In this document: in pieces, positions 1 to 37,710 of the stretch | Layout: every line of letters starts with the position of its first letter | Position numbering within the stretch: position 1 is the first letter of the stretch | Virus record (IMG/VR): IMGVR_UViG_3300046003_005642 | Coordinates: 1 to 37,710 of that record | Reading direction: 5' to 3' (one strand) | DNA from: a virus | Length of the DNA stretch: 37,710 bases | The notes under the pieces: model-generated | Seen by the model: the letters and a program-made list of their open reading frames with translations, nothing else | Databases searched by the model: none | What the model was told of the DNA's origin: nothing | Translations under genes and position numbers: made by a program

Positions 1-83
1 ATTTTTACTCTTGCTGGGAATAAAATGTTTGATTGTTTTTCTGTTTTAGTACTATTATTACTTGAACCAGGATATAAAGACAT
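1..83 (-). CDS. N-terminal part of an unidentified protein (runs off the window)
   Basis: An open frame starts with ATG at 83 and reads off the left edge without a stop. The visible residues begin MSLYPGSSNN and continue through ILFPARVK. The start lies just after the stop of the gene ending at 85, as in a coupled operon. Too little is visible to name it. The neighbouring late sigma factor makes a structural or late gene plausible, but that is inference. Confidence 0.6.
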   Translation of the reverse strand, partial: MSLYPGSSNNSTKTEKQSNILFPARVK

Positions 84-84
84 A

Positions 85-423
85 TTATACTACTTTTAAT
101 TCTTTAATATTTTGTAATAATTGTTCTTTTTCTTCTTCAGATAAATTTACATCCCCATTATCACTTTGTTTAGTTGAATTTATTGCCCTTTGAACAATTC
201 CCATCATTTTTATAAGATTATCATCATTTTTAACAGCTACATCTAAATAAGATTTAATTAAAGGAACTACAATAACAGCATCACCTGCTGTGGTTATAAG
301 TGGTTTTAAATCACCTATTAATTGTTTTAGTTCATTTTCCTTACTTTGTTGATTTATATGTATTTCTTTTAATACATCAGCCATTGTTTTTTTACCGTAT
401 ATTTTTATTTCATTAAAATCCAT
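85..423 (-). CDS. Unknown 112-aa soluble protein
   Basis: I do not recognise this protein. It is mostly predicted helix, with a central apolar stretch (DAVIVVPLI, about residues 48-56) and an acidic Glu-rich C-terminus (LSEEEKEQLL). No signal peptide or catalytic motif is seen. It lies between the late sigma factor gene and the gene at the left edge, all co-oriented, so it probably belongs to the same late operon. Confidence 0.75.
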   Translation of the reverse strand: MDFNEIKIYGKKTMADVLKEIHINQQSKENELKQLIGDLKPLITTAGDAVIVVPLIKSYLDVAVKNDDNLIKMMGIVQRAINSTKQSDNGDVNLSEEEKEQLLQNIKELKVV

Positions 424-463
424 ATATTAAAAATTTTATTTATATCATATAAATATATAATTA

Positions 464-1243
464 TTAAAAATTTAACGATATATAACCATATTCTAAATAT
501 TGATTTTGTAATCTATTAAATATTTTTTGAATTTTTTTAGATATTTTAGTAATTTGTTGAGTATCTTGATCCGTCATTTCTCTAATATATAATAATATAG
601 CTTTTTTATTAAATATTTCAATATTTTCTTTCTGTTTAAAAATTTCAATTATTGCATTTGATGTTTTTAAATCTTCTAGTTCTTGAAGAACTTGTTTATC
701 AGTTTTTAATTCATCAGATTTTATAAATATTTTTTCACTATATAATTCCATATATTTTATAAAATTATCTAAAAGATAACTATTATTTTCTAATAAATTC
801 TCATAATCATATGTTCTAAGATTTTTTTCTTCTTCATTTAATTCCTCAACATCAACTTGATCTTTTAATAATTTTTTCTTTTTATACATTTTATCATTTT
901 CAAGAATAAGGTATCTCTTAGCTATCGTACCAAAATAGGAATAAGCTGCTCCTTTTTCTTGAGTATATAAAGGTAATTTAGTTAATAAAAAATATATTAC
1001 TTCTTGTTGAATATCCTCAATAGTACCATCCATATAATCAAACTTAAAAGTATTAATTATATTTTGAGATAATTTAAAAAAAGCATAATCAATTCGTTCA
1101 CGATATATTTTATCTCTAAATCGTTGATCCGCAGAAGCAACATATTCTAATATAGCATTTTCCGTATCTTTAGTAAAATAATATATCTTTTGTTTAGGTT
1201 TTCTTTTTCTAGGTGTTCCTTTTTTAGTTAATTCTAATTCCAT
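464..1243 (-). CDS. 55: T4 gp55-like RNA polymerase sigma factor for late transcription
   Basis: A 259-aa protein resembling the gp55 family of phage late sigma factors, which redirect host RNA polymerase to late promoters. The N-terminus is basic (TPRKRKPKQK). Residues about 60-115 hold the sigma region-2-like core: NIINTFKFDYMDGTIEDIQQEV, then an acidic linker, then the SYFGTIAKRYLI segment followed by a lysine-rich turn. The C-terminus (REMTDQDTQQITK onward) is the helical tail typical of gp55 homologues in T4-like phages of non-enteric hosts. It is somewhat longer than T4 gp55. The gene sits downstream of a terminator at 1312-1343, so it probably has its own promoter in 1244-1310. I saw no gp33 or sliding clamp in this window. 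Confidence 0.85.
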   Translation of the reverse strand: MELELTKKGTPRKRKPKQKIYYFTKDTENAILEYVASADQRFRDKIYRERIDYAFFKLSQNIINTFKFDYMDGTIEDIQQEVIYFLLTKLPLYTQEKGAAYSYFGTIAKRYLILENDKMYKKKKLLKDQVDVEELNEEEKNLRTYDYENLLENNSYLLDNFIKYMELYSEKIFIKSDELKTDKQVLQELEDLKTSNAIIEIFKQKENIEIFNKKAILLYIREMTDQDTQQITKISKKIQKIFNRLQNQYLEYGYISLNF

Positions 1244-1311
1244 ATTTTGATTAGGGTAATTGTTTATAATTCATGGTACGAATAAAGAAAACAATATCCA
1301 AGTCTTTTTGA
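1244..1311 (-). promoter_or_regulatory. Possible divergent-sequence promoter of the sigma factor gene
   Basis: Between the terminator and the sigma factor ATG, the minus strand has TTGGAT about 20 bp upstream of TTCGTACCATGAA. This matches the spacing and first half of the standard TTCGTATATTTAC box but not its second half. It may be a weaker or differently regulated promoter. Confidence 0.3.
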
Positions 1312-1343
1312 GAAAAAGAAAACCTCGAATTTCTTCGAGGTCT
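1312..1343 (-). terminator. Rho-independent terminator after the 96-aa membrane protein
   Basis: Minus-strand hairpin with stem CCTCGAA/TTCGAGG and a GAAA loop, followed by TTTTCTTTTTC. It lies between the stop of the gene at 1387-1677 and the sigma factor gene. Confidence 0.8.
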
Positions 1344-1386
1344 TAAGATAATTTGTAGTTAGGATTTTATACCAAGTGTTAATTAT

Positions 1387-1677
1387 CTATTTTATAAATT
1401 TAATATATTCTGATAGGCTTTCTTGTATACCTTTGATTGCTGTAAAAAAGAATCCAATTTCATCATCACCTTGAAATATTTGATTTTTATCTATTTCTTT
1501 TATACGATTTTCAGTATATTTAATAGTATCATACATTTGTTCAAGATATGTATTTTGTTTTTGTACAATTTCTTCAAGTTTTTTATTTTTGATATATAAA
1601 CTACGTATTAACCAAAATATTGTTCCTATAAATATTAATCCAAATTGAATTATTAAAAACCATCCTAAATCTCCCAT
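1387..1677 (-). CDS. Small single-pass membrane protein with coiled coil
   Basis: A 96-aa protein with an N-terminal membrane segment (about residues 5-25, WFLIIQFGLIFIGTIFWLI) followed by a basic turn (KNKKLE) and a helical, coiled-coil-like region. The topology is a short periplasmic N-terminus with a cytoplasmic tail. It is the last gene of the operon running from 5 kb and ends before a terminator. Spanin or holin partners sometimes look like this, but there is no supporting motif, so function is unassigned. Confidence 0.75.
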   Translation of the reverse strand: MGDLGWFLIIQFGLIFIGTIFWLIRSLYIKNKKLEEIVQKQNTYLEQMYDTIKYTENRIKEIDKNQIFQGDDEIGFFFTAIKGIQESLSEYIKFIK

Positions 1678-1865
1678 TACTTTCTCATTATTTTATTTGT
1701 TTCTTGAAATTGTTGACCTATTTGTAAATTAATCATAGATATTTGTTGAAATATATCATTTGGAAACATATCTTTATGAACGGATATTAATTTACTTTCT
1801 ACTTCACAAGAACTACCATCCCAATCTCTTGTAATTTTTATTACTTCAAATCTTAAAATAGCCAT
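1677..1865 (-). CDS. Unknown 62-aa protein
   Basis: Starts at 1865 and ends at 1677, sharing one base with both neighbours, which indicates translational coupling. The sequence suggests a short beta strand (MAILRFEVIKITRDW) followed by a helix. No family recognised. Confidence 0.7.
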   Translation of the reverse strand: MAILRFEVIKITRDWDGSSCEVESKLISVHKDMFPNDIFQQISMINLQIGQQFQETNKIMRK

Positions 1866-2548
1866 TACTTTAATTTATTATCAACCATATATTGTTGTTC
1901 AAATTCAATTCTAGCAGTCATTAAATCCGCCTGATGTAAAATATATGGTAATGATGTTCTTGGTTTTGTTTCTGGAATGAATGATTTAAGATAAGCTTCA
2001 TTAGCTTGATCATATAAACCATCATGTGTTTTAATAGCTACCCATTCATTTTGAGATACTGAAATCTCATGTTGTTGAAGTAAAAATAAAGTACGATCTG
2101 GTACTGACATAAATGGTAATTTAGTATTAAAAGTATACAATTCTCCTAAATTATCAATTCTCCATTTATCGTCTGATATTAAATATGCCTCGTTAAACAT
2201 ATCACCCATTTTACCTAAATCATGATTCATTGCTGAAAATATTAATTCATCAAGAGTATATGTTGAAATATTACATCCCATTTTCTCCCATACTTTATGA
2301 AGATATAATGATGATTCCATTACTTTGAGTACGTGATGAATATATCCTCCAGCAAAACATGAATGATATTTAGTTTGATTCGATGCAGGCATTACTGATA
2401 TACGATCTTCATATTTCTTATAAAAATCATATAGTTGATTTTTTCTATTTCCCTCAATATATTTTTCAATATATCCTAAGAATTTAGTCCAATTATTTAA
2501 TATTTCCTCAGCTGATAATTTATTTATACTATTGCTCATATCTTTCAT
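1865..2548 (-). CDS. HD-domain metal-dependent phosphohydrolase
   Basis: A 227-aa protein with HD-superfamily features: a first histidine at about 62 (KYHSCF), a double histidine at 71-72 (GGYIHHVLKV), and the diagnostic H-D pair in AMNHDLGKMGD near residue 108. A downstream ILHQADLMT segment supplies the late aspartate. Such enzymes remove phosphate from nucleotides or cyclic nucleotides using bound metal; T4-like phages often carry one next to nucleotide-metabolism genes. An in-frame second ATG at 2539 is an alternative start; both overlap the upstream gene. The substrate cannot be told from sequence. Confidence 0.8.
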   Translation of the reverse strand: MKDMSNSINKLSAEEILNNWTKFLGYIEKYIEGNRKNQLYDFYKKYEDRISVMPASNQTKYHSCFAGGYIHHVLKVMESSLYLHKVWEKMGCNISTYTLDELIFSAMNHDLGKMGDMFNEAYLISDDKWRIDNLGELYTFNTKLPFMSVPDRTLFLLQQHEISVSQNEWVAIKTHDGLYDQANEAYLKSFIPETKPRTSLPYILHQADLMTARIEFEQQYMVDNKLK

Positions 2549-2711
2549 CTTGAGTATTAATAAGACTTTGAATTTCCTCTAATCGTTCTTCTAACATTTC
2601 TGTTTTTTCTCTATATTCTCTTAATTCTCCTCTTTCAGCATGAAAACGAAGTTGTTTTAATCCATTTGAAATTGAAATCAATTTGTCTACAATAAGTGTT
2701 TTATACCTCAT
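2529..2711 (-). CDS. Small coiled-coil protein
   Basis: A 60-aa, very hydrophilic, Glu/Arg-rich protein with heptad-like spacing (LREYREKTEMLEERLEEI). It overlaps the upstream glutaredoxin gene by 11 bases and the downstream HD gene by 20, consistent with a coupled operon. Function unknown. Confidence 0.65.
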   Translation of the reverse strand: MRYKTLIVDKLISISNGLKQLRFHAERGELREYREKTEMLEERLEEIQSLINTQDERYEQ

Positions 2712-3024
2712 TTAATTTTTCTTTTATTTTAATTATTAATTCTTCTATTGTTTCAAATATAATAATTCCCTTTCGGGGAACCAAATCTGTTTTTGAAATA
2801 AACACATTATATCCATTATTTTTTAATATAGCTATAGGATATGATTCAGTTTTATATAATTCTTCTAATTTATCACCAGTCATAGAATGACTCATATTTC
2901 CATCATCTATTGTAATTTCAATATAATCGATGTTTTCTTCTATTAATTTACCCTTTAAAACCTTACAATAGATACAGTTTTGTAGTGTATAAACTACAAG
3001 CCTAGTGTTATCGCTATTCCTCAT
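2701..3024 (-). CDS. Glutaredoxin-like protein
   Basis: A 107-aa thioredoxin-fold protein. A beta strand RLVVYTLQN leads into the redox motif CIYC (Cys17-Cys20), a helix (KVLKGKLIEENID) and a second strand (YIEITID). A proline after SY in the SYPIAIL segment fits the cis-proline loop. Glutaredoxins reduce ribonucleotide reductase and other disulfides with glutathione or thioredoxin reductase, and T4-like phages commonly carry one for dNTP synthesis. No ribonucleotide reductase gene is visible in this window. Confidence 0.85.
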   Translation of the reverse strand: MRNSDNTRLVVYTLQNCIYCKVLKGKLIEENIDYIEITIDDGNMSHSMTGDKLEELYKTESYPIAILKNNGYNVFISKTDLVPRKGIIIFETIEELIIKIKEKLNEV

Positions 3025-3116
3025 TCTATATTTATTTTATTTAAATTTTTATAACCTTTAATTATCTTTCTATCCCTTATCTTTTTCATTCTATATTTCT
3101 ATATTTTAGAAATTAT

Positions 3117-3197
3117 TTATTTTAAATTATAAAGTGAGAATCTACGAAAGCTTCTTCTAGCAATCACGAAATTTTTAATAAGATTTAAAAGCGTCAT
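3117..3197 (-). CDS. Possible 26-aa basic peptide
   Basis: An ATG at 3197, 12 bases after the stop of the upstream gene, opens a 27-codon frame beginning MTLLNLIKNF, with an Arg-rich centre (ARRSFRRF) and an amphipathic look. It fills part of an otherwise empty 185-bp gap. Short and AT-rich, so it may be chance. Confidence 0.35.
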   Translation of the reverse strand: MTLLNLIKNFVIARRSFRRFSLYNLK

Positions 3198-3209
3198 ATT
3201 AAAGTAATA

Positions 3210-3443
3210 TTAAATCCATATTTGACTTTCTTCAAATTCTCCATCCGTATAGGTTTTATATTTTAAACCTTGCTCTTCTAATAACTTTCCAACATTAGGT
3301 GGAATATAAAATCCCCAATATGTTCCTTTATAACCTTGAGATATAGCTTTTTCTAAATGATATAATATTTCTTTATAAATTTCTAATGCTTTTTTATTTT
3401 CAATATCTTCACCTAATTTAATTAATCTATCTCTTTCTTTCAT
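3210..3443 (-). CDS. Unknown 77-aa protein
   Basis: A charged N-terminal helix (MKERDRLIKLGEDIENKKALEIY) is followed by a Gly/Tyr-rich segment (GYKGTYWGFYIPPNVG). The stop is two bases from the next gene's start. No family recognised. Confidence 0.65.
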   Translation of the reverse strand: MKERDRLIKLGEDIENKKALEIYKEILYHLEKAISQGYKGTYWGFYIPPNVGKLLEEQGLKYKTYTDGEFEESQIWI

Positions 3444-3444
3444 A

Positions 3445-3663
3445 TTAATTTAATTCTCTAATAATTATAGCTTTACTTTCATATGTAGTCCAATATTCTC
3501 TCCCATATCGTTGAAATATATATCGTTTAAGACCTATATTATTAATAATATTTTCATCTAATCTTAAAGTAATATTTTGATTATTTCTACTTCTTATAGG
3601 TTTAAGTTTTCCACCACCAGTAGTAGTACTACAATTAGTTAATTTAACCCAAAATTCTTTCAT
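3445..3663 (-). CDS. Unknown 72-aa protein, mostly beta
   Basis: Basic protein with alternating polar and apolar residues suggesting beta strands (NITLRLDENIINNIGL, REYWTTYESKAIIIREL) and a Thr/Gly turn (STTTGGGKLKP). Immediately upstream of, and co-oriented with, the 77-aa gene. No function assigned. Confidence 0.65.
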   Translation of the reverse strand: MKEFWVKLTNCSTTTGGGKLKPIRSRNNQNITLRLDENIINNIGLKRYIFQRYGREYWTTYESKAIIIRELN

Positions 3664-3694
3664 ATATTTAATTTAAAATTATTAAATCATATAC

Positions 3695-3934
3695 TTATAT
3701 TAATTCGGATAAGTATTGTTTTAAATCGCTTAAAATCGCGAGATTATCCATATCTTTTATACCAGAATAATATTCATAAGCATCTTCTAAAAATAAATTT
3801 AGAAAGGAGATAGTCTCAGTATCTCCCTTTTCTATCATATTATTATTTTTCATCTCTAAAAACATATCTAGAGATGCTTTCATACTTTCTCCTAAAATAG
3901 GATTAAGTAAACTTTCAATCATTTTATCATCCAT
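3695..3934 (-). CDS. Unknown 79-aa acidic helical protein
   Basis: Helical, acidic and Met-rich (ESLLNPILGESMKASLDMFLEM). Its ATG at 3934 overlaps the stop of the upstream gene, a translational-coupling junction. No family recognised. Confidence 0.65.
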   Translation of the reverse strand: MDDKMIESLLNPILGESMKASLDMFLEMKNNNMIEKGDTETISFLNLFLEDAYEYYSGIKDMDNLAILSDLKQYLSELI

Positions 3935-4170
3935 TATAATTTTATTTTATAAATTCGTTTACAATCGTTTATATAATTTTTTAAATTAACACAAGCTTCT
4001 CTAAAATCAAAAGTTTCTCCTAAATTGAATCTTCCATTTTCTTCCTCTCTTTTAAATATATCTTTTAAAGAATTATCTATATCTTGAAGAATAGCAAGAT
4101 ATTTCATTTCTTTATCTTTAGATTCTTTTAATTGAAATTTAAGTTCTATTAATTCATCTTCAATATCCAT
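3934..4170 (-). CDS. Unknown 78-aa helical protein
   Basis: Glu/Lys-rich, probably one long helix in the first 40 residues (DELIELKFQLKESKDKEMKYL). It overlaps the upstream small gene by 11 bases and the downstream gene by one base. Function unknown. Confidence 0.65.
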   Translation of the reverse strand: MDIEDELIELKFQLKESKDKEMKYLAILQDIDNSLKDIFKREEENGRFNLGETFDFREACVNLKNYINDCKRIYKIKL

Positions 4171-4318
4171 ATTCTTTAATTGTTATATCTCTTGCTAATC
4201 GATTATCATTTTTAAATAAAGTTAAAGCTTCCTCTTCATTATTTGCAGTAATAATAATTTCTAAATCATTCCATTGATCATTACGATATTTATAAAAACT
4301 TATTAAAAATTTTTTCAT
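4160..4318 (-). CDS. Unknown 52-aa protein
   Basis: A 53-codon frame whose ATG overlaps the TGA of the phosphoesterase gene (ATGA junction). The peptide begins MKKFLISFYKYR and reads as strand-helix-strand (LEIIITANNEEEALTLF). Its fit between two genes with overlap at both ends argues that it is real. Confidence 0.7.
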   Translation of the reverse strand: MKKFLISFYKYRNDQWNDLEIIITANNEEEALTLFKNDNRLARDITIKEYGY

Positions 4319-4794
4319 AATTTTCTAAAATGAATTGATTCAAATTTAATAGGAGTATAATCAATAGCTTCGCAAGATACATTTATATATCGTGTATCAT
4401 TTAATGTATTTTCATGAACATGACCATGTATATTATAACTGAATCTAAAATCTAACTCTGAAGGATGAATAGGACAATGAGTTAATATGTAATTACCTTT
4501 ATAATTAATCATACCTGCGACAGAATTTACATGGTTAAGTAACTCTTGTACGTGTTGTTTTTGGTCATGATTTCCTAATATAACATTCTTATTTCCTTTA
4601 AGTCTATCTAAAATAGAATAGTTTTTCTTTTCCATAGTAATATCCCCAAGTATATAAACTGTATCTCTTTTAGAAATAATTTTATTCCATTTAGTAACAA
4701 TATGTTCATTCATTTCGTTAGCATCTTTAAACCCACGTTTAATTGCCATATTTTCGTGATGAAAGTGAAGATCACTTATAAAAAATACACTCAT
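4315..4794 (-). CDS. Calcineurin-like metallophosphoesterase
   Basis: A 159-aa single-domain enzyme with all five metal-binding motifs in order: ISDLHFHH (residues 6-13), GDITM (about 50), GNHDQ (about 74), LTHCP (about 106) and HGHVHEN (about 124). This fold binds two metals and hydrolyses phosphomono- or diesters. Its compact size matches phage and bacterial phosphoesterases of the YfcE/MJ0936 type. The substrate is not predictable. Confidence 0.9.
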   Translation of the reverse strand: MSVFFISDLHFHHENMAIKRGFKDANEMNEHIVTKWNKIISKRDTVYILGDITMEKKNYSILDRLKGNKNVILGNHDQKQHVQELLNHVNSVAGMINYKGNYILTHCPIHPSELDFRFSYNIHGHVHENTLNDTRYINVSCEAIDYTPIKFESIHFRKL

Positions 4795-4800
4795 AATTAA

Positions 4801-5028
4801 TTAAATTTGGAATCCTTCAGGATATTTAGTTTGTTGAGGTTCAACTTTATTATTTGAAGAAATTGTAGATTCCCCACATTTTTTACATTTAATATTAGGT
4901 ATAACATTTTGATGGTAGTATGAATCATCATATCCACTATCATCAATTTGTTTATGACCACAACATTCACAAGTTATTTCTGCCGTAAAATCTCTCCTAT
5001 GTTGAGATAACATTTTTGTAATTTTCAT
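4801..5028 (-). CDS. Zinc-ribbon-like small protein
   Basis: A 75-aa protein with two cysteine knuckles, CECCGHK at residues 20-25 and CKKCGES at 48-54, able to hold one zinc ion. It is the first gene after the promoter at 5052-5064 and probably heads the operon running down to 1.3 kb. Confidence 0.75.
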   Translation of the reverse strand: MKITKMLSQHRRDFTAEITCECCGHKQIDDSGYDDSYYHQNVIPNIKCKKCGESTISSNNKVEPQQTKYPEGFQI

Positions 5029-5051
5029 AATCTTAATTTTTATATTATTTT

Positions 5052-5064
5052 GTAAATATACGAA
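5052..5064 (-). promoter_or_regulatory. Bacteroidota-type phage promoter (operon 5.0 to 1.3 kb)
   Basis: Minus-strand box TTCGTATATTTAC located 24 bases upstream of the zinc-ribbon gene. It is identical to boxes in front of many other genes in the window. Confidence 0.8.
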
Positions 5065-5075
5065 ATTTTTTTAGA

Positions 5076-5108
5076 TAAAAAAAGACCCTTAAATTAATAA
5101 GAGTCTTT
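5076..5108 (-). terminator. Terminator of the 5.1-5.4 kb structured RNA
   Basis: Minus strand AAGACTCTT, an AT-rich loop, AAGGGTCTT, then a run of seven T. The stem contains G-U pairs. Confidence 0.8.
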
Positions 5109-5440
5109 CTATGTTATATGTTGTTGGGTAATTAAAGTATATAGACTAAATCTAAAGCTAAATCAAAATCAAAGGCCTTCTTCTTTACAAAGGCAAAGAC
5201 AATAACTAAGTCTTTTTCGTTATCCAATTATCTTCCACTTGTGGTTTAAAGTAACTTGTATAACTATTAGGTTCTATCCTAGTTGTTGTTTATTTTAAGA
5301 AGAAGCGAGTGATATAAAAGTATGAGTTTATTTCACCTCATTACTACTATACTTAATTTGCTGTTAATTTATTTATCACATAAATTTATAAGTAATACTA
5401 CCATGTAGTAAAAATCTTTAATACCCAACACAAAACTTAT
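5078..5440 (-). ncRNA. Candidate structured non-coding RNA closed by a long-range stem
   Basis: No gene fits here. On the minus strand the segment at 5416-5431 (GTTGGGTATTAAAG) pairs with the segment at 5122-5137 (CTTTAATTACCCAAC) through about 14 bp with one bulge, enclosing roughly 280 nt. Local hairpins lie inside: ACTAC/GTAGT, ATGAG/CTCAT, CTAGG/CCTA, CCA/TGG in ACCACAAGTGG, AAAGAC/GTCTTT and GCCTT/AAGGC. A terminator follows directly. Closed end to end, multibranched and terminated, it looks like a discrete folded RNA, as do the large ornate RNAs found near phage tRNA clusters. tmRNA and group I intron signatures were looked for and not seen. Confidence 0.6.
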
Positions 5441-5481
5441 GAGAATCAACTTATGTCTATCTCATTTTGTACCATATTATA

Positions 5482-5547
5482 TCATTCACCACCAGATGCC
5501 ACTGCTGCAATTACTAATATAAGTATTATTCCTATAAAATATTCCAT
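5482..5547 (-). CDS. 21-aa hydrophobic peptide
   Basis: An ATG at 5547, one base after the stop of the 305-aa gene, opens a 22-codon frame beginning MEYFIGIILILV, with a small-residue tail (AAVASGGE). It would form a single membrane helix. The tight junction suggests coupled translation, though a chance AT-rich frame is possible. Confidence 0.5.
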   Translation of the reverse strand: MEYFIGIILILVIAAVASGGE

Positions 5548-5548
5548 A

Positions 5549-6466
5549 TTATTCTTTTAATTGTTTTAAAAATTCATCAACAACACCTTGGAATTGAGAT
5601 GGAACATCAATTCTCAAAGCTACTGCTTCTTGGATACGTTTTTGTCTATCTGCTTCAAATTCTTGTAAAGCTTTTCTATAATCTGCAGCCCAAGATTGAT
5701 ATTCTTTATTCCAAGTTTCATTAATATTATTATTAATCTCATTTACACGAGCTTGTTCTACCCCATTTTCTTTAGCAATACGTGCATTTTCTGTTGTAAC
5801 AGAATTTTTAACTTTACTTTTGAAGTAATTTACTTTTTTCTCATAATCTCTATGTAAAGCAGCTAATTCTTCATGAAGATCAACTAATTGTTCTGATGTA
5901 TGGTGAATGTCAACTTTAACAGGAGTTTTTTTACCTACTTCAACCTCGAAAAATTCCAAAGTTTTAATATTAGGTAGTTCACTTCTTAAACGATCTAATT
6001 TTCCTCCTTTATGGATATATTGTCCTATATGAGAAGCATAAGCTTCTGCTTCTAAAAACTCATTATACTCATCTAATGAAAGTTGAGACCAACCCCATTC
6101 TTCATCGATAAGAGATAATAACTTAGGAGATTCAACTTCCCCTCTTTTTGGTTGAACTACTAAATAGTTAAATTGTTCTTTTTGAATAGATTTAACTAGT
6201 TCATCTTTAGCTTTAATATTTTCCATTAAAAAAGCTTGAGCAGCATGTAGTCTGGATTTTTCTTGTAATAAAGAAACTACATTTTCAGGTAATTGAAATG
6301 ATTGTGTTTCAATATATGTTTCACCTCCAATATTAATTGTACGTGAAAAATTGTTTGTTTGCTCTAATTTAGAAGTGATTTCTTTACTTCTTTGATTACA
6401 AAGATTAGAAATTGATTGAGCAGTACTTAATGATAAACCTGTTTTTGAAAGTGAATTTCTTCTCAT
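5549..6466 (-). CDS. Unknown 305-aa largely helical protein
   Basis: A soluble protein I do not recognise. The Ser/Thr-rich N-terminus (residues 1-30) leads into a helical region. Residues about 115-160 contain a Trp/Glu patch (DEEWGWSQLS) and the C-terminal third is a long Glu/Lys/Arg-rich helix (DYRKALQEFEADRQKRIQEA). Less AT-biased in amino-acid content than its small neighbours, so probably an older phage gene. It is placed directly downstream of the tRNA array and before the small hydrophobic peptide. Confidence 0.75.
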   Translation of the reverse strand: MRRNSLSKTGLSLSTAQSISNLCNQRSKEITSKLEQTNNFSRTINIGGETYIETQSFQLPENVVSLLQEKSRLHAAQAFLMENIKAKDELVKSIQKEQFNYLVVQPKRGEVESPKLLSLIDEEWGWSQLSLDEYNEFLEAEAYASHIGQYIHKGGKLDRLRSELPNIKTLEFFEVEVGKKTPVKVDIHHTSEQLVDLHEELAALHRDYEKKVNYFKSKVKNSVTTENARIAKENGVEQARVNEINNNINETWNKEYQSWAADYRKALQEFEADRQKRIQEAVALRIDVPSQFQGVVDEFLKQLKE

Positions 6467-6503
6467 GATCTTAATTTAATTAATTTGAATATTATTTTAA
6501 TTG

Positions 6504-6577
6504 TGGCCTAGACAGGACTCGAACCTGTGACCTTCGCGTTATGAGCGCGCCGCTCTAACCAACTGAGCTACAAGGCC
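6504..6577 (-). tRNA. tRNA with CAT anticodon (elongator Met or Ile2)
   Basis: Complete cloverleaf. Acceptor GGCCTTG, D-arm with GTTGGT, anticodon loop CTCATAA, T-loop TTCGAGT, discriminator A. The body resembles bacterial elongator tRNA-Met. With a second CAT tRNA at 9762, one is probably Met and the other the lysidine-modified Ile2 species that reads AUA. Confidence 0.92.
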
Positions 6578-6582
6578 AAAAT

Positions 6583-6646
6583 AATAACCACTCCAAGTGT
6601 TAGTAAACCCTATGAAAGAAAAAACTTGTGGTTAGGAGTGGTTATT
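6583..6646 (-). repeat. 64-nt spacer hairpin between tRNAs
   Basis: A perfect 12-bp inverted repeat (AATAACCACTCC / GGAGTGGTTATT) exactly fills the gap between two tRNAs. Likely a processing signal or stabilising element in the tRNA precursor. Similar end-closed hairpins occur at other spacers in the array. Confidence 0.7.
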
Positions 6647-6650
6647 TTAG

Positions 6651-6720
6651 TAGCGGTCGTAGGAGTTGAACCTAACTTCTGGGTTATGAGCCCGGTGTGC
6701 TACCATTACACTACCCCGCG
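6651..6720 (-). tRNA. Initiator tRNA-fMet (CAT), atypical acceptor base
   Basis: Hallmarks of an initiator: 5' CGCGGGGT with unpaired C1 (opposite T72), three G-C pairs in the anticodon stem (GGG CTCATAA CCC) and T-loop TTCAACT. Oddly, the acceptor positions 6-67 and 7-66 and the outer T-stem pair are mismatched, so it may be decaying or structurally unusual. Confidence 0.8.
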
Positions 6721-6734
6721 ATATATTTAATTTG

Positions 6735-6831
6735 CTGATCAATAACGATTCGAACGTTAATCCTGTTTTCCTGTTCAACCCTTTTATTAATGATTTACTA
6801 AGTTCTACCGTGCACCTTTACACCATAATCA
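6735..6831 (-). ncRNA. tRNA-like RNA without a recognisable anticodon arm (97 nt)
   Basis: Acceptor TGATTAT pairs with TTGATCA (six of seven) and ends in G. The D-arm is GTG TAAAGGTG CAC, and the T-arm is a perfect TAACG TTCGAAT CGTTA. The 5' T1-A72 pair, G73 and the D-arm are tRNA-Gln-like. The centre is about 24 nt too long and no 7-nt anticodon loop with U33 on a 5-bp stem can be drawn. Either a degenerate tRNA with an insertion or a deliberate tRNA mimic. Confidence 0.55.
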
Positions 6832-6881
6832 ATCGGTACCTTGCAAAGTACCAGGTTTAAGTTAATTACTCTTAAACTTCG
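6832..6881 (-). repeat. Spacer with two hairpins
   Basis: The minus strand carries GTTTAAG/CTTAAAC and GGTAC/GTACC inverted repeats. The second encloses TTTGCAAG. No coding potential seen. Confidence 0.5.
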
Positions 6882-6957
6882 CGGTCCTAGAGGGTTTCGA
6901 ACCCTCATTTTAGAGCGGTGACAACGCAATTCATCAACCTACGATGCTTATAGGACC
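6882..6957 (-). tRNA. tRNA-Asp (GTC)
   Basis: Perfect acceptor GGTCCTA/TAGGACC with discriminator G, D-stem CATC/GATG, T-arm GAGGG TTCGAAA CCCTC and anticodon loop TTGTCAC. The outer two pairs of the anticodon stem are mismatched. Confidence 0.85.
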
Positions 6958-7033
6958 AAAATACTTGTCTATTCCAAATTGTCAAACCTGTCAAAGTCGG
7001 TTAAGCTATTATCAACCTCTTAACAGATGATTG

Positions 7034-7107
7034 TGGAGCCGAAGGGAATCGAACCCTCATACCTTCTACTTGCAAAGCAGCTATTCAACCAATTGAACTA
7101 CGACCCC
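7034..7107 (-). tRNA. tRNA-Ala (TGC)
   Basis: Acceptor GGGGTCG/CGGCTCC with one G-T, including the G3-T70 pair that identifies tRNA-Ala. Anticodon loop TTTGCAA, T-loop TTCGATT, discriminator A. Confidence 0.95.
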
Positions 7108-7113
7108 AATTTG

Positions 7114-7185
7114 TATCGCGTACGGGGATCGAACCCGTGCCTTATCATAGAAAGTGATACGTGTTAACCTCTTCACTAACGCGAC
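7114..7185 (-). tRNA. tRNA-Glu (TTC)
   Basis: Acceptor GTCGCGT/ACGCGAT, anticodon stem TATCA/TGATA with loop CTTTCTA (T at position 37 is unusual), T-arm CGGG TTCGATC CCCG. Confidence 0.92.
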
Positions 7186-7209
7186 AAATTATTTTAAATT
7201 TCTTATATT

Positions 7210-7222
7210 GTAAATATATGAA
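7210..7222 (-). promoter_or_regulatory. Promoter-like box within the tRNA array
   Basis: Minus strand TTCATATATTTAC, one base from the window consensus, upstream of tRNA-Glu. Probably transcribes the left part of the array. Confidence 0.65.
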
Positions 7223-7249
7223 CTTAATTTTTAAAATCCAAATATTTTA

Positions 7250-7300
7250 GAAAGACTAGTTTAGACGAGTGTATATCTTTCTTTAACTCTAGTTCCTTTC
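7250..7300 (-). repeat. Spacer hairpin between tRNA-Gly and the array promoter
   Basis: ACTAG/CTAGT extended by GAAAG/CTTTC closes a roughly 50-nt loop directly upstream of the promoter box. Confidence 0.5.
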
Positions 7301-7315
7301 GGATAAATATTTTTG

Positions 7316-7391
7316 AGCGGAATGTGGGATTCGAACCCACGGTGATTCTACATTGGAAGTGTAGCGCAATCGACCACTATGCGAATTCCGC
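7316..7391 (-). tRNA. tRNA-Gly (TCC)
   Basis: Perfect acceptor GCGGAAT/ATTCCGC with discriminator T, anticodon stem CTACA/TGTAG, loop CTTCCAA, T-arm GTGGG TTCGAAT CCCAC. Confidence 0.95.
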
Positions 7392-7398
7392 AATTCTG

Positions 7399-7473
7399 TA
7401 CTCTAGGTGGGATTCGAACCCACAAAAATCTTGTGTCTAAAACAAGCGCGTCTTCCATTTCCGCCACATGAGC
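7399..7473 (-). tRNA. tRNA-Leu (TAG) with unusually short variable region
   Basis: Anticodon stem CTTGT/ACAAG with loop TTTAGAC, D-arm of Leu type (GGCGGAAATGGAAGACGC), T-arm GTGGG TTCGAAT CCCAC. The variable region is only about six bases (ATTTTT) instead of the long arm normal for Leu. Acceptor pairs 5-68 and 6-67 are mismatched. Confidence 0.85.
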
Positions 7474-7480
7474 AAATTTG

Positions 7481-7560
7481 TGCCCCAAGAAGGACTCGAA
7501 CCTTCAAGCCGAAGCGGCATCGTTTAAGGATGATGTGTTTACCAATTTCACCATTGGGGC
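7481..7560 (-). tRNA. tRNA-Leu (TAA)
   Basis: Acceptor GCCCCAA/TTGGGGC, anticodon loop CTTAAAC, long variable arm CCGCTTCGGC as expected for tRNA-Leu, T-loop TTCGAGT, discriminator A. Confidence 0.93.
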
Positions 7561-7564
7561 GTTT

Positions 7565-7627
7565 AAGAAGAGTATGACGTTTACTCGTTTATAATCTTTC
7601 GATCGCAACTTATGGTTCTCTCTTCTT
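7565..7627 (-). repeat. 63-nt spacer hairpin between tRNA-Leu and tRNA-Cys
   Basis: AAGAAGAG and CTCTTCTT form an 8-bp perfect end stem enclosing the whole spacer. Confidence 0.55.
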
Positions 7628-7630
7628 CGA

Positions 7631-7702
7631 AGTCAAGGTAGGATTTAAACCTACGAACATTCCGGTTGCAACGGACTCCCTTGGATCACTCGGGCACTTG
7701 AC
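7631..7702 (-). tRNA. tRNA-Cys (GCA)
   Basis: Acceptor GTCAAG/CTTGAC with discriminator T (the Cys identity base), anticodon loop TTGCAAC on TCCG/CGGA, T-arm GTAGG TTTAAAT CCTAC. Confidence 0.9.
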
Positions 7703-7712
7703 CATTTTTCTT

Positions 7713-7820
7713 TTAATACCAAAATTCTTTTGGCATTTCAATTTTTCTAAGAATTTCTTCTTTCTTTTTAAACATACGAAAAGAAATTTTAGAAAACAAG
7801 TTTTTTAATAATTTTTTCAT
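7713..7820 (-). CDS. 35-aa basic peptide inside the tRNA array
   Basis: A 36-codon ATG frame begins MKKLLKNLFSK and ends MPKEFWY. It is Lys/Arg-rich and amphipathic. It lies about 105 bases downstream of the promoter at 7926-7938. Longer than most chance frames here and starts cleanly, but no homologue is known to me. Confidence 0.55.
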   Translation of the reverse strand: MKKLLKNLFSKISFRMFKKKEEILRKIEMPKEFWY

Positions 7821-7925
7821 ATTGTTTCTTTTTATAAAATTAAATAATATGGTTTATTGAATCCATATCTTGTCTTTAAAGGACACGCTTTAAACTCTTA
7901 AGCTAATTATTTAAATTTCTATATT

Positions 7926-7938
7926 GTAAATATACGAT
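7926..7938 (-). promoter_or_regulatory. Bacteroidota-type promoter (35-aa peptide and tRNAs below 7.7 kb)
   Basis: Minus strand ATCGTATATTTAC with TTGGAT about 20 bp upstream, matching the bipartite consensus. Confidence 0.75.
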
Positions 7939-7963
7939 TTATAAATTTAAAATCCAATTCCTT

Positions 7964-8467
7964 TTATAAAAATAAAAATTTTTCCCATTCTTTAGGTATT
8001 TCATCCAATCCTCTCATTAGCATAAGATAATGAGGTCGTTTTGGTTCTGGAATGTCTTTTCCCCATTCTTGTAATGTTAAATCTGCTTTTTCACCATTAC
8101 ATGATCTACAAGCAGTAACTACATTTTCAAAAGTATTTTGTCCTCCTTTTGATGTTGGATGAACATGATCCAATGTTAATGTTTTTCTATTTGAACACCC
8201 ACAATAAACACATTCATAATTATCCCTTTTAAACACATTTTCTCTACTAAATGGAACTTTATGAAACTTTTGATTTACATATTTATGAACTTTAATAATA
8301 GATGGTTTTTTTATATCCAAATTTGGATTTACTAAACCAAAACTTTCATTATGTTCATATATAATTTCCGCATTTCCTTTATATGAGATTACAAAAGCAC
8401 GTTCGGAATTTATAATACTCCGTGGCATATAACTTGAATCTATTACTAATGTTTTTTTCTGTGTCAT
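7964..8467 (-). CDS. HNH endonuclease
   Basis: A 167-aa protein. Residues 83-130 form an HNH nuclease with zinc knuckles: CVYC (86-89), the LTLDHVHP catalytic strand with His101, Asn111 and the CRSCNGEKAD knuckle (C120/C123). The N-terminal 75 residues match the IIN..RA...Y.G.AE arrangement seen before this HNH type in bacteria and phages. Free-standing HNH enzymes often act as homing nucleases in phage tRNA clusters, which would explain its place inside the array; a packaging or defence role is an alternative. It overlaps the preceding small gene by four bases (ATGA). Confidence 0.9.
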   Translation of the reverse strand: MTQKKTLVIDSSYMPRSIINSERAFVISYKGNAEIIYEHNESFGLVNPNLDIKKPSIIKVHKYVNQKFHKVPFSRENVFKRDNYECVYCGCSNRKTLTLDHVHPTSKGGQNTFENVVTACRSCNGEKADLTLQEWGKDIPEPKRPHYLMLMRGLDEIPKEWEKFLFL

Positions 8468-8631
8468 AACTTATATTGTGTTTTTCTATTGTGTTTCCAA
8501 GTTTTATATATTCTTTGTTCAAAAGATTGTAATCTTCCTTTTAATTTTAATCCTTCATCCCAATATGGGGGATATTTATAAAATACTATTTCTCTTTTAT
8601 ACTCTTTTTGGGTATAATTTTTAATTCTCAT
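8464..8631 (-). CDS. Unknown 55-aa basic protein
   Basis: A 56-codon frame beginning MRIKNYTQKEYKR whose TGA overlaps the ATG of the HNH gene. Rich in Lys, Arg and Tyr with the motif YPPYWDEG. The overlap argues for coupled translation with the nuclease. No function assigned. Confidence 0.65.
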   Translation of the reverse strand: MRIKNYTQKEYKREIVFYKYPPYWDEGLKLKGRLQSFEQRIYKTWKHNRKTQYKL

Positions 8632-8656
8632 TTTTTCTCATTTTAGGTTATTAAAC

Positions 8657-8908
8657 CTAATGAGCATCAAATTCTATTTTCATAATTAATTTTATTAAAT
8701 ATTTTAAATCTTCAATTGAATTAATAGTATTATTAAATTTTAAAAATCTATTTTGATTTTGAATTAATTCGATTGTTAACCAATTTTCTACAGACCAATT
8801 ATTATGTAAAAAATGAATTTTAAATTCATTAAAAATATAAATTCCTGAATTATAATGTAATTCTTTAAAATTATTTTTTATTAATAATTCTCTAATATCT
8901 AGTCTCAT
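8657..8908 (-). CDS. Unknown 83-aa protein
   Basis: Asn/Ile-rich with alternating strands (FNEFKIHFLHNNWSVENWLTIEL) and a helical C-terminus (IEDLKYLIKLIMKIEF). Not recognised. It overlaps the 3' end of a headless reading frame (8892-9043). Confidence 0.6.
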   Translation of the reverse strand: MRLDIRELLIKNNFKELHYNSGIYIFNEFKIHFLHNNWSVENWLTIELIQNQNRFLKFNNTINSIEDLKYLIKLIMKIEFDAH

Positions 8909-9043
8909 AACTTTTTTTTATGATTTTTTAAAATCTTAATTTCTTCCGGAGAAACTGTTAAGGGATAACCTAACGGAATTTGATCCTTAACCTGTTCTCC
9001 TTCTTCTGCGCGCCTGGTAGGGGTCGAACCTACTCGTCATACG
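8892..9043 (-). pseudogene. Headless reading frame fused to the end of tRNA-Trp
   Basis: An open frame ending in TAG at 8892 encodes a coding-like peptide (QIPLGYPLTVSPEEIKIL, then NHKKSYETRY) but has no ATG, GTG or TTG start before the in-frame stop inside tRNA-Trp. Either the 3' end of a gene whose 5' part was displaced by the tRNA, or a gene started at a rare codon such as ATT. Confidence 0.4.
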
Positions 9044-9079
9044 TTTTGGAGACGTACCGGCTACCTCAGCCTCAGACGC
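9009..9079 (-). tRNA. tRNA-Trp (CCA)
   Basis: Perfect acceptor GCGTCTG/CAGGCGC with discriminator G, anticodon stem TACGT/ACGTA, loop CTCCAAA, T-arm GTAGG TTCGACC CCTAC. Confidence 0.95.
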
Positions 9080-9091
9080 ATTTTTATTTTG

Positions 9092-9163
9092 AACCCCTAA
9101 CTGGATTCGAACCAGTATCAAAACGGTAGAAACGTCTTATTTTTCCAATTAAACTATAAGGGC
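9092..9163 (-). tRNA. tRNA-Arg (TCT)
   Basis: Acceptor GCCCTTA/TAGGGGT with two wobble pairs, anticodon stem AGACG/CGTTT, loop TTTCTAC, T-arm ACTGG TTCGAAT CCAGT. Reads AGA/AGG, the preferred Arg codons of this AT-rich genome. Confidence 0.93.
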
Positions 9164-9337
9164 AAGTTTCGGATTTCGTTCCGAATTGACGTTAAAATAA
9201 TAAACCTTGTTTATTAATTTAAAGCCTAAAATTAGGCTGCAAATGCAAAGTTGTCCTTTACTTTAATATCAATCTCTTTTTATCTACTTTTTCTATTGTC
9301 AAAACCGGTCTACCCCTTATTTTATTAAGAGATTTCG
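9164..9337 (-). other. Spacer without gene, with two small hairpins
   Basis: The roughly 174-base gap holds TCGGA/TCCGA next to tRNA-Arg and an AGCCTA/TAGGCT hairpin at 9223-9238 followed by TTAAATT, a weak terminator-like element. No open frame seen. GGGGTAG at 9311-9317 (minus strand) could pair with the 3' acceptor strand of the neighbouring tRNA fragment. Confidence 0.4.
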
Positions 9338-9401
9338 TGGAGTAGGAGAGATTCGAACTCTCGTCCAATAAAATGTCTATAAACGTCAACAATTAATATA
9401 G
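9338..9401 (-). pseudogene. tRNA fragment: T-arm and 3' acceptor only
   Basis: A perfect T-arm GAGAG TTCGAAT CTCTC is followed by CTACTCCA, but no GGAGTAG 5' acceptor strand, D-arm or anticodon arm fits between it and tRNA-Arg(ACG), which ends at its border. Probably a remnant left by recombination within the array. Confidence 0.55.
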
Positions 9402-9473
9402 AGGTCTTAAAAGGGATCGAACCTTTATTCTATCGTTCGTAGCGATAAGTTTTTCCAATTAAACTATAAGACC
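9402..9473 (-). tRNA. tRNA-Arg (ACG)
   Basis: Perfect acceptor GGTCTTA/TAAGACC with discriminator T, anticodon stem TATCG/CGATA, loop CTACGAA, T-arm AAAGG TTCGATC CCTTT. A34 is normally deaminated to inosine to read CGU, CGC and CGA. Confidence 0.94.
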
Positions 9474-9489
9474 ATAAAATAGAGGAAAT

Positions 9490-9555
9490 ATCGTTTAACC
9501 TCTGGAGTTGCGCATTCTCCTTCATATAAGTCCTTACGTGCAACTTATAAACGAT
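9490..9555 (-). repeat. 66-nt spacer hairpin between tRNA-Arg and tRNA-His
   Basis: ATCGTTTA/TAAACGAT closes the spacer, with an inner AGTTGC/GCAACT stem. Confidence 0.65.
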
Positions 9556-9562
9556 TTTTTTG

Positions 9563-9651
9563 GGTGTACGACGGGGATTGAACCCGCATGTTTAATTAAA
9601 AACTCTTGTTTCACAGACAAGCTTGGCAAACCAATATCCAACTCGTACACC
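9563..9651 (-). tRNA. tRNA-His (GTG) with an extra-long variable arm
   Basis: Eight-pair acceptor including the His-specific G-1 opposite C73, anticodon stem CTTGT/ACAAG, loop CTGTGAA, T-loop TTCAATC. The variable region is about 17 nt and can fold as GTTT TTAATT AAAC, whereas tRNA-His normally has a short variable loop. Confidence 0.93.
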
Positions 9652-9656
9652 ATATA

Positions 9657-9757
9657 AATTAATAATAGGACTCGAACCTATAATAAGTTTATTTCATCCT
9701 TATCCTGTTTCTACTTCATTGAGTAGTGTAGATGTTTACCACTTCCATCATATTAAT
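9657..9757 (-). ncRNA. tRNA-like RNA without normal anticodon arm (101 nt)
   Basis: Perfect 7-bp acceptor ATTAATA/TATTAAT, D-arm ATG..GTGG..CAT and perfect T-arm ATAGG TTCGAGT CCTAT. The centre is 50 nt rather than about 22. It forms two hairpins, CTACT CAATGA AGTAG (6-nt loop) and ATAAG..CTTAT (10-nt loop), neither giving a canonical 7-nt anticodon loop with U33. It shares ACAGGA-type sequence with the tRNA-like element at 6735. Confidence 0.6.
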
Positions 9758-9761
9758 TTTG

Positions 9762-9833
9762 TAGTGATAGAGAATTTCGAAATCTCGACCTGAATCATAT
9801 GAAGATTCTGCTCTTCCTCTGAGCTATATCACT
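9762..9833 (-). tRNA. tRNA with CAT anticodon (second elongator Met or Ile2)
   Basis: Perfect acceptor AGTGATA/TATCACT, anticodon stem GAATC/GATTC with loop TTCATAT, D-arm GCTCAGAGGAAGAGC. The T-stem has an unusual T-T at the normally invariant 53-61 pair. Probably the Ile2 (AUA-reading) tRNA if the 6504 copy is Met. Confidence 0.88.
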
Positions 9834-9968
9834 AGTTTTGATAAGAACCCATTAACTTATCGTTGTACTATAGATTTTTTGATCAAGTGTCCTACCACTA
9901 GGGCCCCGTTCGTACTTTCATCTCCTGTGTTCCTTAAACACGTTGTGAGGACGGTGAATAGGTTTTTG
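9834..9968 (-). pseudogene. Spacer with 5' half of a degenerate tRNA
   Basis: The minus strand contains GGGGCCCTAGTGGTAGGACAC (positions 9888-9908), a tRNA 5' acceptor and D-arm of Glu type, but the anticodon arm is scrambled and no matching 3' acceptor follows. A GATAAG/CTTATC hairpin lies at its far end. Read as a decayed tRNA gene. Confidence 0.45.
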
Positions 9969-10053
9969 CGGAGAATATAGGATTCGAACCTATGCCGCGA
10001 ATTAACGCGGATTGCTTAGCAGGCAATTCCAATAACCACTCTGGCAATCCTCC
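9969..10053 (-). tRNA. tRNA-Ser (GCT)
   Basis: Acceptor GGAGGAT/ATTCTCC with discriminator G, anticodon stem ATTGC/GCAAT, loop CTGCTAA, long variable arm CCGCG..CGCGG, T-loop TTCGAAT. Confidence 0.95.
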
Positions 10054-10060
10054 AAATTTG

Positions 10061-10134
10061 TACCCATATTAGGATTTGAACCTAAGACAATCGAAGTATC
10101 AGTTCGGTGCTCTACCAGGCTGAGCTATATGGGC
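10061..10134 (-). tRNA. tRNA-Ile (GAT)
   Basis: Acceptor GCCCATA/TATGGGT, D-arm GCTCAGCCTGGTAGAGC, anticodon loop CTGATAC, T-arm TTAGG TTCAAAT CCTAA, discriminator A. Confidence 0.94.
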
Positions 10135-10139
10135 AATTA

Positions 10140-10226
10140 ATTACTAAAGGTGGGAGTCCTCCACCGAATATTTTATTACGGTCGTCATTTCCTGACACCA
10201 GGTCACTTTTTATTTATTTTAGTAAT
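10140..10226 (-). repeat. 87-nt spacer hairpin between tRNA-Ile and tRNA-Asn
   Basis: ATTACTAAA/TTTAGTAAT (9 bp) closes the spacer, with an inner GGTGG/CCACC hairpin. Confidence 0.6.
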
Positions 10227-10230
10227 TTGC

Positions 10231-10300
10231 TGCCCCCTAGAGACTCGAACTCTAATAAATTGATTAACAGTCAACCGTAATAACCTTTATACGAGAGGGC
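10231..10300 (-). tRNA. tRNA-Asn (GTT)
   Basis: Acceptor GCCCTCT/AGGGGGC, anticodon stem TTGA/TCAA with loop CTGTTAA, T-arm AGAG TTCGAGT CTCT. Confidence 0.9.
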
Positions 10301-10308
10301 AATTATTG

Positions 10309-10382
10309 TGGACCTGGTCCGATTTGAACGGACGACCATCTCATCTTCAGTGAGGCACTCTACCAGGCTGAGTTACAGGTCC
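10309..10382 (-). tRNA. tRNA-Phe (GAA)
   Basis: Perfect acceptor GGACCTG/CAGGTCC, D-arm CTCAGCCTGGTAGAG, anticodon loop CTGAAGA, T-arm GTCCG TTCAAAT CGGAC, discriminator A. Confidence 0.95.
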
Positions 10383-10441
10383 AATTTTAGGTTTTTAATT
10401 CATTGAGGTGAACCTAATAACACCCACATCAAAGTTATTAG

Positions 10442-10675
10442 TTATTGGTGGTGTTTTATATAACGACCAAATCTATCTACTCTTAAATTCATACGAGTAA
10501 GAGATAAATTCCAATTACTAAAGTTAGACAATCTTGTTTTTGCTTGAGCAAGTTTTAAAGCACTTGCTTCTGCTTTTGAACGATCCATTTCTGTAGTTTC
10601 TACAAAAAATGTGGGAGCAACAGTACCAATCTGATTGGTAGGACAAACTCTCCAAATTCTAATTTGTGTTTCCAT
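10442..10675 (-). CDS. Unknown 77-aa protein
   Basis: The ATG at 10675 (METQIRIWRV) is preferred over an in-frame TTG at 10699, because the latter has no ribosome-binding context. Visible features are an N-terminal strand with VCPTNQIGTVAP, a helical centre (RSKAEASALKLAQAK) and a basic C-terminus. Possibly nucleic-acid binding, but no family recognised. It lies in a break in the tRNA array. Confidence 0.7.
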   Translation of the reverse strand: METQIRIWRVCPTNQIGTVAPTFFVETTEMDRSKAEASALKLAQAKTRLSNFSNWNLSLTRMNLRVDRFGRYIKHHQ

Positions 10676-10689
10676 AATTTTAGCTAATG

Positions 10690-10722
10690 CTAAAACCAAG
10701 GAGGAAATTCAATTGTCTTCAT
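10690..10722 (-). CDS. Possible 10-aa leader peptide
   Basis: An ATG at 10722, ten bases after the stop of the 90-aa gene, gives MKTIEFPPWF and then TAG, ending 14 bases before the 77-aa gene's start. A Pro-Pro-Trp run before a stop is a typical ribosome-stalling context, so it could regulate the next gene; it may also be chance. Confidence 0.3.
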   Translation of the reverse strand: MKTIEFPPWF

Positions 10723-10732
10723 AATATTAATT

Positions 10733-11005
10733 TTATTTTCTTGTGTAAGGTTTAACCTCTTCATTTGTGTATCCAAACCAATGTTTTGGTTCTTCATCAC
10801 CCCAATAAGGTCGTGATTCTTGGAAAATAATTTGATAATCTGAATAATCCCAATCATTTACTATTGATTTAGGATGACGAAGATAAATCTCCTCTCCTCT
10901 CCATCCTTTAATAGTTTGAGACCATTCTCTTCTAATTATTTTCCAATATTCATCTTTTCTAAAACCATGATCTTTATAAATTGGTTTTTTTCTACTTCTT
11001 GACAT
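10733..11005 (-). CDS. Unknown 90-aa basic protein (MSRSRKKP type)
   Basis: Begins MSRSRKKPIYKDHGFRKDEY and is rich in Arg, Trp and Tyr (RREWSQTIKGWRGEE). The basic head and conserved-looking aromatic pattern resemble small phage proteins seen near tRNA clusters in Bacteroidota phages. It could bind RNA or ribosomes, but this is inference. Confidence 0.75.
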   Translation of the reverse strand: MSRSRKKPIYKDHGFRKDEYWKIIRREWSQTIKGWRGEEIYLRHPKSIVNDWDYSDYQIIFQESRPYWGDEEPKHWFGYTNEEVKPYTRK

Positions 11006-11071
11006 TTTTTCTAAGTTACTTATTAGTACTTAGAACACTGAATTTTTCATAGTTAATAAAGTTTATTTTTG

Positions 11072-11153
11072 TGGGAGATAGAGGACTCGAACCTCTCTCA
11101 TAATGAATTCGATTTACAGTCGAACTGCCATATCCGAATGACTTTTATCTCCC
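11072..11153 (-). tRNA. tRNA-Tyr (GTA)
   Basis: Perfect acceptor GGGAGAT/ATCTCCC, anticodon stem TTCGA/TCGAA with loop CTGTAAA, class II variable arm, T-loop TTCGAGT, discriminator A. Confidence 0.95.
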
Positions 11154-11158
11154 TTTTG

Positions 11159-11229
11159 TACCTCGAGAAGGTTACGATCCTTCGCCCAATCCATGTAAAA
11201 GATTTACGCTTCCATTACGCCATCGAGGT
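11159..11229 (-). tRNA. tRNA-Val (TAC), T-loop with swapped 54-58 pair
   Basis: Perfect acceptor ACCTCGA/TCGAGGT, anticodon stem AATCT/GGATT with loop TTTACAT, T-stem GAAGG/CCTTC. The T-loop is ATCGTAA: A54 and T58 replace the near-universal T54 and A58. Confidence 0.9.
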
Positions 11230-11323
11230 AAATTATAAGTTTATTTTTAAAGAATAACTTATTAAGAAACTTACTAGGGTATTTTAAGTACTATTTAGGT
11301 CCCTCTAGTTCTACCTTATTTCG
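11230..11323 (-). repeat. Spacer hairpin between tRNA-Val and tRNA-Lys
   Basis: ACTAGGG pairs with CCCTCTAGT (two extra bases), and an AT-rich ATAAGTT/AACTTAT hairpin sits next to tRNA-Val. No gene seen. Confidence 0.45.
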
Positions 11324-11396
11324 TGCTCCCGGTTGGCCTCGAACCAACTACCCCCGAGTTAAAAGCCCGGTGCCCGTCCACATGAGCTTCGAAAGC
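11324..11396 (-). tRNA. tRNA-Lys (TTT)
   Basis: Acceptor GCTTTCG/CGGGAGC with two G-T pairs, anticodon stem CCGGG/CTCGG, loop CTTTTAA, T-arm GTTGG TTCGAGG CCAAC, discriminator A. Confidence 0.94.
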
Positions 11397-11400
11397 AAAT

Positions 11401-11435
11401 CTAATTCTATGATTCTCTAGTATACTATGAATTAG
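11401..11435 (-). repeat. 35-nt spacer hairpin between tRNA-Lys and tRNA-Pro
   Basis: CTAATTC/GAATTAG 7-bp inverted repeat. Confidence 0.5.
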
Positions 11436-11451
11436 TAACAGTCTCAAGCTG

Positions 11452-11527
11452 TCGGGTGTGCAGAATTCGAATCTGCGTGCTCTTACGTCCAAGGTAAGCG
11501 AGATAAACCTGACTCCTCTAACACCCG
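11452..11527 (-). tRNA. tRNA-Pro (TGG)
   Basis: Perfect acceptor CGGGTGT/ACACCCG with the C1-G72 pair typical of tRNA-Pro, anticodon stem CTTAC/GTAAG, loop CTTGGAC, T-arm GCAGA TTCGAAT TCTGC. Its first ten bases are also the last codons and stop of the upstream HNH gene. Confidence 0.95.
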
Positions 11528-11979
11528 TTTAAATATTTTTCTAAATTTATATTATTTTCCTTTTCTAAATAGTGAAAATCCCTATGACAATTTGAACATA
11601 ATAAAATACATTTATCAACTTCCTCTTTTGCTTTTTTTATGGATTTTTCACTATATCCATAATAAACTAAAATATTAGAGATTATTTCTTCTTTTAATGT
11701 TGGATTTTTATGATGGAAATCTAATAAATGTTTTCTGTTTTCCCCACATTTTTCACATTTTCCTCCTAAATAATCTCTAAAATCAAAAATTATTTCTTTA
11801 ATTTTTTCATTTCTTTTAGAATTCCCCTTTTTCCATATACTAGGATTTTCATTAAACCATTTTTTATCTGCTATTTTTTTACATGGTTTACAATATCTAG
11901 TATAACCATCTTTGGTTGTTTTATTTTTCGTAAATTCATATAAATTTTTCTCTATTTTACATTTAGAACAAATCTTCAT
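11518..11979 (-). CDS. HNH endonuclease with N-terminal zinc finger
   Basis: A 153-aa nuclease. The N-terminus has paired cysteines CSKC (4-7) and CKPC (30-33) for DNA binding. The HNH domain has CEKC (75-78), the LLDFHHKNP catalytic segment (His89/90) and LCSNCHRDFH (128-136). It is of the type found as free-standing homing endonucleases in phages. The stop codon lies inside tRNA-Pro, so the two genes share ten bases, which suggests insertion exactly at the tRNA 5' end. AT-rich with a simple-codon composition. Confidence 0.92.
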   Translation of the reverse strand: MKICSKCKIEKNLYEFTKNKTTKDGYTRYCKPCKKIADKKWFNENPSIWKKGNSKRNEKIKEIIFDFRDYLGGKCEKCGENRKHLLDFHHKNPTLKEEIISNILVYYGYSEKSIKKAKEEVDKCILLCSNCHRDFHYLEKENNINLEKYLNGC

Positions 11980-12003
11980 AATACTATATTTATTATAAAT
12001 ATT

Positions 12004-12033
12004 AGGTCTTTTTTAAAGACTCGAACTTTATTT
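12004..12033 (-). pseudogene. Orphan T-arm and hairpin after tRNA-Gln
   Basis: TAAAG TTCGAGT CTTTA is a perfect tRNA T-arm, followed by a GTCTTT/AAAGAC overlapping hairpin. No acceptor, D-arm or anticodon arm belongs to it. It may be a tRNA remnant reused as a processing or termination hairpin. Confidence 0.45.
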
Positions 12034-12034
12034 G

Positions 12035-12105
12035 TTACCCGTGGAGGTAACGATCCTCCTCCGCTTGTGTCAAAGACAAGTGTACCACCTTTATACGAAC
12101 GGGCA
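12035..12105 (-). tRNA. tRNA-Gln (TTG), T-loop with swapped 54-58 pair
   Basis: Acceptor TGCCCGT/ACGGGTA with the weak T1-A72 pair typical of tRNA-Gln, anticodon stem CTTGT/ACAAG, loop CTTTGAC, T-stem GGAGG/CCTCC. The T-loop is ATCGTTA, with A54 and T58 as in the Val tRNA of this array. Confidence 0.92.
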
Positions 12106-12112
12106 AATTTTG

Positions 12113-12202
12113 CGGAGAGAGTGGGACTTGAACCCACACACCCTTTAAATGATTGGCTGTTTTCAAGACAGCTGCCGCTAGACCAACTCGGCTTACCTCT
12201 CC
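12113..12202 (-). tRNA. tRNA-Ser (TGA)
   Basis: Acceptor GGAGAGG/TCTCTCC with discriminator G, anticodon stem GCTGT/ACAGC, loop CTTGAAA, long variable arm, T-arm GTGGG TTCAAGT CCCAC. Confidence 0.95.
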
Positions 12203-12245
12203 AATAATATCCAAAATGTCAAAGATCAAATTTTAATCTTATGTC

Positions 12246-12258
12246 GTAAATATACGAT
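12246..12258 (-). promoter_or_regulatory. Bacteroidota-type promoter (tRNA-Ser and downstream array)
   Basis: Minus strand ATCGTATATTTAC, with TTGGAT about 20 bp upstream, 44 bases before tRNA-Ser(TGA). Confidence 0.75.
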
Positions 12259-12314
12259 TTATAATTTTAAAATCCAAATTTATTTTTAAGAAAATTTGAA
12301 AAAACTTAATTTTG

Positions 12315-12388
12315 AGCTCTATTCCGGGATCGAACCGAATCTATTCCTCATTACAAGTGAGGTGCACCACCTTTTATGCGTATAGAGC
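12315..12388 (-). tRNA. tRNA-Thr (TGT)
   Basis: Perfect acceptor GCTCTAT/ATAGAGC with discriminator T, anticodon stem CCTCA/TGAGG, loop CTTGTAA, T-loop TTCGATC. Rightmost tRNA of the array. Confidence 0.95.
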
Positions 12389-12393
12389 ATATT

Positions 12394-12425
12394 AAAAAAG
12401 AAACCCGTTCTTTTGGAACGGGTTC
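12394..12425 (-). terminator. Strong terminator between the 37-aa gene and tRNA-Thr
   Basis: AACCCGTTCC AAAA GAACGGGTT stem-loop followed by TCTTTTTTAAT on the minus strand. It separates the accessory gene region from the tRNA array. Confidence 0.85.
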
Positions 12426-12453
12426 GTATTATAGTATCTTTAAATTACTACTA

Positions 12454-12567
12454 TCAAACTTCCGTTCCACCTTGGGATTCCGGTTGTAAATTATATACAG
12501 ACATACCGGCCCAACTAATCGAATTTAGCGTTCTAAAATTGTCTTGTATGTGTTTATAATTTTTCAT
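12454..12567 (-). CDS. Unknown 37-aa peptide
   Basis: A 38-codon ATG frame (MKNYKHIQDNFR onward, ending PESQGGTEV) just before a strong terminator. Its composition is balanced and not a low-complexity AT artefact, supporting translation. No function known. Confidence 0.6.
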   Translation of the reverse strand: MKNYKHIQDNFRTLNSISWAGMSVYNLQPESQGGTEV

Positions 12568-12611
12568 GTTATATATAAATATATGTCTTTTTTTAAAAAA
12601 TTGAGAAGTTT

Positions 12612-12671
12612 TTAAATTCCTGTTTTAGTTGATAATTCATTAATTCCCATAGCAATAATATCTTGTTTCAT
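12612..12671 (-). CDS. Possible 19-aa peptide
   Basis: An ATG at 12671, about 18 bases downstream of a promoter box, opens MKQDIIAMGINELSTKTGI. Position relative to the promoter is the same as for true genes, but the length gives little power. Confidence 0.45.
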   Translation of the reverse strand: MKQDIIAMGINELSTKTGI

Positions 12672-12688
12672 ATTAATTTTTTATTTGG

Positions 12689-12701
12689 TTAAATATACGA
12701 A
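12689..12701 (-). promoter_or_regulatory. Bacteroidota-type promoter (12.6-kb small peptides)
   Basis: Minus strand TTCGTATATTTAA upstream of the 19-aa and 37-aa frames. Confidence 0.65.
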
Positions 12702-12737
12702 TAAATATTTGGGAAACCAAGTTTTTTCTAAAATTCT

Positions 12738-12977
12738 TTAATTAGGATAATTAAACCAAACTTTTCTTAAATGATCCCATGTATTTGGAATTAAACTATC
12801 ATTATAAAAACAGTCAATATTTGTTTCATCATAATAATGAACTGAAGATAAACGTTTATATTCTTCAAACCAAATATCTCCTAAATAATTAATTAGAGCT
12901 TGTCCTTCTCTTATATAATTTGGTTTATTTGGTAAAATATTATTATTGAAATTGTTTTTGAATTCTATATAAGTCAT
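12738..12977 (-). CDS. Unknown 79-aa protein
   Basis: Begins MTYIEFKNNFNNN; contains an aromatic-rich C-terminal half (YNDSLIPNTWDHLRKVWFNYPN). Three bases from the preceding gene, so co-transcribed with the 307-aa protein. Not recognised. Confidence 0.65.
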   Translation of the reverse strand: MTYIEFKNNFNNNILPNKPNYIREGQALINYLGDIWFEEYKRLSSVHYYDETNIDCFYNDSLIPNTWDHLRKVWFNYPN

Positions 12978-12980
12978 AAT

Positions 12981-13904
12981 TTATTCTATTTTTACTGATT
13001 CAATTAATTTGTTTAATTTTGATATTAAGGAAGATTGATCTTGAAAAGATTTGGTTTGTACTTTGAGATCCATAATATTTTTTCTAATATTAAATAAATT
13101 AGTATAGTATGATCCTTTTTCAATATCTGTTAATGGAGTTTTGTCTCTTTTTGAGAAAAATAAATCAACATTATCTTTTATAAATTTAATATCTTGATTC
13201 ATTTTATCAATACATTCTTGATATTTACCTACTTTTTCAAATATTCCTTTAGGTTTATTATCTCCAAAAAATAAATATTCTCCATTAATTTTAACATAAT
13301 CAAAACCAGAAGTTGACCAATTATATGAATTAGGAGTTTTGGAATAAGAATTACTTTCCCAAACCATATCTAAAGATTTACAATAATCTTCAAAATATTT
13401 TAAAGGTTTTGGTCTATATCTAAATAAACCCTTTTCACAAGAATCTATATCTAACATAGAAGCAATAGGTTGAATATCTTCATATTCAGAAACAGGTACT
13501 TCTATAAAAACAATTTCATAATCAGTAATTATTTCTTCTTGTTTAGTAATAGGTTTCCAATCTTTTAAAAAACGTTTGTACTTAATTTCATCTTCTAAAT
13601 CCTCAAATAACCATTCATAATCTTCATATGAACCATAATATTGTAGTTCTTTTAAATATTTATTATATTCTTCAACTGTTAAATATCCAGGAATACCATC
13701 ATTATCCTTTTCATATTCAGTTATAATAGTTTTACTATTATATGTTTGATATGAAGTAGGTTTAATAGAAGTTATTAATACTTGAGTATTATTATAATAT
13801 AATGTATCTATTTTTTCTCTAGATCCATTTATAATACAATAATTTCTATTTGGAATTATATATAATCCTGTTGATTTGTCATAACCAATTTTAATTTGTT
13901 CCAT
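12981..13904 (-). CDS. Unknown 307-aa phage protein
   Basis: A soluble, Tyr- and Lys-rich protein. The N-terminal 100 residues look beta-rich (GYDKSTGLYIIPNRNYCIIN), a GYLTVEEYNKYLKEL helix follows, and residues about 200-230 have an aromatic Gly-rich patch. The C-terminal 80 residues are helical (KYQECIDKMNQDIKFIKDN). It starts two bases after the stop of the YEIY protein upstream. No family recognised. Confidence 0.7.
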   Translation of the reverse strand: MEQIKIGYDKSTGLYIIPNRNYCIINGSREKIDTLYYNNTQVLITSIKPTSYQTYNSKTIITEYEKDNDGIPGYLTVEEYNKYLKELQYYGSYEDYEWLFEDLEDEIKYKRFLKDWKPITKQEEIITDYEIVFIEVPVSEYEDIQPIASMLDIDSCEKGLFRYRPKPLKYFEDYCKSLDMVWESNSYSKTPNSYNWSTSGFDYVKINGEYLFFGDNKPKGIFEKVGKYQECIDKMNQDIKFIKDNVDLFFSKRDKTPLTDIEKGSYYTNLFNIRKNIMDLKVQTKSFQDQSSLISKLNKLIESVKIE

Positions 13905-13906
13905 AA

Positions 13907-14275
13907 CTAATAAATTTCATATATTACGTTTTGATTAATAAAATATTTTTCAATAAATTTTTCCAAAATTTCTTTTCCTGCTCTAATATTACCATAATAT
14001 TGTTGTCTAAAATACCATGGAACAGAACCAAATGTTGAATCTCCACAAGTTCCAAATAGAGAATAACGATTAGTTTCTTTACCTTCTACTACTACAACAT
14101 TTTTAGTTCTTCCTATAGTCCATTTATAACCATTATAGTTAAAATCTAAATCTTTGGATATAGGTTGTCCTTGTTCGTTAAATAAATGTTTTATTTGGGA
14201 AAACTGTTCTTCATTTAATTTTAAGGTAACTGATTTCTTACTACCCCATGTAGTATATTTTATTTCTGGTATCAT
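13907..14275 (-). CDS. Unknown 122-aa protein with C-terminal YEIY
   Basis: Beta-rich N-terminus (KSVTLKLNEEQFSQIKHLF) and a Gly/Tyr-rich middle (FGTCGDSTFGSVPWYFRQQYYG). Ends NQNVIYEIY, one of eight small proteins here sharing this last tetrapeptide. The next gene's ATG lies two bases after the stop. Function unknown. Confidence 0.7.
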   Translation of the reverse strand: MIPEIKYTTWGSKKSVTLKLNEEQFSQIKHLFNEQGQPISKDLDFNYNGYKWTIGRTKNVVVVEGKETNRYSLFGTCGDSTFGSVPWYFRQQYYGNIRAGKEILEKFIEKYFINQNVIYEIY

Positions 14276-14283
14276 AACATCTT

Positions 14284-14511
14284 TTATTTAATTGTATCTC
14301 CTACCTTTAAATTTTTAGCATCAAAAGCGGCTAATTTTATTGTAAATACACTATCTTTATTCTTAACAACAATTTCAGGATATTTGAGTTGTGAGTATGG
14401 TTCTTCTAAAACTATAATTCCTTTATTCCTATAAAATTCTATAGGTTTTAATTCAACTCTATTTTGAGAGCATGATATAAATAATAATGATAATAATATA
14501 ATTTTTTTCAT
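14284..14511 (-). CDS. Small lipoprotein
   Basis: A 75-aa protein with a lipoprotein signal: MKKIILLSLLFISC with the lipobox cysteine at 14, then SQN and a beta-rich mature part of about 60 residues. Expected to be lipidated and anchored in the cell envelope; phage lipoproteins often act in superinfection exclusion or lysis. It directly follows a promoter at 14525. Confidence 0.75.
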   Translation of the reverse strand: MKKIILLSLLFISCSQNRVELKPIEFYRNKGIIVLEEPYSQLKYPEIVVKNKDSVFTIKLAAFDAKNLKVGDTIK

Positions 14512-14524
14512 AATCTTAATTTTA

Positions 14525-14537
14525 GTAAATATACGAA
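14525..14537 (-). promoter_or_regulatory. Bacteroidota-type promoter (14.5-kb lipoprotein operon)
   Basis: Minus strand TTCGTATATTTAC 14 bases before the lipoprotein ATG, with GGAATTTTT about 20 bp upstream, inside the preceding terminator. Confidence 0.8.
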
Positions 14538-14550
14538 TATTATATCGAAT

Positions 14551-14576
14551 AAAAAATTCCTCTTTCGAGGAATTTA
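14551..14576 (-). terminator. Terminator after the 175-aa gene
   Basis: AAATTCCTC GAAA GAGGAATTT followed by TTTATT on the minus strand, directly after the stop at 14579. It overlaps the upstream half of the next promoter. Confidence 0.8.
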
Positions 14577-14578
14577 AA

Positions 14579-15106
14579 TTATTTTATACCACCTAATTTT
14601 TGCATACGCTTGATTTCTTGAAGAGATGTGGAAAATTCTTTAAGATTTTCAAATTTTTCCAATTTATATTTTATTCCAGCTTCACCTAAGACTTGTTTAA
14701 GTATGTTAGCTGTAGCTAATTGAGAATAATTTTTAGCTTTGGGGAATATTAATTTATCCCCATCAATTTCATATGTAAGTAAATTTGGTTTACCTTCCAT
14801 CTTTTTCAATAAATCATCCATAGCTTGTTTTGTTTTTGTGGGAAATGGTTCACCTCTTAATTTTTCTAATGGTTTTCTTTTAGTTGGTAAAGTAGGACCA
14901 AAATAATCTTCAATAGCTTTATTTACAGAAGCCTTATCTCTTGTATTAACAAGATATGAACCATAATATTCTCTATTTTCTAATGCTGAAATAACATCTT
15001 CAATTGTCTTACCCTCCTCAGGAGTTAAAAGATAATCCAATTCACTTCTTGAATGACCTCTATTTGCAGAAGTATCTTCTTGATTTTCTATAATTCTAAA
15101 TTTCAT
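14579..15106 (-). CDS. Unknown 175-aa protein
   Basis: Begins MKFRIIENQEDTSANRG. Central region helical with LTPEEGKTIEDVISALE; a basic Pro/Lys segment follows (PTLPTKRKPLEKLRG); a C-terminal alpha-beta part ends in KRMQKLGGIK. Composition is that of a normal soluble protein, less AT-skewed than the neighbours. No family recognised. Last gene before a terminator. Confidence 0.7.
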   Translation of the reverse strand: MKFRIIENQEDTSANRGHSRSELDYLLTPEEGKTIEDVISALENREYYGSYLVNTRDKASVNKAIEDYFGPTLPTKRKPLEKLRGEPFPTKTKQAMDDLLKKMEGKPNLLTYEIDGDKLIFPKAKNYSQLATANILKQVLGEAGIKYKLEKFENLKEFSTSLQEIKRMQKLGGIK

Positions 15107-15261
15107 TTACTGTAGTTTGGGATAAATATAGTACAAATAATTATTATTGTAAAAAGTATAACAAATATATATCTAAAAATGGAAAAAAAGTACCCTCCTC
15201 CCATTTGATTAGATATATCTTCAGCATTTAACCAACTTATAAATTTTCTAATATATTTCAT
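15103..15261 (-). CDS. 52-aa single-pass membrane protein
   Basis: The ATG at 15261 (MKYIRKFISW) is preferred to a longer in-frame TTG start at 15285. This ATG lies inside the YEIY codons of the upstream gene. One membrane segment (about residues 24-46, FFSIFRYIFVILFTIIIICTI) follows a short basic N-terminus and a Gly-Gly-Gly turn. Confidence 0.65.
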   Translation of the reverse strand: MKYIRKFISWLNAEDISNQMGGGYFFSIFRYIFVILFTIIIICTIFIPNYSK

Positions 15262-15727
15262 AATGAAATTCTTTACTTCCCTCAATTAAATTTTTAAATT
15301 CTTCATATGTCATAGGATTAGTTACTTGTTGTTTACTACTAGTAACCCATTTTCCCTGTTTATTAAAACGAAAATTATTTGTAAATTGATTAGCCCAACT
15401 TCCTCCATATCTAGTAGAATTATTTTCATATTTAGAAAATGATTGATAACCATTTTCCATTAATAAGGTATAAATCTTCTCTCTTTCTTCTACTGTTGCT
15501 GTAAGATGAGTTACACCATCCCCTTCTTTAAATTTATATTTTGGTTGGGAAGGAGACTCATCTAAATCTTCATATTTAGATCCTATATAATCGGATTCTA
15601 CATAATATCCCTTTTGGGAAGGAAAATCATATATATCATTTTTAATATGTATTCCTATTTCCCCTTTTTTAACATAACCACTATTTGGTTTATCTACTAA
15701 TGCTTTTATTCTTTTTGGCCATTTCAT
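15248..15727 (-). CDS. Unknown 159-aa protein with C-terminal YEIY
   Basis: Starts MKWPKRIKALVDKPNSG, an opening common to small phage proteins that begin by describing a beta-barrel-like domain. It has a SYKF/KEGDG turn in the middle and a C-terminal MTYEEFKNLIE helix familiar from Bacteroidota phage proteins, then KEFHYEIY. The last 14 bases overlap the start of the next gene. Function unknown. Confidence 0.7.
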   Translation of the reverse strand: MKWPKRIKALVDKPNSGYVKKGEIGIHIKNDIYDFPSQKGYYVESDYIGSKYEDLDESPSQPKYKFKEGDGVTHLTATVEEREKIYTLLMENGYQSFSKYENNSTRYGGSWANQFTNNFRFNKQGKWVTSSKQQVTNPMTYEEFKNLIEGSKEFHYEIY

Positions 15728-15744
15728 AACTATAAAACTTTTAA

Positions 15745-16017
15745 TTAATATATTTCGTAATTTTGTTTATTGGTAAAAGGTACATATGATTTATTTCTAA
15801 TACATTCATTAAACCATTGTATTTCATCAAATGTAGCTAATCTAATTATATGCCCTATATTATTTTGATAATTATCTTCAAATTTAAAATTTTCCTGATC
15901 TATCCATAAACAGTGATTTCCTCTAATCCAACCCTCATTCCATTCCTTAACTTCTGTTATATAGTGATTTCCAAAATCCCAACCATGGTATATTATATCT
16001 CCTTTTTTAAATTTCAT
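15745..16017 (-). CDS. Unknown 90-aa protein with RLAT motif and C-terminal YEIY
   Basis: N-terminal KFKKGDIIYHGWDFG beta region, then HIIRLATFDEIQWFNECI, matching the IxRLATxxExxWxxxCI pattern in the 97-aa protein at 18457, so these are paralogues. Ends NKQNYEIY, with the first Tyr encoded by TAC rather than TAT. A gene of this type is probably a small DNA- or RNA-associated phage protein, but the role is not known. Confidence 0.75.
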   Translation of the reverse strand: MKFKKGDIIYHGWDFGNHYITEVKEWNEGWIRGNHCLWIDQENFKFEDNYQNNIGHIIRLATFDEIQWFNECIRNKSYVPFTNKQNYEIY

Positions 16018-16439
16018 AAAAATTCTTTTAATTGTTTAGTAATTATTTCTTTATTTTGTATAATTCTATTATAATTTAATCTTGATGGATGAATTAATTC
16101 TAAAAATTCAGTATTACAAGACCACGTTTTTGGTTTACTATTTATAAAATTCCTAGCAACATTACCCAATAAAATAACTTTATTAGCTAGTTGAACTTTA
16201 GTTTCAAGAACTTTATCCCAATACAAATCCATTTGTTGTTGGGTTGGTTGTAAATGACTTCCAGTTAATTTATCTCTACCAGGAAACTCATTATATACTG
16301 CATCAAATTCAAATATATTCTGCGCTTCTTCTTTGGTTATATCAACCCATTCTAATATTTCATATAACATCGTGGTATCATAAGGAACGATTTGTTTAAC
16401 TGCTGGAGGTGCTTGTCCTATAATTAAAATTTTAGACAT
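16014..16439 (-). CDS. Uracil-DNA-glycosylase-like protein
   Basis: A 141-aa protein with features of the UDG superfamily: strand plus motif ILIIGQAPPA at residues 4-13, a central VILLGNVARNFI strand-helix, and C-terminal LELIHPSRLNY with the HPS of motif B. Such enzymes excise uracil from DNA, but the catalytic Asp/Asn after GQ.P is not clear, so it may have another base specificity or be a binding-only form. It shares four bases with the next gene. Confidence 0.65.
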   Translation of the reverse strand: MSKILIIGQAPPAVKQIVPYDTTMLYEILEWVDITKEEAQNIFEFDAVYNEFPGRDKLTGSHLQPTQQQMDLYWDKVLETKVQLANKVILLGNVARNFINSKPKTWSCNTEFLELIHPSRLNYNRIIQNKEIITKQLKEFL

Positions 16440-16627
16440 AATCTTATAATTTCTTCTTCTGATTTAATAATTTGGTTAATAACTTCACCATCTTCTTCAC
16501 TTTCTATTATAAGTTTATTATTAGGGTAATACCATAAATCCCATCTTCCTTTCACAAAAGCTAAACATGATGGTTCATTCATATCATAAATCCATCCTAA
16601 TTTTTCCAATTCTATTTTAATGTTCAT
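16424..16627 (-). CDS. Unknown 67-aa protein
   Basis: Begins MNIKIELEKLGWIYDMNEPS. Alternating strands (GRWDLWYYPNNKLIIE) and a C-terminal EEEIIRLCLKF. It overlaps both neighbours, as in a coupled operon. No family recognised. Confidence 0.6.
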   Translation of the reverse strand: MNIKIELEKLGWIYDMNEPSCLAFVKGRWDLWYYPNNKLIIESEEDGEVINQIIKSEEEIIRLCLKF

Positions 16628-16853
16628 CTATTAAAGTTTGTTTATATTTACTTTCACCAATTTTTACTGAATGAGTTCTCCATTCTGTAACGTTGTGTTC
16701 TTTAACAGGTAAAACTAAAATTTTAACTCTATCTAGTTTTTCCATTTCAATAACTAATTCTTTCAAATTATTTAGAGTAAGTTCAATACCAACTCTACCA
16801 CTAGGTAAATCTAATAATTTACCATAACCTATATAACGTTCTGTATTTTCCAT
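16617..16853 (-). CDS. Unknown 78-aa protein
   Basis: Begins MENTERYIGYGKLLDLPSG, with a helix NNLKELVIEMEKLDRVKI and a strand LVLPVKEHN. Overlaps the next gene by 11 bases. Not recognised. Confidence 0.6.
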   Translation of the reverse strand: MENTERYIGYGKLLDLPSGRVGIELTLNNLKELVIEMEKLDRVKILVLPVKEHNVTEWRTHSVKIGESKYKQTLIDEH

Positions 16854-17185
16854 AATACAATAATTAATATTTGGTGTAAAAGTTGATTTAAACCTAAAAA
16901 GTTTAGGAATTTTGATGTTTCTTTTTTATTATATAATTCTAATCCACTCATTATATTACCAAAAATATAATCGATTAAAAAATGAGATATAAATAATATT
17001 ATAAAAATTTTAATATTAAAAATACTAAATATAAACATTATTAAACTATATTTTAAAGAATGGATTATAAGATAATAATTATATTTACTTTTTAAAATAC
17101 TTTCATTTCTAGTTTGAAATATGAAATCAGCTAAATAATGTCCTATAAATAGTAATATTAAATATATAATATCAATATACTTCAT
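16829..17185 (-). CDS. DUF3307-like membrane protein
   Basis: A 118-aa, very hydrophobic protein with about four membrane segments. The conserved positions of the DUF3307 family are present: GHYLADFIFQ near residue 15, SHFLIDYI near 67 and LNQLLHQI near 100, with histidines and aspartates inside helices. Function of the family is not established. The ATG at 17185 lies within the last codons (YEVY) of the upstream gene. Confidence 0.8.
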   Translation of the reverse strand: MKYIDIIYLILLFIGHYLADFIFQTRNESILKSKYNYYLIIHSLKYSLIMFIFSIFNIKIFIILFISHFLIDYIFGNIMSGLELYNKKETSKFLNFLGLNQLLHQILIIVLWKIQNVI

Positions 17186-17459
17186 ATTTTATTTCTGTTA
17201 GTGATAATTTACACTCAACTGCTTCAAGAAAATCTGAAATTTTCATTCCTGAAATAAATCCTTCAATTTTGTTTTGTCCATAGAATCCACTTATTTTAAA
17301 TGCTGATTCTGCTTTCCCTTTAGATGCATATGTTAATATTCTTTTTTTATCCTTTAAATCATCAACTAATTCTAGACTTCTATCTCTTGGTACTCCTTTG
17401 GCTATTAGTTTTCTATCCTTAGACATAATAACCCAAACATTTTCATTTTTAATAATCAT
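17172..17459 (-). CDS. Unknown 95-aa protein with C-terminal YEVY
   Basis: Reads as a compact alpha-beta domain (NVWVIMSKDRKLIAKG, ELVDDLKDKKRILTYASKGKAE) and ends LTEIKYEVY, a conservative variant of the YEIY tail. The tail overlaps the start of the DUF3307-like gene. Confidence 0.7.
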   Translation of the reverse strand: MIIKNENVWVIMSKDRKLIAKGVPRDRSLELVDDLKDKKRILTYASKGKAESAFKISGFYGQNKIEGFISGMKISDFLEAVECKLSLTEIKYEVY

Positions 17460-17467
17460 AAAATAAT

Positions 17468-18022
17468 TTATTTTATATAAGTTGTTTTAGCTGCTTCTCT
17501 TATTGTTGGTTTATGACCTAATCTCTTTTCTGTATTTCGGAAAGAAGACTCCCATAATTTATCTGAAATATATTTTGTGAAACTACCTACACTAGCATGA
17601 GCTAAATGTAATACTCCTTTAAATCCAACTTTATAATAAGTAAAACCTGATTGTTTAACACATAAATTTAACATTGGATATGGAGATTGTCTTGTAAGTA
17701 CATGGGAATCAGGTCCAAAATATTGAACCCAAGAAATATCATCTCCAATTTTTAGTCTAAGGCCTTTATATAAATCATCAATATTTTCTAAATACATTCC
17801 ATTATCTAAAGCCCATTCTTTAACTGAATGAATATCCCCCTTTGGAAATATAATAGATAATAAATAAGTTTCTTGATCCCATTCTAATTTTGTAGGATTT
17901 ATTTGGAATATCCAACCTATTTTTTCATGATTTCTAGCTAATGTAGTTGCAAAAGTACATCCTATTTTACCAGAACGAATCCATTTAATAGTTTGGTCAT
18001 AAACTTCACTAGTAAATTTCAT
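17468..18022 (-). CDS. Unknown 184-aa protein
   Basis: Begins MKFTSEVYDQTIKWIRSGK. A soluble, Trp/Tyr-rich protein with a segment WALDNGMYLENIDDLYKGLRL, then GFTYYKVGFKGVLHLAHASVG and a basic helical C-terminus (NTEKRLGHKPTIREAAK). The start ATG lies within the YEIY tail of the upstream gene. No family recognised. Confidence 0.7.
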   Translation of the reverse strand: MKFTSEVYDQTIKWIRSGKIGCTFATTLARNHEKIGWIFQINPTKLEWDQETYLLSIIFPKGDIHSVKEWALDNGMYLENIDDLYKGLRLKIGDDISWVQYFGPDSHVLTRQSPYPMLNLCVKQSGFTYYKVGFKGVLHLAHASVGSFTKYISDKLWESSFRNTEKRLGHKPTIREAAKTTYIK

Positions 18023-18242
18023 ATGAAATATTATCTGGATTAAATCCTTTAGGCATTAATTCAAAATCAGGATTTTTATGTACATCTTTACCCCAATAAT
18101 TAGATCGTTTCCCTGTTTCTCCCCAACATTCAGCTCTACTTCCGAAATAACCTCTAAACAACATATAATCCCCTTTTATACAAGGATAATGTTGTTTATT
18201 TCTATCATTTAATACTTTTAAATATCTTCCTGTTAAATCCAT
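18009..18242 (-). CDS. Unknown 77-aa protein with C-terminal YEIY
   Basis: Begins MDLTGRYLKVLNDRNKQHYP and carries DFELMPKGFNPDN, an ending recurrent in small Bacteroidota-phage proteins, then ISYEIY. Beta-rich (CIKGDYMLFRGYFG). Function unknown; the SH3-like shape is only a guess. Confidence 0.7.
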   Translation of the reverse strand: MDLTGRYLKVLNDRNKQHYPCIKGDYMLFRGYFGSRAECWGETGKRSNYWGKDVHKNPDFELMPKGFNPDNISYEIY

Positions 18243-18245
18243 AAC

Positions 18246-18470
18246 TTAATAAATTTCGTAATGATTATTATTTCGATTTTTTAAATAATCCCCACAATAT
18301 TTTGTTCTTAACATATCATTGACATTATAAGTATTATAACCTGTATATTTTTTTGAAGGATTACTTTCACAGTAAAATTGAAGAGTATCCTCTCCAGTAT
18401 ATTCAATTATATATTCGATTCCACTTTGGACTAAAATTTGTCCGTCTAATTGTTCTTTAGTATATCTCAT
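18246..18470 (-). CDS. Unknown 74-aa protein with C-terminal YEIY
   Basis: The ATG at 18470 (MRYTKEQLDGQIL) is chosen over a TTG-initiated longer frame because it lies in the YEIY junction of the upstream gene, exactly like its neighbours. Beta-rich, Tyr/Asn-rich, ending NNNHYEIY with the first Tyr as TAC. Confidence 0.7.
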   Translation of the reverse strand: MRYTKEQLDGQILVQSGIEYIIEYTGEDTLQFYCESNPSKKYTGYNTYNVNDMLRTKYCGDYLKNRNNNHYEIY

Positions 18471-18750
18471 AACTATATTTTCCTTCAAAAAGTTGTTTCA
18501 CAATTTCTTCTTTAATAAATTTACCTTGTTCAATACAAGTATCTAACCAAAATTTTTCAAATGGAGTAGCTAATCTTAATAACTTTCTTCCATATATTCC
18601 TGATGTATTATCTGTTCCACAGTAATCACCACCATAATTTATTCTAATAAAATGTAAAGTTCTTTCTTTATTCTTCATTAAATTAATAAAAATTGATGAC
18701 TCATTTTCTTCGTAAATATAATCTCCTTCTTTAATTTCTGATTTATTCAT
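18457..18750 (-). CDS. Unknown 97-aa protein with RLAT motif and C-terminal YEIY
   Basis: N-terminus EIKEGDYIYEENESSIFINLM, then LLRLATPFEKFWLDTCIEQGKF, paralogous to the protein at 15745. Ends GKYSYEIY using GAG, ATA and TAC codons, all different from other copies. The stop overlaps the next gene's start. First gene after the promoter at 18769. Confidence 0.75.
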   Translation of the reverse strand: MNKSEIKEGDYIYEENESSIFINLMKNKERTLHFIRINYGGDYCGTDNTSGIYGRKLLRLATPFEKFWLDTCIEQGKFIKEEIVKQLFEGKYSYEIY

Positions 18751-18768
18751 ATCCTTAATTTATTTTTG

Positions 18769-18781
18769 GTAAAAATACGAA
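18769..18781 (-). promoter_or_regulatory. Bacteroidota-type promoter (18.7-kb operon)
   Basis: Minus strand TTCGTATTTTTAC, one base from consensus, 19 bases before the 97-aa gene. GGAATAGG lies about 20 bp upstream. Confidence 0.7.
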
Positions 18782-18799
18782 AGGTCTCTTACGAGACCT
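18770..18799 (-). terminator. Terminator after the 117-aa gene
   Basis: AGGTCTC GTAA GAGACCT stem-loop, then TTCGTATTTTT. The T-tract is the next promoter box, so termination and re-initiation overlap. Confidence 0.7.
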
Positions 18800-18804
18800 A
18801 TTCC

Positions 18805-19158
18805 TTATTTTAATTTTTGTAAAAATTCAATCAATTGATCTCGTTTTTGGGCTGCATGTCCTCCAATAAAAATTCCTTCAAGTGAAACTAATAATTCTGT
18901 TGAATAATATTTTAGTGTTTCTAAAGAATCTAATGCCTCAGAATTAGGAATGAGTTCATCATCAATATTAATTAAATTAAATGTTTGAACATCATTAGGA
19001 TCTACCTCAATAATATCTCCTTTCTGTAATCCTAAACCTTCAATCTCAGGATTATTTTCGATATCATTTTTAGTAATTTCTGTTATTAATTGACCTTCAT
19101 TATTTTCAACTAAAGGTGTTTCTATAATAACTTCTTTTTGTTTGGTTTGTTTTGCCAT
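18805..19158 (-). CDS. Unknown 117-aa acidic protein
   Basis: Begins MAKQTKQKEVIIETPLVENN. Acidic beta-rich first two-thirds with LQKGDIIEVDPNDV; a C-terminal helix (LKYYSTELLVSLEGIF) and GGHAAQKRDQLIEFLQKLK. No family recognised. Shares one base with the upstream gene. Confidence 0.7.
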   Translation of the reverse strand: MAKQTKQKEVIIETPLVENNEGQLITEITKNDIENNPEIEGLGLQKGDIIEVDPNDVQTFNLINIDDELIPNSEALDSLETLKYYSTELLVSLEGIFIGGHAAQKRDQLIEFLQKLK

Positions 19159-19373
19159 TATCTATAAAATTTAAGTGGTGTTGATGATTCATAACGTTGT
19201 CCATCTATAAAATATACTTTACTATACCCTATAAAATTATGTTCTTTACTTTCTGTCATTACAGAATCGTTTTTCATTGTTTGGAATTGGACTAATTGTC
19301 CTCCAATTTCTACTTGTTTCATTTTCTCTACTTTAAAGTCTCCCCCAGGAAGATTATTTATATTATTATTCAT
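19158..19373 (-). CDS. Unknown 71-aa protein
   Basis: Begins MNNNINNLPGGDFKVEKMKQ; a small beta-rich protein with VEIGGQLVQFQTMKND and a C-terminal YFIDGQRYESSTPLKFYR. Overlaps the downstream and upstream genes by one to four bases. Confidence 0.65.
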   Translation of the reverse strand: MNNNINNLPGGDFKVEKMKQVEIGGQLVQFQTMKNDSVMTESKEHNFIGYSKVYFIDGQRYESSTPLKFYR

Positions 19374-19555
19374 TTTTCTTTTAAAATAAGTTCGGAACCG
19401 TTATATTGTAAAAATACTTTATTTGCTAAACAAGCTAATTTATATATTTCTGGTTTAAGGTGAAATAATTTTAAACCTTGATATCCTTTTTCAAAATGGT
19501 TATAAAATGATTCTTTAAAATCTCTTCTAAAAACTTCAATTGTTATATAAGCCAT
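19370..19555 (-). CDS. Unknown 61-aa protein
   Basis: Begins MAYITIEVFRRDFKESFYNH and looks like an alpha-beta fragment ending in a strand (VFLQYNGSELILKEK). Two bases from the thymidylate synthase stop, so co-transcribed with it. Confidence 0.65.
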   Translation of the reverse strand: MAYITIEVFRRDFKESFYNHFEKGYQGLKLFHLKPEIYKLACLANKVFLQYNGSELILKEK

Positions 19556-19557
19556 AA

Positions 19558-20688
19558 TTAATTAGATAATGGTAATTTAATTGTTGGGTGACTTTCATAT
19601 CCTTCAAGTTGAAAATCCTCAACTTTTAATCTAGATATAAACATATCTAAATCTATATTTTCTTTATTAAGATATTTTTTAATATCAATATCAACTAAAT
19701 CACTTATCTTCAATATTGGTAATTGAAATCCTTCTCTAGTTAACTGTTCTTTAATAGGTTCAATATGATTATTATACAAATGAGTATCACCTAAATTACC
19801 AATTAATTCATCTGGAACCATATTAACTATTCTACCAATTAATTGTAATAATATAGCATAAGAAGCAATATTAAAGGCAAGACCAAGACCTGTATCTACT
19901 GAACGTTGATTCCATATTAAAGAGATTGCTCTTTCTGGAATATTTATTATACCATCTCCTGGAATGTATCCATATTTTTTTATTGTTAAGTCCATCTTCT
20001 CATCCAAATCCAACTCTCTCGTATAAACTTGAAATCCATAATGACAAGGTGGAAGTACCATTGAATCTAATTCTCCAACATTCCAAGCATTAACCATTAA
20101 TCTTCTACTATCAGGATTTGTTTTAAGGTCGTTGATTAGGTTTTGAATTTGGTCTATACTACTTAATATTTTATGACCTTCGATATCCCCATCTTTTATT
20201 TTAAATATATTTCTCCACTGTTTACCATAAATTGGACCTAACTCACCCCACTTCTTAGCAAACTCATCATCTGTTTTTATTTTGTTGATGAATTCTTCTT
20301 GTGTTAACAATTCACTTAAATCTAATTTAACACTACCTTTCCAATGAATTGGAATATCAGTTTCATTTACTTTTTCATTATGGGTGGTGTAATTTTTAGT
20401 ACAATTTTTTAAATAATTCTTATACGCATCACCATCCCATATATGACAATTATTATCAACCAAATACTTAATATTTGTATCACCTCGTAAGAACCAAAGA
20501 AGTTCTGTTACAATTGTTTTAAACGGCATTTTTTTGGTTGTGAGTAATGGAAAACCATCCGACATTTTATGACGGATTTGTCTTCCAAATACACTTTTAG
20601 TTCCAGTACCTGTTCTATCTCCTTTAGAATATCCATTATCTAAAATATCTTTTACAAGATTTATATATTGTGGGTCTAAATTATTCAT
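19558..20688 (-). CDS. thyA: Thymidylate synthase (ThyA type)
   Basis: Makes dTMP from dUMP with methylene-tetrahydrofolate in the cytoplasm. Motifs in order: the phosphate-binding DRTGTGTKSVFG (24-35), LLWFLRGDTN (63-72), GPIYGKQWR (151-159), catalytic Cys215 in LPPCHYG, Arg196-197 and Arg262 around it, FNIASY (272-277) and GDTHLY (300-305). The Asn at 273 favours dUMP over dCMP, so it is a synthase rather than a hydroxymethylase. At 376 aa it is longer than the 264-aa E. coli enzyme, with inserts around 90-140 and 222-252. Supplies dTTP for phage replication in an AT-rich genome. Confidence 0.95.
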   Translation of the reverse strand: MNNLDPQYINLVKDILDNGYSKGDRTGTGTKSVFGRQIRHKMSDGFPLLTTKKMPFKTIVTELLWFLRGDTNIKYLVDNNCHIWDGDAYKNYLKNCTKNYTTHNEKVNETDIPIHWKGSVKLDLSELLTQEEFINKIKTDDEFAKKWGELGPIYGKQWRNIFKIKDGDIEGHKILSSIDQIQNLINDLKTNPDSRRLMVNAWNVGELDSMVLPPCHYGFQVYTRELDLDEKMDLTIKKYGYIPGDGIINIPERAISLIWNQRSVDTGLGLAFNIASYAILLQLIGRIVNMVPDELIGNLGDTHLYNNHIEPIKEQLTREGFQLPILKISDLVDIDIKKYLNKENIDLDMFISRLKVEDFQLEGYESHPTIKLPLSN

Positions 20689-20882
20689 TATCTCCTTATT
20701 TCTTTTAATTTACAAATTCTTTGAGCTGTTATTTCTCTAGGATTAAATAATGAAGAATGTTCTTTACAATCATTAAAGAATTTACCTAAAACTTCCAATT
20801 CATTTTTACCTTCATAGAATAATGGAGAATAAAACCCACCTATTCCTAAAGTACTTTCATATGTTATTTTATATAGATTCAT
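20688..20882 (-). CDS. Unknown 64-aa protein
   Basis: Begins MNLYKITYESTLGIGGFYSP. Small beta-alpha protein with a FNDCKEHSSLF helix and a basic end (RICKLKEIRR). Its start overlaps the HAD gene by 14 bases and its stop touches the thyA start, so the three genes are coupled. Confidence 0.65.
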   Translation of the reverse strand: MNLYKITYESTLGIGGFYSPLFYEGKNELEVLGKFFNDCKEHSSLFNPREITAQRICKLKEIRR

Positions 20883-21273
20883 TTTCTTGATTTATAGTGT
20901 CTACTAATTTTCTCAAATCATTATAAACTTGAATTAAACCTGCTCTATCATCTAACAAGGCTGAAAAGAATAGTTTTTTAGATTCCCAAGGTAACGGTAT
21001 TCCACCTTCGTTTATACTATCAAATGGAATTTTATTCAAAGTTAAAAAAGCATCAACATAATCTAAATGTTGATAAGCAGTCCAACAAACTAACTTACAA
21101 TTAATTTTCTTTAAATCTCTTAATAATTGTCTTACCAATTCATAAGTTGCACCTGTTTTATGATAATCATGAACAGTTCCATCAAAATCAAACCCAATAG
21201 TTAAGCTACCATATTTTTTATATTCTTCATATAAACGGGTATAACTTTTCCCCTCTAATAAAAATTCATCCAT
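20869..21273 (-). CDS. HAD-superfamily phosphatase
   Basis: A 134-aa minimal HAD hydrolase. Motif I is GFDFDGTVHD (Asp29, Asp31), motif II CWTAY (about 64-68) and the acidic motif LLDDRAGL (about 112-119). Without a cap domain, it resembles small phage and bacterial HAD phosphatases, including 5'(3')-deoxyribonucleotidase- and Cof-like types. Placement directly before thymidylate synthase suggests nucleotide dephosphorylation, but the substrate is unproven. Confidence 0.85.
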   Translation of the reverse strand: MDEFLLEGKSYTRLYEEYKKYGSLTIGFDFDGTVHDYHKTGATYELVRQLLRDLKKINCKLVCWTAYQHLDYVDAFLTLNKIPFDSINEGGIPLPWESKKLFFSALLDDRAGLIQVYNDLRKLVDTINQENESI

Positions 21274-21289
21274 ATTTCCTATTTTTATA

Positions 21290-21302
21290 ATAATATACGT
21301 AT
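21290..21302 (-). promoter_or_regulatory. Variant promoter before the HAD gene
   Basis: Minus strand ATACGTATATTAT with TTGGAT about 20 bp upstream; keeps spacing but departs from the TTCGTATATTTAC consensus. Confidence 0.5.
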
Positions 21303-21413
21303 ATATCTTGAATTATCCAAGTAAAATTTAGAAAATCTTTTCTTTTAAATCAACGATATTTAAACCAAAAAGGGTTATTTCAACACTTTCTATTCAACGT
21401 TATTAATAATTGT
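21303..21413 (-). other. Gap with two hairpins downstream of the 93-aa gene
   Basis: TTTAAAT/ATTTAAA and AGAAAA/TTTTCT hairpins lie in this AT-rich gap. They may terminate the upstream transcript, though neither has a clean T-run. No open frame was found. Confidence 0.4.
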
Positions 21414-21695
21414 TTATTCCGTTTTTACTTTAGTTTTAATGTCCAATATACGATGGAAAATAGAATAGTAAATATAACAATTTTTGAATATTCCATTTTT
21501 ATATCTTTGAAATAAATGTTCTGGTTGAGATTTAAAATATGGAGATAAAGGTTTATCCTCTCTAAATTGGTAATAAGGAGTTAGCTCTGGTAATTTGAAA
21601 TACCATAAAATCCATAAAATATAAATTATAGAACCAAACATTCCATATACCAATAATAAAAATATCGTGTAAAGTAATTTAAAAACGTGTATCAT
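21414..21695 (-). CDS. 93-aa membrane-anchored protein
   Basis: N-terminal hydrophobic segment (about residues 4-32, KLLYTIFLLLVYGMFGSIIYILWILW), then a polar, Pro/Tyr-rich region (PELTPYYQFREDKPLSPYF) and a basic C-terminus. One or two membrane passes; no family recognised. Three bases after the preceding 282-aa gene. Confidence 0.65.
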   Translation of the reverse strand: MIHVFKLLYTIFLLLVYGMFGSIIYILWILWYFKLPELTPYYQFREDKPLSPYFKSQPEHLFQRYKNGIFKNCYIYYSIFHRILDIKTKVKTE

Positions 21696-21698
21696 AAC

Positions 21699-22547
21699 CT
21701 ATTTCTTTTTAAATTGTTCAAACCATTCTTTAAGTTTAAGAGGTTTTTCATCTTCAAAATGAGTAATAATAGCAATTACTTCCTCTTCACTATACATTCT
21801 TTCAGCTTGCCATTTAGCACCAGCTATAAAAGCATTAAGTATTTTAGTATTATTTCCTCCTTGCATAGTGCCAGGGTTATTACTTCTAAATCTTTCAGCA
21901 GCTTCTTCAAGTGTTTCTTGTTTATTAATATCAGGATGATTATCTATTTTCATTCTTGAAACATCAACTAAAGGTTTTGGTATAGATAAGTAATGTTCTT
22001 CAAGTGGTTCTTGTTTAGGTTCTTCTTTTGGAATGATGATTTTGTAACCTATATCACATAAATATTGTTTATCATAAGCACCTTGACTTGGGCAATTATC
22101 CCCATGTTTACAAAATGATTTAACCTCAATAAATTCACAACTTAGGTTCTTAACAAACCACCCAAAAAATTCATCAGGAATAGCTTGTACACCATCTTTA
22201 ATTAAGTCTTGGTCTGTTGTTAGGATAATTTTATCGCATCTACCAGTTGTAAACTTATCTCCATCTTTATCTTGAAATAAGTATTCTCCATTTTCTATAT
22301 CAGCGTTTAAACATTTCAATACAGAGTATCCTGTTGATTGACCTACATTGTGGTCAAGTAAGCACCAATCTCCTTCTTTAATTTCTTCATCAGAAGTGAT
22401 GTAGATGTTGTATTTTTCTCTTCCTAAATTAAAAATTCCATCTATAATATAGTAGAATTCATTATTGTTTTTACACAATCTACTTGGTTTATCTGTTGGT
22501 AATACGTGTATGTTTCTATTTGGTTTCATTTTCTCTATATTTTTCAA
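21699..22547 (-). CDS. Composite phage protein of the Bacteroidota type (282 aa)
   Basis: Contains segments recurrent in small Bacteroidota phage proteins: EIKEGDWCLLDHN (about 54-66), KIILTTDQDLIKDGVQAIPDEFF (about 107-129), CKHGDNCPSQ with two cysteines, then the tail LNAFIAGAKWQAERMYSEEEV near residue 245. The pieces are in the same order as in mosaic proteins of this group. No enzymatic motif; function unknown. Overlaps the lipoprotein gene upstream by 32 bases. Confidence 0.75.
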   Translation of the reverse strand: MKNIEKMKPNRNIHVLPTDKPSRLCKNNNEFYYIIDGIFNLGREKYNIYITSDEEIKEGDWCLLDHNVGQSTGYSVLKCLNADIENGEYLFQDKDGDKFTTGRCDKIILTTDQDLIKDGVQAIPDEFFGWFVKNLSCEFIEVKSFCKHGDNCPSQGAYDKQYLCDIGYKIIIPKEEPKQEPLEEHYLSIPKPLVDVSRMKIDNHPDINKQETLEEAAERFRSNNPGTMQGGNNTKILNAFIAGAKWQAERMYSEEEVIAIITHFEDEKPLKLKEWFEQFKKK

Positions 22548-22794
22548 TGATTAATAAACAACTATCTCCCACCTTCCATCTACCTTCATATTCAAAAGGT
22601 ATATTAACTTCTTTAGTGGTAATTGTTGTTTGTACCCAAATTTTAGGTAAAAATGCTGGGCTGCCATAAGAAGCAGTTTTTCCACTTTTTAATGCAGAAA
22701 CTTTACCATCAATTATTTCTTGTCCAATATGTGTATATTTTGGCTCTGTGCATCCTATCAGAAATAATAGAGATATAATTATATACTTTTTCAT
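22516..22794 (-). CDS. Small lipoprotein
   Basis: A 92-aa protein with signal MKKYIIISLLFLIGC, lipobox Cys15 (LIGC), then a short mature domain (VQTTITTKEVNIPFEYEGRWK). Probably an envelope lipoprotein. It overlaps the 282-aa gene and follows another lipoprotein gene, a tandem arrangement suggesting paired envelope functions. Confidence 0.75.
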   Translation of the reverse strand: MKKYIIISLLFLIGCTEPKYTHIGQEIIDGKVSALKSGKTASYGSPAFLPKIWVQTTITTKEVNIPFEYEGRWKVGDSCLLIIEKYRENETK

Positions 22795-22795
22795 G

Positions 22796-22930
22796 TTAAT
22801 TTTTATTAAATAAGGAATCTTGTGCTTTTAATTTATCTTTTATCATAGTATCTTTAAGTTGAATTTCTTCTTTACTTGGTGTATAACATCCATATAATAA
22901 AAATAATAATATGATACTAATTTTTTTCAT
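22796..22930 (-). CDS. 44-aa lipoprotein
   Basis: A 45-codon ATG frame (MKKISIILLFLLYGC) with lipobox LYGC at 12-15 and a short polar mature part. Start overlaps the end of the upstream 130-aa gene; the stop is a base before the next lipoprotein's start. Confidence 0.75.
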   Translation of the reverse strand: MKKISIILLFLLYGCYTPSKEEIQLKDTMIKDKLKAQDSLFNKN

Positions 22931-23309
22931 TTACTATTTCTATTAATTTACGGAGACATTCAAGTTCTGCTTCTTCGTATGTACCACCTTTAAAAGTGTA
23001 ATCAACATTAACATCATCTTGAACTTCTGCGATTTTATCATCTATTCTGAATATTTCAAAATTCCATTCTGCATAGTATTCGATATAGTTAACTAATTTA
23101 TACTTCTCTCTAAACCATCTAAATGCTTGTGAGAATGTTGGTGCTGAATAATATTGAGGAGGCAAGTCATTATTAGAATGTAAATTATCGTAATCTATAG
23201 CTGTTAGCGTTACTTTTTCATTATTTCTATAATAACCAAAACAAGGTTCATTGAACCCTAATTCTTTTAAAGCTAATGCTTGTTCGTAAGGGATAAATTC
23301 TTTTTCCAT
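22917..23309 (-). CDS. Conserved Bacteroidota-phage protein (PYEQALALKELGF family)
   Basis: A 130-aa protein with the diagnostic start FIPYEQALALKELGFNEPCFGYY and the PTFSQAFRWFREKY segment (about 77-90), ending in a TYEEAELECLRKLIEI helix. This type is widespread in Bacteroidota phages and prophages; its function is not known to me. First gene of the unit driven from 23330. Confidence 0.85.
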   Translation of the reverse strand: MEKEFIPYEQALALKELGFNEPCFGYYRNNEKVTLTAIDYDNLHSNNDLPPQYYSAPTFSQAFRWFREKYKLVNYIEYYAEWNFEIFRIDDKIAEVQDDVNVDYTFKGGTYEEAELECLRKLIEIVNEKN

Positions 23310-23329
23310 AATCTTAATTTTTTATTCCC

Positions 23330-23342
23330 GTAAATATACGAA
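23330..23342 (-). promoter_or_regulatory. Bacteroidota-type promoter (23.3-kb operon)
   Basis: Minus strand TTCGTATATTTAC with GGGAATTTT directly upstream, 20 bases before the 130-aa gene. Confidence 0.8.
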
Positions 23343-23476
23343 AATTCCCTAAGTTTTCCAAATTATTATATATTCGTATATACGCGCATTTCGGCCGTAA
23401 AATTTATAGACCTGAGTGAGTACATCTAATTGCCCCACCACGTAAACGGCCCCTTTTGATGGACCGCAACGCCGCA
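23343..23476 (+). ncRNA. GC-richer intergenic segment, possible plus-strand small RNA
   Basis: Between a minus-strand promoter and a bidirectional terminator lies DNA with far more G+C than its surroundings. On the plus strand ATTCGTATATACG at 23368-23380 resembles the promoter box, GGCCGT/ACGGCC form an inverted repeat of about 70 nt, and the terminator at 23477-23503 works in this direction too (stem then TTTGTTTT). No open frame. Possible only plus-strand transcript of the window; the promoter match is imperfect. Confidence 0.35.
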
Positions 23477-23503
23477 AATAAAAAGACCCACACTAGGTGG
23501 GTT
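23477..23503 (-). terminator. Terminator after the 95-aa gene, bidirectional
   Basis: ACCCAC CTAG(T) GTGGGT stem followed by CTTTTTATTT on the minus strand and by TTTGTTTT on the plus strand. Confidence 0.8.
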
Positions 23504-23508
23504 TTGTT

Positions 23509-23796
23509 TTAATTAACTACTGCCACCGGTACAATTTTATCTACATTAACATGAGCATTCACTTTATTTAGATTACCTCTACGTGTGGCTCTTGTTTTGT
23601 ATTGTTTTTGACCTGCAGGTATATTCTTACCATCTGCACCACGGTACTTTGTTTCAATTAATTCACTTCTGATTTCTGTTACCGTACAATCTTTAACGTC
23701 CCAACCTTGTTTCTTGATATCACCAAATAGTGTATCTTTAGTTGATTGAATAATGTTGTGTTTTGCTTTCCCTTTGTTAACTACTTGTAAATACAT
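23509..23796 (-). CDS. Unknown 95-aa basic protein
   Basis: Begins MYLQVVNKGKAKHNIIQSTK; Lys/Arg-rich middle (GQKQYKTRATRRGNLNKVN) and an apolar end (VDKIVPVAVVN). Possibly nucleic-acid binding by charge only. It has its own promoter and terminator. Confidence 0.7.
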   Translation of the reverse strand: MYLQVVNKGKAKHNIIQSTKDTLFGDIKKQGWDVKDCTVTEIRSELIETKYRGADGKNIPAGQKQYKTRATRRGNLNKVNAHVNVDKIVPVAVVN

Positions 23797-23822
23797 AACT
23801 ATATCGTTTTAATTATTATATG

Positions 23823-23835
23823 GTAAATATACGAA
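23823..23835 (-). promoter_or_regulatory. Bacteroidota-type promoter (95-aa gene)
   Basis: Minus strand TTCGTATATTTAC, 27 bases before the gene. Confidence 0.8.
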
Positions 23836-23859
23836 TTGAATTTAACTAATCAACTACCT

Positions 23860-24102
23860 TTATTCACCACAATATGGATTACCTACAACTGGAGGTGTGG
23901 TTGGAAATTGAGCATTAGTTGTATACTGTTCCCCACTACATGGTTGTAATGTAATTGTGTAAACGTCCCCAAAATCACTAGTACTAACAAATACTGCTTC
24001 TACAATAGTTGGACAATCTGTACATGGTCCTCCGTCATCATTTGAACAACTGATAGTTAATAATGATAATATTAACGATAACCCTAATAATAATTTTTTC
24101 AT
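23860..24102 (-). CDS. Cys-rich small lipoprotein
   Basis: An 80-aa protein with signal peptide MKKLLLGLSLILSLLTISC and lipobox Cys19, then an Asp/Gly stretch with CTDC, a beta-rich region and two more cysteines (LQPCSGE, NPYCGE). The four mature cysteines could form disulfides in the periplasm or at the surface. Own promoter at 24135. Confidence 0.8.
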   Translation of the reverse strand: MKKLLLGLSLILSLLTISCSNDDGGPCTDCPTIVEAVFVSTSDFGDVYTITLQPCSGEQYTTNAQFPTTPPVVGNPYCGE

Positions 24103-24134
24103 AATCTTAATTGTTTTTATTAAATTTCTATGTT

Positions 24135-24147
24135 GTAAATATACGAA
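24135..24147 (-). promoter_or_regulatory. Bacteroidota-type promoter (Cys-rich lipoprotein)
   Basis: Minus strand TTCGTATATTTAC with AAGGAATTTG about 20 bp upstream. Confidence 0.8.
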
Positions 24148-24175
24148 TGATATTTTGTATTACAAATTCCTTTGT

Positions 24176-24209
24176 AAACAAAAGTAGCCGAATAAATAAA
24201 TATTCAGCT
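24176..24209 (-). terminator. Terminator of the 24.2-24.5 kb RNA
   Basis: AGCTGAATA paired with TATTCGGCT (one G-T), then ACTTTTGTTT on the minus strand. Confidence 0.7.
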
Positions 24210-24518
24210 TCACATATTATACGCTACATTAAGAACAAAATACCTTAATTGAGTTGTTATTCAGTACGTAATTGTTTAAACCACATTCCTATACGTCCTA
24301 AGACGGGCGGTACTCATTACTAAATGACGGGTATACATATGTGAAAGAAATGTAAGAACGTGGAAGTAGTTTATATACTTATATAGTTTAACTTTGAAAA
24401 AACAGGAGTGGAGGTTAATGAACGGGGCCTAGATACCTGGATTGGATTGATTGTTTGGCAATACCGATTTATTGATTAGCAATAAACGCTTATTGTTTCC
24501 CATTTAATACCCAACCTA
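24180..24518 (-). ncRNA. Candidate structured non-coding RNA with alternative hairpins
   Basis: A roughly 340-base stretch without genes, bounded by a small gene upstream and a terminator downstream. Near its 5' end CAATAA, TTTATTG and CAATAAA can form either of two mutually exclusive hairpins (24453-24497). Further elements are CGTC TTAG GACG and an AGTAC/GTACT long-range stem. It begins with GTTGGGTATTAAA, the same 13 bases as the 5' end of the 5.1-5.4 kb RNA. Base composition is less AT-rich than the genes around it. Confidence 0.5.
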
Positions 24519-24680
24519 TTATTTACCACTCACCCTAAACACTACATCACCACACTCATACGCCCAAGTAAACGCATATCCTTGATTTACCAACGCGTCT
24601 ATTATCAACTGTACGTGTACGTTACCTTTAAAAATATATTGTTTATCTCGCTGTTCATATTCGTAGGGAAATTTTGGCAT
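24519..24680 (-). CDS. Unknown 53-aa protein with atypical codons
   Basis: A 54-codon ATG frame beginning MPKFPYEYEQRDKQ, with a helix VQLIIDALVNQGYAF and a beta hairpin ending VVFRVSGK. The strand-helix-strand pattern is that of a real small domain. Codons GCG, GTG, CGA and AGG are frequent, unlike neighbouring genes, suggesting recent acquisition. It follows a strong hairpin, so it may have its own start of transcription. Confidence 0.65.
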   Translation of the reverse strand: MPKFPYEYEQRDKQYIFKGNVHVQLIIDALVNQGYAFTWAYECGDVVFRVSGK

Positions 24681-24695
24681 ATATTGGGTTTAATT

Positions 24696-24711
24696 GCCCC
24701 CTTTCGGGGGC
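24696..24711 (-). terminator. Hairpin after the SAP gene
   Basis: GCCCCC GAAA GGGGGC perfect stem-loop directly after the stop, followed by AATTAAA rather than a T-run; a terminator or RNA 3' end stabiliser. Confidence 0.65.
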
Positions 24712-24719
24712 ATTACTAT

Positions 24720-25139
24720 TTATCCTTCTGTTACTACAGCTGCTTCTGTAACCGGTGCTTCAACATTTTTTGATTTTGGTCTTCCCAACGGTAATGTTCC
24801 TTTTAATGCCAATCTTTGTTGACGTGCACTATTTGGATTCACTGCTCTACCTAATTTTAATACACCTGCTTCTCGTTTAGCAGCTAATTCTGCTTGTCTG
24901 ATATTCCATTTGCTTGTTGGGTCTGGTTTTCTACCCCTTTGTCCTACAGTTGTTTGTGATAATCTAATTTGACGAGCACTGTTTGGATTTACTTTTCTAC
25001 CTCTTGTTTCAACCTTTGGTTGTGATGCTTTGAATTCCTCAATACGTGCTGCAATTTCAACTGCTTTACCTTTTGTATCTAAACCTAATCCTTTAGCTTC
25101 AGCTACTAATCCTTTGTAATCTAATTTTGTGTTTGACAT
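24720..25139 (-). CDS. SAP-domain protein with repeated AT-hook-like motifs
   Basis: A 139-aa DNA-binding candidate. Residues 6-36 match a SAP helix-extended-helix (DYKGLVAEAKGLGLDTKGKA). Then come repeats with a Gly-Arg core: RGRKVNPNSARQIRL (about 46-60), RGRKPDPTSKWNIRQ (about 68-82), LGRAVNPNSARQQRL (about 97-111) and LGRPKSK. RGRK/GRP cores suit minor-groove binding to AT-rich DNA, and NPNSARQ resembles N-terminal pieces of DNA-binding regulators. Likely coats or organises AT-rich phage or host DNA. Confidence 0.8.
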   Translation of the reverse strand: MSNTKLDYKGLVAEAKGLGLDTKGKAVEIAARIEEFKASQPKVETRGRKVNPNSARQIRLSQTTVGQRGRKPDPTSKWNIRQAELAAKREAGVLKLGRAVNPNSARQQRLALKGTLPLGRPKSKNVEAPVTEAAVVTEG

Positions 25140-25190
25140 GACCTTAATTGTTTTTAGTTATAAATTATTTTTATTTATTAATCTTATGTT

Positions 25191-25203
25191 GTAAACATAC
25201 GAA
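25191..25203 (-). promoter_or_regulatory. Bacteroidota-type promoter (SAP gene)
   Basis: Minus strand TTCGTATGTTTAC then AACAT; the TATGTTT variant common in 25-34 kb. Confidence 0.8.
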
Positions 25204-25216
25204 CCTGTTTTCGACC

Positions 25217-25240
25217 CCCAAAAGCCCCATTAAGGAGCTT
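25217..25240 (-). terminator. Terminator at the end of the 48-aa gene
   Basis: AGCTCC TTAAT GGGGCT followed by TTTTGG; the gene's stop codon TAA lies in the loop. Confidence 0.7.
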
Positions 25241-25376
25241 TTTGCATTTCTTCTTCAATATCTTCAATTAAATCATCTAATTCCTCATTAGTGATTCCAC
25301 TTATATCATCTTCTTCAAGATCCTCATTTAGATAATTTAATGCTTGTAAAATTACCCATAATTTACGTTTATTCAT
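25230..25376 (-). CDS. 48-aa acidic protein
   Basis: Begins MNKRKLWVILQALNYLNED and becomes a strongly acidic helix (ELDDLIEDIEEEM). Own promoter at 25403 and a terminator overlapping its stop. A DNA-mimic or inhibitor role is conceivable from the charge, but there is no direct evidence. Confidence 0.75.
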   Translation of the reverse strand: MNKRKLWVILQALNYLNEDLEEDDISGITNEELDDLIEDIEEEMQKAP

Positions 25377-25402
25377 AACTTGTATTATTTAATTATTATG
25401 TT

Positions 25403-25415
25403 GTAAACATACGAA
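25403..25415 (-). promoter_or_regulatory. Bacteroidota-type promoter (48-aa acidic gene)
   Basis: Minus strand TTCGTATGTTTAC plus AACATAA, 27 bases before the gene. Confidence 0.8.
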
Positions 25416-25676
25416 TTAATCTTTGTCCTCACTATACCCTTTTATAGCTTCTAATTGTTGGGGAGTTAGTATTATACAACGAATAAATCTTTGTTCCCAC
25501 TCCATTACCACACTTTCATAAAGTAATAACTTAGCAGCATCTTCCAATTCTTCACCTTCATTTATATATCCCTCACAATCTTCTTCTGTAAGGTAGTGTT
25601 TTTCTATTGTAACTTCTTCCCCAGTTTGTTGGTTTGGAGTTAGAGCTAATGTATATAATGTTACTGCTTTTGACAT
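25416..25676 (-). CDS. Unknown 86-aa protein
   Basis: The ATG at 25676 overlaps the upstream stop (TAATG) and is preferred to longer in-frame starts that would run back through the upstream gene. Begins MSKAVTLYTLALTPNQQTGEE; the C-terminal half is acidic-helical (EDAAKLLLYESVVMEWEQRF). No family recognised. Confidence 0.7.
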   Translation of the reverse strand: MSKAVTLYTLALTPNQQTGEEVTIEKHYLTEEDCEGYINEGEELEDAAKLLLYESVVMEWEQRFIRCIILTPQQLEAIKGYSEDKD

Positions 25677-25828
25677 TACCATTCTTTTTTTAATAGTTTG
25701 ATTAAATATTTTTTGGCTTCTATCCATTCCCCAACTTCTTCTATTTCAATGTCTTCTATAAAAGCATTTTGAATAGTTTCCTCCCAAAGTTCTTTAATTT
25801 GTTTCTTTTTAGATTTAGATAAAGCCAT
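25676..25828 (-). CDS. Unknown 50-aa helical protein
   Basis: A 51-codon ATG frame (MALSKSKKKQIKELWEETIQ) with overlaps at both ends. Basic head, acidic centre, and a Trp/Lys end (LIKLLKKEW). Confidence 0.7.
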   Translation of the reverse strand: MALSKSKKKQIKELWEETIQNAFIEDIEIEEVGEWIEAKKYLIKLLKKEW

Positions 25829-26081
25829 AATTATATTTTTTATTTCCTCTAAAGGTGATTGTTACTTGTTTACCTCTTTGTCCGCTTATTTTACCTGTAG
25901 TTTTCCAAGGTAATTTATTACATAAATCTTCAACAAATTTAGCTACTACATCTTGTTCCCAAGTATTATCGTTTAAATGTTTTGTATCAATCGTTATATT
26001 TTTATAACCATTATTTTCCTTAAATTCAATAACTTTAATATTATTATTAATTAGGATTTGGTTTATATCTTCGTATTTCAT
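25815..26081 (-). CDS. Unknown 88-aa protein
   Basis: Begins MKYEDINQILINNNIKVIEF; alpha-beta pattern with TWEQDVVAKFVEDLCNKLPWK and a basic Gly-rich strand end (ISGQRGKQVTITFRGNKK). No family recognised. Confidence 0.7.
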   Translation of the reverse strand: MKYEDINQILINNNIKVIEFKENNGYKNITIDTKHLNDNTWEQDVVAKFVEDLCNKLPWKTTGKISGQRGKQVTITFRGNKKYNYGFI

Positions 26082-26105
26082 AATTAATTATTTAATTATT
26101 ATGTT

Positions 26106-26118
26106 GTAAACATACGAA
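26106..26118 (-). promoter_or_regulatory. Bacteroidota-type promoter (88-aa gene)
   Basis: Minus strand TTCGTATGTTTAC plus AACAT, 25 bases before the gene. Confidence 0.8.
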
Positions 26119-26125
26119 ATTTATT

Positions 26126-26863
26126 TTACCAACGATTACCTTTATCTAATTTAGAATAATCTCTTGAATCCCATTCATTAGGAATATCCTTAAGTTTATT
26201 GTTCTCCAATAAATCTATTAATTGTGCTTTAATAAAATCAGCATCCTTTGCTAATGAATGTTCAATCACAGTGGATATTTTACCATCCCAACTATTTTCC
26301 TTAATAAATTTGTTTGTAAATTCAAATTCATGTTGTCCTTTTTCCTCATTATATGAAGTAGATGAATAATTTAGTTCATCTATTTGGGAGATTAAAAACA
26401 TATAAGACATAAATGAAGGACTTCCAACATCACAAAAATCATCACCATCATTAAATGCTCTATATTGAATTCTTTGGATAGCTCTAAATAATTCCCCAAT
26501 TAATGTTTCACAAGGTCCTGAAGATGGTATATTTTTATCTTCAAATAATTTAATTTTGTCTTTAAATTCATCGTCATAAAATTTAGGGTCGGGACGTCTA
26601 AAAATACTATGATTTGGAGAATGTTGTTCTCTTATCAAACGATATTCTCTAATATCAAATGTTATTTGAATATATTCACTAATATCAACCATACCAGCTT
26701 CATGATTTCTTCCTAAAGGAATACCTGTTTTTTTAGAAATTTTAGACATTATTCCATCATCCTCAAAATCGATATAAAAATGGGTTTTATTTTTAATTTC
26801 CTTTAAGTCATTTATAATACCAACAACAATTTTAGCTTTTTGGTAATTTGATAATTGTCTCAT
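26126..26863 (-). CDS. Unknown 245-aa protein
   Basis: Begins MRQLSNYQKAKIVVGIINDL, then a FYIDFEDDGIMSKISKKTGIPLGRN region and EYRLIREQHSPNHSIFRRPDP. Residues about 115-170 contain GPCETLIGELFRAIQRIQYRAF and a cysteine (DDFCDVG), ending in a helix-rich, Asp/Lys-rich tail. Looks like a single folded enzyme-sized domain. No motif allows a call; own promoter at 26892. Confidence 0.7.
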   Translation of the reverse strand: MRQLSNYQKAKIVVGIINDLKEIKNKTHFYIDFEDDGIMSKISKKTGIPLGRNHEAGMVDISEYIQITFDIREYRLIREQHSPNHSIFRRPDPKFYDDEFKDKIKLFEDKNIPSSGPCETLIGELFRAIQRIQYRAFNDGDDFCDVGSPSFMSYMFLISQIDELNYSSTSYNEEKGQHEFEFTNKFIKENSWDGKISTVIEHSLAKDADFIKAQLIDLLENNKLKDIPNEWDSRDYSKLDKGNRW

Positions 26864-26891
26864 AACTATTTTTTATTTAAATTTCTATGTT

Positions 26892-26904
26892 GTAAACATA
26901 CGAA
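26892..26904 (-). promoter_or_regulatory. Bacteroidota-type promoter (245-aa gene)
   Basis: Minus strand TTCGTATGTTTAC plus AACATAGAAATTT. Confidence 0.8.
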
Positions 26905-27123
26905 TTAACTTTTATAACTCCAATTCCCATAATTCATCTCCAATTTAATATCATAAGGTAAACCATTCCAAGTAGGACCAGGATCTATTCCTAATTTAAT
27001 ACAATTTACAAATATATCATAAATTCGACTAAATTTGATTTCATTATCAATACCAACATATTCAGTATCATTACAACCCATTACTTTATCCCCATCTTTA
27101 GGGTTGATATTCGATAATTTCAT
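26905..27123 (-). CDS. Unknown 72-aa protein
   Basis: Begins MKLSNINPKDGDKVMGCNDTE; central helix RIYDIFVNCIKLGIDPGPTW. No family recognised; stands alone with its own promoter. Confidence 0.65.
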   Translation of the reverse strand: MKLSNINPKDGDKVMGCNDTEYVGIDNEIKFSRIYDIFVNCIKLGIDPGPTWNGLPYDIKLEMNYGNWSYKS

Positions 27124-27142
27124 AATTAATTATTTTATTGAT

Positions 27143-27155
27143 GTAAACATACGAA
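27143..27155 (-). promoter_or_regulatory. Bacteroidota-type promoter (72-aa gene)
   Basis: Minus strand TTCGTATGTTTAC, 20 bases before the gene. Confidence 0.8.
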
Positions 27156-27167
27156 TTAATTATTAAC

Positions 27168-27189
27168 CCAAAAAGTCCCTTGCGGGACT
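27168..27189 (-). terminator. Terminator after the 33-aa frame
   Basis: AGTCCC GCAA GGGACT then TTTTTGGGTT on the minus strand. Confidence 0.8.
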
Positions 27190-27241
27190 AAATGTTAGAA
27201 TAATAATACTTACTTGTATTATCTTTATGCTGAGATAGGTA

Positions 27242-27343
27242 TTACTGTCCTTCTTGCTCATTTTTCACTGAGAAAGATAATGTATTAACAATTTTGTTGT
27301 TTTCCTTCTTCACATTTTTCAAATGGATAGTTAATCTCTTCAT
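27242..27343 (-). CDS. 33-aa basic peptide
   Basis: An ATG at 27343, two bases after the stop of the 112-aa gene, opens MKRLTIHLKNVKKENNK, ending EQEGQ. Coupled position suggests a real gene; it lies in an otherwise 220-bp gap before a terminator. Confidence 0.55.
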   Translation of the reverse strand: MKRLTIHLKNVKKENNKIVNTLSFSVKNEQEGQ

Positions 27344-27345
27344 CG

Positions 27346-27684
27346 TTACAGGGTTTTTAATTGTTTGTCTAAAAATTCTAAAATAATTTGTTTATCGTAA
27401 TGTTTTTGGGCTTCATCATTAATAATTTTACAAATGTCAATCCCCATTTCATTTAGGTGTGATTTTAATTTGGAAAAACCTTTATACTCTTCAATTTCCA
27501 TACCCATATATTGGATATTTTCATAATTAGAAAGATCAATATCAATATTATATTCTCCATCTTTTTCAACCTCTTCAGGTTTGTTTTTACTTGCGAATAC
27601 TTGTAATACTACATCACATTTAATTGTTGGTAAATCAACAGGAACATGAAAAACGGCACTGATAGAAATGTGTTCTAATTTCAT
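27346..27684 (-). CDS. Unknown 112-aa protein
   Basis: Begins MKLEHISISAVFHVPVDLPT; first half beta-rich (IKCDVVLQVFASKN), an acidic turn, then a C-terminal helix (LNEMGIDICKIINDEAQKHY). No family recognised. Own promoter at 27706. Confidence 0.7.
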   Translation of the reverse strand: MKLEHISISAVFHVPVDLPTIKCDVVLQVFASKNKPEEVEKDGEYNIDIDLSNYENIQYMGMEIEEYKGFSKLKSHLNEMGIDICKIINDEAQKHYDKQIILEFLDKQLKTL

Positions 27685-27705
27685 AACTTTATATTTTTAT
27701 TTGTT

Positions 27706-27718
27706 GTAAACATACGAA
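27706..27718 (-). promoter_or_regulatory. Bacteroidota-type promoter (112-aa gene)
   Basis: Minus strand TTCGTATGTTTAC, with AAGGAATTGGATTT about 20 bp upstream. Confidence 0.85.
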
Positions 27719-27754
27719 AATTATTACATAAATCCAATTCCTTACTGATAATTT

Positions 27755-28051
27755 TTATAAAGAATTTTCTACTTTAGAAATTTTTATTTTTAATTTTTCA
27801 ACTTCATCTTCTAATAATTTTTCAATTATTTTTTTAGCAAAAGAGCCTCTTATTTCAAATCTTTCCGTATGACCGTTTACTTTAGCATATTCTTTCTCTG
27901 CAAAAACACATATATTATCATAACGATTAAAATTATTTGAATATAAAGTACTTAATTCCTTTTTCCTCTTATCTAATTCATATTGTAATATCTTTAATTT
28001 CTCTACAATTTCAATTGTTCTTTGAGTTTTACTTTTAAATATACTAAACAT
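27755..28051 (-). CDS. 98-aa coiled-coil protein
   Basis: Begins MFSIFKSKTQRTIEIVEKLK, helical throughout with heptad-like Leu/Ile spacing (VEKLKILQYELDKRKKELS), a short loop YDNICVFAEKEYAKVNG and a C-terminal helix (LLEDEVEKLKIKISK). Probably dimeric; function unknown. Confidence 0.7.
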   Translation of the reverse strand: MFSIFKSKTQRTIEIVEKLKILQYELDKRKKELSTLYSNNFNRYDNICVFAEKEYAKVNGHTERFEIRGSFAKKIIEKLLEDEVEKLKIKISKVENSL

Positions 28052-28086
28052 ATGGATTGGTTTTAAAAGAATATTAATTTATTACT

Positions 28087-28099
28087 GTAAACATACGAA
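28087..28099 (-). promoter_or_regulatory. Bacteroidota-type promoter (98-aa gene)
   Basis: Minus strand TTCGTATGTTTAC, with AAGGAATAGTTT upstream. Confidence 0.85.
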
Positions 28100-28115
28100 T
28101 TAAATTTAGTATAAA

Positions 28116-28316
28116 CTATTCCTTTAAAATAGATTCTACTATTTTATCTACAATTTCATCTCTAGTTTTGTAGTCATCTTCATAATATAAATCTTCATTA
28201 TTATTGAATTTATTTTCCAATAAATAACCATCAATTAAACCTTGAATTTGACATCCATCTTCATCTTTAGCATCTAATATGAAGTCGGTAATTAGTTTTT
28301 TTAATTTATTATCCAT
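28116..28316 (-). CDS. 66-aa acidic helical protein
   Basis: Begins MDNKLKKLITDFILDAKDED; acidic centre (NNEDLYYEDDYKTRDEIVDK) and helical end. Monocistronic with own promoter. No family recognised. Confidence 0.7.
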   Translation of the reverse strand: MDNKLKKLITDFILDAKDEDGCQIQGLIDGYLLENKFNNNEDLYYEDDYKTRDEIVDKIVESILKE

Positions 28317-28337
28317 AATGATTTTATTTTACTTTGG

Positions 28338-28350
28338 TAAACATACGAAT
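28338..28350 (-). promoter_or_regulatory. Bacteroidota-type promoter (66-aa gene)
   Basis: Minus strand TTCGTATGTTTAC, with AGGAATTAATT upstream. Confidence 0.8.
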
Positions 28351-28375
28351 AAAAATTAAATAATTAATTCCTATT

Positions 28376-28639
28376 TTAATATTTCTCCATTACTAGAATA
28401 TATTCACTCTTTTGACTATTAGCAGTAACAGATTTTACTACATATCCCATTTTGCTATATCTAATGATATCGCTAGTCATACTTGTTGACATACTATACC
28501 AATCAGTAAACACTTGTTTTGGAAGTGCAGGTTGAACTATTGTGTTAGTAGTTGTAATTGTCGATTCTGATATAGCCATTGACATCAAAATAAAAACAGA
28601 CATTCCAAATAGGAATGATAATGCGGTTGAAATTTTCAT
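28376..28639 (-). CDS. Membrane-anchored or secreted 87-aa protein
   Basis: N-terminal hydrophobic segment (about residues 6-24, ALSFLFGMSVFILMSMAIS) acts as a signal or anchor. The rest is exported: SDIIRYSKMGYVVKSVTA and a C-terminal strand SEYILVMEKY, a layout reminiscent of small DUF4177-like domains (weak). Its start overlaps the upstream gene by four bases. Confidence 0.7.
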   Translation of the reverse strand: MKISTALSFLFGMSVFILMSMAISESTITTTNTIVQPALPKQVFTDWYSMSTSMTSDIIRYSKMGYVVKSVTANSQKSEYILVMEKY

Positions 28640-28938
28640 AATAAATTATTTTTAAATTTACTTAAGTCTTTGTTGTAGTCAATTGTTTCGTGAGAATATA
28701 ATGGATTTTCACTAATTGGAAATTCTAAATCTAATTCACTTAAATAAGCGATTCCACTATTAGTTAAACTTCCTCCCTTAATAAAAACATATTCTCCTTT
28801 TTGGTCATTATAAATATGACTATCATCAATAAATAATATTAATTCACAGGCTAAATATTTATCACTTAGACTATTAATTTCAAAATCAGAATTTAGTTTA
28901 ACTCTAACCCCTCTAGCTATTTGATTTGATTTTACCAT
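28636..28938 (-). CDS. Unknown 100-aa beta-rich protein
   Basis: Begins MVKSNQIARGVRVKLNSDFE; contains LACELILFIDDSHIYNDQKGEY and KGGSLTNSGIAYLSELDL. Beta-rich, no family recognised. ATG overlaps the stop of the 49-aa gene (TAATG). Confidence 0.7.
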   Translation of the reverse strand: MVKSNQIARGVRVKLNSDFEINSLSDKYLACELILFIDDSHIYNDQKGEYVFIKGGSLTNSGIAYLSELDLEFPISENPLYSHETIDYNKDLSKFKNNLL

Positions 28939-29087
28939 TATTTTAATTTACTTTTAATATGTTTATAACTAAAATCACCTCTTAAATAATTAAAGGATAA
29001 TACTTTTACTAAACCATCAATAATAGTAAATATTCCATTAATAAAACTGAATAATTTCCCATTTGGATTGGTGTTTTTATGAATCAT
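28938..29087 (-). CDS. Unknown 49-aa protein
   Basis: A 50-codon ATG frame (MIHKNTNPNGKLFSFINGIF) with a moderately hydrophobic helix (FTIIDGLVKVLSF) and a basic end. Directly follows a promoter and is coupled to the next gene. Confidence 0.7.
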   Translation of the reverse strand: MIHKNTNPNGKLFSFINGIFTIIDGLVKVLSFNYLRGDFSYKHIKSKLK

Positions 29088-29101
29088 AACCTTAATTTTT
29101 G

Positions 29102-29114
29102 GTAAATATACGAA
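29102..29114 (-). promoter_or_regulatory. Bacteroidota-type promoter (28.4-29.1 kb operon)
   Basis: Minus strand TTCGTATATTTAC, with GAGGAATAGTTT upstream. Confidence 0.85.
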
Positions 29115-29124
29115 TTATATTTAG

Positions 29125-29604
29125 CTAAACTATTCCTCTTTCTCTATAATATAATAAATGACATTGTTTATATTTTTTACCACTTCCACAACTACATTTA
29201 TCATTACGTCCTAAATTACTGAAGTTTTCTCTATAAAAAGTTATTTCTTGTTGACGTTCTCTTTGTTCTGCTTCTCGTAATGCTATTTTATGTTCATTTA
29301 TTTTAATTTGACCAGCATCACATTCTTGTATATCTTGTCTTATTGAGTCAAGCTCCATTATACCTTGTAATCCAACCCCCTTAATAAATTTAGTGTAAAT
29401 TGAATTTAGACTTTCAATTTCATATCTTTGATAGCGTTTACGTTGTTCCTCAATTAATTGTGGATCAACTTCATCTATTACATAACCCGTTTCTTTTGTA
29501 TCACAAGTATCACAATGTAAATCTTCTGTATTTTTCCAACTATGGATTGTAAAATTTTGACATGTTTTACAATAGGTACGATATTTTCTTAGTGGTGTTG
29601 GCAT
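29125..29604 (-). CDS. Zinc-ribbon and SEC-C motif protein
   Basis: A 159-aa protein. N-terminal ribbon with CKTC (12-15) and CDTC (31-34); central helical region rich in Glu/Arg/Gln; C-terminal SEC-C motif GRNDKCSCGSGKKYKQCH (about 132-149) with Cys137, Cys139, Cys148 and His149, as in the zinc-binding tail of SecA and many accessory proteins. SEC-C mediates protein or ribosome contacts; the fused ribbon suggests nucleic-acid or ribosome binding. Separated by three bases from the next gene. Confidence 0.88.
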   Translation of the reverse strand: MPTPLRKYRTYCKTCQNFTIHSWKNTEDLHCDTCDTKETGYVIDEVDPQLIEEQRKRYQRYEIESLNSIYTKFIKGVGLQGIMELDSIRQDIQECDAGQIKINEHKIALREAEQRERQQEITFYRENFSNLGRNDKCSCGSGKKYKQCHLLYYRERGIV

Positions 29605-29607
29605 AAT

Positions 29608-30000
29608 TTAATTAAATAAAGATGAATTAGATGAAGTTAAATACCCATATTCAGAAGTTTCAATATTATTTCTTCTAAAGAACTCAAAACGTTGGTGAAA
29701 TCCATTATGTTTTGGAACATCAATACTTTTAAAACTTGTTGGGCTATGAATATTTTGAATCAATAAAGGTATTGTTTCGTCTTTATCATATGGAAATAAA
29801 GGTATTGAGTCATCCTTTACTATTTCTATATTTTCCCCTTCAACAATTAAGTGGATAAAATCACCTGTATGTATTCTAATAGTAAATTGATTTCCAAAAC
29901 CAGCATATCCTCTCCAAATAACTTCATAACAATAATTAGTATTACCATATAATGTTATTCTAGTACCTTTACGAATTGAACTTCTTTCTAAATGATCCAT
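29608..30000 (-). CDS. Unknown 130-aa protein
   Basis: Begins MDHLERSSIRKGTRITLYGN, with strands FTIRIHTGDFIHLIVEGENIEIV and a Phe-rich C-terminal part (RFEFFRRNNIETSEYGYL). Three bases upstream of the SEC-C gene, driven by the promoter at 30021; no family recognised. Confidence 0.7.
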   Translation of the reverse strand: MDHLERSSIRKGTRITLYGNTNYCYEVIWRGYAGFGNQFTIRIHTGDFIHLIVEGENIEIVKDDSIPLFPYDKDETIPLLIQNIHSPTSFKSIDVPKHNGFHQRFEFFRRNNIETSEYGYLTSSNSSLFN

Positions 30001-30020
30001 AGTTTTAATTATTTATTATG

Positions 30021-30033
30021 GTAAATATACGAA
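30021..30033 (-). promoter_or_regulatory. Bacteroidota-type promoter (130-aa and SEC-C genes)
   Basis: Minus strand TTCGTATATTTAC, with TGAGGAATATGATTT upstream. Confidence 0.85.
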
Positions 30034-30059
30034 AATTATCTAAAAATCATATTCCTCAA

Positions 30060-30377
30060 TTACATAATTTTAATTGGTAATTGAATTAAATAGGTATCAC
30101 CATCACAAGAACACATTAATAGTTGTTGTTTTACCTCAAATTTTGGAGTAACATCTTCCCAATCACTATCATCAAAATTTTCAACACTGTGTATTCCAAT
30201 TTCCATATTTAATGGAAGGTTTTTAAAATGTTTGAATATTTTATCAACTTCAATTCCATATGTTTCTTCAATCTCCTCTATTATGCATTCATCACTTTCA
30301 TTTTTAATTTCAAGTAATTGAGATAATAAATATGGGTCTTGTAATTCTTTCAAGAAATATATTAATGCTTCTTTCAT
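30060..30377 (-). CDS. Unknown 105-aa acidic protein
   Basis: Begins MKEALIYFLKELQDPYLLSQ; an acidic N-terminal helical region (NESDECIIEEIEETYGIE) and C-terminal strands (QLLMCSCDGDTYLIQLPIK). Coupled to the small membrane protein upstream (two bases apart). Confidence 0.7.
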   Translation of the reverse strand: MKEALIYFLKELQDPYLLSQLLEIKNESDECIIEEIEETYGIEVDKIFKHFKNLPLNMEIGIHSVENFDDSDWEDVTPKFEVKQQLLMCSCDGDTYLIQLPIKIM

Positions 30378-30379
30378 AA

Positions 30380-30571
30380 TTATTTTATTTTTTTAAATGA
30401 ACCAATAAACATTATTACTATACCAATAATAGCGATATTAAACTGTTTTATCCCTATTTCTTGTTCTAATTTATTTAAAGGACGATTCATATAAGGAATC
30501 AAATTATATATCGAAATACATACTATAACAACTCCAATAAAGAATATTATATTGAAAATAAATTTAGTCAT
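30380..30571 (-). CDS. 63-aa two-pass membrane protein
   Basis: Two hydrophobic helices (FIFNIIFFIGVVIVCISIYNL, and IAIIGIVIMFIGS) separated by a short polar loop with a basic end (FKKIK). Next to another small membrane protein. Function unknown; holin-like size but no other support. Confidence 0.7.
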   Translation of the reverse strand: MTKFIFNIIFFIGVVIVCISIYNLIPYMNRPLNKLEQEIGIKQFNIAIIGIVIMFIGSFKKIK

Positions 30572-30575
30572 AGTC

Positions 30576-30737
30576 TTAATTTTTTGATATCATATGGGCA
30601 TAATACATTCCCATTTTAATAGGTAATATAATTGGAGCTAATAAAAAATTCCACCAATTTGAACCATTTTTTATAGATGAAGCTCCTAGTTCAAACAAAT
30701 AACTAAATATAATATAAAAATAAAGTAAATTTTCCAT
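30576..30737 (-). CDS. 53-aa membrane protein
   Basis: A 54-codon ATG frame (MENLLYFYIIFSYLFELG) with two hydrophobic stretches (LLYFYIIFSYLFEL and NFLLAPIILPIKMGMYY). It sits between the 63-aa and 89-aa genes, a tight fit. Confidence 0.7.
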   Translation of the reverse strand: MENLLYFYIIFSYLFELGASSIKNGSNWWNFLLAPIILPIKMGMYYAHMISKN

Positions 30738-30748
30738 GTCTAAATATT

Positions 30749-31018
30749 TTAATTATACATTCCAGTTTTTTCAAATAAACATCCGTTGATGTATATTTTT
30801 GCCTCTTCTTGAGTCATATCATTACCTTTCATTACAAAATAAATCATTTCTTCAAATGTTTTCATTTTATAAATTTGTGTCATAATTTTACTTACACTAA
30901 CACAAAATGTTGGATATGATACTTTATCACCTTTTTGTGATTCTTTTAATGCTATTACTTCTTGTTCAAGAATAATAGGTTTTAACATATCAAGTGGAAT
31001 ATTTAACATATGATTCAT
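30749..31018 (-). CDS. Unknown 89-aa protein
   Basis: Begins MNHMLNIPLDMLKPIILEQE (the ATG at codon 4 is possible). Helical with CVSVSKIMTQIYKMKTFEEM and a cysteine in YINGCLFEK. Own promoter at 31045. Confidence 0.7.
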   Translation of the reverse strand: MNHMLNIPLDMLKPIILEQEVIALKESQKGDKVSYPTFCVSVSKIMTQIYKMKTFEEMIYFVMKGNDMTQEEAKIYINGCLFEKTGMYN

Positions 31019-31044
31019 AACTTTAATTATTTAATTATTATGTT

Positions 31045-31057
31045 GTAAACATACGAA
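31045..31057 (-). promoter_or_regulatory. Bacteroidota-type promoter (89-aa gene)
   Basis: Minus strand TTCGTATGTTTAC plus AACATAA. Confidence 0.8.
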
Positions 31058-31071
31058 TTAATTTTCGACCT

Positions 31072-31095
31072 AAAAAAGCCCTATTAAAGGGCTTT
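31072..31095 (-). terminator. Terminator after the 97-aa gene
   Basis: AAGCCC TTTAATA GGGCTT then TTTTAGG on the minus strand, directly after the stop. Confidence 0.85.
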
Positions 31096-31099
31096 ATTA

Positions 31100-31393
31100 T
31101 TACATATCCAATGCTTTATGGATTTTATCAAATTGATTTTGATATAAAGTGATATATTCTTTTAATGTTAAAGTAACATCTGTTGGAAACATACCTTCTT
31201 TAATAATTCTACGAATAGCATTTGGTAAATTTGAACAATATGCTATTGGTTTTAAACTACCTTCTTTCATTACATTGAAAGATTCATTAGCTTCAATTTC
31301 AATGTAATATTTTCCTAATACAGGATCTTTAATAGTTGTTACTTGTTTTGTAACACCTTTTTGACGTCCACGTTTTTTTACTTCTTCGCTCAT
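31100..31393 (-). CDS. Unknown 97-aa protein with AT-hook-like head
   Basis: Begins MSEEVKKRGRQKGVTKQV; the KRGRQKG core resembles an AT-hook. Then DPVLGKYYIEIEANESF, PNAIRRIIKEGMFPTDV and a C-terminal helix. The Arg-Gly-Arg motif is similar to that in the SAP protein. DNA binding is likely by motif, unproven. Confidence 0.7.
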   Translation of the reverse strand: MSEEVKKRGRQKGVTKQVTTIKDPVLGKYYIEIEANESFNVMKEGSLKPIAYCSNLPNAIRRIIKEGMFPTDVTLTLKEYITLYQNQFDKIHKALDM

Positions 31394-31413
31394 AACTTTA
31401 TATTTTATTTATG

Positions 31414-31426
31414 GTAAATATACGAA
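31414..31426 (-). promoter_or_regulatory. Bacteroidota-type promoter (97-aa gene)
   Basis: Minus strand TTCGTATATTTAC, with TTAGGGAATAGATT upstream. Confidence 0.85.
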
Positions 31427-31449
31427 TTATTATTTAAATAATCTATTCC

Positions 31450-31680
31450 CTAATAGATTTCATAATTATTGTTTGGATTTAAATAATTTTCTAAATCTTG
31501 TTTAAATATTTCAACATATCCTCCTCTAAACTCTGTTGGATCTTTTCTTCCCCTTCCACCATTAGAATAATATCCTCCAATAGTATAATTATAATTTTTT
31601 CCAAAAGATAATTCTGTTTGTTGAAGTATAGGTTTAACTTCTTTGGTAACTTTTATATACCAATATTTAGGTAATTCCAT
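31450..31680 (-). CDS. Unknown 76-aa protein with C-terminal YEIY
   Basis: The start ATG at 31680 (MELPKYWYIKVTKE) is favoured over an ATG four codons earlier because PKYWYIKV is the usual opening of this small-protein type in Bacteroidota phages. Gly-rich centre (GGYYSNGGRGRKDP) and end NNNYEIY, with the Ile as ATC. The only YEIY protein outside the 13.9-18.8 kb cluster. Confidence 0.7.
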   Translation of the reverse strand: MELPKYWYIKVTKEVKPILQQTELSFGKNYNYTIGGYYSNGGRGRKDPTEFRGGYVEIFKQDLENYLNPNNNYEIY

Positions 31681-31681
31681 A

Positions 31682-32263
31682 TTAAAATTCATCAGGGTGT
31701 CTATAACTTAATCTAAGTGTATCTTTTATTGTATTAAATGTACTAGCCGTTACATGATTAAATGTTGATTCTCCAACTCTTCTAAATGCAACCATTTGGT
31801 TACCATTTTCTTCATCTATATAATGAACAATCCCACCTTCATAAGCATATGGTGGGTATTTATCACCTTTTTTCCATCTAGGACCTGAATAACATTTGTG
31901 AAAACTCCAATGTTCATCATCTTCATCCCAAACTCTATCTTCAAAATGATTTGGTTGAAGATATTTATGTTTATTTAAATACGGTAATATAAAACCAAAC
32001 ACTTCTCTAATTGAAATTTGAATTGATGCACGAGATGATAACCAATTAGAAGCCCCTAATTTTTGAGATTCAGGTTTATTAACACCAGGTAGTAATTCAA
32101 AACTACATCCCCCAGATACTTCAACGTAATCATGAGTTACTTTGATACGTTCTTCTGTTGGATTTCCATTCCACTCTTGAGTAGGAGGTACAGTTAGGAC
32201 GAATAAATCATTCCCATTATCATCTTTTCCTAAATATTTAGATATTTTTAAACTTTGTGACAT
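31682..32263 (-). CDS. Unknown 193-aa protein
   Basis: Begins MSQSLKISKYLGKDDNGNDL. Trp/Tyr-rich with TVPPTQEWNGNPTEERIKVT and SGGCSFELLPGVNKPES; residues about 105-150 are acidic-aromatic (HFEDRVWDEDDEHWSFHKC) followed by KKGDKYPPYAYEGGIV. Seems a single large folded domain, maybe nucleic-acid or sugar binding, but no motif is diagnostic. Confidence 0.7.
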   Translation of the reverse strand: MSQSLKISKYLGKDDNGNDLFVLTVPPTQEWNGNPTEERIKVTHDYVEVSGGCSFELLPGVNKPESQKLGASNWLSSRASIQISIREVFGFILPYLNKHKYLQPNHFEDRVWDEDDEHWSFHKCYSGPRWKKGDKYPPYAYEGGIVHYIDEENGNQMVAFRRVGESTFNHVTASTFNTIKDTLRLSYRHPDEF

Positions 32264-32265
32264 AA

Positions 32266-32439
32266 TTATTTAAGTGTTTTATACCATTTTACAATCCAAA
32301 TTATAGGATAAATAATAATTGCTAATGGTGTTAATGTTAACCAAAATCCCCTTTTGGTTTTTGGTCCTTCTCCTAATATATAATAAAAAATGAAAAATAC
32401 ATAATATAATATTATTATTTTAATAAAATCTTGTGACAT
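32266..32439 (-). CDS. 57-aa two-pass membrane protein
   Basis: A 58-codon ATG frame (MSQDFIKIIILYYVFFIFYY) with two membrane helices (IIILYYVFFIFYYIL and LTLTPLAIIIYPIIWIV) around a basic loop (GPKTKRGF). Driven from 32459; the next gene begins two bases after its stop. Confidence 0.75.
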   Translation of the reverse strand: MSQDFIKIIILYYVFFIFYYILGEGPKTKRGFWLTLTPLAIIIYPIIWIVKWYKTLK

Positions 32440-32458
32440 AATTATTAATTTATTTATG

Positions 32459-32471
32459 GTAAATATACGAA
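32459..32471 (-). promoter_or_regulatory. Bacteroidota-type promoter (57-aa and following genes)
   Basis: Minus strand TTCGTATATTTAC, with AAGGAATAGTTA upstream. Confidence 0.85.
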
Positions 32472-32486
32472 TAAAATTTTTAATAA

Positions 32487-33242
32487 CTATTCCTTAGCTA
32501 AATATTTTATCCATTCTTCTTTAGTTTCCGGTTGGATTTTACTATCAAATTTAGAATGAATATTCCAATTATTTGTATAATAGTTTATTTTTACCCAACT
32601 TCCATTTGGAAACTTCATAATAAGATAATTTTCATACCATCCTGTACCTCTATTAATACTAGAAGATCTATATTCGGTTTTTTCTTCAAATGTAGTCCCT
32701 TCAGGTACATCTTGTTTGAATTGTTTAATTAATTCTTCTTTATAAGAATTTAATTTATTTTTACGTTCTTCCTCAAGTCTGTCTTGGTTAATTTTATCTA
32801 AAATTTTAGTAGCAACTGATGATGCTTTGTAATGTTGATAACGTGTTGAAATTTGGGACGGAACCCCTGCTTTGTTATTAATATCTACTTCATTGATGGT
32901 ACCCCATTTAGTATTAATCCAATATTTAGTTATCGATTCAGATTTATGGTCTTCCTCTTTAATATAACTTTTAATATATCCTGCGTCTACATTTAAAGAT
33001 GAGGTATCTAGTGAAACATATTCTTTACAACCTTTAGAAATTAATTCATCGTAGAATAATTTCATTCTACTGTTTGATTTTTCAATATCTTTTAATTTTT
33101 TAGATATTTCTTCATCTTGTTGTTTAAGACGTTTTTCATATTCAAGTTGTTCTTTAATAGCATCTTGTTGTGCTTTATTTGCTTCTTCTTCTCGTTTAAG
33201 ACGAATTAACTCTTGTTCTGCTGGTGTTAATGTTAGTGTCAT
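32487..33242 (-). CDS. Coiled-coil protein, 251 aa
   Basis: The ATG at 33242 (MTLTLTPAEQEL) is chosen over the ATG at 33263 because it follows AAGGAT and because the upstream seven codons lie in the 3' end of a tRNA-like RNA. Residues about 8-65 form a Lys/Glu-rich coiled coil (QLEYEKRLKQQDEEISKK). The second half is a mixed domain with a charged helix (EEERKNKLNSYKEEL) and a C-terminal Trp/Tyr-rich strand region (MKFPNGSWVKINYYTNNWN). Function unknown; structural or filament-like by shape. Confidence 0.75.
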   Translation of the reverse strand: MTLTLTPAEQELIRLKREEEANKAQQDAIKEQLEYEKRLKQQDEEISKKLKDIEKSNSRMKLFYDELISKGCKEYVSLDTSSLNVDAGYIKSYIKEEDHKSESITKYWINTKWGTINEVDINNKAGVPSQISTRYQHYKASSVATKILDKINQDRLEEERKNKLNSYKEELIKQFKQDVPEGTTFEEKTEYRSSSINRGTGWYENYLIMKFPNGSWVKINYYTNNWNIHSKFDSKIQPETKEEWIKYLAKE

Positions 33243-33257
33243 ATCCTTGATTTTTAG

Positions 33258-33319
33258 TGCCATATTAGAGATTCGAACTCAAAGACCTTATTATTTCAGT
33301 CTCAACCTGTGTATATGGC
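33258..33319 (-). ncRNA. tRNA-like RNA lacking a D-arm (62 nt)
   Basis: Perfect 7-bp acceptor GCCATAT/ATATGGC plus discriminator A and a T-arm TTGAG TTCGAAT CTCTA (four of five pairs). Between them is one arm (AGAC..GTCT with a 10-nt loop) without a standard anticodon loop. No D-arm fits. Located just before the coiled-coil gene, between genes, so it could be a processed leader or an independent small RNA. Confidence 0.5.
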
Positions 33320-33337
33320 TTAATTATATAAATTATT

Positions 33338-33628
33338 TTAATCTTCTATATCATCCTCAAATATATATTCAATTAAATAACCATTATTTAATAATAAAGT
33401 CTGTAATATTAATATTGGTGATTTATCTCCATAATAACGTTTTCTTTCTAACTCATCTGTTTTCCATTCCTTTGGTTCTATTCCAAAATAATTTTCCTCA
33501 TCTTTACTCCCACTAAATATTCTCTTAAATCTAGATTTTGGATGAGAACGTTGTAAAATACCTGTGGCAGGTGAATTAAAATTAACTGATGTTTTAGTAA
33601 TAGATGTATTTGAAGTGTTATTGAACAT
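33338..33628 (-). CDS. Unknown 96-aa protein
   Basis: Begins MFNNTSNTSITKTSVNFNSP, a polar Ser/Thr/Asn head, then basic RSHPKSRFKRIFSGSKDEE and an acidic tail (EYIFEDDIED). Own promoter at 33655. No family recognised. Confidence 0.7.
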   Translation of the reverse strand: MFNNTSNTSITKTSVNFNSPATGILQRSHPKSRFKRIFSGSKDEENYFGIEPKEWKTDELERKRYYGDKSPILILQTLLLNNGYLIEYIFEDDIED

Positions 33629-33654
33629 AATTGCTATTTTTAAATTTCTATGTT

Positions 33655-33667
33655 GTAAATATACGAA
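33655..33667 (-). promoter_or_regulatory. Bacteroidota-type promoter (96-aa gene)
   Basis: Minus strand TTCGTATATTTAC plus AACATAGAAATTT. Confidence 0.8.
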
Positions 33668-33670
33668 ATA

Positions 33671-33916
33671 TTATTGATTATTAAACTGCCTTACCACCTC
33701 TATCAAAAGAGATTTACTTGGTTGTAAATCAGCATTTTTTGTTGAAAAAATAATTTTTCCATCTAAAGTAAGATCTACCTGTTGATTATAATCATAAACA
33801 CCCTTTACAAAACCATAATTTAATTTCCCCGTTTTTTTATTAAGAAAAATATTTGTAGAACTATGTTTAAGTATATCTGTTTGTGAAATTTCAATATTTA
33901 AAATTAATTTTTTCAT
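33671..33916 (-). CDS. Unknown 81-aa beta-rich protein
   Basis: Begins MKKLILNIEISQTDILKHSS. Alternating strands (VDLTLDGKIIFSTKN) and a helical end (KSLLIEVVRQFN). No signal sequence; monocistronic with its own promoter. Confidence 0.7.
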   Translation of the reverse strand: MKKLILNIEISQTDILKHSSTNIFLNKKTGKLNYGFVKGVYDYNQQVDLTLDGKIIFSTKNADLQPSKSLLIEVVRQFNNQ

Positions 33917-33942
33917 GATTTTATATTTTAAATTTCTATGTT

Positions 33943-33955
33943 GTAAACATACGAA
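33943..33955 (-). promoter_or_regulatory. Bacteroidota-type promoter (81-aa gene)
   Basis: Minus strand TTCGTATGTTTAC plus AACATAGAAATTT. Confidence 0.8.
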
Positions 33956-33968
33956 AATTAATTTAAAT

Positions 33969-33996
33969 AAAAAAGACCTTATTTCTAAGGTCTTTA
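33969..33996 (-). terminator. Terminator after the 267-aa membrane protein
   Basis: AAAGACCTTA..TAAGGTCTTT stem with an AGAAA loop, then TTTTTATT on the minus strand. Confidence 0.85.
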
Positions 33997-34025
33997 AAAT
34001 AATTTTAAAACGCCAATTTATATAA

Positions 34026-34829
34026 TTATTTTAGATCTTCAATACCCGTTTTAAATACTTTTTGAGTACGTGTTGATGTAAACCCAGGTTTATAATCAAT
34101 TCTCTCTCGATTCAATACCTTATTATAAATGACATTTGGGAATGTATCTAATAATATATTATTAGCTTTAGCTAAATCTTGATGTTGATTTTCAATAGCT
34201 AACAATCCTGCTCTTTGACTTTGGACGAATTCAATTAAACCTGAATAGAATTTAGTGAACTCAGTGTAAGGTATTGGTTGATTTTCCTGTAACCATTTCC
34301 ATGTTAATTTATCACCATCTTTTCTTGCATTCATAACAATATTTGTAACTTCCATTAATGTTTCTTTGTTTTTAATAACAACATCATCAGTTAATTGATA
34401 TGACTTCCAATAATTATCATAAAATGTTTCTTTGCTTTGGATAATTCTTATATTTTCATTTTGATATTCTACTGAAGCGTTGTAAATTAATTTACTTTGA
34501 TCGAATGATGTAATACCTAACGTTAGTAATAGTAAAGTTACAATTAATGTTTTAACACCTGCATAATAATTTGTATTGGAAGTGGCTTCACTAAAATCAA
34601 ATTCTAAATTTTCATCTAATGATTTCCTCATTAAAATAACAATATAGAAGAATGTTAATACACCAAATACCCAATTAAAAGCAGCATGCATTAATCCTAC
34701 TTCACCTCCTTTATCTCCGGGAAATTGAAGTGATGTTACTAATCCAAAGATTAGAATTGATAATAGAGTACAAATCATTTTAGATACGAACTCAGGTTTT
34801 GATAGTTTTCCTTGTTTAAAAATTGACAT
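34026..34829 (-). CDS. Membrane protein with LemA-like C-terminal part
   Basis: A 267-aa protein with three membrane helices (about residues 16-34, 50-67 and 92-110) followed by a helical soluble domain. The end of that domain, IENQHQDLAKANNILLDTFPNVIYNKVL, resembles LemA-family proteins in its NxxxxTFPN element, but the rest diverges, so the match is weak. Between the helices a charged loop (MRKSLDENLEFDFSEATS) is cytoplasmic or periplasmic. Coupled to the 474-aa membrane protein upstream; perhaps a complex. Confidence 0.65.
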   Translation of the reverse strand: MSIFKQGKLSKPEFVSKMICTLLSILIFGLVTSLQFPGDKGGEVGLMHAAFNWVFGVLTFFYIVILMRKSLDENLEFDFSEATSNTNYYAGVKTLIVTLLLLTLGITSFDQSKLIYNASVEYQNENIRIIQSKETFYDNYWKSYQLTDDVVIKNKETLMEVTNIVMNARKDGDKLTWKWLQENQPIPYTEFTKFYSGLIEFVQSQRAGLLAIENQHQDLAKANNILLDTFPNVIYNKVLNRERIDYKPGFTSTRTQKVFKTGIEDLK

Positions 34830-34839
34830 AATTATTTAT

Positions 34840-36264
34840 TTATTTGTTATTATTTTCTTCCTCTTCTACCCATGTAATTGTTGGACAGTTTTTCTTATAC
34901 ATTTGATATATTAAATCCTTGCACATTTTGAAGAATTCAATCATATGAATAAAACCAACATATAACATTACAAATGGATATGCAATTAATCTTCCTATAT
35001 AAACTATTCCTTTAACTATAGATTGGAAAAATCTTTCTATTGGACCAGCATCTACATTACTAATTTTATTAGCACTCCATAATATTGGTTTTATAATACT
35101 ATATTCAACAGGTTTAACAATACAATACTTATAGAATGGTGTTAATATTTTATTATATAAAATAATACAACCTTTACAAAATATATTATAAAATGGTATT
35201 AATACCTTTTCATAAAAGGGAAATAAAATATAAGTATAAAATGGAATTAAAATATATACTATAGTAAAATATAATCCAAACAAAATACCAACTAAAGCTA
35301 ATAAACCTAATAATACTTTACCAACAAATACCCAATTAACAACTTCTATTAATTTTTCAGTAGCTTGATATAATCCAACCAAAACAAATGATAATGCAAT
35401 AACAATTAACCCAATACCAATAATTTTAGCTGTTTTAGAATCTTTATTTATAGGTGGAATAAATGGTTTAGATTCATTTTTAACGACCTTTTTAGTTTGG
35501 ATTTGTTGTCTAACTTGTTTAGCTTCTTTTTGTTGTGCTAAATATTGTTGGTGTTGTTTTTCAATTTCTTTCTCTCGTTCTTTCTGTCTCCATTCATATG
35601 CTTTATCTATCAACTTATATCGAACATCATCACCAACATCCCATTTCCATTGATACCAATCTGAATGTTGAACTGCTTTTGAAATTTTTTCATAATCATC
35701 AGATTCACTTAGTTGTTTTAACTCTTCTAAAAATATTTTATATTTTTTACGTTCTTCTTCCTCTAACTTGCACTTTTTCTCATATTCTCGTTGTTTTTTA
35801 CGAGCTTTATAAGTAGCACATTTCTCCATAAATGTTGTACCTGTTTTACCAAACATTTTAACAATAAGGATTAAAGCAAATACAGGTGGTAATAAAGTAA
35901 CAACCATAATCCAAAAATATGGACACATTGTTGGGTGTACTTTATGTGGTTCTTTTCCATAAACCCATTTATAAAGCTTACAATGCCAAGCATCTTTATT
36001 AAATGTATAGAAGTTTTTCTTTACTTTCGCAACTTCATTTAATCCTTCAATATAAATTCCTTCAATTGAGAAATCATAATCTTTATCATCCAAAACACAC
36101 TTACATGTTTTCTCCTTCTTATTTATCTCCCATTTTGTGGAAATATATTCTAGCTTACTATCTTTATTTTGAACTTTTCCAATAACGAATGTTTTATCTT
36201 CATTTAGAAATAATCCTTTTAAAATAAGTTTACTATTTGTGTGAAATACATTAACTTTTATCAT
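34840..36264 (-). CDS. Multi-pass membrane protein with repeated PFY motif, 474 aa
   Basis: The largest gene of the window. N-terminal ~90 residues soluble (NSKLILKGLFLNEDKTFVIG), one membrane helix at about 110-135 (WIMVVTLLPPVFALILIV), a long Lys/Glu-rich coiled coil (about 150-270), then two helices and a repetitive hydrophobic zone where (I/L)xPFY recurs: IPFYTY, FPFYEK, IPFYNI and TPFYKY at about 347-385. A further membrane segment ends in a cytoplasmic acidic tail. Not recognised; the shape suggests a membrane-remodelling or envelope-anchored protein. Own promoter at 36286. Confidence 0.7.
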   Translation of the reverse strand: MIKVNVFHTNSKLILKGLFLNEDKTFVIGKVQNKDSKLEYISTKWEINKKEKTCKCVLDDKDYDFSIEGIYIEGLNEVAKVKKNFYTFNKDAWHCKLYKWVYGKEPHKVHPTMCPYFWIMVVTLLPPVFALILIVKMFGKTGTTFMEKCATYKARKKQREYEKKCKLEEEERKKYKIFLEELKQLSESDDYEKISKAVQHSDWYQWKWDVGDDVRYKLIDKAYEWRQKEREKEIEKQHQQYLAQQKEAKQVRQQIQTKKVVKNESKPFIPPINKDSKTAKIIGIGLIVIALSFVLVGLYQATEKLIEVVNWVFVGKVLLGLLALVGILFGLYFTIVYILIPFYTYILFPFYEKVLIPFYNIFCKGCIILYNKILTPFYKYCIVKPVEYSIIKPILWSANKISNVDAGPIERFFQSIVKGIVYIGRLIAYPFVMLYVGFIHMIEFFKMCKDLIYQMYKKNCPTITWVEEEENNNK

Positions 36265-36285
36265 AACTACTTAAATTTATCTTTT

Positions 36286-36298
36286 GTAAATATACGAA
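36286..36298 (-). promoter_or_regulatory. Bacteroidota-type promoter (474-aa and 267-aa membrane genes)
   Basis: Minus strand TTCGTATATTTAC, with GAGGAGGAATAGATA upstream (inside the preceding small gene). Confidence 0.85.
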
Positions 36299-36313
36299 TT
36301 AAATATAATATAT

Positions 36314-36481
36314 CTATTCCTCCTCAAATAAAATACCTATAATATTAGATATTCTTTTACAACATTTATAAAAATATTTTTCATCCCAATGCCATATAGA
36401 GATAGCTGTGAATAATAATAATGTAGGGATATTATATAAAAATATAATAAGACCTAATAAAACTGATATAAAATATTTCAT
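36314..36481 (-). CDS. 55-aa small membrane protein
   Basis: A 56-codon ATG frame (MKYFISVLLGLIIFLYNIPT) with a hydrophobic N-terminal half, IWHWDEKYFYKCCKR, and acidic end ILFEEE. Its ATG overlaps the TGA of the Cys-rich peptide. The gene ends within the next promoter. Confidence 0.7.
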   Translation of the reverse strand: MKYFISVLLGLIIFLYNIPTLLLFTAISIWHWDEKYFYKCCKRISNIIGILFEEE

Positions 36482-36570
36482 CTTAGTTCTTCTATTGTTA
36501 CTGGTTTATCATTTGTTCCACAACTTCCATCACAGAAGCCACATTGGCCTACACAAGAATTATTTTCCAT
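36478..36570 (-). CDS. 30-aa Cys-rich peptide
   Basis: A 31-codon ATG frame MENNSCVGQCGFCDGSCG, with four cysteines spaced C-x3-C-x2-C-x3-C at residues 6, 10, 13 and 17, a plausible zinc or iron-sulfur knuckle. ATGA overlap with the following gene. Confidence 0.65.
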   Translation of the reverse strand: MENNSCVGQCGFCDGSCGTNDKPVTIEELR

Positions 36571-36572
36571 AT

Positions 36573-36650
36573 TTAATCCATTCCACTTCCCCAATTATCT
36601 TTAGATTTAGTGATAATTACTTTGTCTCCTATTTGAAATACATGTTTCAT
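36573..36650 (-). CDS. 25-aa peptide
   Basis: A 26-codon ATG frame beginning MKHVFQIGDKVIITKSKD, which looks like the first strands of a small beta barrel. It precedes the Cys-rich peptide gene by two bases in the same unit. Confidence 0.55.
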   Translation of the reverse strand: MKHVFQIGDKVIITKSKDNWGSGMD

Positions 36651-36664
36651 AATCTTAATTTAAC

Positions 36665-36694
36665 CACCAAAAGCCACATCTTTCGATGTGGCTT
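36665..36694 (-). terminator. Terminator after the 156-aa gene
   Basis: AGCCACATC GAAA GATGTGGCT then TTTGG on the minus strand; a 9-bp stem. Confidence 0.8.
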
Positions 36695-36718
36695 AAGTAA
36701 TTATTTTTCTAATTTTTA

Positions 36719-37189
36719 TTATTGAGCACCTCCACCTAATAATGGCGAGCTCATTAATTCAGAGAAGAACATTTTTCTCTTATCTTCTTCAGATACGAAT
36801 TGTTCTGCTTTCACTTTCATTGCTTTTAAAGATTCTAAACGATCTTTATGTGTAGCAATTTTAACTTGAAGATTAATATCTTCTTTCCATTGTGCTAATG
36901 AATTTCCATCCTCTTTGAATGCTGGAGCATTTTCAATTCCCATTTCTTTGGCAGCTTCGTTGTAAGCATTTGCTTTACCTCTTACTAAAGAGTAAGCTCT
37001 AATCAATACCTCAACATCTTTCACTTTTTTCAAATCACCAAATGGTGCTAAGTTCATTGATGTTTTAAATTTTGATGTTTCAATACTTCCTAAGCTTTTG
37101 ATTTGAGCATCTAATGCTTGAATTACTGATGGGATAGACATTTCACCTGATAAAGCAATTCCTGTTTCTGTACTTTTTGTTCCTGACAT
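36719..37189 (-). CDS. Unknown 156-aa protein, possibly abundant
   Basis: Begins MSGTKSTETGIALSGEMSIP; helical (VIQALDAQIKSLGS, DRLESLKAMKVKAEQFVSEED) and with an ordinary amino-acid mix (few Asn/Ile), ending SSPLLGGGAQ. Such unbiased composition in an AT-rich genome often marks a highly expressed gene. It has a strong promoter and terminator of its own. No family recognised. Confidence 0.75.
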   Translation of the reverse strand: MSGTKSTETGIALSGEMSIPSVIQALDAQIKSLGSIETSKFKTSMNLAPFGDLKKVKDVEVLIRAYSLVRGKANAYNEAAKEMGIENAPAFKEDGNSLAQWKEDINLQVKIATHKDRLESLKAMKVKAEQFVSEEDKRKMFFSELMSSPLLGGGAQ

Positions 37190-37229
37190 AACGTGTTTAA
37201 TTTAGATTTAATTATTAATTTTAACTTTT

Positions 37230-37242
37230 GTAAATATACGAA
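37230..37242 (-). promoter_or_regulatory. Bacteroidota-type promoter (156-aa gene)
   Basis: Minus strand TTCGTATATTTAC with TTTG about 20 bp upstream. Confidence 0.85.
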
Positions 37243-37285
37243 TTTAATTTTGGGAAAACAAATTTATTTTTAAAAATGATTTATA

Positions 37286-37412
37286 AAATAGAAATAAGAC
37301 TCGAACTTATACTTCGTACCCGTCGTGACACTTAAATGTGGAGCAGTGCTATTTCGATACGCTTACTCTATTACTCACTCGCGAGACATTCTACCAATTG
37401 AATAATTCTATT
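37286..37412 (-). ncRNA. tRNA-like RNA with enlarged centre and extended acceptor (127 nt)
   Basis: Perfect acceptor AATAGAA/TTCTATT, extended outward by eight more pairs with one bulge (GATTTATA / TATAAATC), a D-arm ATTC AATTGGTA GAAT and a perfect T-arm ATAAG TTCGAGT CTTAT. The centre is 76 nt instead of about 22, with a CTCGCGAG palindrome and CAC..GTG hairpin but no anticodon loop. It has its own promoter at 37455, so it is probably an independent transcript. Confidence 0.6.
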
Positions 37413-37454
37413 TATAAATCAATATTTCAAATAACTTATTAACCTTTTTACTTT

Positions 37455-37467
37455 GTAAATATACGAA
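37455..37467 (-). promoter_or_regulatory. Bacteroidota-type promoter (tRNA-like RNA)
   Basis: Minus strand TTCGTATATTTAC; no protein gene follows before the next promoter, only the tRNA-like RNA. Confidence 0.8.
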
Positions 37468-37498
37468 AACCTTTTAGGTAATCAAAATTTCTTTTTAG

Positions 37499-37578
37499 AG
37501 ATAAAAATTAAGTAACTTATCACGACTATCTTAATATAGTTATTCTTCTCGTATTACTCTTGTATGTAATTTTTATCT
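37499..37578 (-). ncRNA. 80-nt structured RNA at a promoter start site
   Basis: AGATAAAAATTA and TAATTTTTATCT form a perfect 12-bp stem closing the segment. Inside are TTAC/GTAA and ACTAT/ATAGT hairpins, a multi-arm outline like a cloverleaf but without a canonical T-loop. The 5' end coincides with the expected start of the transcript from the promoter at 37582. Confidence 0.5.
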
Positions 37579-37581
37579 TTG

Positions 37582-37594
37582 GTAAATATACGAA
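37582..37594 (-). promoter_or_regulatory. Bacteroidota-type promoter (80-nt RNA)
   Basis: Minus strand TTCGTATATTTAC with AAGGAATTGGATTT upstream; full match to the bipartite consensus. Confidence 0.85.
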
Positions 37595-37617
37595 ATTAGA
37601 AACTTAAATCCAATTCC

Positions 37618-37710
37618 TTATTTAAAATATCTAATTTGTGATAAAGTAAGTCCATATTTTGTTGGATCTTTTTCTATTAAATGTTTTGAAACTTCACTTT
37701 CTGTTTTCCT
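37618..37710 (-). CDS. C-terminal fragment of a protein entering from the right edge
   Basis: An open frame from the window edge ends in TAA at 37618. Visible residues include SEVSKHLIEKDPTKYGLTLS and then QIRYFK. Helical and charged; cannot be named. Confidence 0.6.
   Translation of the reverse strand, partial: RKTESEVSKHLIEKDPTKYGLTLSQIRYFK

Follow-up and report, generated by a model that had tools for sequence, protein, structure and literature searches.

The window, the complete stretch of 37,710 nucleotides that was analysed, probably contains the translation locus of a large tailed phage, which combines a full tRNA set, a two-piece tmRNA and working tRNAs with a rewired elbow. The tRNA set, its order, the tmRNA, paired changes in the elbow and retained discriminator bases could all be read from the sequence itself. 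We infer that the tRNAs are expressed, charged and functional in translation, and that they benefit the phage when host tRNAs are lost. Transcription of the array would supply the two-piece tmRNA together with tRNAs for each of the 20 amino acids, host tRNA-processing enzymes would excise the tRNAs and the tmRNA pieces, and the host would add the CCA ends, none of which is encoded in the tRNA genes of the array. If host tRNAs were lost or modified, the phage set could still decode nearly every codon used. The preliminary description of this DNA mentioned neither the tmRNA nor the tRNAs with variant elbows nor the structured RNAs among the tRNAs.

A tRNA array covering all 20 amino acids

6503..12388, minus strand: array of 25 tRNAs for 20 amino acids (ARAGORN and Rfam RF00005; order kept in relatives)
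7964..8467, minus strand: HNH endonuclease within the array (PF01844, PF14279; 167/167 aa identical in relative L001)
11518..11979, minus strand: second HNH-type endonuclease within the array (phrog_2255, E 4.8e-32)

Using ARAGORN, 24 tRNAs, every one on the minus strand, were identified in the stretch 6503-12388. The Rfam model RF00005 (cut-off 29 bits) added a CAT tRNA at 6652-6719 with 37.2 bits, which brings the total to 25. The array is broken up by the two HNH genes and by small ORFs. Most of its tRNAs scored 33-69 bits with RF00005. The score of tRNA-Tyr (28.9 bits) was slightly below the cut-off, yet this tRNA is 84% conserved in L001, the closest relative. The anticodons are Thr TGT, Ser TGA, Gln TTG, Pro TGG, Lys TTT, Val TAC, Tyr GTA, Phe GAA, Asn GTT, Ile GAT, Ser GCT, three times CAT, His GTG, Arg ACG, Arg TCT, Trp CCA, Cys GCA, Leu TAA, Leu TAG, Gly TCC, Glu TTC, Ala TGC and Asp GTC. 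When 51 array loci were scanned with strict cloverleaf criteria, 487 matches were found on the coding strand versus 1 on the other strand, and because of this asymmetry chance is excluded as the source of the array tRNAs. The set of 25 tRNAs covering 20 amino acids is thus confirmed as real, as the preliminary description had claimed with at least one tRNA per amino acid; the ARAGORN run that it had proposed as a check missed only the CAT tRNA at 6652-6720.

The array order is identical in dozens of related IMG/VR contigs, which carry up to 27 tRNAs. When the tRNAs of the window and L001 were compared one by one, their identity ranged from 58 to 100%, indicating rapid tRNA turnover. As a single cluster that serves all 20 amino acids, the array of the window has the content of a complete T5-like set. 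Phage T5 (AY543070) resembles it in content: 20 amino acids are covered by its annotated tRNAs, fMet, Met and Ile2 among them, and HNH genes lie among these tRNAs. It also encodes tRNA-like stable RNAs of unknown function, comparable to the structured RNA among the tRNAs of the window. Unlike the window, T5 has canonical T54/A58 loops only (strict scan), and a tmRNA is not annotated in the tRNA-region part of AY543070. Since T5 is complete and dozens of IMG/VR relatives share the array, the earlier statement that few phages carry a complete set was too strong. About 20 tRNAs each were found in Pectobacterium phage Wc4 and Cellulophaga phage phi4:1, and 26 tRNAs for 19 amino acids are reported for Sf14 (PMC12482277). 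A possible role of the array in withstanding anticodon nucleases or the depletion of tRNAs would fit published work on phage tRNAs (PMC10264068, PMC11555353).

Codon coverage and identity of the CAT tRNAs

6652..6720, minus strand: initiator tRNA-fMet(CAT), missed by ARAGORN (RF00005 37.2 bits; initiator features, relatives)
6503..6577, minus strand: tRNA CAT, Ile2 or Met (ARAGORN)
9761..9833, minus strand: tRNA CAT, Met or Ile2 (ARAGORN)

The anticodon list bears out that most four-codon boxes are served by single U34 tRNAs. Assuming that U34 reads four-codon boxes and that ACG carries I34, only ATA (358 of 9,499 codons) and CGG (1 of 9,499) are left without a reader. ATA gains one if one of the CAT tRNAs is Ile2, and under the same condition the codon-use comparison agrees with the earlier claim that CGG alone lacks a reader. 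The expected fMet and two further CAT tRNAs were found, and one of the three has initiator features: the tRNA at 6652-6720 lacks a 1:72 pair and has a GGG:CCC anticodon stem, both in common with the tRNAs at the matching array position in relatives. By exclusion, which falls short of proof, the remaining two would be Met and Ile2 in either order.

Variant elbows in the tRNAs of the window

12034..12105, minus strand: tRNA-Gln(TTG), swapped T-loop ATCGTTA (A54, U58, A60; G18G19; R1 63.3 bits)
11158..11229, minus strand: tRNA-Val(TAC), swapped T-loop ATCGTAA (A54, U58, A60; G18G19; R1 60.6 bits)
7629..7703, minus strand: tRNA-Cys(GCA), T-loop TTTAAAT (U56), D-loop G18A19 (sequence; 84% identical in L001)

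Two contacts of the tRNA elbow, G18-Psi55 and U54-A58, are described as universal, and among the machinery that reads them are RNase P, RNase Z, the ribosome and modification enzymes (PMC7912444, PMC4810234). In the Gln and Val tRNAs of the window, which scored 44.3 and 50.5 bits with RF00005 and thus lie over the cut-off of 29, the T54-A58 reverse-Hoogsteen pair is absent and T-A at 54-58 is swapped to A-U, together with A60. Both keep G18-U55 and G19-C56 (GG in the D-loop, U55 and C56), and both are predicted to be working translation tRNAs with a rewired elbow. In tRNA-Cys, the canonical G19-C56 contact is replaced by A19-U56. The window has only the U55/G18 form of the swapped elbow; in relatives the A18-G55 form was found, in which the 18-55 contact would also have shifted from G-U to A-G.

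Variant elbows in relatives and other genomes

About 60 of 601 unique cloverleafs in relatives are of the swapped A54/U58 type, which occurs in 13 anticodons with a recurrent end state of A54, U58, A60 and GG/CC closing pairs. An unbiased strict scan gave 33 convincing A54/U58 cases, in which U55 was accompanied by G18G19 (19/19) and G55 by A18G19 (14/14). In a wider set of 35 G55 and 26 U55 tRNAs, positions 18 and 55 were associated with a Fisher p of 2e-16, where one G55 tRNA scored as GG reads AGG and therefore has A18G19, another G55 is a false match, and all elbow counts come from related sequences and are not independent events. A minimal pair was provided by tRNA-Phe of relatives L051 and L107, which differ at 2/71 and 18/55 only. 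The swapped tRNAs have the discriminator bases of the canonical isoacceptors, and their nearest kin are generally canonical or other-subtype tRNAs with the same anticodon. Lys(UUU) was swapped most frequently in the unbiased set (10 of 21). A scan of viral contigs for the Lys-variant pattern identified 39 contigs, the same pattern gave no matches in 192 cellular genomes of one phylum, and the Lys query had none in plasmids.

The possibility that the alternative elbow is restricted to phages was rejected, as a model search found it in cellular genomes; in each of two small cellular genomes the only Cys tRNA found has the variant elbow. In Pseudomonas phage 16Q (OR001909), a different phage with a different host, tRNA-Ile and tRNA-Pro have the A18-G55 and A54-U58 elbow (R1 74.1 and 72.4), and the record lists them as plain tRNAs with no remark on the elbow. 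Because of its occurrence in 16Q and in these sole Cys tRNAs, the swapped form very probably works in translation. The T-loop of the eukaryotic initiator tRNA (A54-A58; PMC7912444) is alike in that A54 replaces U54. It keeps A58, whereas the variants described here have U58, and in their second form 18-55 is also turned to A-G. No published description of the A54/U58 elbow was found among open-licence papers on phage T-loops, A54/U58 and candidate-phyla tRNAs.

Many of the variants were missed by ARAGORN, which would be expected if they were pseudogenes or decoys outside translation. Their stems are perfect or near-perfect, the changes are paired, the discriminators match those of isoacceptors and a variant is the sole Cys tRNA found in each of the two cellular genomes, all of which makes this explanation highly improbable. 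That the elbows vary by near-neutral compensatory drift, with no special role of the array beyond codon supply, has somewhat less than an even chance. Under weak constraint on phage tRNA genes, a change at 58 or 55 would be followed by repair of its partner. The scattered and patchy distribution of the variants is compatible with such slow drift, as are the canonical and swapped tRNAs that share an array position in close relatives (Lys in the window and L001), the quick tRNA turnover between these two and the variant elbows in small cellular genomes. Against drift stand the repeated arrival at one end state in 13 anticodons, and six array-bearing control phages with 66 canonical tRNAs and no A54/U58.

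Alternatively, the variant elbows could serve to evade a host factor that reads the canonical form, for example a defence protein that cleaves or modifies tRNAs. The changes recur at a surface contacted by many proteins (PMC4810234), loop changes let phage tRNAs evade anticodon nucleases (PMC10264068) and the most frequently swapped tRNA, Lys(UUU), is a classical anticodon-nuclease target. However, the tRNA-targeting defences in the literature examined cleave tRNAs at the CCA tail or in the anticodon loop, Cas12a3 contacts only the T-arm backbone and still cleaves tRNAs without loops (PMC12851939), and the same elbow is present in cellular genomes, so that escape is considered unlikely. Equally unlikely is the broader proposal that a second stable elbow (A18-G55 with A54-U58 or G54-G58, and A60) is used by phages and some small-genome bacteria and may be kept in phages for its invisibility to elbow-reading host enzymes or defences. 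The occurrence of natural tRNAs with matched pairs in place of both contacts suggests that a working tRNA can have a rewired elbow. Such tRNAs test the tolerance of the tRNA fold to change, supply minimal pairs and may be a new place to seek tRNA-based counter-defence, and they show that phage tRNAs are undercounted by standard tRNA finders.

A two-piece tmRNA within the array

9232..9384, minus strand: two-piece (circularly permuted) tmRNA, tag VKDNFAFAA-stop (RF04321 53.7 bits)

By sequence and model match, the window carries a permuted tmRNA. It scored 6.7 bits above the RF04321 cut-off of 47, its 3' acceptor piece lies upstream of the 5' piece and the acceptor is paired over 7 bp. The homologue in L001 scored 61.8 bits. 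The tag frames match and end in Ala-Ala (VKDNFAFAA in the window, VKDNFAIAA in L001), and the acceptors differ by two compensatory pairs (CTACTCC/GGGGTAG versus CAGCTCC/GGGGCTG). The narrow margin over the cut-off in the window, and the tag-region search of relatives in which L001 alone matched, would agree with a chance or decayed sequence. The L001 score, the compensatory acceptor pairs and the shared frame to A(F/I)AA-stop make this very unlikely. A tmRNA* proposed by ARAGORN at 8896-9427 overlaps three real tRNAs and was dropped for the RF04321 match. Carriage of a circularly permuted tmRNA gene has precedents among aquatic phages, including the marine phage Melnitz (PMC9004378). In Melnitz the tmRNA belongs to the alphaproteobacterial type and has protein genes as neighbours (PMC9004378), whereas that of the window lies among the tRNAs of an array, in a phage whose host is probably a member of the Bacteroidota.

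Host, neighbouring gene and structured RNA

5549..6466, minus strand: 305-aa protein of unknown function that adjoins the array in relatives (75 IMG/VR relatives)
9834..9967, minus strand: conserved structured RNA between the Ser(GCT) and CAT tRNAs (21 related loci)

The host is probably a member of the Bacteroidota, because SD-like sites are rare (2 of 26 starts) and the flank of relative L051 is 78% identical to Flavobacterium phage immuto. Unlike the window, immuto has only 4 annotated tRNAs in the stretch examined and is without the 305-aa neighbour, a protein for which no Pfam or PHROG match was obtained. The structured RNA at 9834..9967 matched nothing in Rfam at E<=1; 5 of its 18 pairs are changed on both sides.

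The array and its relatives

The window contains a tRNA set, a tmRNA and tRNAs with paired changes in the elbow, the site of the D-loop/T-loop contacts. It probably holds a phage translation locus, whose products would let the phage translate once host tRNAs fail, with part of its tRNAs employing a second elbow design.

The window, a viral fragment from IMG/VR (37,710 bases), is AT-rich and nearly every gene is on the minus strand. ARAGORN identified 24 tRNAs on the minus strand of 6503-12388 and no plus-strand ones there, and Rfam added a CAT tRNA at 6652-6719 (to 6720 in one delimitation). Together they cover 20 amino acids, in agreement with the preliminary description, which had also recognized CGG as readerless. 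Codon use was counted in 78 open reading frames (9,499 codons) of the window. Assuming that U34 reads entire four-codon boxes and ACG acts as inosine, the readerless codons were ATA (358 uses) and CGG (1 use), and ATA gains a reader if one CAT tRNA is Ile2. Under the alternative assumption that U34 reads A and G alone, coverage drops to 83%. The tRNA at 6652-6720 has initiator features, common to the tRNAs at the equivalent site in relatives; the two remaining CAT tRNAs are assigned to Met and Ile2 by exclusion only.

Complete sets had been described as rare in phages, and they are less so than this implies. Phage T5 has one, its tRNAs interspersed with homing endonucleases and tRNA-like stable RNAs, and dozens of the 75 IMG/VR loci reached via the 305-aa gene adjoining the array carry the window's array, with much the same order and up to 27 tRNAs.

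Paired changes in the tRNA elbow

Canonical elbows combine G18-U55, G19-C56 and T54-A58. Two window tRNAs depart from this at 54-58:

12034-12105, minus strand, tRNA-Gln, T-loop ATCGTTA instead of TTCRANN
11158-11229, minus strand, tRNA-Val, T-loop ATCGTAA instead of TTCRANN

In both, bases 54 and 58 are exchanged and base 60 is A. A cloverleaf scan of 51 array loci, performed without T-loop sequence constraint, gave 487 coding-strand matches versus 1 on the opposite strand. Among 309 unique cloverleafs, 267 had T54/A58 and 35 had A54/U58, 33 of the latter being convincing. All 19 convincing cases with U55 carried G18G19, and all 14 with G55 carried A18G19. In an enlarged locus set, with 508 T54/A58 and 61 A54/U58 tRNAs, position 60 was a pyrimidine in 495 of the former and A in 56 of the latter, and 18 versus 55 gave a Fisher value of 2e-16, overstated as a probability, the sequences being related. 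The number of anticodons is therefore the weightier measure: A18 with G55 was found in 9, and both forms, U55 and G55, in 8. Two Phe tRNAs (records L051 and L107) differ at four positions only, 2/71 and 18/55, each a paired change. A third 54-58 pair, G54-G58, obeys the same 18-55 rule. A further variant, G18A19 with U56 (A19-U56 replacing G19-C56), was seen in three other records (L149, L190 and L193), in phage T-loops TTTGAAT and in the window tRNA-Cys at 7629-7703.

Judged by sequence, the variant tRNAs look functional. Their discriminator bases match those of canonical same-anticodon tRNAs (G in Asp and Trp, U in Thr and Gly, C in His). Their nearest kin are generally same-anticodon tRNAs, so the elbow change originated more than once. 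In 14 aligned A18-G55 tRNAs for 8 amino acids, A18, G19, U33, G52, G53, A54, G55, C56, U58, A60, C61 and C62 were invariant. The covariance model R1, made from this alignment, scored most variant tRNAs at 50-79 bits (window Gln 63.3, Val 60.6) and canonical tRNAs of control phages at ≤41 bits. A few canonical or other tRNAs in one huge phage and in some cellular genomes reached ∼50 bits, so that direct reading of the T-loop is needed. In T5, phi4:1, Lak-B1, Vibrio D419, Gundel and MT835539, no A54/U58 tRNA was found versus 66 canonical ones.

The variant elbow extends past this phage clade and past phages

A variant tRNA-Lys was identified on 39 IMG/VR contigs, and the 305-aa neighbor gene was found in none of 25 tested. 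Pseudomonas phage 16Q has the variant elbow in tRNA-Ile and tRNA-Pro, and phage Boevelstad has the U55 form in tRNA-Phe, huge phage LR756502 in tRNA-Asp. Two phages with A18-G55 tRNA-Lys each have an enzyme gene close to the tRNAs: L109, a virus contig of 168,763 bases, specifies a CCA-adding-type enzyme (PolyA_pol and HD domains), and L106 specifies an RNA ligase (PF09414).

The cellular sample comprised 145 genomes of 0.4-2 Mb, the phylum being that of a MAG and candidate-phyla bacteria inferred from size. Two of these carried tRNA-Cys with A18-G55 and A54-U58, and two tRNA-His with A18-G55 and G54-G58. In a 909,550-base single-contig genome with 35 detected tRNAs, the variant tRNA-Cys, with encoded CCA, was the sole Cys tRNA, and likewise in the second genome; an intron-bearing one might be missed in either. 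These sole Cys tRNAs are the best evidence that variant tRNAs serve translation, a function that we strongly infer. In one genome, a 3'-half repeat of the variant tRNA-Cys (G115:C1:413786-413826), ∼60 bases downstream of the full copy, is possibly an integration scar.

Because many enzymes recognize the elbow (PMC4810234), the second elbow could attractively be explained as a way to evade a host factor that reads it. But the literature consulted contained no defense dependent on the sequences of the elbow loops, and the occurrence of the variant in cells weakens this idea.

A two-piece tmRNA and structured spacers

Between the Arg(ACG) and Arg(TCT) tRNAs lies a two-piece tmRNA (RF04321, 9232-9384, 53.7 bits, cut-off 47), matched at the equivalent position in L001, the closest relative, with 61.8 bits. 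Two acceptor pairs are changed between them with pairing kept in both (CTACTCC/GGGGTAG versus CAGCTCC/GGGGCTG), and their tag frames end in VKDNFAFAA-stop and VKDNFAIAA-stop. None of 47 other records exceeded the RF04321 cut-off, and searching IMG/VR for exact matches to the tag region gave L001 only. Two-piece tmRNAs are already known from aquatic phages (PMC9004378) and from Alphaproteobacteria, Betaproteobacteria and Cyanobacteria (PMC11915505). For a phage with a probable Bacteroidota host such a tmRNA is unusual, yet it adds one more member to an established family.

The spacers contain additional structured RNAs, and the closest earlier example of this type is the set of stable RNAs in T5. 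The clearest, at 9834-9967, is kept in 21 related loci with 5 covarying pairs, and gave no match in Rfam. TRNA-sized spacers with long closing helices (6578-6651, 7561-7628, 9474-9561 and 10135-10228), some common to L001 or L021 (another compared record) only, are possibly small RNAs or tRNA relics.

Turnover of the array and small proteins

The tRNAs of the window and L001 form a mosaic, in which Val is least alike (58% identity) and Asp most (100%). The product of the HNH gene at 7964-8467 agrees with that of L001 at 167/167 residues, although neighboring proteins mostly show 58-81%. This unevenness indicates that parts of the array shift or are exchanged individually. Downstream of the HNH gene, tRNAs are mostly 79-100% identical to L001, others as low as 58%.

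Eight small window proteins, their bodies mostly unrelated, end in YEIY (one YEVY):

13907-14275, minus strand, YEIY-type ORF
15248-15727, minus strand, YEIY-type ORF
15745-16017, minus strand, YEIY-type ORF
17172-17459, minus strand, YEIY-type ORF
18009-18242, minus strand, YEIY-type ORF
18246-18470, minus strand, YEIY-type ORF
18457-18750, minus strand, YEIY-type ORF
31450-31692, minus strand, YEIY-type ORF

Such ORFs occur in L001 (5) and L021 (2) and in no locus beyond these and the window. Their YEIY codons show synonymous differences, and thus the peptide itself seems to be under selection.
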